From the IMG/VR virus record IMGVR_UViG_3300005096_000069, positions 1-46,249 of that record: a stretch of DNA of 46,249 nucleotides; one strand, given 5' to 3'. Shown here one piece after another: positions 1-46,249 of this stretch. Under the pieces are notes generated by a model. It made no database searches and had not been told where the DNA came from. It saw only the letters and a list, made by a program, of their open reading frames with translations. Origin of the DNA: a virus. Position numbers and translations under genes: made by a program. How positions within the stretch are numbered: position 1 is the first letter of the stretch; each line of letters opens with the position of its first letter.

Positions 1-639
1 CTTCGGGGCGAGAGCGGTGAATGCCCTCTTATCCCCCTCGCGCACGGCCTCGATGGACTCACGCAAGAGCTTGAACGCGGTGGACGTGGGATACTCACCG
101 CAGTAGAGCCCGTAGACGTTCCTGGATCGGTGCATAACGTCCCGCAGCTCAGAGACCTCCCGGTCCAACTCCGCGACGCGCTTCTCGGCGGCTTCGGCGC
201 GGGTCTGCTGAGTGCCACGCTCTCCATCGACTCGCTGAACGTCTCTCGCGAACTCGACGGACTCCTCCTCCGCGCGCAGCAGCTTCGACTTCAGCTTGCC
301 GGCGATGGCCGTCGTCTTCTCATCCCGCTTCTGGAGCGCGAGGATCTCGGTGCCCTTGGCGGCGATGTGCTCCCGTGCGGCGTGGATGAGGCCCTCGTCG
401 TGGGTCTTCGAGTGCTGCGCGGCGTCGATGCGAGTCTCGTACACGCGCCCCACTTCCTTGCTGCGGTCCTCGAACGATGCGATGCGCTCCCTCAGACGCT
501 CCACCTCGTCGAGCAGGGCGGGGGCAGCGTCATGTATCGCCATCATGGCCTCGCGCGCTTCCAGCTCCGACGTGTCTGCGTCGTCGAGGGATGCGAGGCA
601 GGCCCGCAACTCGGCGAGCCGCTCGGGCGTCAGTGTCAT
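1..639 (-). CDS. Coiled-coil phage protein, 3' end cut by window edge
   Basis: An ATG at 639 follows GAGGAGACAACG, a good ribosome site, and 213 codons run without a stop to base 1, so the C-terminus lies outside the window. The protein begins MTLTPERLAELRA and is mostly charged helix with heptad-like stretches around residues 45-60 and 95-160 (for example DEVERLRERI and EKRVAELDREVSELRDV). Short phage proteins with this kind of N-terminus and a long coiled coil are common in accessory regions and have no established function. It is probably co-transcribed with the genes at 667-1305. The 213 visible residues end in ALAPK. Function not recognised. Confidence 0.85.
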   Translation of the reverse strand, partial: MTLTPERLAELRACLASLDDADTSELEAREAMMAIHDAAPALLDEVERLRERIASFEDRSKEVGRVYETRIDAAQHSKTHDEGLIHAAREHIAAKGTEILALQKRDEKTTAIAGKLKSKLLRAEEESVEFARDVQRVDGERGTQQTRAEAAEKRVAELDREVSELRDVMHRSRNVYGLYCGEYPTSTAFKLLRESIEAVREGDKRAFTALAPK

Positions 640-666
640 CGTTGTCTCCTCGGTTGGTTACCAGCC

Positions 667-1005
667 CTAGTCGTCCGTGGGAGCGTCGATCTCTGCGACC
701 GGCGTCCCGTCGGGGCAGGCGATCTCCACGACAACCGAGTACGACGCCTCGATGCCGCGCAACCCCTTCCGCACCTCGATCGGCCACGGGATAGGCGCGC
801 AGTTGTCGAGTTCGCCATCGCCATCGAGCAGCTCGATCGACGCTCCCCACATCCCGCTCTTGCCGTAGAGCATGACGACATCGACGCCGCCGTCATTGGC
901 CGTGCCGACGCGAACGCGACAGGGTCGGTCGATGACGTTGAACTCCTCGCGAACGTGTCCCTCGATCTCCACGAGGTCATCGCTCGCGCCGTAGATTTTC
1001 AGCAT
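667..1005 (-). CDS. Hypothetical phage protein, 112 aa
   Basis: The start is set at ATG 1005 (MLKIYGASDD), preceded by GGAGAGAGACC; the open frame extends further upstream to 1137 but without a ribosome site and with composition unlike coding sequence. The product is acidic (ends DAPTDD) and looks like an all-beta domain with a conserved-looking core around residues 55-75 (MWGASIELLDGDGEL). No signal peptide or membrane helix is seen. It lies 27 bases before the coiled-coil gene. I recognise the style of a widespread small phage protein but cannot name a function. Confidence 0.8.
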   Translation of the reverse strand: MLKIYGASDDLVEIEGHVREEFNVIDRPCRVRVGTANDGGVDVVMLYGKSGMWGASIELLDGDGELDNCAPIPWPIEVRKGLRGIEASYSVVVEIACPDGTPVAEIDAPTDD

Positions 1006-1088
1006 GGTCTCTCTCCGTTGGTGGTGTGTTGGTTGCCCGCCCGCCTCACCGGCATGAGACGGACGGGGCTGGGCCGGGCCTGGAGGGG

Positions 1089-1305
1089 CTAGGCCGTCTT
1101 CTTCGTGGACTTCGCGCGTGGCAAGAGACGTCTCCATGCCGCGATCTCGTCACGGTGCGAGGAGATGTCGAGGTTGATCGCCGCGCGCAACCGCTGGCAC
1201 TCGATGATCGACGCCTCAAGGATCTCGATGTTCTCGTTCACGCTCTTGACGTGCTCGTCGAGCGACGGGCGCGGGGGTCGACTCGAGCGGGGCTAGGTCA
1301 TTCAT
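1089..1305 (-). pseudogene. Small helical protein gene with an apparent frameshift
   Basis: A GAGGAGACC ribosome site precedes ATG at 1305 (MNDLAPLESTPAP), but that frame stops after 29 codons. A second frame, entered near the G-runs at 1267-1277, reads SLDEHVKSVNENIEILEASI and continues to a TAG at 1089 with good coding composition and a Lys/Arg-rich end (AKSTKKTA). The span is 217 bases; removing one base gives a clean 71-residue helical protein. So either one base was added in a homopolymer, in the genome or during sequencing, or translation shifts frame here. Without the shift only a GTG inside the second frame could start it. Confidence 0.6.
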
Positions 1306-1635
1306 CGGGGGTCTCCTCTCGGGGGAACGTGGTCGCGGTCAGGTTGCGTATGGACCCGGGGCTCGAACCCGGTGCTTCACGCAGGCGGCCTTTCCCGCGT
1401 ACGTCGCAGAGGACAACCTTCGGCGGCCATGCCCCCGAAGCTATCGGGGAGCACGATCAGCGCGTGACGTCCATCCGTCGTTCCTGTCAACGACCACACC
1501 TTAAACCGCGTGGCGGTGAGACGCTAGATATACCCGAAATTATCCACCATGCGGCTGTGAGTGGGACACGTGTCCCAACTTGTCCCCCCCCTGGGTCCGG
1601 GGCCGCCAGGGGCAGAATCACCGCCAGGGAGAGGG

Positions 1636-1660
1636 TTATATATATAGGGATATAATAATT
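1636..1660 (+). promoter_or_regulatory. AT-rich promoter core with TATAAT
   Basis: In a GC-rich genome this stretch stands out: TTATATATATA is followed by TATAATAATT, with a consensus -10 hexamer TATAAT at 1651-1656 for the plus strand. No good -35 hexamer sits 16-18 bases upstream, which suggests an activated or non-sigma70 promoter, or that melting alone matters. Leftward -10-like TATATA matches also exist for the minus-strand genes. Two of the palindromes would lie in the transcribed leader, where a bound repressor could block elongation. Confidence 0.5.
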
Positions 1661-1692
1661 CCCCACCCTGGGGGGTGACAGGTTGGGACATG

Positions 1693-1713
1693 TCCCACGC
1701 TTCGTGCGTGGGA
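1693..1713. other. Strong hairpin in the leader of the primase operon
   Basis: TCCCACGC and GCGTGGGA form an 8-base-pair stem around a five-base TTCGT loop. It overlaps the right half of the second palindrome, so DNA binding and RNA folding could compete. There is no T-run after it, so it is not a standard terminator. Confidence 0.5.
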
Positions 1714-1810
1714 GTGGGACAAGTGGGTTTTGATGTGTCCCACTTCTGGCTATTCCGTCGCCGTTTCGGAGTCCCCGCCGTATGGTCGTCATTCGCCAAG
1801 GAGGGCCACC

Positions 1811-1858
1811 ATGCAGATCGGAATGGACCGTTTTCGCTCGATCGCGCTGGCCGCATGA
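1811..1858 (+). CDS. 15-residue leader peptide coupled to the primase gene
   Basis: ATG at 1811 follows an excellent ribosome site (AAGGAGGG at 1798-1805). The frame reads MQIGMDRFRSIALAA and stops with TGA at 1856-1858, so its stop overlaps the ATG of the primase gene at 1855 as ATGA. The primase start itself has no good ribosome site, so ribosomes finishing this mini-ORF probably supply its translation. The peptide need not have a function of its own. Translational coupling is an inference from the overlap. Confidence 0.6.
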   Translation: MQIGMDRFRSIALAA

Positions 1859-4794
1859 GCATCCGAGACGACGTGGCGGCGCACGGTCGCCTCGAGGATC
1901 TCATCGAGCACCTGTTCCCGGCGCGGAAGCCGTGGGTTGACGACCAGTCGATCGTCCGATGCCCGACGCCGGGGCATGAAGACTTGAACCCGTCGGCGCA
2001 GGTAGGGCGCAACGGCGCGTGGTCGTGCTACTCGTGCGGCGCGACCGGCGACGTGGTCGGGCTGCTTGGGGAGCGCGCTGGCCTCCAGAGTTTCGCGGAC
2101 ATCGCCGAGCGGATGCGCGCCGATGGGTGGCTGCCTGCCGGCGATGGCACGCCCCGCCCTGCGCCAGTACGCGCGGCTCCGGTAGAGGGAGTGACGTCCG
2201 TGACCACCGACGAGGGTCCGCGGGACGGCTGGTTCATCGAGAGCGACCCGGAGTCCTCTGCCACTTCGGCATGGCCTCCGTCCGATGGTGTGGTCAAGTC
2301 GTGCGGCTGGGTGGTGCGGGCGGGCGAGGTCCATGCGCCCATTTTCGACACTGCTCGCGATGTGTGCGGCATCAAGGTCCGCGGTGGGCGGTATGTCGCT
2401 GCGGACGGGAAGTCTCGCCTACGGGTCAGCCTGGCGCAGACGCGGGGCAAGCGGCGAGAGAAGGGGATGATCGCGACGCCGGGGTTTATTCGGGGGCAGC
2501 GTGGCCGCCTAGTGATCGTCGTCGAGGGCGAATCCGACATGGCCGCGCTTGTCAGCGCGATGATCGACGAGGGCGTGAAGGGCGTCGAGGTGGCGACGGC
2601 GTCGAACGGGGCCAATTCGGGCCTGTGCGGGCAGGAGGCGCTGTTTGTCGGGTGGCGCGTGGCGGTCGTCTATGACGCGGACGTCCCAGGCGTGAAGGGC
2701 GCTCGCAAGGTCGCCAAGATCCTCCGCGCGGTCCCGGTGCCGTGCGTCGCCCTGCCGCTGGGAGCAAACGTCACCGAGAAGGGCGGGCGCGACGTGTCCG
2801 ACTACCTGGCCGGGGGTGGCACGGCTTTCCGTCTCGTTGAGTGCGCCGAGCGTCTGCTGCGCGGAGAGTCCCCCGACGATGACGCGGACGATACCGACGT
2901 CCAGGACGACTGGGCGTCACGTGACCCTCATCCAATCCCAGTGGCCGACGGTATCCAGCGCCTCGCGCTCTCTGACATGGCCCCGGGGATGATCCACCGC
3001 TTCATGGACACGCTCTCCGCGACGCGGCAAGTCCATCGAGAGCAGGTATTCGCCTGCCTTGGCCCGGTCCTTGGCGCGGCGGCAGGCGACGCCTGGGGCA
3101 TCGAGGTCGCAGAATTCGGCGCCGAGCACGTGCCGTACAAGGAGCCATGCCTGGCCCGGTGGGCGATCTTCAGCGCGGGGTCAGGGGGGCGCAAGACCGG
3201 CACAGTGAACGCTGTCTCCGCGCCGATCCGCGAGTGGGAAGAGGAGGCGGCGGCCGTGCACCGCGAGGCCGTGGACGAGTGGGGGGCGCGAAAGGACGTG
3301 CTGAAGGGCCGGTCTAAGGCCCTCGGGGCTCAGATCGCGAGCATCGACGACCGCGCATCTGCGGATTACGAGGACGCGCTGGCTGAGCTCGTCGATGTGA
3401 ACCGCGAGCTGCGCGACGGGGAGCCGGAGCGACTGCGGATCATCGAGGACAACACAACCCCGGAGCAGTTCATGGTGTCGTGGTGCGGGTCGCTGTGCGC
3501 TCGGTCGATCATCGCGCACGAGGGGCGAGGGTTCGCGAATATCGTCCTCGGTGGATATGCAGGCAAGACGCAAGAGGCCATGATGCTGCCGTTCAGCGAC
3601 GGACTGCCTGGCTCGTATGCGCGCCGGTCCGGGGACGTATCGGTATTCTCGAACAGGCTCGTTGCATCCATCCTCCTTGCAGTCCAGCCCGACGTGATGG
3701 AAAAGTGTCTTGGATCCACGTCGATGATGACGTCGGGGTTTCTGGCGCGGTCGGCCCTCGTGTCGATCCCTTCGTACGACAAGCCTCGGCATTTGGTGGC
3801 GCGGGTCGCGATGCAGGAGGACGGGGAGGCGGTGGCGTGGTGGTCACGAGCAATCCGCGGTCTACTCGACTACCAGATACTGGAGATCGAGCATCCGGTC
3901 GGTGACGAGGCCGAGGCGGACAGGGGTTTCGGCGGGGCCGGCGAGTATGGCATCGCCGATAGCGACTCGATCGAGCGGCGGCCGGAGGTCCGGTGGCTGC
4001 GACTGGCGCCCGATGCGTTCCATTTGTATCTCGTGTACGCGCAGCGGTGCGAGAACGTGCGGGCAGCGACGTGCGACGACGGCGACGGGATGTCGGGCAT
4101 GGTGGAGAAGCAGGCGATGGCGTCGCTTCGCATGGCCGCGCTCTACCACCTGGCCGATCTGTCGGTCCGGGGGATGCTCGGGGCGGCCGATCAGCACCCG
4201 ATCACGGCGGACGCGGTCCGATGGGGGCAAGGGGCGCAGGACTGGCTGTCCTGGGAGACGCTGCGGACGATCGACGTCGTTGAGTCGAACAAATCGGAGC
4301 TGGACCTCGCCCGCCGGATCATCCGGTCGATGCAGGCCCGAATGCGGAGTGATCCGGCGGCGTCGTCGATCACGGTGCCGGACGCGATGTCGGTGCGAGA
4401 CGGCGTCGGGGAGTCAGTGACGGAGAACGCCATGCGCCTACTCGTGCGCCTGGGCTACGCGCAGATGTCTGAGGGCGAGTCGCGGCATTGGCGTGAGCGC
4501 ACGGTGGTCTACGTGATGCATCCTCGCCTGTGCGAGTTCGATGTGCCGCTCGCGGAGACGATCGACGACGCTGCTCCAGCGGAGGCGACAGCAGTCGGGG
4601 CGGTCGATCCGCGGGCCAAGCTAAACGCGGACCAGATGAAGATCCTCTTCGGGATGCTCGAGGAGGGGATGACGAAGACCGAGGCCGCTCGACATTTCGG
4701 AGTGTCGCGCAAAACCATCGGGCGCATCTTCCGCCGCAAGCAGGAGGCGGACGCGGCGGAGGCCGCAGAGGCGGCGGTCGCCGATGAATACTAG
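1855..4794 (+). CDS. Phage primase-helicase: CHC2 zinc finger, Toprim, DUF3987 ATPase, C-terminal HTH
   Basis: 979 residues starting MSIRDDVAAH. A CHC2-type primase zinc site is visible (C36-P-T-P-G-H41 and C58-x2-C61). A Toprim fold follows, with EGESD at 224-228, YDAD at 273-276 and GRDVSDYL at 311-318. From about 370 to 760 the sequence matches the DUF3987 helicase-like family, with a Walker A-like AGSGGRKT at 441-448. The last 55 residues hold a resolvase-type helix-turn-helix (KTEAARHFGVSRKTIGRIF). It should prime and unwind phage DNA at replication forks. The start at 1855 is preferred over 1675 because the longer frame runs through the operator array. It heads the rightward replication operon. 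Confidence 0.88.
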   Translation: MSIRDDVAAHGRLEDLIEHLFPARKPWVDDQSIVRCPTPGHEDLNPSAQVGRNGAWSCYSCGATGDVVGLLGERAGLQSFADIAERMRADGWLPAGDGTPRPAPVRAAPVEGVTSVTTDEGPRDGWFIESDPESSATSAWPPSDGVVKSCGWVVRAGEVHAPIFDTARDVCGIKVRGGRYVAADGKSRLRVSLAQTRGKRREKGMIATPGFIRGQRGRLVIVVEGESDMAALVSAMIDEGVKGVEVATASNGANSGLCGQEALFVGWRVAVVYDADVPGVKGARKVAKILRAVPVPCVALPLGANVTEKGGRDVSDYLAGGGTAFRLVECAERLLRGESPDDDADDTDVQDDWASRDPHPIPVADGIQRLALSDMAPGMIHRFMDTLSATRQVHREQVFACLGPVLGAAAGDAWGIEVAEFGAEHVPYKEPCLARWAIFSAGSGGRKTGTVNAVSAPIREWEEEAAAVHREAVDEWGARKDVLKGRSKALGAQIASIDDRASADYEDALAELVDVNRELRDGEPERLRIIEDNTTPEQFMVSWCGSLCARSIIAHEGRGFANIVLGGYAGKTQEAMMLPFSDGLPGSYARRSGDVSVFSNRLVASILLAVQPDVMEKCLGSTSMMTSGFLARSALVSIPSYDKPRHLVARVAMQEDGEAVAWWSRAIRGLLDYQILEIEHPVGDEAEADRGFGGAGEYGIADSDSIERRPEVRWLRLAPDAFHLYLVYAQRCENVRAATCDDGDGMSGMVEKQAMASLRMAALYHLADLSVRGMLGAADQHPITADAVRWGQGAQDWLSWETLRTIDVVESNKSELDLARRIIRSMQARMRSDPAASSITVPDAMSVRDGVGESVTENAMRLLVRLGYAQMSEGESRHWRERTVVYVMHPRLCEFDVPLAETIDDAAPAEATAVGAVDPRAKLNADQMKILFGMLEEGMTKTEAARHFGVSRKTIGRIFRRKQEADAAEAAEAAVADEY

Positions 4795-4881
4795 CGTGAC
4801 CGCATGGTACTGCGTAGGGTCGGCACTTGACCCGAGTCGGCTTGGTCTCCGGCTCACCCTGGTCTTCCTTTCGTACGCGAG

Positions 4882-4912
4882 CCCCTCGGAGTCTTCGGAT
4901 GCTGAGGGGTTT
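4882..4912 (+). terminator. Possible weak terminator hairpin after the primase gene
   Basis: CCCCTC (4882-4887) pairs with GAGGGG (4904-4909), has a C-TTCG-G cap inside, and is followed by only TTT. It sits 88 bases after the primase stop, in a 195-base gap. The short T-run makes intrinsic termination uncertain; it could partly attenuate transcription into the resolvase gene. Apart from this hairpin and the mini-leader at 4990 the gap shows nothing convincing. Confidence 0.35.
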
Positions 4913-4989
4913 CGCAATTCAAGGCAGAGCGCCGCGTCCCCGCCTAGTGGTATCCTCTGGTCTTCGCTGACTGGACCACGGAGACCGCG

Positions 4990-5019
4990 ATGAAATCAGC
5001 CAAGGCGATACTCCGATGA
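4990..5019 (+). CDS. Nine-residue mini-leader coupled to the RusA-like gene
   Basis: ATG at 4990 follows GGAGACCGCG. The frame reads MKSAKAILR and stops with TGA at 5017-5019, overlapping the ATG of the resolvase gene at 5016 as ATGA. This is the same arrangement as at 1811-1858. The resolvase ATG has no separate ribosome site. A functional peptide is unlikely; a coupling device is the simplest reading. Confidence 0.45.
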   Translation: MKSAKAILR

Positions 5020-5465
5020 GCCCGCACCCTGGCGTCTACGCATGGGTGCCCGGCAAGCCAGTCCCCTGGGCACGCCCCCGGTGCGTCGTGCGTGGGAAGT
5101 TCCCCTCGTTCTTCGAGGACAAGTCGGTGACGGCGTATCGTCGCGCGATCGCGGACACACTGGCCGTAGCGATGTCGGATCACCCGATGATGACCGGGCC
5201 CCTGTCCGCGTCCATGACGTTCACGTTCGAGCACCCGGCGGCCCAGTGGCGCAAGCGCACGCCCCTGCGGCGCGCGTGGCGTCCCAAGCGACCAGACATC
5301 GACAACCTCTCCAAGTGCGTCCTTGACGCGGCAGAGGGCGTCGTCTTCGAGGACGACGGGGCGATTGTCGAGTTGAACGTCCGCAAGATGTCTTGCGCCC
5401 AAGGCGACGAGCCCGGCCTCGTGGTGTCGTTCCGAACGCTCGAGCCGCTGGACGCGGTCGGATGA
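5016..5465 (+). CDS. rusA: RusA-family Holliday junction endodeoxyribonuclease
   Basis: 149 residues. The hallmark RusA segment is present at 92-120: RPDIDNLSK, then LDAAEGVVFEDD and GAIVEL. D94, D96, K100 and D113/D114 match the catalytic Asp and Lys pattern of the family, and the N-terminal VPGKPVPWARPR fits the first strand of RusA. The enzyme cleaves four-way DNA junctions arising in phage replication and recombination. It is coupled to the mini-leader upstream and overlaps the next gene by 4 bases (ATGA). The length is slightly above the E. coli enzyme (about 120 residues). Confidence 0.92.
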   Translation: MSPHPGVYAWVPGKPVPWARPRCVVRGKFPSFFEDKSVTAYRRAIADTLAVAMSDHPMMTGPLSASMTFTFEHPAAQWRKRTPLRRAWRPKRPDIDNLSKCVLDAAEGVVFEDDGAIVELNVRKMSCAQGDEPGLVVSFRTLEPLDAVG

Positions 5466-5710
5466 CGACGCGCGCCACGACGCCGATGTGTCGAGACTGC
5501 ACGAGCAGGATTGCCACGTGGCCCTCGCACATGCGGCAGTTCTGCTCGATACGATGCGCGGCCAATCACGCGGTTGACTCAGTCGAGTGGTGCCCGCCGT
5601 GCTCGTCGTGGGAATGCCCCTCGACCCACAAGCACCTCGCCCCTTCTGCCGCGCGCCATCGGTCGTCGGTCGCCCGTCGGCTCCTTGCCATTGTCAAGAG
5701 GACTTCATAG
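5462..5710 (+). CDS. Small Cys-rich putative zinc-binding protein
   Basis: 82 residues from ATG 5462, which overlaps the resolvase stop as ATGA. It has a CRDC pair near residue 10, further Cys residues at FCSIRC, and a second cluster CPPCSSWEC with His nearby (STHKHL). This suggests one or two zinc-stabilised knuckles. The C-terminus is basic (ARRLLAIVKRTS). It stops one base before the next ATG. Function not recognised; nucleic-acid binding is only a guess from charge and Cys pairs. Confidence 0.7.
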   Translation: MTTRATTPMCRDCTSRIATWPSHMRQFCSIRCAANHAVDSVEWCPPCSSWECPSTHKHLAPSAARHRSSVARRLLAIVKRTS

Positions 5711-5929
5711 ATGACCAAGTGCCACAAGTGCGGAACGAACGTAGTCAGCGAGCACTCAAGGAGGTCAGACGCGAAGCGGCGCCGCAATCCTGAGCGGCTC
5801 CTGTATCAGAACGCGTACCGGCGCGGCATGTACGACGGTCTCGCTGGGAACCCGCGAAAGAAGAACGAGCACGCCGCCTACGGCGTCGCGTACGACACTG
5901 CTGCCGCCCGCCGGACGCCTGACGCCTGA
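5711..5929 (+). CDS. Small basic protein with an N-terminal zinc knuckle
   Basis: 72 residues starting MTKCHKCGTNVV directly after the TAG of the preceding gene. One C-x2-C pair is followed by a basic stretch (DAKRRRNPER) and a helical GMYDGLAGNP segment. The 3' end contains a short GACGCCT tandem. Probably the last secure gene of the rightward operon. Function not recognised. Confidence 0.7.
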   Translation: MTKCHKCGTNVVSEHSRRSDAKRRRNPERLLYQNAYRRGMYDGLAGNPRKKNEHAAYGVAYDTAAARRTPDA

Positions 5930-5939
5930 CGCCTGACCG

Positions 5940-6128
5940 ATGATCCTACGCCCCTACACGAGCGATCAGCGGCGCGTACTGGCGCGCGTCGCGATCGACA
6001 TGCGGCGCGCTAGAGTCCGGGTGTTCACGCCCCGTCCCACCATCTCCGCTGACGGTCATCCGTCATCCGGCGACGAGAGTCGTCGAGCCATCGGCGCTGC
6101 GAGTCATCGCGAAAGACTGGATCGTTGA
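5940..6128 (+). CDS. Doubtful ORF at the convergent end
   Basis: A 62-codon frame starting MILRPYTSDQRR without a ribosome site. Its last 100 bases are antisense to the end of the fibre gene on the other strand. Its first 25 residues look more protein-like than the rest. It could be a small gene or a chance frame; kept because the 95-base convergent gap holds nothing else. Confidence 0.2.
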   Translation: MILRPYTSDQRRVLARVAIDMRRARVRVFTPRPTISADGHPSSGDESRRAIGAASHRERLDR

Positions 6129-7344
6129 CCCGCGACGTCAGCTCGGTCCCGGCCACGGCCTGAGCCCCGCCGGACGTCATCAAGATCGTCGCTGTGAATG
6201 TCGGAGGGTCGAACGTCGCGCTGAGTAGCCCCGCCGCTGAACCGGCCAAGGCGGCAGCCGTCGCCGTGAACGTCGGGACGCCGGTGAAGGCCGCCGACGT
6301 GGACCGAGCCCCTCCTGCCTCCACGCTGGCCGACGCCGCGAATGTGGGGGGAGTGTGAGTCGCGGACGCAGGGGCGGATGCGCCACCAGTCGCCACAGAC
6401 GCCGATGCGTCGAACGCCGGGACGACGGACGATCCGGATGCGACCGCGGACGCGCCGCCCGCCGATGCGACCGCCGACGCGGAGAACGTGCCAGCCCCGA
6501 CGAATGACGCCGTCGCGGACGCAGCTCCTCCGCCGGACGCTCCCACCACAGTGGTCGCGGTGAACGTCGGGGGAACATGAGATGCAGATGATCCGGAGGA
6601 TGAACCTCCAGACGCCCCGGACGCTGTCGCAGTGAACGTCGGGGGGGAGGAGCTCGCCGACGCGGACGAGGACGCTCCTCCGGCGCTGACTGTCGCTGAA
6701 GCCCCGCCCGGAGCCGCTCCGAAGTCCCCGCCATCGAACGAGTCCACGACCCCCGCTCTGTACCCCAGCACCCCGACGTGCCCCGAGCTGCGAGTCGTGC
6801 CGGGCGTCGCGGGGCCGTAAATCGTCGTTCCGTTGTGCTTGATCGTGACTTCTGTCCCGACCGCCTCGATGTAGATCGTCTCTCCGGCGACGTAGGCCGC
6901 CGTCAAGGTGTCGATCGTCACCGTCCCGGAGTAGAAGCGGATGCTGGCGCCACTCTCGCGCATCGCGAGGTATCCGTCCGGCTGCCCCGTACCAGCGTAC
7001 GCACTGTCGATGCGGACGCCGACGCCGCGACGGCCGGTGCTGCCGGAGTTGTTGACGACCTCGGCGCTCTGATCGGTTCCGCTACTGCCGATGACCGCTA
7101 CGGCGTAGGTGCTCGCATCCCCGACGACGGCAAACCCGTTTCCCTCGACCTCCGCAACGCCCGTCCCGCGCAAGACGTCCCACATCCCGCCGCCCGTGTC
7201 GGACGCACGCCCGTCGATTTCATCGCCGTTCGTGCCGCTGAATGCGTCGGTGAACCGGGTGCCGTGAGCAGGCGCATCCGTAGCCGCGAGCCACGGAGGA
7301 CGCACGCCCCCGAGCGCGGTTCGACGGCGAAGCACCCTCACCAC
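6025..7344 (-). CDS. Tail fibre/adhesin with lectin-like head and Ala/Ser/Gly repeats
   Basis: 439 residues, GTG start at 7344 after GAGGAGTAGTCC. Residues about 30-210 look like a concanavalin/LamG-type beta sandwich (FTDAFSGTNGDEI at the start, VTIKHNGTTIYGPATP near its end). From about 215 to 405 there are seven imperfect 24-28-residue repeats with a PPTFTAT-like core separated by Ala/Ser/Gly runs. The C-terminus has three copies of an eight-residue unit: DDSQRRWL, DDSRRRMT, DDRQRRWW. Last gene of the virion operon, so probably receptor binding or a distal fibre. Exact role unproven. Confidence 0.7.
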   Translation of the reverse strand: MVRVLRRRTALGGVRPPWLAATDAPAHGTRFTDAFSGTNGDEIDGRASDTGGGMWDVLRGTGVAEVEGNGFAVVGDASTYAVAVIGSSGTDQSAEVVNNSGSTGRRGVGVRIDSAYAGTGQPDGYLAMRESGASIRFYSGTVTIDTLTAAYVAGETIYIEAVGTEVTIKHNGTTIYGPATPGTTRSSGHVGVLGYRAGVVDSFDGGDFGAAPGGASATVSAGGASSSASASSSPPTFTATASGASGGSSSGSSASHVPPTFTATTVVGASGGGAASATASFVGAGTFSASAVASAGGASAVASGSSVVPAFDASASVATGGASAPASATHTPPTFAASASVEAGGARSTSAAFTGVPTFTATAAALAGSAAGLLSATFDPPTFTATILMTSGGAQAVAGTELTSRVNDPVFRDDSQRRWLDDSRRRMTDDRQRRWWDGA

Positions 7345-7347
7345 GGA

Positions 7348-7794
7348 CTACTCCTCGAAGTCCATCCAGAACGTGCAGTTCACCGTGACGCCCGCGGTGA
7401 CGCGGATGCCAAGTCTCCCGCCGCCCATGATCGTCTTCCCCGGGTGCGAGTAGATGACGTCGAACGACCCGCCCTGCGGGTGAACCTCGTGCGACTCGAT
7501 GATGTCGCCGGTCGTCGGCTCAGCCGTGGCGGTGTGCCGCGCCGTGGTCTGGAGCGTCTCGTCATCGGTCTCGTCGATCTTGACCGGCGTCAGAGCCGTC
7601 GTCGTGCCCGCCGTCGTCTGCCGCACAAGCTCCACGAGGACCGGCGCTTCGGTCGCGACGATGCCTGCGAGCGACACGCCCCAGCCCTTGAGCATGACGC
7701 GGTGATTAGCCGCTGCGATGAGCTGCCCGATCGTCTTGGCTGCTGTGCCCGATGCGATGGCGCTCCTGGTGATGCTGCCGTGAATTCCAGCCAT
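7348..7794 (-). CDS. Putative virion structural protein, 148 aa
   Basis: Starts MAGIHGSITRSAIASGTAAK at ATG 7794, right after a TAGGAGGCC ribosome site. The composition is beta-rich, with few charged residues, and ends TFWMDFEE. The stop lies 3 bases before the fibre gene start. It looks like the small fibre or spike accessory proteins often found beside phage adhesins, but I do not recognise a family. Its position between a beta-helix spike and the fibre suggests a place at the tail tip. Confidence 0.7.
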   Translation of the reverse strand: MAGIHGSITRSAIASGTAAKTIGQLIAAANHRVMLKGWGVSLAGIVATEAPVLVELVRQTTAGTTTALTPVKIDETDDETLQTTARHTATAEPTTGDIIESHEVHPQGGSFDVIYSHPGKTIMGGGRLGIRVTAGVTVNCTFWMDFEE

Positions 7795-7803
7795 GACGGC
7801 CTC

Positions 7804-8925
7804 CTATGAGTTCTTCGAGGATTGGTCGCCCATGAGGACGGCGCGGTGATGTCGTACGGAGCCGCCGCTTCCGCCCGCCGACGGCTCCCGCTGATACGCG
7901 CCGACGTCCGAGTACGCGATTAGCCCCGCCGACTCACCGGGGGCGCCGGAAATCAGGCGGAGGTTGCCATTCGCGGCGTCAACGAAATCGGTCGCGATGC
8001 CGCCCGTGTCCGTGGTGATCTCGCCGACGTTGAGACCATCACCGATGCCGTTTCGTGGAGTCACGTTGTCGCGCGTTCGGTTGTTGATCTCGATGACGGC
8101 ATTGTCCGCCGTCGCGGAATACTGGCTATCGAGCCACGTCGCGCAGTCGGTGACGTGATTGTCCATTAGGATGGGAGCCACGATGAACGCCTCGCTCGGG
8201 AAGCGGACGGCCTCGTCGAGGTTGTAGAACGTGCAGCTCTTCACGACGCACGGCAGCGCGGTCGCCTCGAAGGCGATCCCCACGCCGTTGTTGTTGCCAA
8301 TGACCACCGACTCGCCGACGAAGCCGTTCTGTATACCAATCAAGGGCGAGTCGGCGGTGCCCTTGACGCGGCAACCGATCACGCTGCAAAGCGTATCTCC
8401 GTTGAGTACGAAGGCGTAAGCGGTTCCCGAGCACTCAACGTCGCTGTTGATGGCGTAGAGCTCGTTGTCGCCGCGGCACCCGTAAGCCGCGGAGCTATTG
8501 GCCATGTTCAGGATCTTGCACGAGACGATGCCCCAATAGTCCGAGGATGAACCGCCAACCAACGGGGCCGCCACGGATCCGAAGATGTTGAGGTTCTGGA
8601 GGATGCTTCGGGTCGAAGGGGTCAGCGTCCCCGTCAGCGTAATCGCCGGGAAGTTCGTCGTGTCGAGCGTCCCGTCTGCGTTGCGCCCCTGCCCTTCGAG
8701 GTCGCCTATTGTGGAGTTGTATCCGCGAAAGATGACCAGCGCAGCCGCGGTGCCAGCATTCGAGATCGTGTCCGCCCCGAGAGAATACGGCCCGTCCGAT
8801 TGGACGTTTACGCGATCCCCTGCCACAGCGCTTGTCAGTGCCTCGGCAAGAGTCCACGGATCGCCTGACGTGCCCACGCCGCCACCGCCCGCAGCGTCGG
8901 TCACATACCGCTCGGTGATCGCCAT
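7804..8925 (-). CDS. Right-handed beta-helix tail spike-like protein
   Basis: 373 residues. The N-terminus (TSGDPWTLAEAL then AGDRVNVQSDG) is the standard opening of pectate-lyase-type parallel beta-helices, and the middle shows successive short turns rich in Asn, Gly and Val (VIGNNNGVGIAFE, LMDNHVTDCATWLD). Phage proteins of this fold bind and often cleave surface polysaccharides; no catalytic residues can be assigned by eye. It lies in the adhesin cluster at the end of the virion operon. It could instead be a non-enzymatic fibre. Confidence 0.75.
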   Translation of the reverse strand: MAITERYVTDAAGGGGVGTSGDPWTLAEALTSAVAGDRVNVQSDGPYSLGADTISNAGTAAALVIFRGYNSTIGDLEGQGRNADGTLDTTNFPAITLTGTLTPSTRSILQNLNIFGSVAAPLVGGSSSDYWGIVSCKILNMANSSAAYGCRGDNELYAINSDVECSGTAYAFVLNGDTLCSVIGCRVKGTADSPLIGIQNGFVGESVVIGNNNGVGIAFEATALPCVVKSCTFYNLDEAVRFPSEAFIVAPILMDNHVTDCATWLDSQYSATADNAVIEINNRTRDNVTPRNGIGDGLNVGEITTDTGGIATDFVDAANGNLRLISGAPGESAGLIAYSDVGAYQREPSAGGSGGSVRHHRAVLMGDQSSKNS

Positions 8926-8929
8926 CGGC

Positions 8930-9241
8930 CTACCTGAGCGTCCGAACCGTGGGCTTGCTCACCACGCCCGCTACGCCCGCCGCGTCGAGGTTCGCCTGGA
9001 TGCCGAGCAGCACCGTCATCATGCTCGTGATGTCCGCGCCCGAGAGGATCGAGTCGCCGTTCGCGGTGCGCCCGTCCTCCAGGATGTCCGCCGCGTCGCT
9101 CGGCACAAGCGCGGCAATCTCCGAGAACCATTTGGTCGTAGCGGCGTCGATGTCACTCTTGAGATCCCGCACGCGCTCAGAGAGCGGGCGAATGGCCTCG
9201 TTGCTGAACTTGACTGCGCGAGGGTCCGTGATTGGGGGCAT
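8930..9241 (-). CDS. Hypothetical helical virion-operon protein, 103 aa
   Basis: ATG 9241 follows CAGGAGTAACC. The protein starts MPPITDPRAVKFSNEAIRPL and is largely helical (SERVRDLKSDIDAATTKWF). It resembles a commonly seen small phage protein beginning with Pro-rich residues and a helical pair, with unknown role. The 87 bases between its start and the next gene upstream hold no complete gene. Confidence 0.7.
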   Translation of the reverse strand: MPPITDPRAVKFSNEAIRPLSERVRDLKSDIDAATTKWFSEIAALVPSDAADILEDGRTANGDSILSGADITSMMTVLLGIQANLDAAGVAGVVSKPTVRTLR

Positions 9242-9328
9242 GGTTACTCCTGGATAGCGATGAAGTCGTTGCCGTCACCGGGATCGCCGGTCAACCGACC
9301 CGCGGCGACGGGGATCTCTCAAGGAGCG

Positions 9329-9535
9329 TCACGCCCAGCCCTTGCGAGCCATGGTGCGCCGCAGGAACGCGCGCTCTGCGTCAGCTTTCCCAGACGTGTC
9401 ATCACGTATCGCCTGGAGGCGCTGGATGATCGTGTCGCGCCCGTACGTCGATGACGCCTTCGCGTGGACCTCAGGGTCCGGGATCGTTGCGCTCGCCGCG
9501 AGTCGGCTGGCCCGTTTCTCCATGTTCCAGATCAT
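9329..9535 (-). CDS. Hypothetical basic protein, 68 aa
   Basis: Starts MIWNMEKRASRLAA and overlaps the upstream gene's stop as ATGA, so it is translationally coupled to it. The product is helical and basic, ending RTMARKGWA. No motif recognised. Confidence 0.65.
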   Translation of the reverse strand: MIWNMEKRASRLAASATIPDPEVHAKASSTYGRDTIIQRLQAIRDDTSGKADAERAFLRRTMARKGWA

Positions 9536-9786
9536 TCGACTGGCTCGGCGTCTTCTGCGGCCTCGCGAGCGGCTAGCTCGGCGTTCTTGCGGTGCCGGGA
9601 CAGCGGCACTGCCGCGAACTTGCCCATGGCCCGCTGCTCGGCCGTCGGGGACTTGATCGCGGCATACGCAGCAGCCAGGCGCTTCCTCATCGACATGGCC
9701 CGCTCGTCTCCAGCCAGTGCGCGCACGACGACCTTGGCGATGTCGTGCTGAGTCGTGAGGCAGATCTTCTTCGTCTTCTCGGTCAT
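9532..9786 (-). CDS. Hypothetical helical protein, 84 aa
   Basis: Starts MTEKTKKICLTTQHDIAKVV 8 bases after the upstream gene. It is Ala/Lys/Arg-rich and helical, with an acidic tail (AAEDAEPVE). It is coupled to the following gene by a 4-base overlap. No family recognised; the pair may be structural accessory proteins. Confidence 0.65.
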   Translation of the reverse strand: MTEKTKKICLTTQHDIAKVVVRALAGDERAMSMRKRLAAAYAAIKSPTAEQRAMGKFAAVPLSRHRKNAELAAREAAEDAEPVE

Positions 9787-9794
9787 GGTGTCTC

Positions 9795-10217
9795 CTACTC
9801 GTCCTGCGGAACGGTCATCGTGAGTGACGTGATGGAGACTACCCCGCCAGCGACGATCGACTTATCGGCGAACGTCATGTTCGGCGTGTCGGCTGCCTCG
9901 CCAGCAGTCCCCTGAAGGACCACGTTGTCGTCCGAGTCGAACTCGCGGAAGTGCCCCGCGTCGCCCGATCCGTCGGCGGACGAGTCGTTGGCGATAGCGT
10001 TCGCTGTGGCGACGCCGATCACCGAATCCCCGAAGGCCGGGTCGGCATTCACTAGCGTCGCGAGCAACGTCCCGCTGTTCGCCGCCGCCGGTGTCGCAGG
10101 GGGTGCCCCCGTGCGGACCTCGATGTAACCGGCGCCAGCACCCCCGTCAACGAGATCGACGATCGCGTTGGAAGCGGCGTTGCGGGAAGCGACTGAAATC
10201 TTGGTCTCGAGAGCCAT
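9795..10217 (-). CDS. Putative virion structural protein, 140 aa
   Basis: ATG 10217 follows CCGGAGAACTCC. The protein is Ala/Gly/Val-rich and beta-like, with a segment GAGAGYIEVRTGAPPATP typical of small phage structural proteins. I recognise the style (tail or fibre-associated beta protein) but not a named family. A 55-base gap separates it from the gene upstream. Confidence 0.7.
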   Translation of the reverse strand: MALETKISVASRNAASNAIVDLVDGGAGAGYIEVRTGAPPATPAAANSGTLLATLVNADPAFGDSVIGVATANAIANDSSADGSGDAGHFREFDSDDNVVLQGTAGEAADTPNMTFADKSIVAGGVVSITSLTMTVPQDE

Positions 10218-10272
10218 GGAGTTCTCCGGGGTTGGTCATCCCATGATCGCGCACCGGGCCGAGGCGCGCAAC

Positions 10273-10512
10273 CTACGAGGTCGTGACCTTGGTCGGGGTG
10301 TGCGGCTCAGGCGTCTGGTCGTCGTAATCGACCTCGACGTCGGGGCGGGGGTCCTTGGCGTGCGCGTGCCACAGCGACCGGTCCATCGCGCCGGGGGACG
10401 GGACGATGACCTTGACCTCGGTCCCTGGGGGAGGATCGGGATTCGTGACCGTGTACGTGACGCCGCCCGCGAATGCCTCGGCCTTGGTGACCTTGCCGGT
10501 GATTGTTGCCAT
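10273..10512 (-). CDS. Hypothetical small beta protein, 79 aa
   Basis: Starts MATITGKVTKAEAFAGG. A short beta-rich N-terminus (TYTVTNPDPPPGTEVKVIV) precedes an acidic, Thr/Pro-rich tail. It begins 3 bases after the upstream membrane coiled-coil gene. Function unknown. Confidence 0.65.
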   Translation of the reverse strand: MATITGKVTKAEAFAGGVTYTVTNPDPPPGTEVKVIVPSPGAMDRSLWHAHAKDPRPDVEVDYDDQTPEPHTPTKVTTS

Positions 10513-10515
10513 GGG

Positions 10516-11163
10516 TCAGTTCCCCTGCTGGAGTAGGTGATAGCGTTCACGCAACGTCGCTGCGTGGTCCGCCTTTGTGGCGATCAGGTCAATGACGACC
10601 TCGCGCATCCACTCGACCTCCTCTGGGAGACCGCTGGCCGCGATTACGTCATCCCGAACCTTGTCGACGTCGTCCGAGAGTCGGCGATACCACTCGACCT
10701 CTCGGTCGTTCATTCGCCTCTGGGCGTCCTTGAACGCGTCGTCCTGGCCCCGCTGGTACTCGGAAGTCTCGACGCGCGCCAGGAACGCCTGCGAGAGGCG
10801 CGTCGTGCGTGCATCGTTCCTCTCTGTGTCCTGGGAGATCGTCGTTCCGAACGCGCCTCCCACGAGGCCGATGATCGTGACCGTGAGGGCGATTGGAGCC
10901 CAGTTGAACTTCCGCAGGTTGTCCGCGTTGATCCGATTGCGCTCGATGCGCTCCTCGGCCAGCCGCCGATCCGCATCCATCCTCTTTCCCATCGACGAGA
11001 ACTGGTGCTGTTGGTCTGCGATCAACCGCTCGAAGCGGTCGTTCGTGTCGCTCTCCATCCGCTCGACGCGAGCGGCGACGGCGTCCAGGGACGCCCCCAT
11101 CTTGGCGAGTTCGCGGCCAAGCTCGGCCGGGTCGTATGCCGGGCCGGTGATCTCCGGGGGCAC
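10516..11163 (-). CDS. Membrane-anchored coiled-coil protein (spanin-like candidate)
   Basis: 215 residues from a GTG at 11163, 3 bases after the upstream lipoprotein gene. Residues 1-85 are a charged helix, about 88-112 form one membrane segment (FNWAPIALTVTIIGLVGGAF), and the rest is a long charged helix (REVEWYRRLSDDVDKVRDDV). One membrane span with an extended coiled coil, next to a lipoprotein gene, is reminiscent of Rz/Rz1 spanins. However, classical i-spanins have the span at the very N-terminus, so this is only a candidate; a structural or holin-associated role is also possible. Confidence 0.6.
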   Translation of the reverse strand: MPPEITGPAYDPAELGRELAKMGASLDAVAARVERMESDTNDRFERLIADQQHQFSSMGKRMDADRRLAEERIERNRINADNLRKFNWAPIALTVTIIGLVGGAFGTTISQDTERNDARTTRLSQAFLARVETSEYQRGQDDAFKDAQRRMNDREVEWYRRLSDDVDKVRDDVIAASGLPEEVEWMREVVIDLIATKADHAATLRERYHLLQQGN

Positions 11164-11166
11164 CGG

Positions 11167-11388
11167 CTACTCTGCGTCTTCGTCGGGCGCGCTGCGCTCG
11201 TCGTCGGTCTTCGCAGCAGCGGTAGCCTTGATGGTCTCGGCCGGGTCGGCGACGACAGTATTCCCCGCGCCGGGGGAGGCGATGTTCACCGTCTGGCATC
11301 CGGCCAGGGCGAGGCCCGCGATGAAGAGGGCGACCGCTGGATAGATCCCGGTGGAGATGGTTGGCGTGGCCTTGATAAGTCCGGACAT
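11167..11388 (-). CDS. Small lipoprotein with lipobox
   Basis: 73 residues. The N-terminal signal has a hydrophobic stretch AVALFIAGLALAGC, where LAGC is a lipobox; signal peptidase II would cut before that Cys. The remaining 40 or so residues are Ala/Asp/Glu-rich and unstructured. Phage lipoproteins serve as outer-membrane spanins or in superinfection exclusion. Adjacency to a membrane coiled-coil gene favours a lysis pair, by inference only. Confidence 0.7.
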   Translation of the reverse strand: MSGLIKATPTISTGIYPAVALFIAGLALAGCQTVNIASPGAGNTVVADPAETIKATAAAKTDDERSAPDEDAE

Positions 11389-11441
11389 TGTCTCGTCCTC
11401 CGTTCGGTGGATGGCCCCATGATCGGGGCGATTTTGGAAGC

Positions 11442-11840
11442 CTACGTGTCAGACGGGCCAGCGGCGTACGCGGTCCAGTCCCACGGCTTGGACAGCGGAT
11501 CTATGGTGCCTCCGGTGACCCCGACGACGCGCGCCAAGTAGTCAGTCCCAGCGACGAATCCGTTACCGGCGACCGGGACGAACGAGAACTGCACGCGCGC
11601 CTGCACCGATTGGTACAGGAGACTGGCGTCCGTTTGAACGACGCCGAGGATCTTGCGCCTGGCCGTAGACTCGCCCGCGATGTAGAGGAGGAGCCGGACC
11701 TCGTCGTAGATCGACAGATCCACGCCCTCGATCTCGTCAGCGATGACGTCAGTGATGAGGCCCATCCACGTCGCGAGGTCGCCCAGGTATAACTCCCTGA
11801 AGACCTCTGCGTCGCGCTTCTCAGTTCCGACGTGTGGCAT
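11442..11840 (-). CDS. Hypothetical tail-region protein, 132 aa
   Basis: Starts MPHVGTEKRDAEVFRELYLG and continues with an acidic helical region (ITDVIADEIEGVDLSIYDEV) and a beta-rich C-terminal half (ARVQFSFVPVAGNGFVAG). It sits between the 974-residue tail protein and the lipoprotein, with gaps of 88 and 53 bases on either side. No family recognised. Confidence 0.65.
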   Translation of the reverse strand: MPHVGTEKRDAEVFRELYLGDLATWMGLITDVIADEIEGVDLSIYDEVRLLLYIAGESTARRKILGVVQTDASLLYQSVQARVQFSFVPVAGNGFVAGTDYLARVVGVTGGTIDPLSKPWDWTAYAAGPSDT

Positions 11841-11928
11841 GGTCCCAGGGTAGCGCGGCGCGGCAGATCACGATACCCGCTCGATGACGGGGGGGCTCAC
11901 CTGGCGCCTCGACTCTTCCGTCCGTGCC

Positions 11929-14853
11929 TCAGTAGATCCCCCACGAGGAGCCATCCCATATGACCGTCGCCATGTCGTACTGGCTCGCAAGCTCGAGGGT
12001 TGGCAGGCCGTCGATGAGCTCCGAGCCCTCGCCCAAGATGAGCACCTCGAACGCCGAGCCGTCGATGCGCTTGACCTGGTACTGCTTGCCAGCGGCCAGC
12101 CCAGACGGGAGGACGCATTCGACGTCGTTCCCCGTGGCGTCTACGCGGATGACGTCCGATCGCTCACCGACCGTCGTGTCGGCAGAGATGTCCTCGAAGG
12201 CGACGACGCGCGCCGTCTCGGCGCCGGTGACGACCTCGCGGACGACCGTTTCCGTCCCATCCGCAGCAACGTACTTCTCCGTATACGTCCCGGTGTCTTG
12301 GTTGTACTCCATGACCTCGCCGCGGGGCTTACCGTCGGTCAGGTCGGGAGACCCGTGCGCCATCTTGACGCCCGGTCCCCAGATCACCGACGTTTCGGAG
12401 ATGTCCAGGTCATCCGGAACGTACCCGGCGCCCACGTCCGTCAGGTCCACCTCTGGGGGGAGGATCATCATGCCTCCGCTCGCCGTCCCCCCGGGGCTTC
12501 GGGACTTCCCCGGCTCCTGCGTGTACGCATGCCCCGACGACTGCTCGCCTGGGTTCATGTACTGCGGCGACGCGGTGGCCCCACCTATCTGGACGCCGAA
12601 CGAGTGACCGCGCCATACGAGAGGTGCGTTCTTGCCGAACCACTTTGCCTGGTTGGGGTCGAGCCCCGGATAGTGGGGGAAGTTGGGCAGCCCGTGCCCG
12701 TACAGCGGCGCGCGACCGCCGAAGATCGGCGATGCGAATTCGAGGTGAGTGTGCGCCCGCCGGTCGGTCGCCCCGAGGTCTGACATCTGCCCGCTGAACA
12801 TGATCTCGATTGTCGGGACATCGACGAGCGACTCGCCGTCCTTGCCGTCGGGGATGACCTTTCCCTTGCCGAGCCGGTATCCGCCGCCGTACGCGCCCCC
12901 GTGGCCGGGGAATACCTCGAACGGGTATCCCCCGTCGTCCCCGTCGTCCTCCTCGCCCAGGCGGATCGGGCGGCCCCCTGGGTTCGGATGCGGGGCATGC
13001 CCTGTGCCCTTCGTCCATCCCTTATTCCCAGCACCTCCCGGGTCGTCGTCGCCGTCATCCTCGTCATCCTCGTCATCCTCGTCATCCTCGTCGTCGTCCT
13101 TGTCCTTGCCCTCGCCGTACTTGTAACCGCCGCCGCGCGCTCCACCGGCCTTCGGGATTGGATCCTTGACGCTGTCTCCACCGGCCCAGTCGTCGTCTGG
13201 GTCGATGACGCCACCATTCCCACCCGGCTCGGGTTCGCTGCCAGCGCCCCCGTCCGACTGCCCCCCGCCATCGCCTCCACCGTTAGCCCCGCCGCCCCCC
13301 TTTGCGGGCACTGGGGTTCCCGGTGGGCCAGCGTCGGTCCCACCGTCGGCCCACTTGATGCCTTCGCCAGGGGCGGCCCCGAGGCCGAACTCACCGACGC
13401 CCTCGCCGTCTCCCTGGATGTACGAGACCCCACCACCGTTGCTCCCTCCGAACCCAGGAAATGGGGTGCTGCCGGGACTAGTTGTTGGTCCGCCGTTCGG
13501 CGATCCTGGATTGCCTGGATTTCCCGCTGTTGGCCCACCAGAGTCCGGCCCGCCGGTGATCGGGCCTTTTATGGGGCCAGTCCCTCCGCCTGGGTTATCG
13601 GCTACAGGGTCCTGGGGGACGTCTACGGGCTCCTCCCCGCCGTCCTCTCCGATGATGGACGTCGTCCACCATTTCCATTTTCCCTGTTCCGTCTTGGATC
13701 CACCGTCTCGCGGCCACTTGTACTCCTGCCCTGCGTCCCATCCCATGTGAACGAGGACCGGATATGTCGAGTCGCCCGGGTCCGGCCAGTCCTCCTCGAA
13801 CTGCATCGGTCCGTCGTGATCGAGGATGCGGAAGAACGACAGGCCAGACAAGCCGACGGCCGAGATCGTGTTCCCATCCGCGTCCGATCCCATCGTCTGC
13901 TTGCCGAGGACGTCGATCGGCCCACCGTCTCGGACGCTCGTCGCGCCGAGCATCGTCTTTGCTCCGTTGCCGCCCTTGTCAGCGACGAGACCGCCGATGC
14001 CTCCGCCCTGGCCGGTCACGCCGATGTTCCACGCGAGCGAGTTGGCGCGATTCCCCTGGAACGACAGCTCTCCCGATGGGCGACGAACCACGCGCATCAT
14101 CGTGGACAGAGACGCGCCCCGCGACTTACTGATCGACCCGCCGACGAGGTCATGCACGTCAGTGGACATCAGCTCAGGCCCGCCCGCATTCGATGCGATC
14201 AGGCGCGGGTCGCCATGGAGGAAGACCGGGGCGTTCGCCGTTTCGTCGGTGCCGCCGATGACCGCCCCGATCGTCCCTCCGGGGACATAGCCCCACGGGG
14301 ACTTGAGGGACCGCTCGCTGAACCGATCATCCTCGGAATACCCCTTCAGGATCGGGAGCATCTTTTGTGACGGGGGCGCGTAGGTCTTGTTCTTCGTCGG
14401 CTCCGGGGGGAGCTTGGGCTTGTCCGATGTCGGCGATCCGCCCTGGTTCCCGTACCTGCTGGGAGGGTTTGTCTTGGGGTCGACGCTGTTGCCACCGCCC
14501 GTGATCGGCCCCTTCGGCTTGCGAGATTCGATCGGAACCTCGCCCGCTGGGCTCTCGCCGCTCCCGCCTCCGCCTCCGCCCTTGACGCGCACGGCGTATG
14601 CTGACGACCACGAACCGACGAGCTCGCGCTCCTCCCCTGCGGGCCAGTAGACCCAGCAGTTCCAGTCCCCACGCGTGCTCGGATCTTCGAGGTAGTGCCC
14701 AAGTTCTCCGGCCGACGTCAGTCGCCCCTTGACGCGCACGCCGAAAACGCCAGCGCGCATATGCAGGGGCAGGCCGCGGTCGGCGAACCCATGATCTTGC
14801 ATGGCGATGATGCCCAGTCCGTTCGGGGTGAGGGACTCGTTTAGCTTCGACAT
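11929..14853 (-). CDS. Large Gly/Asp-rich tail tip or fibre protein, 974 aa
   Basis: Starts MSKLNESLTPNGLGIIAMQD. The N-terminal 100 residues look folded (ELGHYLEDPSTRGDWNCWVY). Long Gly/Pro/Ser/Asn linkers follow, with a run of Gly at about 92-97 and a very acidic tract near residues 585-600 (DEDDEDDEDDEDD) coded by a nine-base tandem. The last 90 residues (VECVLPSGLAAGKQYQVKR to ATVIWDGSSWGIY) match a beta domain found at the end of many phage fibres. Placed after the tail hub gene, it is probably a tail-tip or fibre protein. Calcium binding by the acidic tract is a guess. Confidence 0.7.
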   Translation of the reverse strand: MSKLNESLTPNGLGIIAMQDHGFADRGLPLHMRAGVFGVRVKGRLTSAGELGHYLEDPSTRGDWNCWVYWPAGEERELVGSWSSAYAVRVKGGGGGGSGESPAGEVPIESRKPKGPITGGGNSVDPKTNPPSRYGNQGGSPTSDKPKLPPEPTKNKTYAPPSQKMLPILKGYSEDDRFSERSLKSPWGYVPGGTIGAVIGGTDETANAPVFLHGDPRLIASNAGGPELMSTDVHDLVGGSISKSRGASLSTMMRVVRRPSGELSFQGNRANSLAWNIGVTGQGGGIGGLVADKGGNGAKTMLGATSVRDGGPIDVLGKQTMGSDADGNTISAVGLSGLSFFRILDHDGPMQFEEDWPDPGDSTYPVLVHMGWDAGQEYKWPRDGGSKTEQGKWKWWTTSIIGEDGGEEPVDVPQDPVADNPGGGTGPIKGPITGGPDSGGPTAGNPGNPGSPNGGPTTSPGSTPFPGFGGSNGGGVSYIQGDGEGVGEFGLGAAPGEGIKWADGGTDAGPPGTPVPAKGGGGANGGGDGGGQSDGGAGSEPEPGGNGGVIDPDDDWAGGDSVKDPIPKAGGARGGGYKYGEGKDKDDDEDDEDDEDDEDDGDDDPGGAGNKGWTKGTGHAPHPNPGGRPIRLGEEDDGDDGGYPFEVFPGHGGAYGGGYRLGKGKVIPDGKDGESLVDVPTIEIMFSGQMSDLGATDRRAHTHLEFASPIFGGRAPLYGHGLPNFPHYPGLDPNQAKWFGKNAPLVWRGHSFGVQIGGATASPQYMNPGEQSSGHAYTQEPGKSRSPGGTASGGMMILPPEVDLTDVGAGYVPDDLDISETSVIWGPGVKMAHGSPDLTDGKPRGEVMEYNQDTGTYTEKYVAADGTETVVREVVTGAETARVVAFEDISADTTVGERSDVIRVDATGNDVECVLPSGLAAGKQYQVKRIDGSAFEVLILGEGSELIDGLPTLELASQYDMATVIWDGSSWGIY
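13054..13089. repeat. Nine-base tandem coding an acidic tract
   Basis: Four exact copies of GTCATCCTC (minus strand GAGGATGAC) run on into GTC repeats. In the large tail gene they code Glu-Asp-Asp units. Copy number could change by slippage without shifting the frame. Confidence 0.8.
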
Positions 14854-14858
14854 GGGGG

Positions 14859-17042
14859 TTACGCCTTCCCTGGGTTCGCGAGCCGCATCAAGATCCGCCG
14901 CGTCGAGTTGGGTAGCAGGGACAGGAGCGACGGGGACTGGATCACGTCCGGCACGTTTACGTTCGTCGTGACCGCCCCCCGCGCGCCGACGGCGATCTCG
15001 ACCGACTCGATGCGCCCGCGAGGGTAGAACCCCGCGATGACCTTGCCCGCCGCAGAGCCGACCACGCGATCGGCATAGGTCGCGTACGCAGCAGCGGCGG
15101 CAGCTCGAGCGATGGCCTGCAACGATCCGGCCCCCTGCGCGTCGCGGTCAAAGTTGACCGTCAGCTCTCGGATGACCTCGGGATTCGCGCGCGAAGGATC
15201 ATCGTCATTGCCGATGCCGAGGATGTGGTAGATCGCATCCTTGTCGTCGTCATTCCATCGCACGCGCGCACGCTCTGACCCGCCCCCGATGATGATCTCC
15301 AGGATGGGTCCATTCGCCTTCTGGAGCCCCTCCTGCATCGCCTCCGGGAGGAGGGATGCGACGTCGTCGGGAGACACCACGACGCGTTCCATCTGGTCAT
15401 CGTTGTTTGGTGACGCGGGGACCATCGTGACGATCGCGCTCATCTTGTAGTTGCGGACGAGCTCTGGGATGGCGCCCCTCTCGGTGACGCAGTTGAACCC
15501 GAGCGGTGAAACGCGGTCGGTGATGTCACCGGACGGGCCGGGGAATTTGGGCAGCTCGCCCGCCGGGGGATCTCCCTTGCCTCGAATGCCGATCATCGAC
15601 GGGAACGTCATCTCCCACGTTCTCGATTGGTCGATCTTCCAGTCGAGGTGGAACACTCCCTGATCGTGGTCGGCGATGACGAGGCGGCACGGCGCGGCGC
15701 CGACTGACGAGTCGATCTTGTCAGACACCGGGAACCCGGCGACGTTCACGATGTAGGGGAGCGCCGCATTCTTCGCGGCGGCCTGGAGGAACCGCTGGCT
15801 CGGCAGCATGGCCCAGTCAGTGAACACCACTGCCGGGGCGCGCGACCCGTCCTCGGGGTTCACGGTGCCGATGCGGTGCGCGTGCCACGACAGGCATCGG
15901 TCCATGAACCGCTGATTGATGCGGAACGTCCGGCGGAAGTGCGTCTGGATCGCGCCGATGCGCGACCCCCAGTCCGAGTCAGGAGATGCGTTGCCGGACA
16001 ACCGGGCGAGCCCCCAGATGTCGATGAACGGGACCATGGCCGCCCGGATGTCGTCGATCGTCAGCGCGCCGAACACTGGCAGAGGATCGCCCGCCCACGA
16101 ATCGAGCGCGTCTCGGAACGTGACCCACGTCCCGCGAACCACCTCCTGCCCGTCCACGGTGCCCGCGAAGTCGGGATAAGGCATCACGTTGTGAGCGAAT
16201 ATCGAGTTCGGATCGGCGTATCGGTTCGTCTGCTCGTTGAAGTCCACGCGGACCTCGACCTCGCGCTGGAAAAGAACATGGACCTCGGACGGCCGGATGT
16301 TGTTTCGTGACACCATGGCGAGGTGCCCGAACCCGTCTGCCTCGACGCGCAGCGCCTGGGACTCGGCGCCCGACGCGGTCGAGAACAGGTGGACTCGCCC
16401 GGCCTCGTCAAGCGTGATCTGTCCGTCAGGCATGTGGGCGAGGATGCGCTTGATCGCGTCGGCCCCGTTGTCCTGGATCTCCACGTTCTCGAACGGGACG
16501 ACGTCGAACTTCAGATCGCCGTCTTTGACGATCCGCGCAGACGAGGAGCCGCCGGGCTCGTGCTGGATGGCCTCTTGGAATATCGACTCAAGCGCATCGG
16601 TGGCCGTCCACGGCGGAGACTCGCGGCTTCCGTTCGGCAACGAATACGGGGCATACCAGAGGTTCGGCGCTACGTCCGTCAGCTCGCGCGTATTGTCGGC
16701 CGCGATGCGCTTAAACCCGACTCGCCGGCGGATGTTGTAGCGGCGCGTGATCGCTGCGTAGGTCCACCAGTAGCGGCGATCAGCGACGACCACGCGGCCC
16801 TCGTGCGGGTTCATGCCCGGCAAGTCGCCGATGATGTAGAGGTTCTCGAACGTCGTCGTCGCCGCGTCGTCGCCCGAGATCACGAGACTGACTGGAGCGT
16901 TGCGGTCCCGCAGGAGGTTCGCGTGGTTGAGGGTCAGCGTGAACGTCCGCACGTGAGGAATGACGCCGGTCGTCAGCGTCCAGCCATTCGACCCGGACAC
17001 GAGGCACGGGAACCCGTCGAGTAGGCACTTCGTCGTTGACAT
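14859..17042 (-). CDS. Tail hub/baseplate-like structural protein, 727 aa
   Basis: Starts MSTTKCLLDGFPCLVSGSNG, 3 bases after the upstream tail gene. The N-terminal part (residues about 1-240) has the mixed beta layout of phage hub proteins (VIPHVRTFTLTLNHANLL, FENLYIIGDLPG). The centre is aromatic-rich (RYWWTYAAITRRYNIRRR), and the C-terminal 100 residues are Ala-rich helix. Length and position after the tape-measure-like gene suggest the central tail hub. There is no clear peptidase or lysozyme motif. Assignment rests on context more than on motifs. Confidence 0.65.
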   Translation of the reverse strand: MSTTKCLLDGFPCLVSGSNGWTLTTGVIPHVRTFTLTLNHANLLRDRNAPVSLVISGDDAATTTFENLYIIGDLPGMNPHEGRVVVADRRYWWTYAAITRRYNIRRRVGFKRIAADNTRELTDVAPNLWYAPYSLPNGSRESPPWTATDALESIFQEAIQHEPGGSSSARIVKDGDLKFDVVPFENVEIQDNGADAIKRILAHMPDGQITLDEAGRVHLFSTASGAESQALRVEADGFGHLAMVSRNNIRPSEVHVLFQREVEVRVDFNEQTNRYADPNSIFAHNVMPYPDFAGTVDGQEVVRGTWVTFRDALDSWAGDPLPVFGALTIDDIRAAMVPFIDIWGLARLSGNASPDSDWGSRIGAIQTHFRRTFRINQRFMDRCLSWHAHRIGTVNPEDGSRAPAVVFTDWAMLPSQRFLQAAAKNAALPYIVNVAGFPVSDKIDSSVGAAPCRLVIADHDQGVFHLDWKIDQSRTWEMTFPSMIGIRGKGDPPAGELPKFPGPSGDITDRVSPLGFNCVTERGAIPELVRNYKMSAIVTMVPASPNNDDQMERVVVSPDDVASLLPEAMQEGLQKANGPILEIIIGGGSERARVRWNDDDKDAIYHILGIGNDDDPSRANPEVIRELTVNFDRDAQGAGSLQAIARAAAAAAYATYADRVVGSAAGKVIAGFYPRGRIESVEIAVGARGAVTTNVNVPDVIQSPSLLSLLPNSTRRILMRLANPGKA

Positions 17043-17045
17043 GGA

Positions 17046-18449
17046 TTACCCCGTGATGTCGGCTGCGTTGACGGCCCATGCGCGATCGGTGAACGCGACG
17101 AGGCGCGTCAGGTCAACCGTCTGACCTCCGAGTCCCGGCACACCGAACGAATACGCATCCGCGTGGCCGTGGCGCTTGACAGGATACCAGGCACCCGCCC
17201 CCGGCGACTGCGGTGACGTATGGGGCTGCCCGCCGTTGCGCGTCCTCGGCGCAACGCCGTCCACGCTCTCGCGACCGGCCACCTTCTCCAGCTCTGCGAA
17301 TGCGTCGGCCTTGGTGTGCGTGCCCGTCTTCACCACGTCGATCGCGATGCGCCGGATGTACGTGCCCGGACCCTGATACACGAACTTCGAGAACGGCTGC
17401 CCGGTCCATGCGTGGATGAGCTGCATCCCAAAGTCATGGTCGTCATCCCACGTGATGCGGGCCTGAACGTACGTGTCAACCGGGACGCCCATGCAAACGA
17501 CTGTGGCCTCAATGCGATTCGAGTCGGGGAAGAACCGCGGCTCGGACGATCGCACGGCGACGGACCCGTCGAAGAACGACGCGATCTCGTCGATGATGAA
17601 CCCCTCGATGTCGTCCCACTTGGACTTCAGGTCGGTCGTCTCGTCCTTGTCGATCGTGGCCGCGTACGTCGCGACGATGTCTGCCATGGGGGTCGTCGAG
17701 AAGGTATCGTCGCTTGTGGCCTCGATCGTATTGGTGCGCGTCGCGATTTGCAGCACCTGCCCGATGATCGAGGAATCATCGACGCCTCCGCCGCCCTGGT
17801 CGAATATGACCTCGATCAGCGTGCGACGGAATGACAGCGCCGCGTCGTTCGTGTCGTGGGTTGACTGGTCAGCAACCTGCTCGAACGTGCCCGAGCCGAT
17901 GGCCGTCAGAACGGACGTCTGGAATGCGTCGATCTTGGCATCGAACTGCGCACGCGCACGCGTCGAGTCAACCGCCGTGTACGTGCCGACGATATTGACG
18001 GTGCGAATTCCAGCCGGGTCAGTCAGCACCTCGACGTCATAGTTCCGCAGGCCCTCGGACTCCTCGTTGTACGCCGCAGGGGATCCCCATTCGAGTCGGC
18101 ATCGGTAGATGCGCGTGCGGCCTGTGTCGCCCGGGTCGCCCACCTTCATGATGAAGGGGACGGGGTTCAGCGCCGTCGCGTCGTCTGGAGACACATCGAC
18201 GAGCTTCGAGTCTCCCTGCTTGATGACCAGCGCCTTCCACGGCACCGACATCGCATCCTCGAATTCCTCGACCGCGCCCTTGAACCCAGACTCGGACTCG
18301 GACGAGACGAGAACCTCCCACTCGGCCGACGCCGCCTCAGGCCCCTGCCCCAGGCGCATGTAGCCGGTTGGCTGGAATTTCTCAGACGACCCGCCGACCT
18401 CGAGTCCGTTATAGGTGAACGAAAGCTCCCGGCGAATTGCTGCGCTCAT
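17046..18449 (-). CDS. Tail structural protein, 467 aa
   Basis: Starts MSAAIRRELSFTYNGLEVGG; its ATG overlaps the stop of the upstream gene by 4 bases. The N-terminal half is beta-rich and resembles the distal-tail type of protein that contacts the tube (AEWEVLVSSESESGFKGAV). A Gly-rich loop (FDQGGGGVDDSS) marks the middle, and the C-terminus is again beta-rich. No named family is certain; its place between the tape-measure-like gene and the hub fits a distal tail or baseplate role. Confidence 0.65.
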   Translation of the reverse strand: MSAAIRRELSFTYNGLEVGGSSEKFQPTGYMRLGQGPEAASAEWEVLVSSESESGFKGAVEEFEDAMSVPWKALVIKQGDSKLVDVSPDDATALNPVPFIMKVGDPGDTGRTRIYRCRLEWGSPAAYNEESEGLRNYDVEVLTDPAGIRTVNIVGTYTAVDSTRARAQFDAKIDAFQTSVLTAIGSGTFEQVADQSTHDTNDAALSFRRTLIEVIFDQGGGGVDDSSIIGQVLQIATRTNTIEATSDDTFSTTPMADIVATYAATIDKDETTDLKSKWDDIEGFIIDEIASFFDGSVAVRSSEPRFFPDSNRIEATVVCMGVPVDTYVQARITWDDDHDFGMQLIHAWTGQPFSKFVYQGPGTYIRRIAIDVVKTGTHTKADAFAELEKVAGRESVDGVAPRTRNGGQPHTSPQSPGAGAWYPVKRHGHADAYSFGVPGLGGQTVDLTRLVAFTDRAWAVNAADITG

Positions 18450-19402
18450 CGTGCCACCTCATCCAATCCGAGTGAGTCGAGGACTTTCTTGCGAATGAAC
18501 GAACCGACCGCGGACGACCCGGCTCGGTCCATGGTGCGCCCCATCTCCTCGGCGACCCGCTCGCGTGCCATCGAGATCCGCTCGGCCTGGAAGCCGATGT
18601 TGACTGCGTCGGCCTCCTGCTCGTCCGATGGTGCCCCATGGCCGAGGAGTGACGCCATGGTCAGCGCCCCCGTGCCTGCCGCGACCCCGTCGGTGATCGA
18701 TGTGTATTTCTGCGACAGGCGAGTAACGCCGCGCCCCACGGCGAAGATGGGGGAGGCCGTTTCGAGTCGGGACAGTCCAGGGACCGGACCAGGCGCACCG
18801 AGGTCGAACCCGAATGCCCCCCGAGTGAACCCCCCGACCGACGGCCCCGCGCGGTGGAACGCAGGGGATGCGATGAGGACGGCGGCAACGGCGGCGGCTC
18901 CTGCGGCAGCGCCCGCAGCAACCCTGGACCCAGCCGCGCCCGCCCCAGCCCCTCCCAGAGCCGGTAGCGCCTTGGGAGCTCCAGTCGGGGCTCCCGCGGG
19001 AACAGATGTCGGGGGACGGACGGTCGGCGACAGTGGCGGTCCTGAGGGCTTCAGGTGCCCCGTCACGCGGACACCGAGTGCGCGCCCCACGATGACAGCG
19101 TCGATCAGAGGACCGAGACCGGGGATGCTCCGCCCAGCGTCCACGATCCGAGACGCGCCAGGGGCAACGACGGACTCCATCCCCACCTTCTCCAGCTCGC
19201 CCCACGCGGACTCAGGGGGCGGGGTCGGTGAGGGACGGGGAGCAGAGCCTGACCCCTCGGGCTTGGTCTGCGGGTTTCCCTTGCCCCGCTCGTCTCCGCC
19301 GCCGCCCGCATCGGTCCCTGGCTTCGACTCGCGGGCCTTCGCTCGCGCGTCGTCGGTGTCGATCTTTACGCGGATCAGCGCGTCGCCGATGATGTCAGCC
19401 AT
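18446..19402 (-). CDS. Short tape-measure-like tail protein
   Basis: 318 residues. The N-terminus MADIIGDALIRVKIDTDDAR is typical of tape measure proteins. Residues 30-65 are Gly/Pro-rich, a hydrophobic Ala/Gly stretch lies at about 150-180 (GAAAGAAAVAAVLIASPAF), and the C-terminus is helical. Real tape measures usually exceed 600 residues; at about 0.15 nm per residue this one would set a tail near 50 nm. It may be a true short tape measure, a chaperone-sized relative, or another hub-associated membrane-active protein. Its overlap with the next gene implies coupled expression. Confidence 0.5.
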   Translation of the reverse strand: MADIIGDALIRVKIDTDDARAKARESKPGTDAGGGGDERGKGNPQTKPEGSGSAPRPSPTPPPESAWGELEKVGMESVVAPGASRIVDAGRSIPGLGPLIDAVIVGRALGVRVTGHLKPSGPPLSPTVRPPTSVPAGAPTGAPKALPALGGAGAGAAGSRVAAGAAAGAAAVAAVLIASPAFHRAGPSVGGFTRGAFGFDLGAPGPVPGLSRLETASPIFAVGRGVTRLSQKYTSITDGVAAGTGALTMASLLGHGAPSDEQEADAVNIGFQAERISMARERVAEEMGRTMDRAGSSAVGSFIRKKVLDSLGLDEVAR

Positions 19403-19417
19403 GGGGCCAGCCTACAG

Positions 19418-19909
19418 TCACGACGCCAGTGTCGTGAGGTCAGCAGAGAATTCGTAGTCGCGGATCGCCAGATACCGACCGTCATCCATGACCGACGCCT
19501 GCCCGGCGCCACCAGAGCGAATCTGGATATTGACCCCCTCGGCCGCGTTCAGCAGCGCGAGGGAGTCCATGAGGTTCCCCTGCAGCTCAAGAAGGCCTCG
19601 CCCGCGAGAGTCCTCGTCCCCATCGACGCGGTGCGCCCCCATGAGGGCGGACGTTCCGCGCGAGTCACCGAGGGCCGTCTGGGCGAGGCGGATCTTGATT
19701 GTCTCCTGAACGTACTGCGGGTCTTCTGGGTCGGCGCGAAACGCCCCGACGCCGATGACACACAGGGGCATTCGGTACGTGTTGTAGACCTCGGACTCCG
19801 GGGCGAGAGACGCGAAGACAGAGTCGGGGGCGAACACCGGCTCACCGCCCGGATACTGGATCGCCTGGACGATGACGATGATCGCCTCGATAGCCTGGTG
19901 AATGTTCAT
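19418..19909 (-). CDS. Tail completion/terminator-like protein, 163 aa
   Basis: Starts MNIHQAIEAIIVIVQAIQYP; its ATG overlaps the upstream stop by 4 bases. Length, an N-terminal helix followed by beta strands (TYRMPLCVIGVGAFRAD), and the location just before the tape-measure-like gene fit tail terminator or completion proteins. No catalytic motif is seen. The family is inferred from context, not recognised directly. Confidence 0.6.
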   Translation of the reverse strand: MNIHQAIEAIIVIVQAIQYPGGEPVFAPDSVFASLAPESEVYNTYRMPLCVIGVGAFRADPEDPQYVQETIKIRLAQTALGDSRGTSALMGAHRVDGDEDSRGRGLLELQGNLMDSLALLNAAEGVNIQIRSGGAGQASVMDDGRYLAIRDYEFSADLTTLAS

Positions 19910-20166
19910 CCGATCCCCTGCGCGGCGATGCGCGCCTCAGCCGCGTCGAGTCGGTCCTCGACTGACTTGACGTCCATCACGTCGGAGTACGCAGTCGCGA
20001 GCGCGACAACGATGCGCCCGGCGCGCTCCGCCTCCAGCTCCGACCCAGCGTCGATGAACGCGACTCGTGTGTCGCCGGACATCCCGGCCCACGTATCCCA
20101 GTCCAGCACGCCACCGGCCCGAATGAAGTCCTTGGCCGACGCGCTCATATCGGATTGCGCGCTCAT
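19906..20166 (-). CDS. Hypothetical acidic helical protein, 86 aa
   Basis: The start is chosen at ATG 20166 (MSAQSDMSASAKDFIRAGG), which overlaps the stop of the small membrane-protein gene as ATGA; the longer frame to 20250 has an Arg/Trp-rich shadow-like start. The C-terminal half is an amphipathic helix (VKSVEDRLDAAEARIAAQ). It could be a tail assembly chaperone by position; that is inference only. Confidence 0.65.
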   Translation of the reverse strand: MSAQSDMSASAKDFIRAGGVLDWDTWAGMSGDTRVAFIDAGSELEAERAGRIVVALATAYSDVMDVKSVEDRLDAAEARIAAQGIG

Positions 20167-20276
20167 TCGAGAGGCCCCATGATCGCCCAGAACGCGACGC
20201 CACCAAGGACGACGAGCGCGACGAGAGGGCCAAGCGTGACGACGGCCCACGCTCCAACGGCGACGAGCGACATCAT
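20163..20276 (-). CDS. 37-residue single-span membrane protein
   Basis: ATG 20276 overlaps the upstream stop as ATGA, and its own stop overlaps the next ATG as ATGA. The product starts MMSLVAVGAWAVVTLGPL and is almost entirely one hydrophobic helix ending FWAIMGPLE. Tight coupling on both sides makes it a real gene despite its size. A holin-like or tail-embedded role is possible, but nothing in the sequence decides. Confidence 0.7.
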   Translation of the reverse strand: MMSLVAVGAWAVVTLGPLVALVVLGGVAFWAIMGPLE

Positions 20277-20806
20277 GGCGAGATACTCCCTGGCAGGCCG
20301 ATGTCGTGAACGCGGCCTTGCTTGTCGGGCGTTGCGCGGAACACGACGCCGAACCCGATCTCTTCGTTCGCGTGGAGGTTCATCTCCGCCGCGTCACGGG
20401 GGAGGGGAATCGCCCGGTAGAACCAGACGCCGGGGTGAGAGCTCGCCTTGGGGCGGAAGTACAGCACTCCCCCCTTCGTCTTGCCGAGCAGCGCGCCGGG
20501 GCGGTCGCCGCCCGACCTGACGTCGAACTGCCCACCCTGGGGGAAGATCGTCGAGACCGCCGCGGCATCGAAGTCGCGCAGGATCGAGAGGAATACGGGA
20601 GACTGCCCGCCGTACACGGTGTCCGTCACCACGCCACCGAACTCCTCGGCCGTGATGTCGCGCGTGCGGACGTTTGGGATGAACCGCGACCCACGTGTAG
20701 GCCCGAGCGCCGATCCGCCGTACGGGGCCAGACCGACCGGTGACGTGCAACCGAAGAACAGGTCGCCAGGAACCTTCAGGATGTTCGCAACGCTACTCGC
20801 CGCCAC
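20273..20806 (-). CDS. Tail tube-like virion protein, 177 aa
   Basis: Starts MAASSVANILKVPGDLFFGC. It is a beta-rich, compact protein (LGPTRGSRFIPNVRTRDIT, then TDTVYGGQSPVFLSILRDFD) of the length usual for phage tail tube subunits, and it lies between connector genes and the tape-measure-like gene. The start overlaps the preceding gene by 14 bases. The tube assignment rests on context and fold-like composition. Confidence 0.6.
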   Translation of the reverse strand: MAASSVANILKVPGDLFFGCTSPVGLAPYGGSALGPTRGSRFIPNVRTRDITAEEFGGVVTDTVYGGQSPVFLSILRDFDAAAVSTIFPQGGQFDVRSGGDRPGALLGKTKGGVLYFRPKASSHPGVWFYRAIPLPRDAAEMNLHANEEIGFGVVFRATPDKQGRVHDIGLPGSISP

Positions 20807-21392
20807 TGATGAACTCCTCGACAGCCGAGATTAAGTCTGCACGCATCTCGTCCGTAATTCCGATGAACGGTCGCGGAACGACGTCCGTCTCAAGCGTTTC
20901 CGTCTCGAACAGGAACTCGAGCCGCGACCGGTAGAACTTGCCCTGGCTCGTCTTGAGCCACCGTGCCAGCGTATCACGAACGATGTCGGTGACGGGCATC
21001 GACGTCACCCCGCCCACCTGGATCGTCTGCGCGTACGGCAGACGCGATCCAATCTCTACTGCGTCCGCGCTCACGATGGCCGATCCAATCGTGTTCTGCA
21101 GCGTGTTCGTGTCGGTCCCAGCGGGCCGACGATCGAAGCGCCTCCCCTTGGGGAACTGTCCCTCGGACATATCCGCGACGGCGCCCGCGACGTTGATGAA
21201 GTCCACTGCCTGGCCCTGGTTCGGATACCTGGGGAGCCATGTGAGGTCGCCGAACCTCTGAAGCTGGAACGCTTCCTTTGCCCGCGCCCGCACCTCGCCG
21301 CCGATGAAGTCGAGCAGAGGGTCGATGTTCTCGATGCGCGCCAAGAGCGCCTCGGCGTCAGCGTCTGTCCGGATCGTGACCTGCGCGACCAC
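20793..21392 (-). CDS. Phage virion morphogenesis protein (Mu gpG/tail completion-like)
   Basis: 199 residues. The pattern of an N-terminal helical pair with RAKEAFQLQRFGDLTWLPR, then a mid-region YAQTIQVGG and the C-terminal PRPFIGITDEM, is that of the phage virion morphogenesis family, which joins heads and tails. It starts 3 bases after the upstream connector gene. Good match in style and order, though the alignment was made by eye. Confidence 0.7.
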   Translation of the reverse strand: MVAQVTIRTDADAEALLARIENIDPLLDFIGGEVRARAKEAFQLQRFGDLTWLPRYPNQGQAVDFINVAGAVADMSEGQFPKGRRFDRRPAGTDTNTLQNTIGSAIVSADAVEIGSRLPYAQTIQVGGVTSMPVTDIVRDTLARWLKTSQGKFYRSRLEFLFETETLETDVVPRPFIGITDEMRADLISAVEEFISGGE

Positions 21393-21395
21393 GGG

Positions 21396-21842
21396 TCAGC
21401 CGATGAGGTCAGAGTCTTTGGCGGGCGGCGGGTCGGGGATGTAGTCGTCGAACCGACCGGGGGCGAACGGTCCCGGCTCGAGCGCGCGGTCCGGTGACGA
21501 CGTGGCTGGAATGATGCGCGCGCGAAGCGTGACGGAGGACAGCTCCTGGCGGACCGAGGACTTCCACTGCTTCCACTCGGCCTTCGCCTTGTCGTCCCCG
21601 GACTTCGCGAACGTCTTGAGCCGGGCGATCACGCCATCGACCGCAACCTCGACGTGCTGGGCATCGTCCTCGTCGAAGATGCCCGCCTGTTGCGTGACGA
21701 ACGCTCCGACTACGTCGGCGACCGCCGCGTCGGCGCGGTCCTGGTCGAGCGTCGTCTCGGACAACGCGCCACCCGCGCGCGTCAATTGGATCAGATCCTG
21801 CGCGTTGAAGCGGGCCTCGACGGACTCCCATAGAGTCGGCAC
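21396..21842 (-). CDS. Head-tail connector, Mu gp36/DUF1320-like
   Basis: 148 residues. The N-terminal ARFNAQDLIQLTRAGGA followed by a helical DRADAAVADVVGAFV segment recalls the DUF1320 connector family of Mu-like phages, in which small all-helical proteins form a ring under the portal. The C-terminus is Pro/Asp-rich. It lies directly after the 433-residue structural gene. Moderate certainty. Confidence 0.55.
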   Translation of the reverse strand: MPTLWESVEARFNAQDLIQLTRAGGALSETTLDQDRADAAVADVVGAFVTQQAGIFDEDDAQHVEVAVDGVIARLKTFAKSGDDKAKAEWKQWKSSVRQELSSVTLRARIIPATSSPDRALEPGPFAPGRFDDYIPDPPPAKDSDLIG

Positions 21843-21843
21843 G

Positions 21844-23145
21844 TCAGGACAGGTTCCATGACTGCCCAGTCGGGACCGCCGGGAACCATGTATTGTAGAC
21901 CCGCCACAGCCACAGGCCGATCAGGTTGGCGTCGGTCGCCGAGTCGGACACGTCGAAGCGGTCCTCGATCTCGAATGGCGTCGAGTTTCCGATGATGACC
22001 CAGAACGTGTTATCGACGCGGGCGCCCTGCTTCACGATGAAGTCGTCGATCAGCGTGTACCCGCCGGTCGTCCCGGACAGCTCCACTTCGACCGTCGCAT
22101 CGCCCTCGCCCCATGCGCGCAGATAAGAGTCCACGTTGAACGGGAGTATGAGGGTCTGCCAGCCGGACGCCGCGGCAGACAGGTCCGCGATGGCGACGGT
22201 CTTGGACCCGAGACGAACGGTCAAGACGCCCGCGCCCGATCCGATGGAGCGGTTGTACGCGATCTGCACGTACACGGGGCGCGTCGGGTCGAACCGCGCG
22301 CCTGACGTCTCGATCGTCTGCTCGAACTTGACCGCTCCAGTGAGGCGGATGCCGTACGGGACATTCCCGGACCGGCCGCCCTCGGTCCGGTACACGTTGA
22401 TGGAGTCGGCCTCGACATTCGCGAGCGTATCGACTTCCCAGTTTGGGAATGCCGTGATCGCGTCAGCAGCCGTCCCGCGCCACGAGTCGAACGAGGAGTT
22501 CTTGAGGATCGAGTTGCGAGCTGACGATGCGAGGACTCGGACGGTTGAGCCCCACCCGATGCGCTCAAGCTGATCGGGACCGGCTGGCTCGCCGCGGATC
22601 TCGAACATCTCCTCATGCTTGTCGCCGCCACCGGCGGAGTTCTGGTCGCCGACGCAGAAGATCACCTTCGTCTCCGGCCAGACCGCCTCGATGGGGTGTC
22701 CGAATTCATCGACGGTGCACCGCATGACCGCGCCGCCGCCGGTGTTCCCGCCGACCTTCGTGTCGGATGGCGACCCGAACGCCATGACGCGCGCCAGGAT
22801 GTCCTCCCCCTCCGCGTCGAACGTGCGACGCATCTCGGACAGTCGATACTCGATAGACCCGTCGGGGATCTCCTTGATGTCGCAGTAGATGGACCACAGC
22901 GGATCGAGCATCGCCCGCGCAGACCCGATCGTGACGAGCGCGTTCATCCTCGCTCGCTGGTTCTGCGCCCCGTTGATCGCTGCGGACATGGGGCCGGAGG
23001 AGAATGAGCCTGCCGCCGCGATGAAGTCCTCGACGTCGCTGACAAGGTTCGGCGTCGCCGTCGAACCAGCCGCAAGAGAGTTGTTCAGGATTGCGTGCGC
23101 CTCTTCGAGAAGCGTGCGAATTTCGGTAACGGTCGGCTGGGACAT
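21844..23145 (-). CDS. Virion protein with C-terminal carbohydrate-binding-like domain, 433 aa
   Basis: Starts MSQPTVTEIRTLLEEAHAIL. Residues 1-110 are helical; residues 215-370 form a jelly-roll-like module (NSSFDSWRGTAADAITAFP, then QIAYNRSIGSGAGVLTVRL), a layout seen in capsid fibres and carbohydrate-binding modules; the C-terminus ends WFPAVPTGQSWNLS. Located just after the capsid cluster, it could be a head decoration or whisker protein. No family is certain. Confidence 0.6.
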   Translation of the reverse strand: MSQPTVTEIRTLLEEAHAILNNSLAAGSTATPNLVSDVEDFIAAAGSFSSGPMSAAINGAQNQRARMNALVTIGSARAMLDPLWSIYCDIKEIPDGSIEYRLSEMRRTFDAEGEDILARVMAFGSPSDTKVGGNTGGGAVMRCTVDEFGHPIEAVWPETKVIFCVGDQNSAGGGDKHEEMFEIRGEPAGPDQLERIGWGSTVRVLASSARNSILKNSSFDSWRGTAADAITAFPNWEVDTLANVEADSINVYRTEGGRSGNVPYGIRLTGAVKFEQTIETSGARFDPTRPVYVQIAYNRSIGSGAGVLTVRLGSKTVAIADLSAAASGWQTLILPFNVDSYLRAWGEGDATVEVELSGTTGGYTLIDDFIVKQGARVDNTFWVIIGNSTPFEIEDRFDVSDSATDANLIGLWLWRVYNTWFPAVPTGQSWNLS

Positions 23146-23169
23146 TCGATCCTCCGGGGTGCCCCGAGG

Positions 23170-23754
23170 TTACCCCGAGGATGGACTGGACGCCACCGGC
23201 GGCGCGGTCAGAACGGTCGGGTCTTCGTCGCGGGCGCCGAACCCCATCACGTCCGTTCGCAGGATGTAGATGAAGTCGGCCAGCGGGCGGTCCTTGATGG
23301 ACGGGCGATACGCGGGCGAGTCGATCGAGAGGAGCTGGTGCCGACGCTTCCCGTTACCACCAACCCCGAAGGGACGAATGATCCGGCGAGCGATCGACTG
23401 GAGGCACGCCTCGACCTGAGCATCCGACAACTTGACTCGAGCGCCTGGGTCGATCTTGCCGCCAAACGGGACGCCCTTCTCATCGAACGACGCGGACCCG
23501 GTCCACCGTGGGAACGAGATGCCGCCGACGGTGACGTTGTTGTAGGAGCATTCCTTGATGACGCCGAGCCAGTATTCGCGGCGCTTGGCATACACGGCCT
23601 CTGGCGGCGGTGTGACGGCGAGCCGGAGGCTGCCGTCCTCGCGGTCCTTGCCTCTGGTGGCGTGGATGTTCGCGGCGGCGTTGACCTTGACATCGGTGTC
23701 GGTCGTCTTCGCCTCCGGCGCCTTGGATGGCGTCTTCACGGAGTCGGGTGTCAT
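23170..23754 (-). CDS. Hypothetical head-region protein, 194 aa
   Basis: The start is ATG 23754 (MTPDSVKTPSKAPEAKTTD); the longer frame upstream would read through the tRNA-like gene. The N-terminal 60 residues are polar and probably disordered. The rest has a compact look (YWLGVIKECSYNNVTVGG, LQSIARRIIRPFG, DFIYILRTDVMGFG). It sits between the capsid gene and the 433-residue structural gene. Function not recognised. Confidence 0.7.
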   Translation of the reverse strand: MTPDSVKTPSKAPEAKTTDTDVKVNAAANIHATRGKDREDGSLRLAVTPPPEAVYAKRREYWLGVIKECSYNNVTVGGISFPRWTGSASFDEKGVPFGGKIDPGARVKLSDAQVEACLQSIARRIIRPFGVGGNGKRRHQLLSIDSPAYRPSIKDRPLADFIYILRTDVMGFGARDEDPTVLTAPPVASSPSSG

Positions 23755-23768
23755 GTCTGTCTCTCTGT

Positions 23769-23840
23769 TGGAGGCGGGGACAGGAGTCGAACCTGTAGGG
23801 CGTGGGGTATGAACCCTCGCTGGGACCGTCCCTCCCCGTC
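23769..23840 (-). tRNA. Compact tRNA-Met(CAT)-like gene with reduced D-arm
   Basis: The 72-base minus-strand sequence folds as a tRNA. Acceptor GACGGGG pairs with CCCCGCC (one A-C mismatch) and is followed by T and an encoded CCA. The T-arm is ACAGG-TTCGACT-CCTGT, with five perfect pairs. The anticodon loop TTCATAC gives anticodon CAT with T33, on a stem GCGAGGG/CCCACGC with one A-A mismatch. The D-arm is only GGGA-CGG-TCCC, with a three-base loop, and one base links it to the acceptor. It fills the gap after the major capsid gene. It may be functional, degenerate, or a tRNA mimic. Confidence 0.6.
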
Positions 23841-23903
23841 TCAGTTTGTGAAGTGTGCGGCGATCACGAGTATCAGTCGGATCGCCGCCCGCGGGGTCTC
23901 TGG

Positions 23904-24893
23904 TCAGGCCGCGTTGACCTTGCAGGTAGCAAACGGCACGTTCACGCCGACGCCGAGGCGCGACACAAACTGGACGTACTCCTCGCCCGTGGTCCGGGCG
24001 TGGTCCGAGTTGGCCTCCGTGGCGGATGCCTCGCGGATCGGTTCGCGCTCCTGCAAGAAGACGGCCTTCACCGGAGCGTCGTTGCGGAACACGTACCAAT
24101 CGTTAGTGGTGAGGCGCGACGTGAACCGGAAGGTCACGTTGACGCCCGACACCATGACGGCGTTGCTGATCGCCGCCCCCGTGGTCGCCACTACCGAGTG
24201 AACCAGTGGACCCTGGAACGCCTCGGTGAACGCCTGGGTCAACGTGACCGGGGCGTAGATCGTGTATGACTCGTTCGAGACGTCCGGCTCGAAGTAGGGC
24301 TGCCCCTTCGAGTTCTGGAACTGCGCCATCCGCGTGACCGCGGAGAAGAAGTCGGCGATGATGTTCGCCGCGGTGACTCCCGATGCAGAGACGATGTTCC
24401 CGCCCGACACGCCGAAGCGGTCGCTCGATCCACCGTCCTGGGCCGCGTACAACGCAGCGCCGTCGGGGGCGTTCGGGATGGCCGGGAGCAAGCTGGCGCT
24501 GCCCTCGACGACCTCGATGAAGAACCGCGACGGGAGGCTCAGGAAGTTGGTCGCGAGCGAACGCGCCTCCCCCATGAGATCGCCGACGAGGTTGTCGCTG
24601 CGGTCGTCCCGCTGCCACTTGATCCGCTTGGCATAGCGGAAGTTCGTGACGGAGAACTGCACCGAGTCGGTGCCTTCCTCGGGGATCGGGTCGCCGAGCG
24701 GCCACAGTTCGGGGTACGGCATCGACTTGCGAAGTCCGTAGATCTCTGTCCGCTTGTCGGACGTCACCCCGAGGAGCATCACGTTGCCGAGGTTCTGAAG
24801 CACGCCATCGAAGTCCGAGTGGTACGTGTTCCAGAAATCGGACCGGATGCCAGCCACGAGGGTTTCGCCGGTGCGGATGATGGGTCCAGCCAT
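23904..24893 (-). CDS. Major capsid protein, Mu gpT-like
   Basis: 329 residues. The N-terminus (LVAGIRSDFWNTYHSDFD), the segment TEIYGLRKSMPYPELWPLGD and the helical RYAKRIKWQRDDRSDNLVGD match the layout of the Mu-like major head subunit family. Gene order (protease/scaffold, decoration, then this) supports it. Start ATG 24893 has TGGAGC about nine bases before it. Residues 145-175 are a Gly/Ser-rich loop region. Hundreds of copies should build the icosahedral shell. Confidence 0.82.
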   Translation of the reverse strand: MAGPIIRTGETLVAGIRSDFWNTYHSDFDGVLQNLGNVMLLGVTSDKRTEIYGLRKSMPYPELWPLGDPIPEEGTDSVQFSVTNFRYAKRIKWQRDDRSDNLVGDLMGEARSLATNFLSLPSRFFIEVVEGSASLLPAIPNAPDGAALYAAQDGGSSDRFGVSGGNIVSASGVTAANIIADFFSAVTRMAQFQNSKGQPYFEPDVSNESYTIYAPVTLTQAFTEAFQGPLVHSVVATTGAAISNAVMVSGVNVTFRFTSRLTTNDWYVFRNDAPVKAVFLQEREPIREASATEANSDHARTTGEEYVQFVSRLGVGVNVPFATCKVNAA

Positions 24894-25001
24894 CGTACAT
24901 GCTCCAGTCTGGGGGTGGTTGGGGGTCGGCCACTATGACCGCTCCCCGGTGGATCTTGCTCTTCAGGCCCGCGTGGGATGCGCGCCGATGCTTCTGTGTG
25001 G

Positions 25002-25460
25002 TTACGCGCCGATGCTTCCGAGGACGTCGATGAACAGGACGTCGGCCGCGTCAGTGACGCGCAGACGGACACCCGCCATGACGTGACCGACGAGATGGCT
25101 CGAAGCCGTCTGAGTGATCGAGTACGTGCCGTCGTCGTTCGCGTACACGGGCTTATTGAAGTCCGTGTCATCGTTCGCGAGTGCTCCGACAGCGAGGTCG
25201 CGGACCATGAAACCGCCCGGGCAGATGCGCGCGGACGGGTTCGGGGTCGGGGTGGTCGCTCCGAGGACGGCGTCACCGAAGTGCCAGCCGACCATGCGAT
25301 CGGCATCGGTGCCGTCGTACGGCTTGATCCGGCCCGACGTGGTATCCGCCGAGCAGAGCGAGCCGTTGTAGATCTGGGCGCCGACGAGGACGAGCATCGC
25401 CTTCGTGCCGTAGCCCTTGACGTCTTCGGTGCGCCAGTCGGCGTTTCCGGTCAAAGCCAT
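25002..25460 (-). CDS. Putative head decoration protein, 152 aa
   Basis: Starts MALTGNADWRTEDVKGYGTK. It is a beta-rich protein with small-residue loops (VGWHFGDAVLGATTPTP), of the length and position (between protease/scaffold and capsid genes) usual for phage head decoration proteins. A 14-base copy of its last coding bases is repeated just downstream (24981-24994 and 25005-25018). Assignment is from context. Confidence 0.65.
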   Translation of the reverse strand: MALTGNADWRTEDVKGYGTKAMLVLVGAQIYNGSLCSADTTSGRIKPYDGTDADRMVGWHFGDAVLGATTPTPNPSARICPGGFMVRDLAVGALANDDTDFNKPVYANDDGTYSITQTASSHLVGHVMAGVRLRVTDAADVLFIDVLGSIGA

Positions 25461-25514
25461 TTCACTTCTCGTTTCTTGGTTCTGGGGTGCGTTGTCGGGC
25501 TCGGGTGCGCGCCG

Positions 25515-26915
25515 TTAGGCCGTCGCGCCCATCATCCTGGGGACGTTGATCTTGAGGAATGCCGCCTTGTCAGACGCCATCCCCATCCCGTCTCGGCGCA
25601 GGTCCTCGTACTGGGCCTCCGCGCGGCGGGCGGCGGACAGGTGATCCGGCCCCTGGGTGGCGAACGCCGCCACCTCGGCCGAGTCGCCCGCACCATGAGC
25701 TGTTGCGCCCTCGACGGTCGGGGCCGGATCTTCGGGCATCTCGGCCTCGAAGGCCGCGACGATCGACTCGAATGCGTCTGCCGGCAGGCAGGACGAGAAC
25801 GCCTTGATCTGCCCGAGCGTGTCCTCGGTGAGGTTGTGTCGCTGGAGTCGCTTCACGGCGGCATCGTATCGGGCCGTCTGAGCGTCCTTCGCGTCACGCC
25901 CGGCCGCGATGGCGCGCTGAGCCAGCAACGCGCCCTGGGCAGCGAAGTCGTTGCCGGTGCGGGCGGCGGGATCGCCGCCATCCACGCCGGTCGATACGTC
26001 CGCGCCGACGATCGGTTTGGACGGAACGACCGCGGGCGGCACGATCGGGGGCGCGTCGGCGGAGAACTTATTCTTGTCCTCGTCGTCCTTGTCCTCATCC
26101 TCGTCCGCTGCGGCCTTCAGCTTCGCCTTCTCGGCGAGAGCCTCTTCCTTCTCCTCGTCCGTCATGCCCTCGTATTCGTCGGCATCGTCATCGGGGTCGG
26201 ATTCGGCCTTGCCACCGGCGAACACGGCGACGGATGCGGCGATGCCAGCAACCATCAGCTTGAGTTCGTCGAGGTCCGCCTTCGTCGCGAATGCCGCGAG
26301 GTCGTCGTTTGGTCGGGCCATGTCGTGCTCCATGTGTTCGATTTCGGCGGACTGCGCGGCAGTCGCGTTGAACAGGTATCCTCGCGCTGCTCCTGAATTC
26401 ACGCAAGCCCGGGAGAGGAAATCTGCCCCGGCGACGGAAACGGTCTCCGCGACCGACCCATTCACGGCGAGGTTCGGGAACCGGAAGAACGGCACCTCGC
26501 TATCCAGCAGGGCAATCGAGTTGATCTCGGGCTCGTCGTAGTCGTGGACCTCGACCGACCTGTAGGGGTACCGGCCGTCGCAGATTGAGAAGAACGTCTC
26601 CGCGTGGAGGTTCACGAGGTCGCCGAAGATGGCCGCGATGACCTCGCCCTCGTGGGTGATCTTCCGGACCTCCTTGAGGATCATCGACCCTGCCCGCTCA
26701 GCGACTGCGCCCGGCTTGTGGTGCCGGATGTGAGCCGGTGCCATGTAGTCGCTCGCCCGTCGCTCGATGTCCTTGGCGAGTGCGGCGCGCAGCCACTCCT
26801 CGTCGATCGCGGGGTTCTGGTCGTGCGCGCCCTCAGGCACCTCAGCGAAGAACGGCACGTTGCGGATGTTGTACGTGCCGTCGGGGTTCTGGTCGGACTC
26901 GTAGCGGATTGCCAT
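25515..26915 (-). CDS. Prohead protease fused to scaffold (Mu gpI-like)
   Basis: About 466 residues from ATG 26915 (MAIRYESDQNPDG); ATG 26924 is possible and the frame is open to 26966. The first 210 residues look like the phage I-type protease (APAHIRHHKPGAV with a candidate catalytic His, and VNLHAETFFSICDGRYPYRS). The remainder is charged and helical, with an acidic tract near 255-300 (DEDEDKDDEDKNKF) and Pro-rich linkers, as expected of an internal scaffold that is cleaved away. Precise catalytic residues are not assigned. Confidence 0.72.
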   Translation of the reverse strand: MAIRYESDQNPDGTYNIRNVPFFAEVPEGAHDQNPAIDEEWLRAALAKDIERRASDYMAPAHIRHHKPGAVAERAGSMILKEVRKITHEGEVIAAIFGDLVNLHAETFFSICDGRYPYRSVEVHDYDEPEINSIALLDSEVPFFRFPNLAVNGSVAETVSVAGADFLSRACVNSGAARGYLFNATAAQSAEIEHMEHDMARPNDDLAAFATKADLDELKLMVAGIAASVAVFAGGKAESDPDDDADEYEGMTDEEKEEALAEKAKLKAAADEDEDKDDEDKNKFSADAPPIVPPAVVPSKPIVGADVSTGVDGGDPAARTGNDFAAQGALLAQRAIAAGRDAKDAQTARYDAAVKRLQRHNLTEDTLGQIKAFSSCLPADAFESIVAAFEAEMPEDPAPTVEGATAHGAGDSAEVAAFATQGPDHLSAARRAEAQYEDLRRDGMGMASDKAAFLKINVPRMMGATA

Positions 26916-26970
26916 GCCCCCCATGATCCGCGCGCCCGGCGGATCGCGCAACCGGGGAGGGAGCAATTCT

Positions 26971-27954
26971 CTACGAGTAGAGCGATCCAGCCGTGTTCGC
27001 GATGAAGTTGCGATGCGGCCGGAACGACGAGAACTGTGCGGGCTCGACCCGCCGGAGGTTCCCGTTGGCGTCCAGCCAGCCCTTGCGCTTTGCCTCGAAC
27101 TTGGTCACAGGTCGCATGGAATGACGACAATTATACCCGTAGGGGGTCGTGTGTGTGCGCCAGATGGCGTCCTCGGTCGGGGCGACGAGCCCGACGGCTG
27201 CCAAGTGGTTCTCGCCGCCGTCCTCCTTCGCTCGCCCCCGGCGTGTGTCGGCGTCGCGTGACCCGATGACCTGGAACCCGAGCATGAACTTCGAGACGCC
27301 CGGCTTGCGCATCTCCTGGAACTCGCCCGCCGTGTACGCGGTCGTCAGGTTGGTCCGGTAGACGGTCTGCGAGTACGCCTTGGACCATCCCGTCATCTCA
27401 GCGATGGCCGCCTTGGCGGTCGGGACCGGTGCGCCCTCGTTGGCGAGCTTGGCGATGAACCTCTGGAGACGGGACGTGACGGCATCGTCCACCGATCGCG
27501 CGGCGGCGAACCCCCAGCGTTCGTACGCCTTGGCGACCGCGATGCCAGTGCGCGCGAGGATCGGGTGGCGCGAGAGGATCGAAGCGACCGCGGAGTCGAA
27601 GCCCACGTCGGGGACCACCGGGAACGCTTCGGACGCGAACGCCGCGACGGTCATGGTGTCCGGCTCCAGATCGTTCAGGGCGGTCCCCGTCTCGACGTCG
27701 GCCATGTCGTCCGCGGTCACGCCCTCGGCCCCGAGGAGCAGGTGAACGCGTCGACGCCCGAGGAGGTCGGACAGGACCATCCCCTCCTCGATGATGCGGG
27801 CGACGTCAGCGAACGCAGCCTCTTGTCCGGTCCCTCGCGCATGAGAGCCCACGAGGCGACCGATCGCTTCGGTCAGCGCGCGGGGGTCTCGACCCCCCAG
27901 AGCGGATAGCTCGGCGTCCACGCGACGTGCGCGGCGCTTGGCCCGCCCCATCAT
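26971..27954 (-). CDS. MuF/SPP1 gp7-like minor head protein
   Basis: 327 residues, starting MMGRAKRRARRVDAELSALG and overlapping the portal gene by 4 bases. The C-terminal part carries the family signature: YRTNLTTAYTAGEFQEM, then GSRDADTRRGR and HLAAVG, ending in PYGYNCRHS. MuF proteins sit inside or on the portal and help head assembly or DNA entry. Position directly after the portal gene is the standard order. No toxin domain is fused, unlike some MuF relatives. Confidence 0.85.
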   Translation of the reverse strand: MMGRAKRRARRVDAELSALGGRDPRALTEAIGRLVGSHARGTGQEAAFADVARIIEEGMVLSDLLGRRRVHLLLGAEGVTADDMADVETGTALNDLEPDTMTVAAFASEAFPVVPDVGFDSAVASILSRHPILARTGIAVAKAYERWGFAAARSVDDAVTSRLQRFIAKLANEGAPVPTAKAAIAEMTGWSKAYSQTVYRTNLTTAYTAGEFQEMRKPGVSKFMLGFQVIGSRDADTRRGRAKEDGGENHLAAVGLVAPTEDAIWRTHTTPYGYNCRHSMRPVTKFEAKRKGWLDANGNLRRVEPAQFSSFRPHRNFIANTAGSLYS

Positions 27955-29354
27955 GCGCCCCCTTCCGGCCCCATCGACGGGATGGACGCCAGCGCGCTCT
28001 GGCCCTCGATGCCCAGATCGGACAACGGATCAACCGGCGGCTCGATGCCCTCGATCACGTCGTCGGAGTCGGTCGGCATCGTCCATCCGAGTCGATCGTA
28101 GACCTCGGACTTCACTAGCGGGATGCCCGCCTGGAGGATCGTCGCAACCTGCGTAGCCGTCTCCGTCGGGTTCGTCGAGTCAACCGAGGTCGCCGTCATG
28201 CGGGGAACGAATGCGTCGGCAAGCCCGAGGTTCGCGATCTCCTTGCGGTTCCAGTACCAGATGGCGCGCATCATCTGGTCCGACAGCGCCTCGTAGAGGA
28301 CCGTTCGGTCATACCCAACCAACGTCTCAGACGTCTCGGCTTCGGTCTCCGCGCGGGCATTCGATCCGACATCGGACCCGCCGCCGGACGGAAGGACCGC
28401 CCCGAGGATCAACTGGGTGATGCCCTCATCGAGGTACCGCAGCCACTCGAAGACCTGGGAGTGCCCCGCGCCGCCTGCCCATAGCACGTCGAGCTCATCC
28501 TCGACGTCCATGGCAAACGATCCGCCCTGGCGCATGTCCTCGAGCTTGGCGAGATATGCGTCGCGCACTTCCTCGTTATCTAGGGGAGAGCTGGAGCTCG
28601 ACTTGATCTTTGCGACGACGATGCCGCGCGCCCACTTCTCGAGCCCCTCCAGTCCCTCGCGGAGAACTACGCCCTTGGCGTAGTGGTAGAAATAGATCGC
28701 CTCGGCCAGCCCGCGGCCATGCGACAACCGAGACTCCTCGTTGTCGTACGAGAAGTGAATGAGCGGCGCGTTGCGGTGGATCGGCGCCCACGTTGCCGAC
28801 TCAAGATCGTGCAGCTCGTAGCGCATCTGGAGCTTCTCGCCCGCGGGTCGCTGATCGTTCCATGACGGAACCGGGCGAATGCGCCGCTTGTCGATGTCCG
28901 ATATGTGGGTCGGCATCCACCAGTTCTGGAGCTTCCCGCCGATCGTCATGGGGACGCGTCGTCCGTTCATGTAGCCCCACGTCTCGCCGAGGAACACTCC
29001 CTTGGCGAGGTGGTACCGGGACTGGGTGAACCCGCGGACGAGGTCGATGATCTCCTCCCCGAGCATGGCGGCATCCTCGTCGATCTTGCGCGGGTTCCGC
29101 TTGCCGGCGACGACCGACCAGTCGCGGCCAGCGACGGAGTGCAGGCGCTGCTCGAACGCGTGCTTGATGACGGCATCGCGCTGGACCTTCTCCCAGTACT
29201 CCGGGTCCTGGGCGAGCGCGTAATCGGGGTCATATACCTCGACGCCGTTCCGGTACGCGACGCCGAGGGCGTGCGCGTAGAGGCGCGAGTTAATCGCGCG
29301 CTGGAACATGAACGAGCCGCTGCCCTCGCCGTTGCCGTCGTTCAATGTGGACAT
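27951..29354 (-). CDS. Portal protein, DUF935/Mu gp29-like
   Basis: 467 residues. The N-terminal third (YDPDYALAQDPEYWEKVQRD, HSVAGRDWSVVAGKR) and the C-terminal core (YLDEGITQLILGAVLPSGGG followed by SNARAETEAETSETLVGYDR) match the DUF935 portal family. Twelve copies should form the DNA entry channel at one capsid vertex. It begins immediately after the terminase gene stop. Confidence 0.87.
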   Translation of the reverse strand: MSTLNDGNGEGSGSFMFQRAINSRLYAHALGVAYRNGVEVYDPDYALAQDPEYWEKVQRDAVIKHAFEQRLHSVAGRDWSVVAGKRNPRKIDEDAAMLGEEIIDLVRGFTQSRYHLAKGVFLGETWGYMNGRRVPMTIGGKLQNWWMPTHISDIDKRRIRPVPSWNDQRPAGEKLQMRYELHDLESATWAPIHRNAPLIHFSYDNEESRLSHGRGLAEAIYFYHYAKGVVLREGLEGLEKWARGIVVAKIKSSSSSPLDNEEVRDAYLAKLEDMRQGGSFAMDVEDELDVLWAGGAGHSQVFEWLRYLDEGITQLILGAVLPSGGGSDVGSNARAETEAETSETLVGYDRTVLYEALSDQMMRAIWYWNRKEIANLGLADAFVPRMTATSVDSTNPTETATQVATILQAGIPLVKSEVYDRLGWTMPTDSDDVIEGIEPPVDPLSDLGIEGQSALASIPSMGPEGGA

Positions 29355-31859
29355 TTACCAGCCTCTCAGTCCGTCTCGGCCGCGTTTCCCGCGATGACCG
29401 CCACCCGGGACGATGCGCCCCAGGATGTCGTCGTGTTCGCGTGCCGCGTTGGTCTTTGGGCTCCCGAGTATCCGCCGCCGCTCCTTGGCGATGAAGTCGA
29501 GGCCCGACGCCAACGCATCAAGCATATCGTCTCGCTTGCCATTGGGGAACGCGCCGGACTCGTCGAGGAACGGAGCGTTCCAATTGGCGCGCACCAGCGA
29601 CATATCCCCAGCCTGGGCGATCGGCGACGCGGTGGACACGATCCGGAGATCCTTGTCGCCGGTCGGGCGGTACTCCTCGCACCGGAACCCCTCGGCCCCA
29701 AGGAGTCGCTCGTATCGCTCGAACTGCGCGATCCCCGCCTGCCCCGGGTCGCGCTGGATGAGGATGGTCACTCCGGGTCCGTCCTGCTTGGCCGTGGCGA
29801 TCACGGTCTGCTCGACGTCGTGAGGACGCATCTGCACGCGAACGATGTCCTCGATGCACACCGTGTCGTCGCGCCAGTCCCGGGCGATCAGAACGCCCGC
29901 CGTAGCGTCTCCGTCAGTCGTGCCAGCGAGATCCCACGACCGGACTCGAAAGCACTCCTTCCGAAAGCACGACTCGACGATGTGGAGCCACTTTCGCTCG
30001 AAGAACCCGCCCTCAAGTGGAGCCGGGCGCTGCTGGTACATCGCAGCCCAGAAGTAACCAGCCATGCCACCCACGCGCTTCGCGATCTTCTTGAGGGCCT
30101 TCATCGGCCACCGTTCCGGCCACAGGGCATCTCCGATGGAGCGCCCTAGTGGGTCCGGGACCTCCTCGCAGATCGCGGGGATGCGGACGATGTCCCACTG
30201 TTCGGCCTCTGGGTCCTCGGCCATCTCCGCTTTCAATCGGCCGATCAGGTCGTCCTCATGCCACCTGGTGTTGTGGACGACGAAGCCCTCGGCCACAAAG
30301 CACTCCGAACCGGCGACTGTGATGTCGTACACGCGCGAGCGCCCCGCGGGCTTTACCTCAGAGATCACGTCAATGCGCGGGGCGTCGATGTCGAACTTAA
30401 GGAGCGTCGAATACGCAGTAGACGTGATCGGTGCCGGGCTATTGGGTGGGGTGTTCGTGCGCGTGGACTGGCATACCTTGCCGGGGCGCACACCACAGAG
30501 CATCGCCACGAGCCTCGCGTCCTCGATGAGCCCGAGACTCCCAGACACGAGGCGCCACGTGTCGTCGTACTTCGGGTCACGCCACCCGTCTGCCTCGCAG
30601 AGCCCCTTGAGGAACGCTCGCTGGGATGCGCGGTCAGACCTGAATATCCAATCTGGAACACGCTTCAACAGAGCCCCCACCCCCGCCGTCAGGCCAAGAC
30701 CCTCCAGTCGACGGCCCGCGCTCGCGCTGTCGACCCGGTAGTAGCCAAAGCGGGTCTCCTTCGGGGTCTTCCCAAGATATCGCTCCATCGAGTCGATAAC
30801 TCGGGCGTTGAGTTCCCCGTGAACGCCCTTAGCGACGCACACGCACCACGCCCTTGACTTGTAGGTCTTGCCGGTCGGCTTGTAGGTCTGGCGCTTCTCC
30901 CACAACGTGACCCATCCGTCTCCCACCATGAAACCAAAGAACCACGCAAAGCCTGGATCGTGCTCCTGCCCACCGATGCGCTCGTTGAGAGTCACGACTC
31001 GGTCGCCGCGACTCAGCTCCGATGCCTTGCGCCACGTGCCGTCCTCCAAGAGGAATGGGTGCCGAGCATTCACCCGCAGAGCCAGCCTCCCCCTGGAGGA
31101 GGACACCTCCAGGATCTCGTCCTCACCAGAGCACCGGCTGGCAGTGACCTCCCTCGGCTCGAATTCCCCGCCTTCGTAGGCGAGGACCGACTCTCCGGCC
31201 TTGATTGCCTCGATGGGGCGCCATGTGCCGTCAGCCATACAGACACGCTCCCCCTCGGCCACGCACATCATGACGACGCAGACGGCCCCCGGCTCGAGGC
31301 GCGTTGCCGCGACGGACTGCCACCATTCCCATTGTTTCTCGCGGATGACCTCCGAATGCGCCTCCTCGGCGTTCTTCACGGGGTCGTCGATGACCATGAG
31401 GCGGAAGCCACGCCCGGTCAACTCGCCGCCGATGCCCGTGCAGAACATCCCGCCACCGGTCGTCAGCTCGATCTCGGTCGACGACTGCTTCGACTTGTCC
31501 ATCTTGAGACCGAGAGCCGGGCCGTGCTCTTTGATGACCGAGCGCACCATGCGCCCCCATCGCGAGGCGAACGTCGCTCCGTACGAGATGACCGTGACCC
31601 ACTCGCCGGGGAACCAATGCAGGAACCAGATCGGCGTCCACTTGGAGACCATCCACGATTTGCCGTGACGCGGCGGGGCCTCGAAGATGATGAACCCGCC
31701 GCCCTCGGCGAACTTCTGCGCGATCCGCCGGCCGATCAACCGGGCCATCGGGTGCCGGATGAACTTCCTGTCGAACGCCGCCGCGGTCCTGTCCGGCGTC
31801 AGGAACTTGAGTGAGTCCTCGACAGCCGCCGCGGTGGTCGCGTCACTTGTCGAGTGCAT
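29355..31859 (-). CDS. terL: Terminase large subunit interrupted by an intein
   Basis: 834 residues as translated, about 502 after protein splicing. Extein features: Walker A APPRHGKS at 61-68, Walker B VIDDP at 156-160, and after the intein TRWHEDDLIGRL, the classic ATPase coupling segment of phage terminases. The C-terminal nuclease half shows RSWDLAGTTDGDAT (catalytic Asp) and later acidic segments. It cuts and pumps DNA into heads through the portal. The start overlaps the small subunit gene by 17 bases. The intein occupies residues 199-530. Confidence 0.93.
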   Translation of the reverse strand: MHSTSDATTAAAVEDSLKFLTPDRTAAAFDRKFIRHPMARLIGRRIAQKFAEGGGFIIFEAPPRHGKSWMVSKWTPIWFLHWFPGEWVTVISYGATFASRWGRMVRSVIKEHGPALGLKMDKSKQSSTEIELTTGGGMFCTGIGGELTGRGFRLMVIDDPVKNAEEAHSEVIREKQWEWWQSVAATRLEPGAVCVVMMCVAEGERVCMADGTWRPIEAIKAGESVLAYEGGEFEPREVTASRCSGEDEILEVSSSRGRLALRVNARHPFLLEDGTWRKASELSRGDRVVTLNERIGGQEHDPGFAWFFGFMVGDGWVTLWEKRQTYKPTGKTYKSRAWCVCVAKGVHGELNARVIDSMERYLGKTPKETRFGYYRVDSASAGRRLEGLGLTAGVGALLKRVPDWIFRSDRASQRAFLKGLCEADGWRDPKYDDTWRLVSGSLGLIEDARLVAMLCGVRPGKVCQSTRTNTPPNSPAPITSTAYSTLLKFDIDAPRIDVISEVKPAGRSRVYDITVAGSECFVAEGFVVHNTRWHEDDLIGRLKAEMAEDPEAEQWDIVRIPAICEEVPDPLGRSIGDALWPERWPMKALKKIAKRVGGMAGYFWAAMYQQRPAPLEGGFFERKWLHIVESCFRKECFRVRSWDLAGTTDGDATAGVLIARDWRDDTVCIEDIVRVQMRPHDVEQTVIATAKQDGPGVTILIQRDPGQAGIAQFERYERLLGAEGFRCEEYRPTGDKDLRIVSTASPIAQAGDMSLVRANWNAPFLDESGAFPNGKRDDMLDALASGLDFIAKERRRILGSPKTNAAREHDDILGRIVPGGGHRGKRGRDGLRGW
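30270..31265 (-). mobile_element. Intein with LAGLIDADG-type endonuclease in terL
   Basis: 332 residues within the terminase. Block A starts at Cys199 (CVAEGERVCMADGTWRPIE). A block B-like region has RVNARHPFLLEDGTWRKASE with His267. Two dodecapeptide endonuclease motifs are FFGFMVGDGWV (about 308) and FLKGLCEADGW (about 416). Blocks F/G read SRVYDITVAGSECFVAEGF and end HN before Thr531 as the first extein residue. All parts for self-splicing and homing look intact. It interrupts a highly conserved ATPase motif, a usual choice for inteins because precise removal is then required. Confidence 0.9.
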
Positions 31860-32421
31860 CGGCCAGATCCAGCGCCTGCGCGAGCAGCGCCGGGTCGGAC
31901 ATGATGCGAGAAGTATCGACCGACTCGGTGGCGGCGTCCTCGGCGGACGGGGCTCCGCCTGGGCCAGGGGACGTCATCACGACGACGTGGCGCTCGGCGG
32001 CGGCTGCCATGTCGGCGAGGGCCTTCACGTCCGTCGCGCGGATCACCGGGGCCTCGACGTCAGGGTCGGACTCATGCCGGTCCTGGGCATCGGATATGTG
32101 CTGGAGAGCCCGTTCCGCGACGCTCTGGGCGGTGGTCGATAGCGACATGTGGCGACGGATAAAGTCCGCGCGCTGAGCCCGCAGATCGTCGAGGACCGTG
32201 ACGGCCGCGGAAGCGTCGAATGCCCGCGCTCGCTCGCGCCACTGGTGCGTCTTCGCCCAGTCCGCCACATGCATCGGGCGAGATCCGGTGACGCGTGCAG
32301 TCTCCGCGATCGACCGCTCGCCCCCGTCCACAGCCTGAGTCAGGTAGTGGATGAAGGCGAGGTGGTGGGGCTCAGGTTCTTCGGGGCGGCGTGCCCACGC
32401 GGGGGCGATGTGGTCGGTCAT
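31843..32421 (-). CDS. Terminase small subunit-like DNA-binding protein
   Basis: 192 residues, starting MTDHIAPAWARRPEEPEPHH. Residues about 35-65 form a helix-turn-helix (RSIAETARVTGSRPMHVADW), followed by a helical oligomerisation region and a flexible acidic C-terminus. Placement directly before terL and overlap with it fit the small terminase subunit that recognises the packaging site. Family assignment is from position and HTH. Confidence 0.72.
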   Translation of the reverse strand: MTDHIAPAWARRPEEPEPHHLAFIHYLTQAVDGGERSIAETARVTGSRPMHVADWAKTHQWRERARAFDASAAVTVLDDLRAQRADFIRRHMSLSTTAQSVAERALQHISDAQDRHESDPDVEAPVIRATDVKALADMAAAAERHVVVMTSPGPGGAPSAEDAATESVDTSRIMSDPALLAQALDLADALDK

Positions 32422-32436
32422 GGTGCGCCTTCTTCA

Positions 32437-32691
32437 TCATCGCGATCCCTCCCAGGGGTGGAACAGCGATGCGTTGACGTCGTCGAGTAGTTCCTCATCA
32501 GCGTCGCGCAATGTGCGCTGTACGTCAAGGGCGGCGGCGCGGCGCGACATCTCCTCGACCCGTCCGGGGGGCGGGCTCATGCCCTTGCGAATCTGGCGTA
32601 GGTCCATGAACGGCAGCGTGAGGATCATCGCGTGCCGGGCGCCTGGGTCGCTCATCCGGTGCGGGTCATCGTCGGCCGGGTGTCGTGCCAT
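32437..32691 (-). CDS. Hypothetical protein, 84 aa, first gene of the virion operon
   Basis: Starts MARHPADDDPHRMSDPG; an internal ATG (MSDPGARHAM) is an alternative. It is a small charged helical protein with RQIRKGMSPPPGRVEEMSRR in the middle. It begins just downstream of the terminator hairpin at 32711-32738, so a virion-operon promoter probably lies around 32692-32710, or readthrough supplies it. Function unknown. Confidence 0.65.
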   Translation of the reverse strand: MARHPADDDPHRMSDPGARHAMILTLPFMDLRQIRKGMSPPPGRVEEMSRRAAALDVQRTLRDADEELLDDVNASLFHPWEGSR

Positions 32692-32710
32692 GCCTTCCAG
32701 GGTAACAAGA

Positions 32711-32738
32711 ACGGGCGACCCCTTGCGAGGTCGCCCGT
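32711..32738 (-). terminator. Intrinsic terminator closing the early block
   Basis: ACGGGCGACC (32711-32720) and GGTCGCCCGT (32729-32738) form a perfect ten-base-pair stem with an eight-base loop. Read leftward, the hairpin is followed by TCTTGTTACC, a T-rich tail. It lies between the HTH gene stop (32767) and the first virion gene, separating early from late transcription. Confidence 0.75.
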
Positions 32739-32766
32739 CGTCGTGTAGTCGCGTAGAATGCGGTGG

Positions 32767-33762
32767 TCATTCCTCGCGAGCGCGCCCTCGCGCGCCCGCC
32801 TTCAACGTGTAAACGCTCCCTAGTCCGCCCGAGGCGTGCCCGATCAGTCGCGTGAAGCGAACCGGGAACATCCACTTGCGATCCGAGATCACGGAGAAGT
32901 CCCTTCGGGTATCGGCGACCCCACTAGCCGTTGCCTGGTATCCGAATGCCATCGCGACCTGCGCCTCTGTCGCCACGCCGCCGTTTGCTCGCACGGCGGT
33001 TGTGAATCCATGCTCGATGCGCGACGCTGTGGCTATGTCCAGAGGGACACAGGGGCGATGCGGTCGGTTGCTTTCCTTGCTCTCGATGTCGTCCACGACG
33101 GGGACGGATGCACTCTGTGATAGGGGTCTTCCGTCGAACTGGTAGATAGTCTTGGCTGATCCTCCGCCCCGGGCTTCCGTGATCTGAGGGTCGATCGAGT
33201 TGGCGCGCTTGAACTGCCGCGCAACTGTCTTCTTGCTCCTTCCGATCGCCTTGGACATCTCTGCTTGAGAGAGCGGTCCGTTGGCGAGGACCTCCGCCCA
33301 CCTCGAAGCGATCTCGGCGGAGGTCTCAGGTCCCCAACCGTTCGCGGCGCACACTTCGCTGACCTTGCGAGTTGGACTGGAAAGGCGGAGTGAGTCTTTC
33401 GTGGCTGACGCCGCCTTTCCGGACCCGCCACGGTCCGCGCCGCGTCGTCGGCGCAATCGGTCCGTGGCGACGCCAGCCCCCACGTGAGTCACGACCACCA
33501 TCGTCGCCGGTCGTGCCCCTGTGTGGCGAACCTCCCTCTCGATGAGTCCGGCAGCCGACAGGACTGCGGTGGCGTGATCCCGGAGTATCCGCGCATGAGT
33601 GTACTGCATCCTTTTGCTGCGCGGACACAGGTCCGCGACGACGTGGGCTGCGATCATTGACTTCACGCCACCCGATCCGATCTCGGCAGCGATCACGAGG
33701 ATGCGCCACGCGGCATCCTCCACCACTGCGAGGTCTGGTATGTATTCCATGTTCTTGGTCAT
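32767..33762 (-). CDS. Putative DNA-binding regulator with two winged-helix-like regions
   Basis: 331 residues; the start is at ATG 33762 (MTKNMEYIPDLAVVEDAAWR), with GAGGAAACCGAC before it, rather than the longer frame. The N-terminal 90 residues look like a winged helix with SRFTRR-like basic positions shifted out of frame upstream, so they are not counted. A clear HTH is seen at about 175-205 (LSQAEMSKAIGRSKKTVARQ), and a further helical domain at 260-320. It could regulate the switch from early to late genes, since it is the last early gene before the terminator. Target unknown. Confidence 0.65.
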   Translation of the reverse strand: MTKNMEYIPDLAVVEDAAWRILVIAAEIGSGGVKSMIAAHVVADLCPRSKRMQYTHARILRDHATAVLSAAGLIEREVRHTGARPATMVVVTHVGAGVATDRLRRRRGADRGGSGKAASATKDSLRLSSPTRKVSEVCAANGWGPETSAEIASRWAEVLANGPLSQAEMSKAIGRSKKTVARQFKRANSIDPQITEARGGGSAKTIYQFDGRPLSQSASVPVVDDIESKESNRPHRPCVPLDIATASRIEHGFTTAVRANGGVATEAQVAMAFGYQATASGVADTRRDFSVISDRKWMFPVRFTRLIGHASGGLGSVYTLKAGARGRAREE

Positions 33763-33812
33763 GTCGGTTTCCTCGTGGCAGACAGGAGCGGTCCGTGTAG
33801 TCGCGTGCGGCG

Positions 33813-34115
33813 TTACGTCTCGTCGCACATCCCGCAGTATAACGTGTCCCCGTCGATGACTCGGCCGCACCCGTGCTTACAGGTCGTGTGCTCGATCCTG
33901 AAGACGGCGTCGGGATCGGCGAATGCGACCTCATCCTCGATCTTGTTGTCGGCCGTGAATTCAATCCGGATGACCGGCGTCCCGTGGGAGCAGAGGGTCG
34001 CCGAGTGAACCGTGACAAGGCCGAACTCTGAGCCGCGGGGGTGTTCCATCTTGTCGTACTCCCGCAGGTCCTTCGCGAGGAGGCTACCCATTGAGGGACC
34101 TGTTCGGTTCGGCAT
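33813..34115 (-). CDS. Small protein with C-terminal zinc ribbon, 100 aa
   Basis: Starts MPNRTGPSMGSLLAKDLREY. The first half is polar. The last 25 residues hold a zinc ribbon: CKHGCGRVIDGDTLYCGMC, with four Cys in two pairs. Gaps of about 50 bases flank it. Function unknown; nucleic-acid or protein binding are equally possible. Confidence 0.75.
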   Translation of the reverse strand: MPNRTGPSMGSLLAKDLREYDKMEHPRGSEFGLVTVHSATLCSHGTPVIRIEFTADNKIEDEVAFADPDAVFRIEHTTCKHGCGRVIDGDTLYCGMCDET

Positions 34116-34164
34116 GAGTCGGTCTCCGTTGCGGGGCGTGTCTATTCCAGGCTATGCCCAGAGA

Positions 34165-34578
34165 TTAGCTGCCCTCGTGTGTCCCCTCGGTGCCGTCGGA
34201 CACCCGGCGCTTCGTTCGATTGTCGAGGTGCTTCATGGCCTCCTGGATGTGCATGAGAGCACTCTCGTTCTCGACGCACGCAAACTTGCCTGCGCTCGAT
34301 GTCTGGTAAAACGCTATCCGCGCGTGGGCGGCGTGGAGGACGTCCTCGACGAACGCGCCGTTCGGTTCGATGCGCGTGCATCCGGGCCGCGCCGGTCCGC
34401 CGCTGTCCGCGTCGCATCCCTCGGACTCACAGATCGCCTTGTGCTTGCCCACCGCCTTGTGCTTACCCAGCGGCCCGTCCTGCCAACGAATGGAGATCCC
34501 GGAGCCGCGCGCCGATCCCCCCGCGGGGTTGCCGTTTCCATCGACCGAGTTTCGGATACTGATGCCTTGTCGTGCCAT
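34165..34578 (-). CDS. Conserved-looking phage protein, 137 aa
   Basis: ATG 34578 (MARQGISIRNSVDGNGNPAG) follows a textbook TAGGAGGCCAC site. The N-terminal Gly-rich region includes a duplicated segment (GKHKAVGKHKAI). The C-terminal half is helical (VEDVLHAAHARIAFYQ, then SALMHIQEAMKHLDNRTKRR). This arrangement recurs in phage accessory regions without a known role. The frame is open upstream into the next gene, but the ribosome site fixes this start. Confidence 0.75.
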   Translation of the reverse strand: MARQGISIRNSVDGNGNPAGGSARGSGISIRWQDGPLGKHKAVGKHKAICESEGCDADSGGPARPGCTRIEPNGAFVEDVLHAAHARIAFYQTSSAGKFACVENESALMHIQEAMKHLDNRTKRRVSDGTEGTHEGS

Positions 34579-34586
34579 GTGGCCTC

Positions 34587-35457
34587 CTATTGGTGATCGA
34601 ACTCGGCGAAGCCTGACCGCGTCCGCGGTCCCCGCGCACCTGCGCGGCCAGTCAAGAGTGACCCCGCCGGAGTCTGCGCGCGGATATGGGTAACCCTCCT
34701 CGGTGAACCCATGGATGATCTTGACCGATGGGCGCTCGCCGCCGAACGGGGCGCCCTCGTGGGCTGCCAGATCGTCACTCTTCGGCATGTATTCGTCCTT
34801 GAACTCGCATGGACTCAAGTGCTCCCCTGAGATCCTGCAGAAACTCGACCGGCGGCACACGACGGTCCGGTACGCGGGGGCGTCGATCTCCCGAACCTCG
34901 ATCGGCTTGAGGAGGCAGACCTGGCCGGTCCGTGGGTTCTGGAAGACCTGGTACGCGCCGACCTGGTACGCGCCGACCTGGTACGCGCCGCCCTGGTACG
35001 CGCCGCCCTGGTGGAGACCGTGCCCCGGCGGATCGAAGAGTAACGGGTCACCCTCCTCGACATAGTCTCCCACGTACTGCGTAGCGGCGTGGGTCGGCAC
35101 CGCCCGGACGTGCGCCTGCCGGTCATCCTCGGCCGTAAGGGCGTCGCCGGGGATTTCTGGATCGTGTATCCCGTGGATAGTGATGCCCTTGACGACAGCT
35201 CGTCGAGAGCCGAGACCCAGCCGCTCCCGGTGCGCCTGGTGCGCCATGAGGACGCGGGACGCGATGTGCTCGGCCTCGACCCCGTAGATGGTCTCCTCGT
35301 CATCCACGAACCGCCTGCGGAGCAAGACGAGGCAGCGCTTCACGGGAGCATCCCAGGACTCCACCGCGACGCCTCCCATGTCCTTGATGAGAAGTACGTC
35401 TTCGGGGCGGACGAACACCGACCCCGGGCATCCGTTCAGGTTCTTGAATTCGATCAT
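34587..35457 (-). CDS. Hypothetical protein with GAYQV pentapeptide repeats; 3' end uncertain
   Basis: Starts MIEFKNLNGCPGSVFVRPED at ATG 35457 and overlaps the ATPase gene by 4 bases. Residues about 145-170 carry four GAYQ-type pentapeptides. The frame has no stop before the next gene's ATG, so as it stands the two would fuse. A different frame ends neatly SGFAEFDHQ with a TAG at 34587-34589, exactly before the next ribosome site, which hints at a single-base shift somewhere in 34600-34700. Middle parts include Cys-rich VVCRRSSFCRISGEHLSPC. Function not recognised. Confidence 0.55.
34946..35005. repeat. Four 15-base tandem repeats
   Basis: Unit ACCTGGTACGCGCCG, with the last copy beginning CCC, plus a decayed fifth copy to about 35020. 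It codes Gly-Ala-Tyr-Gln-Val/Gly pentapeptides on the minus strand and keeps the frame whatever the copy number. Confidence 0.85.
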
Positions 35458-36767
35458 CCCTCCACCTGCCCATCCTCTATCACCACCGAGCCCGGGACGT
35501 CGGCCGAGATCCGCTCAACGATGAGCTGGAGCCCTTCCTCCCGCGCGAAGCCGAGCACCTCGCTCATCGCGTCCGCGTCGAGGTCGTTGCCGTCGCGCAC
35601 CAGGCACGTCCGCAACTTCGGGTGACGAGCCGCCATGACGCGCACCGATGCGCGGATGCGTTCCGACGTGGATGCTGCGCTGAACGGGCGACCGCCCAGC
35701 AGCACGCCCGCACCGTCCTCGGTCAGCGAGAGACCGGCTGGCAGGGCGACCGATGCGAGGGCGTCACGCTTCGCCGCGTCCATGCCGTCGAGCCGATCGG
35801 TGAGGGCCTGCGCTGTCTCTGCGAGGTGGATGCGTCGAGCGCCGTCCTTCGCGAGAGCGTCGTTCGCTGCCTCGATGCGCGACGACTCCTCGTTCGTCTC
35901 CGACACCGTGGCGATGCTGTCGCGGATCGCCGTCACGTCGGGAGGATCTCCGGCCTCGGCGGCCTGCCGCCTCGCCTCTTCGCCGTCGGCCTTCCACGTC
36001 GCGATGGACTCGACCCGGTCCTGCGCCAGCGCCTCGATCTTGTCGTCGATGTCAGCGAGTAGCGCAGTTGCTCCCGCGTATCCGTCGCGGCACCGGGCGA
36101 GGGCGCCCGCTCGGTCCCTGCCCGACGCGATGGCCGCCTCGGCAGCGTCCATCTTCGCCATGAGTTCGCGCATCTCGACTCTCGGCGGCACGTCCTGAGT
36201 GCGACGACCAGCCATCCCCGCCTCTGCCTCGCGTAGCGTGCGGTTGACCGTCGTGCGATCGTCGAAGATCGCCTTGCGCTCAGCAGCGTGCTCAGCGAGG
36301 TCGATCGGTAGCGGAGCAATCTCGGCGAGCATCTCGACACGCGCCTTGTCGGCCGCCGCCTCGGTCTTCATGCCTGCCGGGGTCGCGAACGCCATGACGT
36401 CGAAGCCGAGCGCGCCGCGGATCGCATCGAGCACGGTCCGCGCGGACCCTTGCCGCACACCCTCTGCGTTCGTGACGACGAGGCGCTCCTTGCCGTCCTT
36501 CCATGTCTTCTCCACGATCAGGTGGACAAGATCGGGCGACTCGCCAAGCGTGACGCGCACCGTCGCCGCCTCCTCGCCCTCGTGGACCGGGAGGGCGGGC
36601 GCTGCGCCGCGTCCGCAGAGAGCGGCCTCCACGGCTCGCAGAACGCTGGACTTCCCCTGAGCGTTGCGCCCCGACACGACGAGCGAGTCGCCGCGCAGCT
36701 CCAATTCAACGCACTTGAGGCGCGCGAAGTTCTCCGCACGCAGTTCGATCACTTTCAGTTCAGGCAT
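35454..36767 (-). CDS. SbcC/RecF-like AAA ATPase
   Basis: 437 residues from ATG 36767, which overlaps the upstream stop as TGATG. The N-terminus MPELKVIELRAENFARLK and the Walker A motif GRNAQGKSS (33-41) are typical of SMC/RecF/SbcC ATPases. A coiled-coil centre runs roughly 150-340 with a hinge-like short turn. The C-terminal SAASTSERIRASVRV resembles the ABC signature, followed by RTCLVRDGNDLD as a weak Walker B. It sits next to recT and the YqaJ exonuclease, so it probably acts in recombination at DNA ends. No SbcD nuclease partner is visible. Confidence 0.8.
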   Translation of the reverse strand: MPELKVIELRAENFARLKCVELELRGDSLVVSGRNAQGKSSVLRAVEAALCGRGAAPALPVHEGEEAATVRVTLGESPDLVHLIVEKTWKDGKERLVVTNAEGVRQGSARTVLDAIRGALGFDVMAFATPAGMKTEAAADKARVEMLAEIAPLPIDLAEHAAERKAIFDDRTTVNRTLREAEAGMAGRRTQDVPPRVEMRELMAKMDAAEAAIASGRDRAGALARCRDGYAGATALLADIDDKIEALAQDRVESIATWKADGEEARRQAAEAGDPPDVTAIRDSIATVSETNEESSRIEAANDALAKDGARRIHLAETAQALTDRLDGMDAAKRDALASVALPAGLSLTEDGAGVLLGGRPFSAASTSERIRASVRVMAARHPKLRTCLVRDGNDLDADAMSEVLGFAREEGLQLIVERISADVPGSVVIEDGQVEG

Positions 36768-37036
36768 CACTCAACTCCGTTCGCGACTTCCCAGTCGGCT
36801 TGCTTCTTGTCCCACCACCCGCCAAGGGCGCGCGGCATGTAGTCATCCCGCCCGAGATCCTCCCGGAGGCGGGGGTCGAGCGGATCTCCCAACGGACTCG
36901 CCGGTGGCGGCGGAGTCGGTGGTCGTCCCCCGGATGGACGGCACGTCGGCGCTACCCTGCGGGGAGGCGATTGACGCACTGTATGGCCGTCGATGTCCGC
37001 GCGCACGACTCGACGGATGCCATCCCCTGACTGCAT
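36767..37036 (-). CDS. Small Pro-rich protein, 89 aa
   Basis: ATG 37036 overlaps the RecT stop (TGATG), and its stop overlaps the ATPase start in the same way, so it is embedded in the recombination operon. The middle is Pro-rich (PPTPPPPASPLGDPLD), and the C-terminus looks folded (YMPRALGGWWDKKQADWEVA). It may act as an adaptor; no family is recognised. Confidence 0.65.
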   Translation of the reverse strand: MQSGDGIRRVVRADIDGHTVRQSPPRRVAPTCRPSGGRPPTPPPPASPLGDPLDPRLREDLGRDDYMPRALGGWWDKKQADWEVANGVE

Positions 37037-37914
37037 CAGTACGCTGGCTGGCCCGCGTCGCCCATTCCGGACGGCACGCTGTCGGGGATGATCTCCCCCG
37101 TCTCCGGGTCGATGCCCTCCCCGACTGGCGTCGCCGGAGGGTCGGGAGCATCCGACACGTCAGCGACGACGTTCGGCGCGTCGGGCATCATGGCGGCTGT
37201 CAGAGCGTCATCCCCGCGCACCGTGTCCGCTGCGCCCGCGAGGGCCAACAATCGTTGGTCGTCGTCGTCCGCCGGGAGCATGTTGCACAGCCGAAGGATC
37301 GCCGTCTTCTTCGCCATCGCGTCGTAGTCTGTCACCCACGGGCCGGACGACGACGCCTTCGACCGCCCACGATAGAAGTCGATGTCATCGCGTGACAGGA
37401 CGACAAACAGCGGCAGCTCCTTGGCGTCCCTCATGTGAGCGACCGCGTACACAGCGATGATGACGCCGCGGTTCGACAGGACGGGCTTGTGCCGGAGGAT
37501 CGGGTCCGCCCCCATCTGATACTCGAACGAGTCGTTCTTGCAGACGATCTGGGCGTCGAGGCGCAGAACGTCGCCGGACCGGCGCGCGACCTTCATCGCT
37601 CCCCGGTAGTCGATGATTGGCGTGATCTCGAGGACGCCCTTGTTCTTGAACGGGACGAGCCAGATGCCGCCGCGCCCGGTTGGTGCGAGGCCGGCCTGCG
37701 CGGAGAACAGGAGCGCCCGCGTGATTGACGCCGGGGAGCACGTCATCAGTAGCGGATTTGTCGTGAACGCCGAGGCGATCATCCGCGTGTACCGCTGGGG
37801 CGTGAGACCCACAGACGGGAGCGTCATCGCCAGCTTCTTCTGGAATGACTCGCTCGCGAGCATCTCTTGATTGCCCTTCGCGATCTGCGCGGGGGTCAGG
37901 TTTGGTTGGGCCAT
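37036..37914 (-). CDS. recT: RecT-family single-strand annealing protein
   Basis: 292 residues, ATG 37914 after AAGGAGGCCA. The core matches RecT: LPSVGLTPQRYTRMIASAF, ALLFSAQAGLAPTGRGG, then ITPIIDYRGAMKVARRSGDV and IIAVYAVAHM. The last 70 residues are acidic and disordered, as in other RecT proteins. It binds ssDNA left by the phage exonuclease and anneals homologous strands. It works with the YqaJ gene at 39180 in the same transcription unit. Confidence 0.93.
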   Translation of the reverse strand: MAQPNLTPAQIAKGNQEMLASESFQKKLAMTLPSVGLTPQRYTRMIASAFTTNPLLMTCSPASITRALLFSAQAGLAPTGRGGIWLVPFKNKGVLEITPIIDYRGAMKVARRSGDVLRLDAQIVCKNDSFEYQMGADPILRHKPVLSNRGVIIAVYAVAHMRDAKELPLFVVLSRDDIDFYRGRSKASSSGPWVTDYDAMAKKTAILRLCNMLPADDDDQRLLALAGAADTVRGDDALTAAMMPDAPNVVADVSDAPDPPATPVGEGIDPETGEIIPDSVPSGMGDAGQPAY

Positions 37915-38014
37915 TTGGCCTCCTTTCGTGGGGCGGATAGTCTACCGGATGGCGGGGAGATCAGGAAGTCTCTTTGGGGCAGCGTCGGGGGGTAGTGTCC
38001 TCGGCTGCTCCCCT

Positions 38015-38110
38015 TCATCGGTCCCGCAGCCACGCGAGGCACGAGTAGCAGAAGCCCTGCGTGCGGAACCTGGGGCGGAATTGATCTCCGCACATGGCGC
38101 ATTGGCGCAT
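38015..38110 (-). CDS. 31-residue zinc-ribbon microprotein
   Basis: ATG 38110, after GAGAGGACGTTCCG, reads MRQCAMCGDQFRPRFRTQGF and ends CYSCLAWLRDR at a TGA. Two C-x2-C pairs are 17 residues apart with basic residues between, enough for one treble-clef or ribbon finger. It lies in the gap upstream of recT. Its size, ribosome site and perfect Cys pattern argue for a real gene. Function unknown. Confidence 0.65.
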   Translation of the reverse strand: MRQCAMCGDQFRPRFRTQGFCYSCLAWLRDR

Positions 38111-38199
38111 CGGAACGTCCTCTCAGTGCTTGGTCGAAGCGTAGCGCCGCGCGCCAGGGACGAACCCACGACGCGCGACGCGTACGAAAGGAGACTCGG

Positions 38200-38574
38200 T
38201 CAGCGCGCGTCGCAGGCGCTGTTCGGCGAGGGCGGCGGTTCTGGTGACTCATCCTCGAAAGTCGGCATCGTCAGCGAGTTCGGAAGAACCACGTCTTCGT
38301 CGCGTATGACGAACCGCGCGGCGTCCTCGGGCGACACCACCGACCGGACTATGGCGTTAGCCGTGGACTTCAGGACGTGCGTGTACTCATCCCCCTTGGC
38401 CCGCCGCTCCTCGATGTGATGGAGGAAGGATAGAGCCTTCTCGTCATCCCATGCGAGGTCGCAGAAGACCTTGGCGCACCCTCCCGCGTTCCCGACCTTC
38501 TGGGCGATCTCGCCGCCGGCAGACCACTGATGCCGGGCGCCTTCGCGGAACCCGAGCCAATGCGCAGCGATCAT
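38200..38574 (-). CDS. Small membrane protein; may start upstream at a non-ATG codon
   Basis: From ATG 38574 the product is 124 residues (MIAAHWLGFREGARHQWSAG) with a soluble acidic C-terminus. The same frame is open upstream to an ATC at 38620-38622, which follows GGAGG by 11 bases, and the extra residues (IFDPWIVGGSILVGVL) would complete a membrane helix with MIAAHWLGF. No ATG or GTG exists in that extension. So either a rare ATC start gives a 140-residue membrane protein, or the ATG start leaves half a helix. Function unknown. Confidence 0.6.
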   Translation of the reverse strand: MIAAHWLGFREGARHQWSAGGEIAQKVGNAGGCAKVFCDLAWDDEKALSFLHHIEERRAKGDEYTHVLKSTANAIVRSVVSPEDAARFVIRDEDVVLPNSLTMPTFEDESPEPPPSPNSACDAR

Positions 38575-38625
38575 CAGGACGCCGACGAGGATGCTCCCAC
38601 CGACGATCCACGGATCGAAGATGAC

Positions 38626-39183
38626 CTAGCTAGCCTCCGGGGCGGGCCTAGCGAACGCATCGGAAACGGCGTCCTCGATCTCGGTGTCGTCGTTGTCCGG
38701 GTTGCCGTGGTCGTCGTCCGGCTCCCCCTCCCCTGCGGCGCTGACCGCGTTCACGTCGGGGTCGAACGATCCGGGCTCGATCGTCCCGCGCTCCTTCTCT
38801 GCGGCGGCGCGAGCGACCTCCTCCACGAGGATGTAGTCGTTCGATATGATGAACTGGCTGAAGGGGGAGCCAGCGAGCCCCCCTCCATCCTTCGAGTACA
38901 GCGACGCCGTGTACGTGGTCGCCCACGATCCATCGCTGGCCATGGCCTTGCCGCCGTGGAACGATACGTCCTCGCGGATCTCGGGCGTGATCGCCTCGCG
39001 CAGCCAGTCCGAGATCGCCTCGGAGCCGTTCAGTGATCCGTCGGTGTTCATTGTGACGCGGAGACCGTCCACGCGGATGTGGTGCTCGGCCGTCGGTCCG
39101 CAATCGACACCGAGATCCTCAAGCCACTCGATGGCTCGTGTGAACGCTTCAACCTGCGTTCGTGGGGTGAATGTGGTGGTCAT
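38626..39183 (-). CDS. Hypothetical protein in the recombination operon, 185 aa
   Basis: Starts MTTTFTPRTQVEAFTRAIEW; overlaps the YqaJ stop by 4 bases. The N-terminal 130 residues look folded (LGVDCGPTAEHHIRVDGLRV, TTYTASLYSKDGGG). The rest is very acidic and disordered (DDDHGNPDNDDTEIEDAV). Its coupling to the exonuclease gene suggests a partner in recombination, for example an inhibitor or ssDNA-mimic tail, but that is inference. Confidence 0.7.
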   Translation of the reverse strand: MTTTFTPRTQVEAFTRAIEWLEDLGVDCGPTAEHHIRVDGLRVTMNTDGSLNGSEAISDWLREAITPEIREDVSFHGGKAMASDGSWATTYTASLYSKDGGGLAGSPFSQFIISNDYILVEEVARAAAEKERGTIEPGSFDPDVNAVSAAGEGEPDDDHGNPDNDDTEIEDAVSDAFARPAPEAS

Positions 39184-40193
39184 TTGGTCTTCCTCTTGGT
39201 CGGGGCTCGCAGGACCGAGAACGTCGATCCCTTGGTGACGGACGGCTTGCGGGTCTGCTCACGATACGTCCACTTGCGCCCGTCGAGCAGGAGCCCGACC
39301 GGCAGGCCGCCCAGTCGGGCGATCATGCGATTCTCGATGCCCTTGCACTCGGCCGCGTCGTCCTTGATGCGGGACTTGAGCAGCTCGCGGCGGTCGGTGT
39401 CATCCTGCGCGGCCATGTCCAGCGCGACGGGGTCGCCGTCGATGTGCGGGTTCATCGCCTTGAGAGCGTCGCGGCATGCGTCAGACGACGTCGGATCGGG
39501 GGCCCCTCCGCCGTTGAGCCGCGCGTGGAAGTCCTCGAGCGCCTCGCGGTGCAGCGAAAGCCAGCCCTCGTCGCGCTCGATGATGTACCACCGGAAGTCG
39601 TTTCCGCCGAGCAGCACGCCGAGATAGGTCTCCGGCATGTCGCATACGGCCATCCCGTGTTGACACTGAGCGACCACCTCAGGGGGCGGCCCATCGGCCC
39701 ATCGGTCCGCGGACCACTGGCCGACGTTTTTGAACTCGGCGAGACGGCACGGAACCCCACGGTCGTCGATGACGAACCCATCGGGAGAGTGCCCGAGACC
39801 GGGCAACTCCCGGTTGAATGCGATGCTGTCCTTCGTGTGAAGGAGCTGGACGCCCGCCTTCTTCGTGAGGAGGCCGCAGATCGTGGCCTCGATGTAGTTG
39901 CCGACGGTCAGGTGATCGACGAGGTCGTCGGCGCGGTCCTCCTCGACGAGGATGCCCGTCTTCTTCGCCCACGTTTTCAGCAGCGACGAGTACGGGTGAT
40001 CGGTCGTCAACACGGCGGCGTCGGTGCCAGTCGTGATGACGGTTCGGGCCGCGAGCCATCGCTCGCGCGACTCGTACCGGCACAACTCGATCTGGCCGGG
40101 TGTGCGGGTCATGTCGATCCGCTTGATGATGCCCTCGCTGTCGGCGACGGGCTCGACGGGTCTCATGCCCGCGTCTAGGATCATGCCTGCCAT
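39180..40193 (-). CDS. YqaJ-family (lambda-type) recombination exonuclease
   Basis: 337 residues from ATG 40193, with GAAAGGAGACACAC before it. The nuclease core is visible: GHSPDGF (D138), LAEFKNV (E153-x-K155) and QCQHGMAV (Q177 region), then LLGGNDFRWYIIERDEGW, which is characteristic of YqaJ proteins. It should digest dsDNA ends 5' to 3' to make ssDNA for RecT. The C-terminal 90 residues are a helical extension. The longer frame to 40286 lacks a ribosome site. Confidence 0.9.
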   Translation of the reverse strand: MAGMILDAGMRPVEPVADSEGIIKRIDMTRTPGQIELCRYESRERWLAARTVITTGTDAAVLTTDHPYSSLLKTWAKKTGILVEEDRADDLVDHLTVGNYIEATICGLLTKKAGVQLLHTKDSIAFNRELPGLGHSPDGFVIDDRGVPCRLAEFKNVGQWSADRWADGPPPEVVAQCQHGMAVCDMPETYLGVLLGGNDFRWYIIERDEGWLSLHREALEDFHARLNGGGAPDPTSSDACRDALKAMNPHIDGDPVALDMAAQDDTDRRELLKSRIKDDAAECKGIENRMIARLGGLPVGLLLDGRKWTYREQTRKPSVTKGSTFSVLRAPTKRKTK

Positions 40194-40261
40194 GTGTGTC
40201 TCCTTTCGTGGGAGTTCTTGTGCGGTCGCTACGCTACCGTGTGGCGGGGATTGGTTCCATG

Positions 40262-40477
40262 CTATTCCCGGCGCCCGGTCGTCCATATCTCGTCAGGTTC
40301 CCCACCGACTCGGTTGATCGCGATTACGCGCCCCGACTCGAGAAGGACGCCCGCCTCGTCGTGAACGGGGACGCATGCGTCTCGGTGATCGTCCATGTCC
40401 CGACCGGCCTCGATCCAGATCGCGCGGTCCATGTCAGCCATGAAGTCACTCAGTGATCCAAGGTGCTCCGGGACCAT
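40262..40477 (-). CDS. Hypothetical protein, 71 aa
   Basis: Starts MVPEHLGSLSDFMADMDRAI, overlapping the end of the upstream gene by 32 bases; ATG 40441 (MADMDRAIW) after GAGTGACTTC is a likely alternative start. It looks like a small beta protein (DACVPVHDEAGVLLESGRVI). Function unknown. The 68 bases between it and the YqaJ start hold only the exonuclease ribosome site. Confidence 0.55.
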   Translation of the reverse strand: MVPEHLGSLSDFMADMDRAIWIEAGRDMDDHRDACVPVHDEAGVLLESGRVIAINRVGGEPDEIWTTGRRE

Positions 40478-40793
40478 TCTGATTCCGTTCCACCTCCCGC
40501 GCGGCGCGGTACTTCGCGTCGGCGGCGTTGACGGCGTTCATCGCGAGGGCGCAGAGTAGGTTGAGCCGTTCGAAGTCGCGCTCCTCTACGTCTTCGCGGC
40601 GCTCGCTCGCGAAGTCGCCGTACTTCGTCACGGCCTCCGCCAGCGCCATCGCAGCAGCGGCGAGCGCATCGGCGGGGAGAGCGCGAACAGCGACCGCCAC
40701 CGCATTAAGCGCACCATCGGGCGTGTCGTGCTCGTCGCGGTAGGACGTGAGGATCGCAGTCAGCACCGCGGCGCGGCTCACGGGGTCAGCCAC
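40446..40793 (-). CDS. Ala-rich helical protein, 115 aa
   Basis: The start is placed at GTG 40793 (reads M/V-ADPVSRAAVLTAILTSY), with GCGAGG seven bases upstream; the larger frame lacks a start with a ribosome site. The protein is almost all helix (AVRALPADALAAAAMALAEA, then NLLCALAMNAVNAADAKYR). It overlaps the upstream zinc protein by 8 bases. Function unknown. Confidence 0.65.
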   Translation of the reverse strand: MADPVSRAAVLTAILTSYRDEHDTPDGALNAVAVAVRALPADALAAAAMALAEAVTKYGDFASERREDVEERDFERLNLLCALAMNAVNAADAKYRAAREVERNQNGPGAPWITE

Positions 40794-40989
40794 AGCAAAC
40801 CTCGCAAACCAGCTCAAACTCACGCCACGCAGCCGCACCACGCGACCAGCAGCGCTGACACAGATACGGACTCCGCGAGATGACGACGCCCGGGCTTGCC
40901 TCTGGTAGAGGAAGGGATGTGGGAGTGTGGGATGAGGCGCGCATTGCGCGGCCTGGGACCGCAACGGGCGTCGTCGTCTCGGGAGTCAC
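40786..40989 (-). CDS. Small protein with C-terminal zinc ribbon, 67 aa
   Basis: GTG 40989 overlaps the upstream stop as GTGA. The first 45 residues are Pro/Thr/Ser-rich. The C-terminus has CQRCWSRGAAAWREFELVC followed by EVCC: two Cys pairs 15 residues apart. Another of the many mini zinc proteins of this block. ATG 40947 (MRASSHTPTS) is an alternative start. Confidence 0.6.
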   Translation of the reverse strand: MTPETTTPVAVPGRAMRASSHTPTSLPLPEASPGVVISRSPYLCQRCWSRGAAAWREFELVCEVCCG

Positions 40990-41630
40990 TTGGCGGCCTC
41001 GTCTCGTGCGGCGCGGATGAGCTTGGCGGTGGCCTTCGCGCTGAGCCATGCGCGCGTGCTCTCGTTGTTGAGATCCTTCGCCACCTCGCCGATCCAGGCG
41101 TCGTCGAGCAGCTTCGCGTAGCCGTGCGCGCGGAGGTATACGTCACCGGCGCGCTTGCCTCCGCCGCACGCTGGACATGGCGGCGCCCCGCGGCAGCCGG
41201 TGATGGTCCCTGTCCCTCTACAGCACTCGCACGCCGCATCGCCCGTGGCGGACTCGGCGTTGCGGTGGCGGGCGATCTCGTGACACGCGAAGCGCAGAAT
41301 CACGCGCGCCTCGATCGCGGAGAGACCGCTCGTGAAGTGCTTATCCGTCTGCGCTGTCGGGTCTAACCGTTGCGCCTTCACGAGACGGGAGCGCACACCC
41401 TCAGCCGTGATCTCGGCCGGATGGGCCTCGTCGTACTCCTTCCGCATCCGCTCGAGCGCGGCGTTGGGCTCGTAGAACGGGTCAGCCACGTCACTACTCG
41501 ATGTCCGCAGGTAGCCGGGACCGTGCTGGGGGTGATCCTGGAACGTCCACGCGTAGTTGCGCGGCGATGCGCTGGCAGTCATCGCCCACGCAATCACCTC
41601 GGCGTCGCTCGACTTGGAGGGGGCGGTCAC
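40986..41630 (-). CDS. Protein with DnaJ-type zinc motif, 214 aa
   Basis: GTG 41630 overlaps the upstream stop (GTGA) and gives a start VTAPSKSSDAEVIAWAM. Residues about 1-110 are a polar N-terminal domain (NYAWTFQDHPQHGPGYLR). The centre carries CECCRGTG and CPACGGGKRAG, a C-x2-C-x-G-x-G arrangement as in DnaJ cysteine-rich regions. The C-terminal 50 residues are helical (LNNESTRAWLSAKATAKLIR). Phage proteins of this plan resemble lambda Q-like or NinX-type accessory proteins, but I cannot assign one. Confidence 0.65.
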   Translation of the reverse strand: MTAPSKSSDAEVIAWAMTASASPRNYAWTFQDHPQHGPGYLRTSSSDVADPFYEPNAALERMRKEYDEAHPAEITAEGVRSRLVKAQRLDPTAQTDKHFTSGLSAIEARVILRFACHEIARHRNAESATGDAACECCRGTGTITGCRGAPPCPACGGGKRAGDVYLRAHGYAKLLDDAWIGEVAKDLNNESTRAWLSAKATAKLIRAARDEAAK

Positions 41631-41818
41631 AGCGCACCGCCCGTCAGCGCCGACCACTGCCACACGCCGACCGCGACGATGAGGAAGCACAGCGCGGCGA
41701 GGACGGCGAGATGCCGACGACTCGCACCGCCGCCCGCCTGCTCGGCTGAGACGAGTGGACGGCACGCTTGGCAGGGCTTGACGTGGGGGCGCTCGCAGGG
41801 GAAGCGGGTGGCGATCAT
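41627..41818 (-). CDS. Small membrane protein with cytosolic Cys motif, 63 aa
   Basis: ATG 41818 overlaps the Gly-Tyr protein stop as ATGA. The N-terminus has CERPHVKPCQAC, a possible zinc knuckle. Residues about 37-57 form one membrane helix (LAVLAALCFLIVAVGVWQW). It has the size of phage holins or exclusion proteins, but its early-operon position makes lysis unlikely. Function unknown. Confidence 0.65.
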   Translation of the reverse strand: MIATRFPCERPHVKPCQACRPLVSAEQAGGGASRRHLAVLAALCFLIVAVGVWQWSALTGGAL

Positions 41819-42003
41819 GCTGTCACCACCTTTCCGCCAGCCAACTCAAGCGAGCCGGAGCCGGAGCCGTAGCCGTAGCCGTCGCCGTAGCCGTAGCCGT
41901 AGCCGTAGCCGTAGCCGTAGCCGTCGCCGGAGCCGTAGCCGTAGCCGTAGCCGTAGCCGTCGCCGGAGCGCGCCCACTCAGGCGCTTGTGTTACGCGGAC
42001 CAC
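41815..42003 (-). CDS. Gly-Tyr dipeptide repeat protein, 62 aa
   Basis: The start is placed at GTG 42003 (M/V-VRVTQAPEWARSG), with GGGAG eight bases upstream; 42018 is possible. Residues about 13-50 are Gly-Tyr dipeptides broken by Gly-Asp and Gly-Ser, coded by the 19-unit hexamer array. The ends are ordinary (LELAGGKVVTA). It overlaps both neighbours, so the reading frame is under constraint despite the repeat. Gly-Tyr chains are disordered and self-associating in other proteins; the role here is unknown. Confidence 0.65.
   Translation of the reverse strand: MVRVTQAPEWARSGDGYGYGYGYGSGDGYGYGYGYGYGYGDGYGYGSGSGSLELAGGKVVTA
41854..41967. repeat. 19-unit hexanucleotide tandem array
   Basis: Units GCCGTA (13 copies), GCCGTC (3) and GCCGGA (3) in an uninterrupted 114-base run. 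On the minus strand they code Gly-Tyr, Gly-Asp and Gly-Ser. Copy-number change would lengthen or shorten the peptide in frame, so this is a candidate variable-number site. Confidence 0.9.
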
Positions 42004-42365
42004 AGCCCACGCTCCCACGCCTCAGCGGCCTCGCTGCTGCACTCGATCACGCAGGTGATGCCGCGCAACTCGATCTCCGGGACGGCAGGCGCCACGCGGC
42101 AACTGGCCGTCGGTCCGCCCGCCGCGAGCCCCGTGACGCCCTGGACGTCCTTGCTCCAGTAGATGCACATGCGCGCCTCACGAAGACGGATCGGGTCGCC
42201 ATCGGTGTCGTGCGCGTAGCCGAAGAAGACGCCGCGCTTGTCGGTACAGATGATGACCGGGCGGCCCTTCTCGGCGGCGCGGTCGGTGCGCTCCTGGGCT
42301 TCGAGTTTGGCGAGCTTCTTTCGGAGCTCGGCGATCTCTGTGGATGGCGATGCAGCGTTGGTCAT
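41991..42365 (-). CDS. DUF6948-like phage protein, 124 aa
   Basis: ATG 42365 (MTNAASPSTEIAELRKKLAK) overlaps the HTH gene stop as ATGA. After a short coiled coil, the core VIICTDKRGVFFGYA, then LREARMCIYWSKD, GVTGLAAGGP and IECSSEAAEAWERG match a widespread small phage domain that I recall as DUF6948. Its biochemical role is not established. The longer frame to 42479 is antisense-like and lacks a ribosome site. Confidence 0.7.
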   Translation of the reverse strand: MTNAASPSTEIAELRKKLAKLEAQERTDRAAEKGRPVIICTDKRGVFFGYAHDTDGDPIRLREARMCIYWSKDVQGVTGLAAGGPTASCRVAPAVPEIELRGITCVIECSSEAAEAWERGLWSA

Positions 42366-42586
42366 TGGGTGTTCTTCCTCTCGGTTCCCTTCGGCGTCAG
42401 TGCGTCCAGCTCGCCACGCAGCCCGCGCAGGTTCGTCACGAACGCTTGGCCGACGACCTGACTGGCGTTCACGCGCCACTTGTCAAGAGTCGGGGTCGAG
42501 CATCCGATTCGCACGGCAATCTGCGGCTTCGTCATGCCCGCACGGATGGCCCGGCGCACGATCACGTTGGCTTGCTTTCCGTTCAT
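42362..42586 (-). CDS. HTH DNA-binding protein, putative early regulator
   Basis: 74 residues, starting MNGKQANVIVRRAIRAGMTK. Residues 18-42 form a helix-turn-helix (TKPQIAVRIGCSTPTLDKWR), the rest is helical and ends with a basic tail. It is the first gene of the leftward early operon and faces the helicase-methylase gene across a divergent promoter region, the usual place for a Cro-like or CII-like regulator. Whether it binds the palindromes at 1563-1741 is unknown. Confidence 0.72.
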   Translation of the reverse strand: MNGKQANVIVRRAIRAGMTKPQIAVRIGCSTPTLDKWRVNASQVVGQAFVTNLRGLRGELDALTPKGTERKNTQ

Positions 42587-42740
42587 GCACCGGACCGTAA
42601 TCGCACCGCGTCGGCCTGTCTAGAGTATTATCGTAATTCTATTGGTGTGCGCGGCGTGCGCGTGGCGTACGATCCCGGCATGAGTGGCGCGCGTCGCGCC
42701 TTCGCGGTCGAGGCCGAGCGGGGCATGGGAGGATGGGAAG
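42587..42740. promoter_or_regulatory. Divergent early promoter region
   Basis: The 154 bases between the HTH gene and the helicase-methylase gene contain the only AT-rich patch nearby (AGAGTATTATCGTAATTCTATTGG at about 42622-42645, given here as a position because it exceeds a short motif in part). Related CGTAAT words occur at about 42594 and 42633. The plus-strand gene has its ribosome site GGGAGGATGGGAAG just before ATG 42741. Promoters on both strands are inferred. Confidence 0.5.
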
Positions 42741-45014
42741 ATGAACGAATACGAGGACTTCCTCGCGGGGAAGCGAGCGGTCCACGCTGACGGCGGCGTG
42801 GACATTCCCGAGAGAGCGGTTAACCCGATGCTCTTCGGATTCCAGGCGTACGTCGTGCGGTGGGCGTGCAAGAAGGGTCGGGCGGCACTCTTCGAGGACT
42901 GCGGACTCGGCAAGACGTTCCAGCAAATCGAATGGGCGCGACTGGTGCTCGAGCACGGGTGCGCGCCGATGTCGAAGGCGCTGATCGTCGCCCCGCTCGC
43001 GGTCAACCGGCAGACCGTCCACGAGGGCGCGCGACTCGGGGTCGAGATCCACGACCTTCGCGGCAACTGGGAACCCGCTACTGGTCTGAATATCATCAAC
43101 TATGAGCATATCGACAAGATCGACCCGGCCGACTTCGACGCGGTGGTGCTTGACGAGTCGAGCATACTGAAGAACTACACTGGCAAGACAAAGCGGGCGC
43201 TTCTTTCGATGTTCGCCGCGACGCCGTTCCGCCTCGCCTGCACTGCTACGCCAGCGCCGAACGATCACCTAGAGCTCGGCAACCACGCGGACTTCCTTGG
43301 CGTGATGGCGAGCAACGAGATGATTGCGCGATGGTTCATCAACGACACGATGGCGTCCGGGAACTACAGGCTTAAGGGCCACGCTGCGTCTGACTTCTGG
43401 GACTGGATATGCTCGTGGTCCGTGTGCGTCGATAAGCCGAGCGACCTCGGCTTCAGCGACGAAGGGTACGACCGGCCAACGGTCCACTGGCACGAGGTTG
43501 TAGTCGAAACCGAACCCGAGCCTCCATCAAGCGGCCAGCTCTTCGAGGTAGCTCGCCTGACTGCTACCACGCTCCATCGTGAGATGCGCTCGTCCGCTTC
43601 GGCTCGCGCTGCTGAGGCAGCGCGCATCATCGAGAGCGACCCGCGCGCGGCCTGGATCGTATGGTGCAACACGAACTACGAGGCAGATGCGCTCAAGGAG
43701 GCAATCGGTGGAGCTACCGAGGTGCGCGGCTCGGAGAGTGTATCGAAGAAAGAGGCCGCTCTGGAGGCGTTCACGAACGGCGAGGTCATGCGCCTCGTCA
43801 CGAAGCCGTCCATCGCTGGGCTCGGCCTTAACTGGCAACACTGCCACAACGTAATCGTGGCCGGATTGTCGTACTCGATGGAGCAGCTCTACCAGGCGAT
43901 TAAGCGCACCGACCGCTTCGGCCAGGAGAGCGAGGTCCATGTTTACATCTTGCGATCGAACGCTGAGGGCGACGTGCTCGCGGCCATTCGTCGCAAGCTC
44001 GCAGACTTTGAGGGGATGAAGCGCGCCATGACGAAATCCATGAGAGCCAAGCAACTGAGCGAGCGCGAGGATGACTTGCGCCGGGTATCTCGGCGTGTGT
44101 TCGCGGAAACTGATAGCTATAAGCTGTGGCATGGTGACTCGTGCGAGGTGATGCCAGGGATCGAGAGCGACTCGGTGGGGCTGTCCGTGTTTTCCCCGCC
44201 GTTCTCGAATCTCTACATCTACAGCGATGCCGAGCAAGACCTCGGGAACAGCGCGAACCACTCGGAGTTCTTCGAGCACTTCCGGTTTATCGTCCGCGAC
44301 CTCATGCGGATCACGATCCCTGGTCGCGTCGCCGCTGTCCACTGCAAGGATCTCCCCGCGTACATGGGCCGCGACGCCTACGCTGGGCTGATCGACTTCC
44401 CTGGCGAGTGCATCCGTCTATTCCAGGACGAAGGGTGGAGGTTCCATTCGCGAGTCACGATCTGGAAAGACCCCGTCATCGAGATGCAGCGAACGAAGAA
44501 TCACGGATTGCTCTACAAGCAGCTCCGCAAGGATTCGACGTATTCGCGACAAGGCATGGCCGACTACGTCCTCGTCTTCCGCAAGTGGGAGGGCCGCGAC
44601 GACGCTGACGGATTCCCTGACCCGGTATCGCACACGCGCGACGAGTTCCCGCTCGACCAGTGGCAAGAGTGGGCATCCCCTGTGTGGAACACGGTGCGGC
44701 AGACGAATATCCTGCGCGACTACAGGCAGGGAAAGACGCCGGACGATGAGCGCCATATCTGCCCGCTGCAGCTCGACGTCATTGAGCGCGCGGTAGGTCT
44801 ATGGAGTAACCCCGGCGACCTCGTATTCTCTCCATTCACGGGCATCGGCTCGGAGGGCTATCAGTCGATCTTGATGGGCCGCAAGTTCCTCGGGGTGGAG
44901 CTCAAGGAGAGCTACTGCGCTGTCGCCGCAAAGAACCTCGAGCACGCGATGCGCGAGGCGAACGTGCCAACGCTCTTTGACGGGATGGCGGCTCCCGTCG
45001 AGGCCACCGAATGA
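42741..45014 (+). CDS. SNF2-type helicase fused to DNA methyltransferase
   Basis: 757 residues from ATG 42741. The N-terminal helicase has GLGKT at 55-59, LDES at 137-140, TATPAPND at 168-175 and QAIKRTDRFGQ at 385-395, the last typical of SNF2 proteins. From about 455 a methyltransferase follows: WHGDSCEVMP, the catalytic SPPF at 485-488, and a C-terminal SAM-binding FTGIGSEG near 699 (motif IV before motif I, beta-class order). SPPF suggests N4-cytosine or N6-adenine methylation. Such fusions could track on DNA and methylate it, perhaps against host restriction. No partner nuclease is adjacent. Confidence 0.88.
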   Translation: MNEYEDFLAGKRAVHADGGVDIPERAVNPMLFGFQAYVVRWACKKGRAALFEDCGLGKTFQQIEWARLVLEHGCAPMSKALIVAPLAVNRQTVHEGARLGVEIHDLRGNWEPATGLNIINYEHIDKIDPADFDAVVLDESSILKNYTGKTKRALLSMFAATPFRLACTATPAPNDHLELGNHADFLGVMASNEMIARWFINDTMASGNYRLKGHAASDFWDWICSWSVCVDKPSDLGFSDEGYDRPTVHWHEVVVETEPEPPSSGQLFEVARLTATTLHREMRSSASARAAEAARIIESDPRAAWIVWCNTNYEADALKEAIGGATEVRGSESVSKKEAALEAFTNGEVMRLVTKPSIAGLGLNWQHCHNVIVAGLSYSMEQLYQAIKRTDRFGQESEVHVYILRSNAEGDVLAAIRRKLADFEGMKRAMTKSMRAKQLSEREDDLRRVSRRVFAETDSYKLWHGDSCEVMPGIESDSVGLSVFSPPFSNLYIYSDAEQDLGNSANHSEFFEHFRFIVRDLMRITIPGRVAAVHCKDLPAYMGRDAYAGLIDFPGECIRLFQDEGWRFHSRVTIWKDPVIEMQRTKNHGLLYKQLRKDSTYSRQGMADYVLVFRKWEGRDDADGFPDPVSHTRDEFPLDQWQEWASPVWNTVRQTNILRDYRQGKTPDDERHICPLQLDVIERAVGLWSNPGDLVFSPFTGIGSEGYQSILMGRKFLGVELKESYCAVAAKNLEHAMREANVPTLFDGMAAPVEATE

Positions 45015-45229
45015 TCTGCCCAACTTGCCGGAACGAGGGAGCCGTTCGCAAGCGCAATGGACGGCTCCCCGATGGGCGGCAGAAGTGGCGCACGACATGC
45101 CCTGAGTGCCGGGCCGCTCAGCGACGCCGGTACGCGGGGCGCGAGGCGTACGCGAGCGATCCCATGCTCTACGTGCAGGAGGTGATCGACGCGGACTTGG
45201 CGGCGCGATTGGCGCCGGTGGTGACGTGA
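45011..45229 (+). CDS. Small zinc-ribbon protein, 72 aa
   Basis: ATG 45011 overlaps the helicase-methylase stop as ATGA. CPTC near the N-terminus and CPEC at about residue 30 form a four-Cys ribbon with a basic loop between (KRNGRLPDGRQKWR). The C-terminus is helical (VQEVIDADLAARLAP). Coupled expression suggests it assists the helicase-methylase, by inference. Confidence 0.72.
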   Translation: MICPTCRNEGAVRKRNGRLPDGRQKWRTTCPECRAAQRRRYAGREAYASDPMLYVQEVIDADLAARLAPVVT

Positions 45230-45266
45230 TACCTACTTTGCCTCTCGCTGCCTCTTCCGCCGCTCG

Positions 45267-45300
45267 CGTATGTACGCGACGGCCGTATGTACGCGACGGC
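45267..45300. repeat. Two tandem 17-base repeats with internal palindrome
   Basis: CGTATGTACGCGACGGC occurs twice back to back in the gap between convergent genes. With the preceding bases the first copy contains CGCGTA-TG-TACGCG, a near-perfect inverted repeat. It could be a weak bidirectional hairpin or a protein-binding site. Confidence 0.7.
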
Positions 45301-45302
45301 GA

Positions 45303-45605
45303 TCACGCCCCGCACCGCGCGATCCGGAGCCGCTCCTGCGCTGTCGCGAGAGCTTCCCCGTGGTCGTCCTCGAGATCCACCAGCATCGGCCATTCGTCGT
45401 CGTGCGGGTATCCGGTGTGGGCGTGATACTCCCCGGCGATGGACCGACAGACCGCGTGCTCGACGCATCCACCGAAGTCCCCACCGTCCCGCACGATGTA
45501 CGTCGTCACGAAGTCCCCCTTGAGGATCGCGCCCTGGCAGAGATCGCACTTGCGCTTCCAGTCGCGCTTGGCGGTGCGGGTCTTCTCGCCGATGGCGTAG
45601 GTCAC
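45303..45605 (-). CDS. Small protein with a Cys pair, 100 aa
   Basis: GTG 45605 overlaps the upstream stop (GTGA) and gives V-TYAIGEKTRTAKRDWKRK. A CDLC pair near residue 25, later Cys and His residues (GGCVEHAVCRS, GEYHAHTGY) suggest a zinc-bound fold. The C-terminus is helical and acidic (VDLEDDHGEALATAQERL). Typical small phage accessory protein; function unknown. Confidence 0.65.
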   Translation of the reverse strand: MTYAIGEKTRTAKRDWKRKCDLCQGAILKGDFVTTYIVRDGGDFGGCVEHAVCRSIAGEYHAHTGYPHDDEWPMLVDLEDDHGEALATAQERLRIARCGA

Positions 45606-45886
45606 GACTCTCCCTCGCACGCCTTGCAGTCCACGGCCCTCGTCCGCGAGCCGTAGAGGCCGCCGCACTCGGGGCACACTAATGGTCCGCTGCGTGCGCG
45701 GATGAGCTCGTTGTGAAATTTGGCTCCGATCTCTTCAGGCACCAAGTCGCATTCGAACAGCCACCCCGCGCACGCCTCCCGCTCGTCGGCGATCGCCTGG
45801 GCGATGCGGTACTTGAGACTGTCCCCTTCGATGAGGCTGTCGAATATCGCTTGCGCCTTCGCCCGGTCGGCGTCACTCGGTTTCAT
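45602..45886 (-). CDS. Small protein with C-terminal zinc ribbon, 94 aa
   Basis: ATG 45886 (MKPSDADRAKAQAIFDSLIE) overlaps the upstream stop as ATGA. The N-terminal half is helical (YRIAQAIADEREACAG). The C-terminus has CPECGG and CKAC pairs, which form a ribbon. The longer frame upstream is a shadow of the neighbouring gene. Function unknown. Confidence 0.72.
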   Translation of the reverse strand: MKPSDADRAKAQAIFDSLIEGDSLKYRIAQAIADEREACAGWLFECDLVPEEIGAKFHNELIRARSGPLVCPECGGLYGSRTRAVDCKACEGES

Positions 45887-46249
45887 CGGTCGTCCTCCGG
45901 CGGGCTGAACGTGTCCTGCTCGATCGGCTGGCCGTCGGTGAACAGAGCGACAGCCACCACGCAGTCGCGCAAATGGACGAACTCTCGTCGGCCCTTGCAG
46001 CACGGCTCGGGCTCGGCTACGGGCGGGGTACAGCGCGGACATCCTTTGCACGGCCTCCAGTAGTGCAAGTCGGTGTCTGGATTGCAGAAACCCGGGTCGC
46101 TGGGTGACCCGTTGCACAGCCCCGGGCCTGGCGTGGGCGCGATGATGACCGCATCCTCCCCCTCCTCTGCGAGCGGGGCGAGGGCGCGGATCTCCTCCAG
46201 CATCGCAATCGCGCCCCCGCTCCACGCATCCGATGTCTGCTTGTCGCGC
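45883..46249 (-). CDS. Cys-rich hypothetical protein, 5' end beyond the window
   Basis: The frame is open to the window edge and reads RDKQTSDAWSGGAIAMLEEI, so the internal ATG at 46203 is probably not the start. Visible features are an acidic helix (LAPLAEEGEDAVIIAP), a Cys-rich middle (YWRPCKGCPRC and CCKGRREF) and an acidic end (DTFSPPEDDR). Its stop overlaps the next ATG as ATGA. It may be the tail end of the coiled-coil gene cut at base 1 if the genome is circular, but the frames do not match directly. Confidence 0.65.
   Translation of the reverse strand, partial: RDKQTSDAWSGGAIAMLEEIRALAPLAEEGEDAVIIAPTPGPGLCNGSPSDPGFCNPDTDLHYWRPCKGCPRCTPPVAEPEPCCKGRREFVHLRDCVVAVALFTDGQPIEQDTFSPPEDDR

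Follow-up and report, generated by a model that had tools for sequence, protein, structure and literature searches.

An array of GGGACA half-sites between divergent genes of a phage-like record raises the question of what the array does and which protein reads it. The window, by which we mean the whole stretch of DNA analyzed, comprises all 46,249 bases of an IMG/VR virus record. Within it, 7 GGGACA half-sites are packed into positions 1563–1741 (180 bp), between minus-strand genes on the left, which show clear start signals, and a plus-strand primase gene on the right. A preliminary description had listed two palindromes with differing spacing, an extra half-site, and a wide inverted pair, all of which were found where it had placed them; absent from it was the imperfect inverted repeat with 29-nt arms that joins both sides of the array. 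The half-sites form a left group (1562 plus, 1571 minus, 1581 minus) and a right group (1684 plus, 1691 minus, 1715 plus, 1736 minus), and the spacing of pairs ranges from 0 to 14 nt. The features of the region are:

1540–1548, plus strand: TTATCCACC, with one mismatch to the DnaA box consensus; the sole such site in the window, where about 2 are expected by chance
1562–1577, no strand: inverted half-site pair TGGGACA-CG-TGTCCCA
1568–1693, no strand: imperfect dyad with 29-nt arms (1568–1596 and 1665–1693, 86% complementary) centered near 1630 and flanking the AT-rich core
1581–1587, minus strand: extra half-site TGTCCCC (TGTCCC exact at 1581–1586, seventh base different), 10 nt past the previous same-orientation copy
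1630–1665, no strand: AT-rich core, a candidate DNA-unwinding element that may also hold promoters
1684–1697, no strand: inverted half-site pair TGGGACATGTCCCA, without a spacer
1715–1742, no strand: wide inverted half-site pair, the 7-mers separated by 14 nt

A chance-level frequency of the half-site elsewhere had been named as an outcome that would refute the proposed role of the array. GGGACA occurs 26 times in the window on both strands, which is the chance level (mean 29.0 in 100 shuffles), and yet this count does not refute an array confined to a single locus. The largest 180 bp cluster in 300 first-order Markov simulations contained 4 copies, versus the 7 observed, and among all canonical hexamers in the window, denser clustering was found only for CGCGCG and for six words of one tandem repeat. 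The clustering thus rules out a chance origin of the array, despite the chance-level count in the window as a whole. A tandem array of AGCCGT (19.5 copies, 90% matches) is present at 41853–41969.

No 30-mer in the window is richer in AT (fraction 0.77) than the one that the array surrounds; this 30-mer starts at 1630–1636, between the two half-site groups, and the core contains the sole plus-strand TATAAT of the window (1651–1656). A sigma-70-like match to a minus-strand promoter is also present in the array region. The GC skew of the window gave no sharp origin signal, which counts against reading the array as an origin. An Rfam search matched no known RNA element. A tRNA suspected by eye near 1350–1390 was not confirmed by ARAGORN, which found a single tRNA gene in the window, a tRNA-Met on the minus strand at 23769–23840.

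The gene to the right of the array encodes a protein that we designate P0001:

1811–1858, plus strand: possible 15-aa leader ORF, MQIGMDRFRSIALAA, with a strong ribosome site, AAGGAGGG, upstream; its stop codon shares bases with the primase start (ATGA); its role as a leader is putative
1855–4794, plus strand: primase-helicase P0001 (979 aa), the proposed initiator, identified by domain and PHROG matches
4618–4734, plus strand: C-terminal HTH of P0001 (HTH_7, residues 922–960, slightly under the Pfam cut-off), the proposed iteron-binding part

P0001 has a CHC2 zinc finger and a Toprim domain (both sub-threshold), a DUF3987 helicase domain (E 2e-33), and the C-terminal HTH; its PHROG matches are DNA helicase and primase. 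Modeling of its last 179 residues from the single sequence gave two units, one resembling a winged helix and the other made of three helices, with a mean pLDDT of 70, and a structure search with this model, which is of moderate confidence, found no significant match in the PDB. The HTH resembles that of L148 (hhalign probability 75%; BLASTP E 1e-4), an AAA_25-group protein that has a TGGGACA array. The gene for P0001 is followed by that for RusA, and no 7-mer cluster was found around the 3' end of the P0001 gene (4300–5800).

Cooperative binding, looping, and a replication origin had all been put forward for the array, and it is the last of these that comparison with other elements supports. 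In SaPIs and other PICIs, the origin adjoins the gene for the initiator helicase and has an AT-rich region flanked by two groups of short iterons (PMC6092414). SaPI Rep binds iterons beside its own gene by its C-terminal domain, and the C-terminal domain of Cch2 binds a putative origin in repeats downstream (PMC7581432). From this recognition of an origin by a C-terminal domain in SaPI Rep (PMC7581432), and therefore by analogy, we consider that the array is probably the iteron-type replication origin of this phage, bound by the neighboring DUF3987 primase-helicase P0001. In the sequence of binding, melting, origin activity, and autoregulation that we infer, the TGGGACA half-site would be the iteron, with copies on either side of an AT-rich unwinding element; P0001 would bind the half-sites via its C-terminal HTH, melt the AT-rich core once bound, and then load the helicase. 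Binding may also repress transcription of the primase, as the array separates divergent genes and contains promoter-like sequence.

The window shares with SaPI and PICI elements (Rep or Pri-Rep) two iteron sets, an AT-rich region, and an adjacent gene for a proposed initiator helicase. Its half-sites are mostly inverted, unlike those of SaPIs and PICIs. The initiator helicase of these elements has a C-terminal DNA-binding domain; the possible counterparts in P0001 are DUF3987 and the sub-threshold HTH_7. A PICI origin lies immediately 3' of the initiator gene, whereas the array of the window (1562–1742) precedes the gene start at 1855, in a phage-like record. This departure from the 3' rule counts against the origin reading, and because the 5' position is atypical, we do not class the array as a PICI origin. 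The iteron of Cch2 is AAGTG, and its helicase family differs from that of P0001; SCCmec Cch belongs to DUF927, a family that adjoins several TGGGACA arrays. A stretch of CFT073 considered as an E. coli PICI origin turned out to be a lambdoid prophage and was excluded from the comparison. The alpha protein of phage P4 is at once a primase, a helicase, and an origin-binding protein, and it resembles the proposed arrangement, with a different iteron sequence and helicase type. In phage lambda, iterons lie beside an AT-rich region, as in the window, but the initiator O is without a helicase, and its origin is inside its own gene.

The preliminary description had suggested looking for the array upstream of primase genes in related phages; in other phages, motif scans and groups of neighboring genes show that arrays of this half-site are common close to genes for primase-helicases. 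At least 120 stretches in viral contigs match GTGGGACA..TGTCCCAC, and among the matches listed, 65 of 120 have at least four TGGGACA copies in 300 bp. A pattern of three TGGGACA half-sites gave at least 120 matches in viral contigs and at least 120 in genome contigs, versus 16 and 14 in the whole viral collection for the reversed word ACAGGGT and the unrelated word GACGTGA, controls whose motif composition was only partly matched to that of TGGGACA. Related phages enter these counts more than once. By record title, the genome-contig matches listed span several bacterial phyla; 46 of 120 listed genome loci hold just the three half-sites used as the query, so some of these matches are due to chance. 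The variant TGGAACA, predicted from the family-based sample described below, gave at least 120 matches. For the 14 control-motif arrays with at least five sites, the closest large ORF had the array at its 3' end in 8 cases and at its 5' end in 1, and 5 arrays had no large ORF nearby; two of the adjoining ORFs, when examined, encoded VapE. As control-motif arrays too are mostly 3', repeat clusters at 3' ends are general and the word varies.

The genes that adjoin TGGGACA arrays were compared in 142 arrays with at least six copies in 300 bp (141 fetched loci, among the matches listed, and the window), of which 131 were non-identical. Neighbors were grouped by BLAST, with domain labels taken from representatives. 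The PriCT/Prim-Pol-AAA_25 group adjoins 47 of 142 arrays and the VapE/DUF927 group 30, with both as neighbors in 3; terminase or tail genes adjoin 35, comprising 30 in the terminase-upstream class only and 5 that also have a VapE/DUF927 neighbor; the other 38 fall in no class. The 30 arrays of the terminase-upstream class only and the 38 in no class, some of which adjoin housekeeping genes, count against the origin reading. The BLAST clusters included no small protein common to all arrays. Within the PriCT/Prim-Pol-AAA_25 and VapE/DUF927 groups, 81 of 82 gene-array pairs have the array at the 3' terminus of the gene or within its final fifth (the exception is L248). In L014, L028, L034, and their relatives, arrays lie within about the last tenth of the primase-helicase gene and encode the tail past a winged-helix-like stretch. 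Between neighboring half-sites of the same orientation, the commonest distance is 13 nt for terminase-class arrays and 9 nt for the other three classes. Support for an AT core is uneven, as the block is in the top 5% of its locus for AT in just 7 of 44 non-identical PriCT/AAA_25 arrays. The motif scan also yielded a DUF3987 protein, L207, whose gene is followed on its 3' side by a large TGGGACA array enclosing an AT-rich core, and L056, which matches phrog_2373, as P0001 does, and whose array, like that of the window, is on the 5' side of the gene, at a distance of 42 nt in L056.

We also examined a sample that was not selected by motif, in which VapE, DUF3987, and DUF927 genes were taken by protein family from sampled genomes (111 loci), a cluster being at least five copies of a 7-mer around a gene end. 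PriCT_2 loci were omitted from the iteron count because their stored flanks were judged too short for the gene end. Iteron-like clusters are frequent at the 3' ends of such genes (43 of 111 loci), compared with 4 loci that have one at the 5' end, and shuffles gave about 0. After three arrays from seed genomes were set aside, 40 were kept for the word count: GGNACA is the commonest five-base pattern (7/40), and GGGACA is one of the two commonest hexamers (4/40, all at DUF927 loci). No DUF3987 locus of this sample (n = 51) had TGGGACA as its leading cluster, which counts against the origin reading, and the many other iterons in this sample rule out strict universality of the word.

Within a family of GGNACA-type iterons, TGGGACA could be the most frequent allele; the family would be an origin code of non-homologous primase-helicases (DUF3987, DUF927, VapE, PriCT/AAA_25) in mobile elements from several bacterial phyla, maintained either through exchange of an HTH module or through convergence. 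We advance this proposal tentatively. A single universal initiator was not supported, as comparison of C-terminal HMMs across replicase classes gave no probability above 20% save for a few single-sequence pairs. A literature search, conducted mostly at title level and in text passages of PMC6092414, PMC7581432, and PMC7145576, gave no account of TGGGACA as a repeat in phage origins. If the proposal is correct, a seven-base word points to where replication begins in many uncultured phages and islands, and it ties these origins to initiators that lack homology as enzymes. The question it raises is whether one origin code is common to unrelated self-loading helicases, and by which domain it is recognized.

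The half-sites might instead be operators, through which a phage repressor or another HTH regulator controls divergent promoters in the AT core without any role in replication. The position of the array between minus-strand genes and the plus-strand primase fits such a role, as do the TATAAT and the sigma-70-like match within it and the presence of a 74-aa HTH protein encoded elsewhere in the window (42362–42586). A lysogeny repressor would be expected to have its gene adjacent and its operators over a promoter, and what is seen here is a divergent region with promoter-like sequence. Palindromes of operator-like appearance do occur among the scan matches: in L009, L059 (which encodes TerL), L068, and L116, repeated GTGGGACA-TGTCCCAC palindromes are scattered between genes, in the manner of operators or stoperators. 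Against this, arrays of the same half-site lie within or just 3' of replicase genes and are unlikely to serve promoters there, and 3' clusters far exceed 5' ones in the sample not chosen by motif; we therefore regard a purely regulatory array as unlikely. The cognate protein is more likely to be P0001, the primase-helicase encoded next to the array, which has a C-terminal HTH, than either of the HTH candidates named in the preliminary description: the product of 32767–33870 has no Pfam or PHROG match, and the ORF at 42362–42586, with a sub-threshold HTH_23 match, is still a candidate.

A packaging site (cos or pac) bound by the terminase small subunit is suggested by enterobacterial prophages (L004, L010, L119, L301, and other terminase-class loci), in which TGGGACA arrays directly precede TerS-TerL with no large replicase adjoining. 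Those arrays are possibly cosB-like sites or displaced origins, and they show that TGGGACA can occur in a setting other than replicase genes. In the window, however, TerL (29355–31859) is far from the array, whose neighbor is a primase-helicase, and packaging is a very improbable function here. Less probable still, to the point of being almost negligible, is a partition site of the ParB/parS type. Like parS, one palindrome has a CACGTG center, but the second does not; the array lacks the uniform palindromes of parS, the spacing varying as noted above, and no ParB was identified among the 20 window ORFs scanned.

Close relatives of the window were not found by P0001 or RusA, and a megablast search of positions 1–12000 against the phage collection gave no match. 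TerL gave four distant relatives, none with an array, in records of 8 to 32 kb that may be fragments. Six of the 10 large window proteins scanned, mostly from minus-strand genes, have no PHROG match, and we therefore regard the window as a divergent phage. It also encodes, at 42684–45014, a fusion protein that joins a SNF2-type helicase with an N6/N4 DNA methylase domain.

Follow-up and report, generated by a model that had tools for sequence, protein, structure and literature searches.

The large terminase subunit (TerL) of a virus recovered in IMG/VR carries a 332-residue insert next to one of its ATPase motifs, which raises the questions of what this insert is, whether it may still be mobile, and whether it could regulate DNA packaging. 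The window analyzed is the whole 46,249-base sequence of record IMGVR_UViG_3300005096_000069, which has a GC content of 66%.

The terminase gene and its insert

The packaging and head module is encoded on the minus strand of the window. The terL gene (29355-31859) encodes a precursor of 834 amino acids, of which 332 form the insert, and it is recognized by PHROG 38 (1e-73), Terminase_6N, and Terminase_6C. It is flanked by the genes for the small terminase subunit (31843-32421; PHROG 6299) and the portal protein (27951-29354; PHROG 113), and a head protein (26971-27954) belongs to the same module. TerL has both Walker motifs (A and B) as well as those of an RNase H-like nuclease. From the sequence and terminase alignments, Walker A (APPRHGKS, 31656-31679) and Walker B (LMVIDDP, 31380-31400) are located in the N-extein (31266-31859), which ends in VVMM, and the C-extein (29355-30269) contains the RNase H-like nuclease domain (profiles PF17289 and TIGR01630). 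Elsewhere, the window encodes a RecT and YqaJ recombination pair (37036-37914 and 39180-40286, minus strand), an SNF2 helicase fused to an N6-N4 DNA methylase (42684-45014, plus strand), and a DUF3987 protein with a match to a primase-type zinc finger (1675-4794, plus strand).

The insert comprises TerL residues 199 to 530 (30270-31265, minus strand), running from C-VAEGERV to VVH-N immediately before Thr531 of TRWHEDDL. These limits are exactly those given in an earlier sequence-only reading of this DNA, which had called an intein from Cys199 to the His-Asn preceding Thr531. Splicing blocks A, B, C, E, F, and G were all found. Block A (CVAEGERVCMADG, 31227-31265), located by the PDB match and the alignment of inteins at the same site, holds the Cys1 nucleophile, and block B (ending in NARHPFLL, 31047-31118) holds the catalytic His69, which is invariant in 11 of 11 same-site LAGLIDADG inteins. 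Block F (RSRVYDITVAGSECFVAE, 30288-30341) and block G (AEGFVVHN, 30270-30293) were placed by profile and alignment, the latter supplying His331-Asn332. Cys1, His69, His331-Asn332, and the Thr at position +1 are the residues of a class 1 intein. The common form of block B in inteins is T-x-x-H; the window intein has N-x-x-H, and this Asn is usual among the same-site inteins.

Intein profiles match both ends of the insert, which correspond to the two splicing halves. The match to intein_Cterm (TIGR01443, 3.7e-6) exceeds the family cutoff, and that to Intein_splicing (PF14890, 3.5e-7) reaches 30.6 bits, below the cutoff of 35.8. The top PDB sequence match is the Mtu RecA intein (1.6e-7). Between the splicing halves lies a LAGLIDADG homing-endonuclease domain (30396-30956, approximate limits), identified by profile, alignment, and modeled fold. 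The LAGLIDADG_3 match obtained for the window intein alone is weak (0.073), and the assignment is carried by its relatives and by the fold. The same-site alignment places dodecapeptide 1 (PGFAWFFGFMVGDGW) at 30912-30956 and dodecapeptide 2 (SQRAFLKGLCEADGW) at 30582-30626. Their cores, GFMVGDG (D116) and LKGLCEADG (D226), keep an Asp that is invariant across the 11 aligned same-site LAGLIDADG inteins, in agreement with the two acidic motifs noted in the sequence-only reading.

With 11 same-site sequences as input, AlphaFold modeled the insert with a mean pLDDT of 91.4 and a pTM of 0.86. The best fold matches of this model in the PDB are whole LAGLIDADG inteins, namely, TliVMA (4.6e-17), PI-PfuI (6e-14), and PI-SceI (2e-13). 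Both the profile matches and the modeled fold correspond to a Hint splicing domain, and the endonuclease has two acidic dodecapeptides and the fold of intein-borne LAGLIDADG enzymes. As judged from sequence and model, these data confirm the insert as a class 1 homing intein with an apparently intact, in-frame, two-motif LAGLIDADG endonuclease. A self-splicing group I or group II intron was also considered and was rejected, given that no Rfam match was found in the window and that the host frame is open throughout.

Insertion site and intein-free relatives

The insert lies between VVMM and TRWHEDDL (30246-30269), the ATPase coupling motif, directly 5' of the codon for the +1 Thr. TRWHEDDL itself is therefore left whole, and not split as had been proposed from the sequence. 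When VVMM and TRWHEDDL are joined in the alignment, they form the intact motif seen in intein-free relatives. Searching IMG/VR with the window intein alone returned no relatives and searching with the single TerL returned four distant ones; for this reason, further relatives were sought by an alignment-based search and with a DNA-level degenerate pattern encoding HNTRWHx(D/E)D. Among the 91 TerL relatives that have both flanks, 79 lack the insert, and 12 carry 774 to 909 bp at exactly the same point. The intein-free alleles anticipated by the sequence-only reading hence exist, so the 332 residues are not an ordinary domain shared by these terminases. An extra terminase domain that is not an intein would explain the open reading frame and nothing else; the exact absence of the insert from 79 relatives, the intein profiles, the Hint and LAGLIDADG fold, and the scattered distribution leave this explanation with a negligible probability.

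The coupling-motif site has been described as TerL6-f in cluster B3/B4 mycobacteriophages, and when placed in a reporter, the TerL6-f intein of Chandler gp6 spliced readily to give ligated extein (Kelley et al. 2016; PMC5050341). The window intein belongs to this allele: it is inserted in the coupling motif of a TerL with Terminase_6 domains and aligns with the intein of AlanGrant and others. It is a selfish element of a known type at a site that was already known.

Terminase inteins at other positions were also encountered. The TerL of the jumbo Brevundimonas phage Bambus has an intein-like insert that ends in HN-S in the P-loop region, and it was rejected as a same-site member because the alignment places it at a different site. 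The terminase intein of Corynebacterium phage Stickynote was likewise set aside, its site being apparently different and its terminase aligning poorly with the family of the window TerL. The N-exteins of L166, L186, and L221 contain a second intein that ends just before Walker B (HN-C followed by LIDD/IIDD-type sequence), which indicates that some terminases carry two inteins.

Distribution of same-site inteins and evidence for horizontal movement

Inteins at the same site were collected by scanning IMG/VR and GTDB genomes with the degenerate DNA pattern HN-TRWHx(D/E)D and adding the loci found earlier. At least 103 were obtained. Removal of near copies left 98 representatives among the matches listed, of which 79 contain a hidden endonuclease VII open reading frame (ORF), 11 (the window included) an in-frame LAGLIDADG endonuclease, and 8 are mini-inteins. 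Sequences were picked for an open frame before HN, and the lack of stops in the intein frame reported below results partly from that selection. The sequences dropped were mostly contig edges with open frames, the exceptions being L042 and L120, with a frame break, and L172, which is decayed. Of the 12 loci that came from phage and TerL searches and were not picked in this way, 11 are open. In L042 and L120, an indel that may be an assembly error or real interrupts the intein/terminase frame, and the hidden endonuclease ORF is intact or nearly so.

In the tree of intein splicing domains, the window falls within a starred set of 18 rows that holds 10 of the 11 LAGLIDADG inteins. A single LAGLIDADG clade is not rejected (AU P value of 0.47), and the label needs 4 changes versus 10.6 in shuffles. 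This tree is short (147 columns, with many open forks) and was used only for contrast with the terminase tree. By contrast, the 9 rows with this label require 8 changes in the extein tree, and starred branches force at least 6 of these. The window is placed inside a starred set of 27 rows, 25 of which are intein free. No recent empty-site allele was seen in the extein-tree sample, where the closest intein-free terminase is approximately 45% identical to that of the window. Inteins that are clustered in their own tree and scattered in that of the terminases point to horizontal movement, and the window intein, in a terminase whose nearest relatives are intein free, shows this signature of horizontal acquisition of the homing type.

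Proposed function of the window intein

The window intein is very probably a bifunctional class 1 LAGLIDADG intein, predicted from sequence and model to splice itself out of TerL, the released part homing between phages. It would be translated as part of TerL, fold, and be excised by the standard Cys1/Thr+1/Asn route, which would join VVMM to TRWHEDDL in cis and give a functional packaging ATPase. The freed intein would then act as a homing endonuclease that recognizes, at the coupling motif, terminase alleles lacking the insert; break repair would spread the element between phages. Conservation of the site and its intolerance of imprecise loss may explain why it is favored, and the phage would derive no demonstrable gain from its intein. 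We infer splicing, DNA cleavage, and homing for the window copy; the last of these, as an ongoing activity, is plausible given the conserved catalytic residues, the patchy distribution, and the incongruence of the trees. A decayed same-site LAGLIDADG intein, with a premature stop and a change from GDG to GDS in motif 1, is present on the minus strand of another locus, L172, where it lies upstream of the pattern match (7730-7756). Its decay shows that loss happens, which makes the intactness of the window endonuclease informative.

Such loss is also the basis for supposing that the window intein is a splicing-only remnant, its endonuclease inactive and the element persisting because precise loss is rare. 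Comparable states do occur at this site, in L172 and in at least eight representative mini-inteins. The window copy, however, retains its reading frame, both catalytic Asp residues, and the conserved endonuclease residues, and its confident model resembles whole homing inteins, so that we consider a remnant conceivable though unlikely. The sequence-only reading had favored a different role, in which splicing is needed before packaging and the intein serves as a post-translational brake on late genes. The position of the insert supports the first part of this proposal, since an unspliced TerL, interrupted at its ATPase coupling motif, should be inactive. The second part calls for slow or conditional splicing that postpones active TerL until late infection, and it is unsupported because the published intein at the same TerL6-f site spliced readily (PMC5050341). 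Most TerL relatives (79 of 91) are moreover intein free, and no conserved feature pointing specifically to regulation emerged; a brake is thus highly improbable, and a bifunctional homing intein remains our preferred reading.

Probable hidden endonuclease VII genes at the same site

The window intein is itself of a familiar type, and the surprising part lies in its relatives. In all 12 insert-bearing relatives of the 91-TerL comparison, nothing recognizable is encoded in frame in the central part of the intein. The same pattern, a featureless in-frame middle with endonuclease VII in frame +2, is present in 79 of the 98 representatives among the matches listed; in these 79, the endonuclease ORF is always at frame offset +2 and never at +1. 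The endonuclease VII family PF02945 matches the five hidden ORFs tested with E values of 2.8e-18 to 4e-20, or 6e-18. Examples are L018:4726-5256, L056:1871-2356, L074:3741-4268, L010:957-1475, and L123:2032-2634, with a further 74 listed. Four of the hidden-gene inteins come from isolated phages whose laboratory hosts are named, the Gordonia phages Rofo and Angelicage, Mycolicibacterium phi1_186018, and Mycobacterium phage AlanGrant (L007, L010, L011, and L013). A hidden ORF was rejected for the window intein, since the two alternative frames of its strand contain 7 and 9 stops. The frame with 9 stops is offset +2, where no endonuclease VII motif was found, and the window intein differs in this from the same-site majority.

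The codon overlapping the conserved Trp that follows block B is a potential start in 79 of 79 cases among the matches listed (ATG in 63 and GTG in 16), with a background frequency of A at that overlapping third position of 22%. A Shine-Dalgarno-like sequence precedes the hidden start in 39 of the 79 listed versus a background of 7% per 13-mer. Differences between sequences at the three endonuclease codon positions amount to 0.34, 0.30, and 0.59, a third-position type of variation which indicates that, of the two, it is the hidden frame that bears the amino acid constraint; its third position is the second position of the intein frame. Over the overlap, the intein frame has 0 stops versus approximately 125 expected with random synonymous codons, a difference to which the selection for open frames contributes, and the remaining third frame has 870. 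For the in-frame L018 intein, AlphaFold predicts a confident Hint domain and gives pLDDT values below 50 at residues 99 to 225, the overlapped stretch, so that, in the model, the in-frame middle of hidden-gene inteins looks like disordered filler.

Taken together, these sequence patterns make it probable that two homing strategies occupy one terminase position. A minority would use an in-frame LAGLIDADG endonuclease, and the majority a nested, out-of-frame endonuclease VII with an ATG or GTG start overlapping the Trp codon, the intein frame being merely kept open and the endonuclease being produced independently of splicing. The literature searched contains no account of an out-of-frame endonuclease gene within a genuine intein; it included few subscription papers, where a prior description may exist. 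The closest report is the ShiLan insertion, a hidden HNH-type endonuclease that is non-splicing and has no splicing domain (PMC11855218).

Comparison with known inteins

The TerL6-f inteins of cluster B3/B4 mycobacteriophages (Chandler gp6, AlanGrant) share with the window intein the terminase family, the coupling-motif site, the class 1 blocks, and the +1 Thr. In those of Rofo, Angelicage, AlanGrant, and phi1_186018, filler occupies the intein frame and the endonuclease VII ORF lies in a different one, whereas the LAGLIDADG domain of the window intein is read in frame. The ShiLan domain resembles only the same-site relatives of the window intein, in its out-of-frame endonuclease; it lacks a splicing domain, and the window intein lacks a hidden ORF of the ShiLan kind. 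The TerL1-b and TerL1-c inteins (BAKA gp6 and Bethlehem gp10) have been demonstrated to splice and cut (PMC5050341). They too are terminase inteins with two-motif LAGLIDADG endonucleases but belong to another terminase family and have different insertion sites. PI-PfuI, PI-SceI, and TliVMA have a similar Hint and LAGLIDADG fold over the whole chain, in other host genes and with 13 to 16% identity. The same site and architecture are found in IMG/VR TerLs L113, L099, L128, L136, L129, L147, and others, with whole-intein identities of 29 to 40%, in terminases that are distant kin of that of the window.

The window intein adds a further phage example in which an essential motor carries a homing intein, and its value is in the comparison of two unrelated endonuclease solutions at one site, in-frame fusion and coding in another frame. 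Provided that the hidden genes are expressed, full mobility may extend to TerL inteins seemingly devoid of an endonuclease. Such inteins would then also provide a clean overlapping-coding system, in which sequence constraint acts on one frame and the other must only stay open.

Mini-inteins

In the intein tree, the mini-inteins L119, L127, L133, L173, L189, and L221 nest within the hidden-gene group. L133, the sister of full-length L107, has lost most of the overlapped stretch while keeping the splicing blocks, and L221 retains a fragment of the hidden ORF. The kinship of L133 with L107 and the ORF fragment in L221 suggest that mini-inteins may have arisen through loss of the endonuclease.
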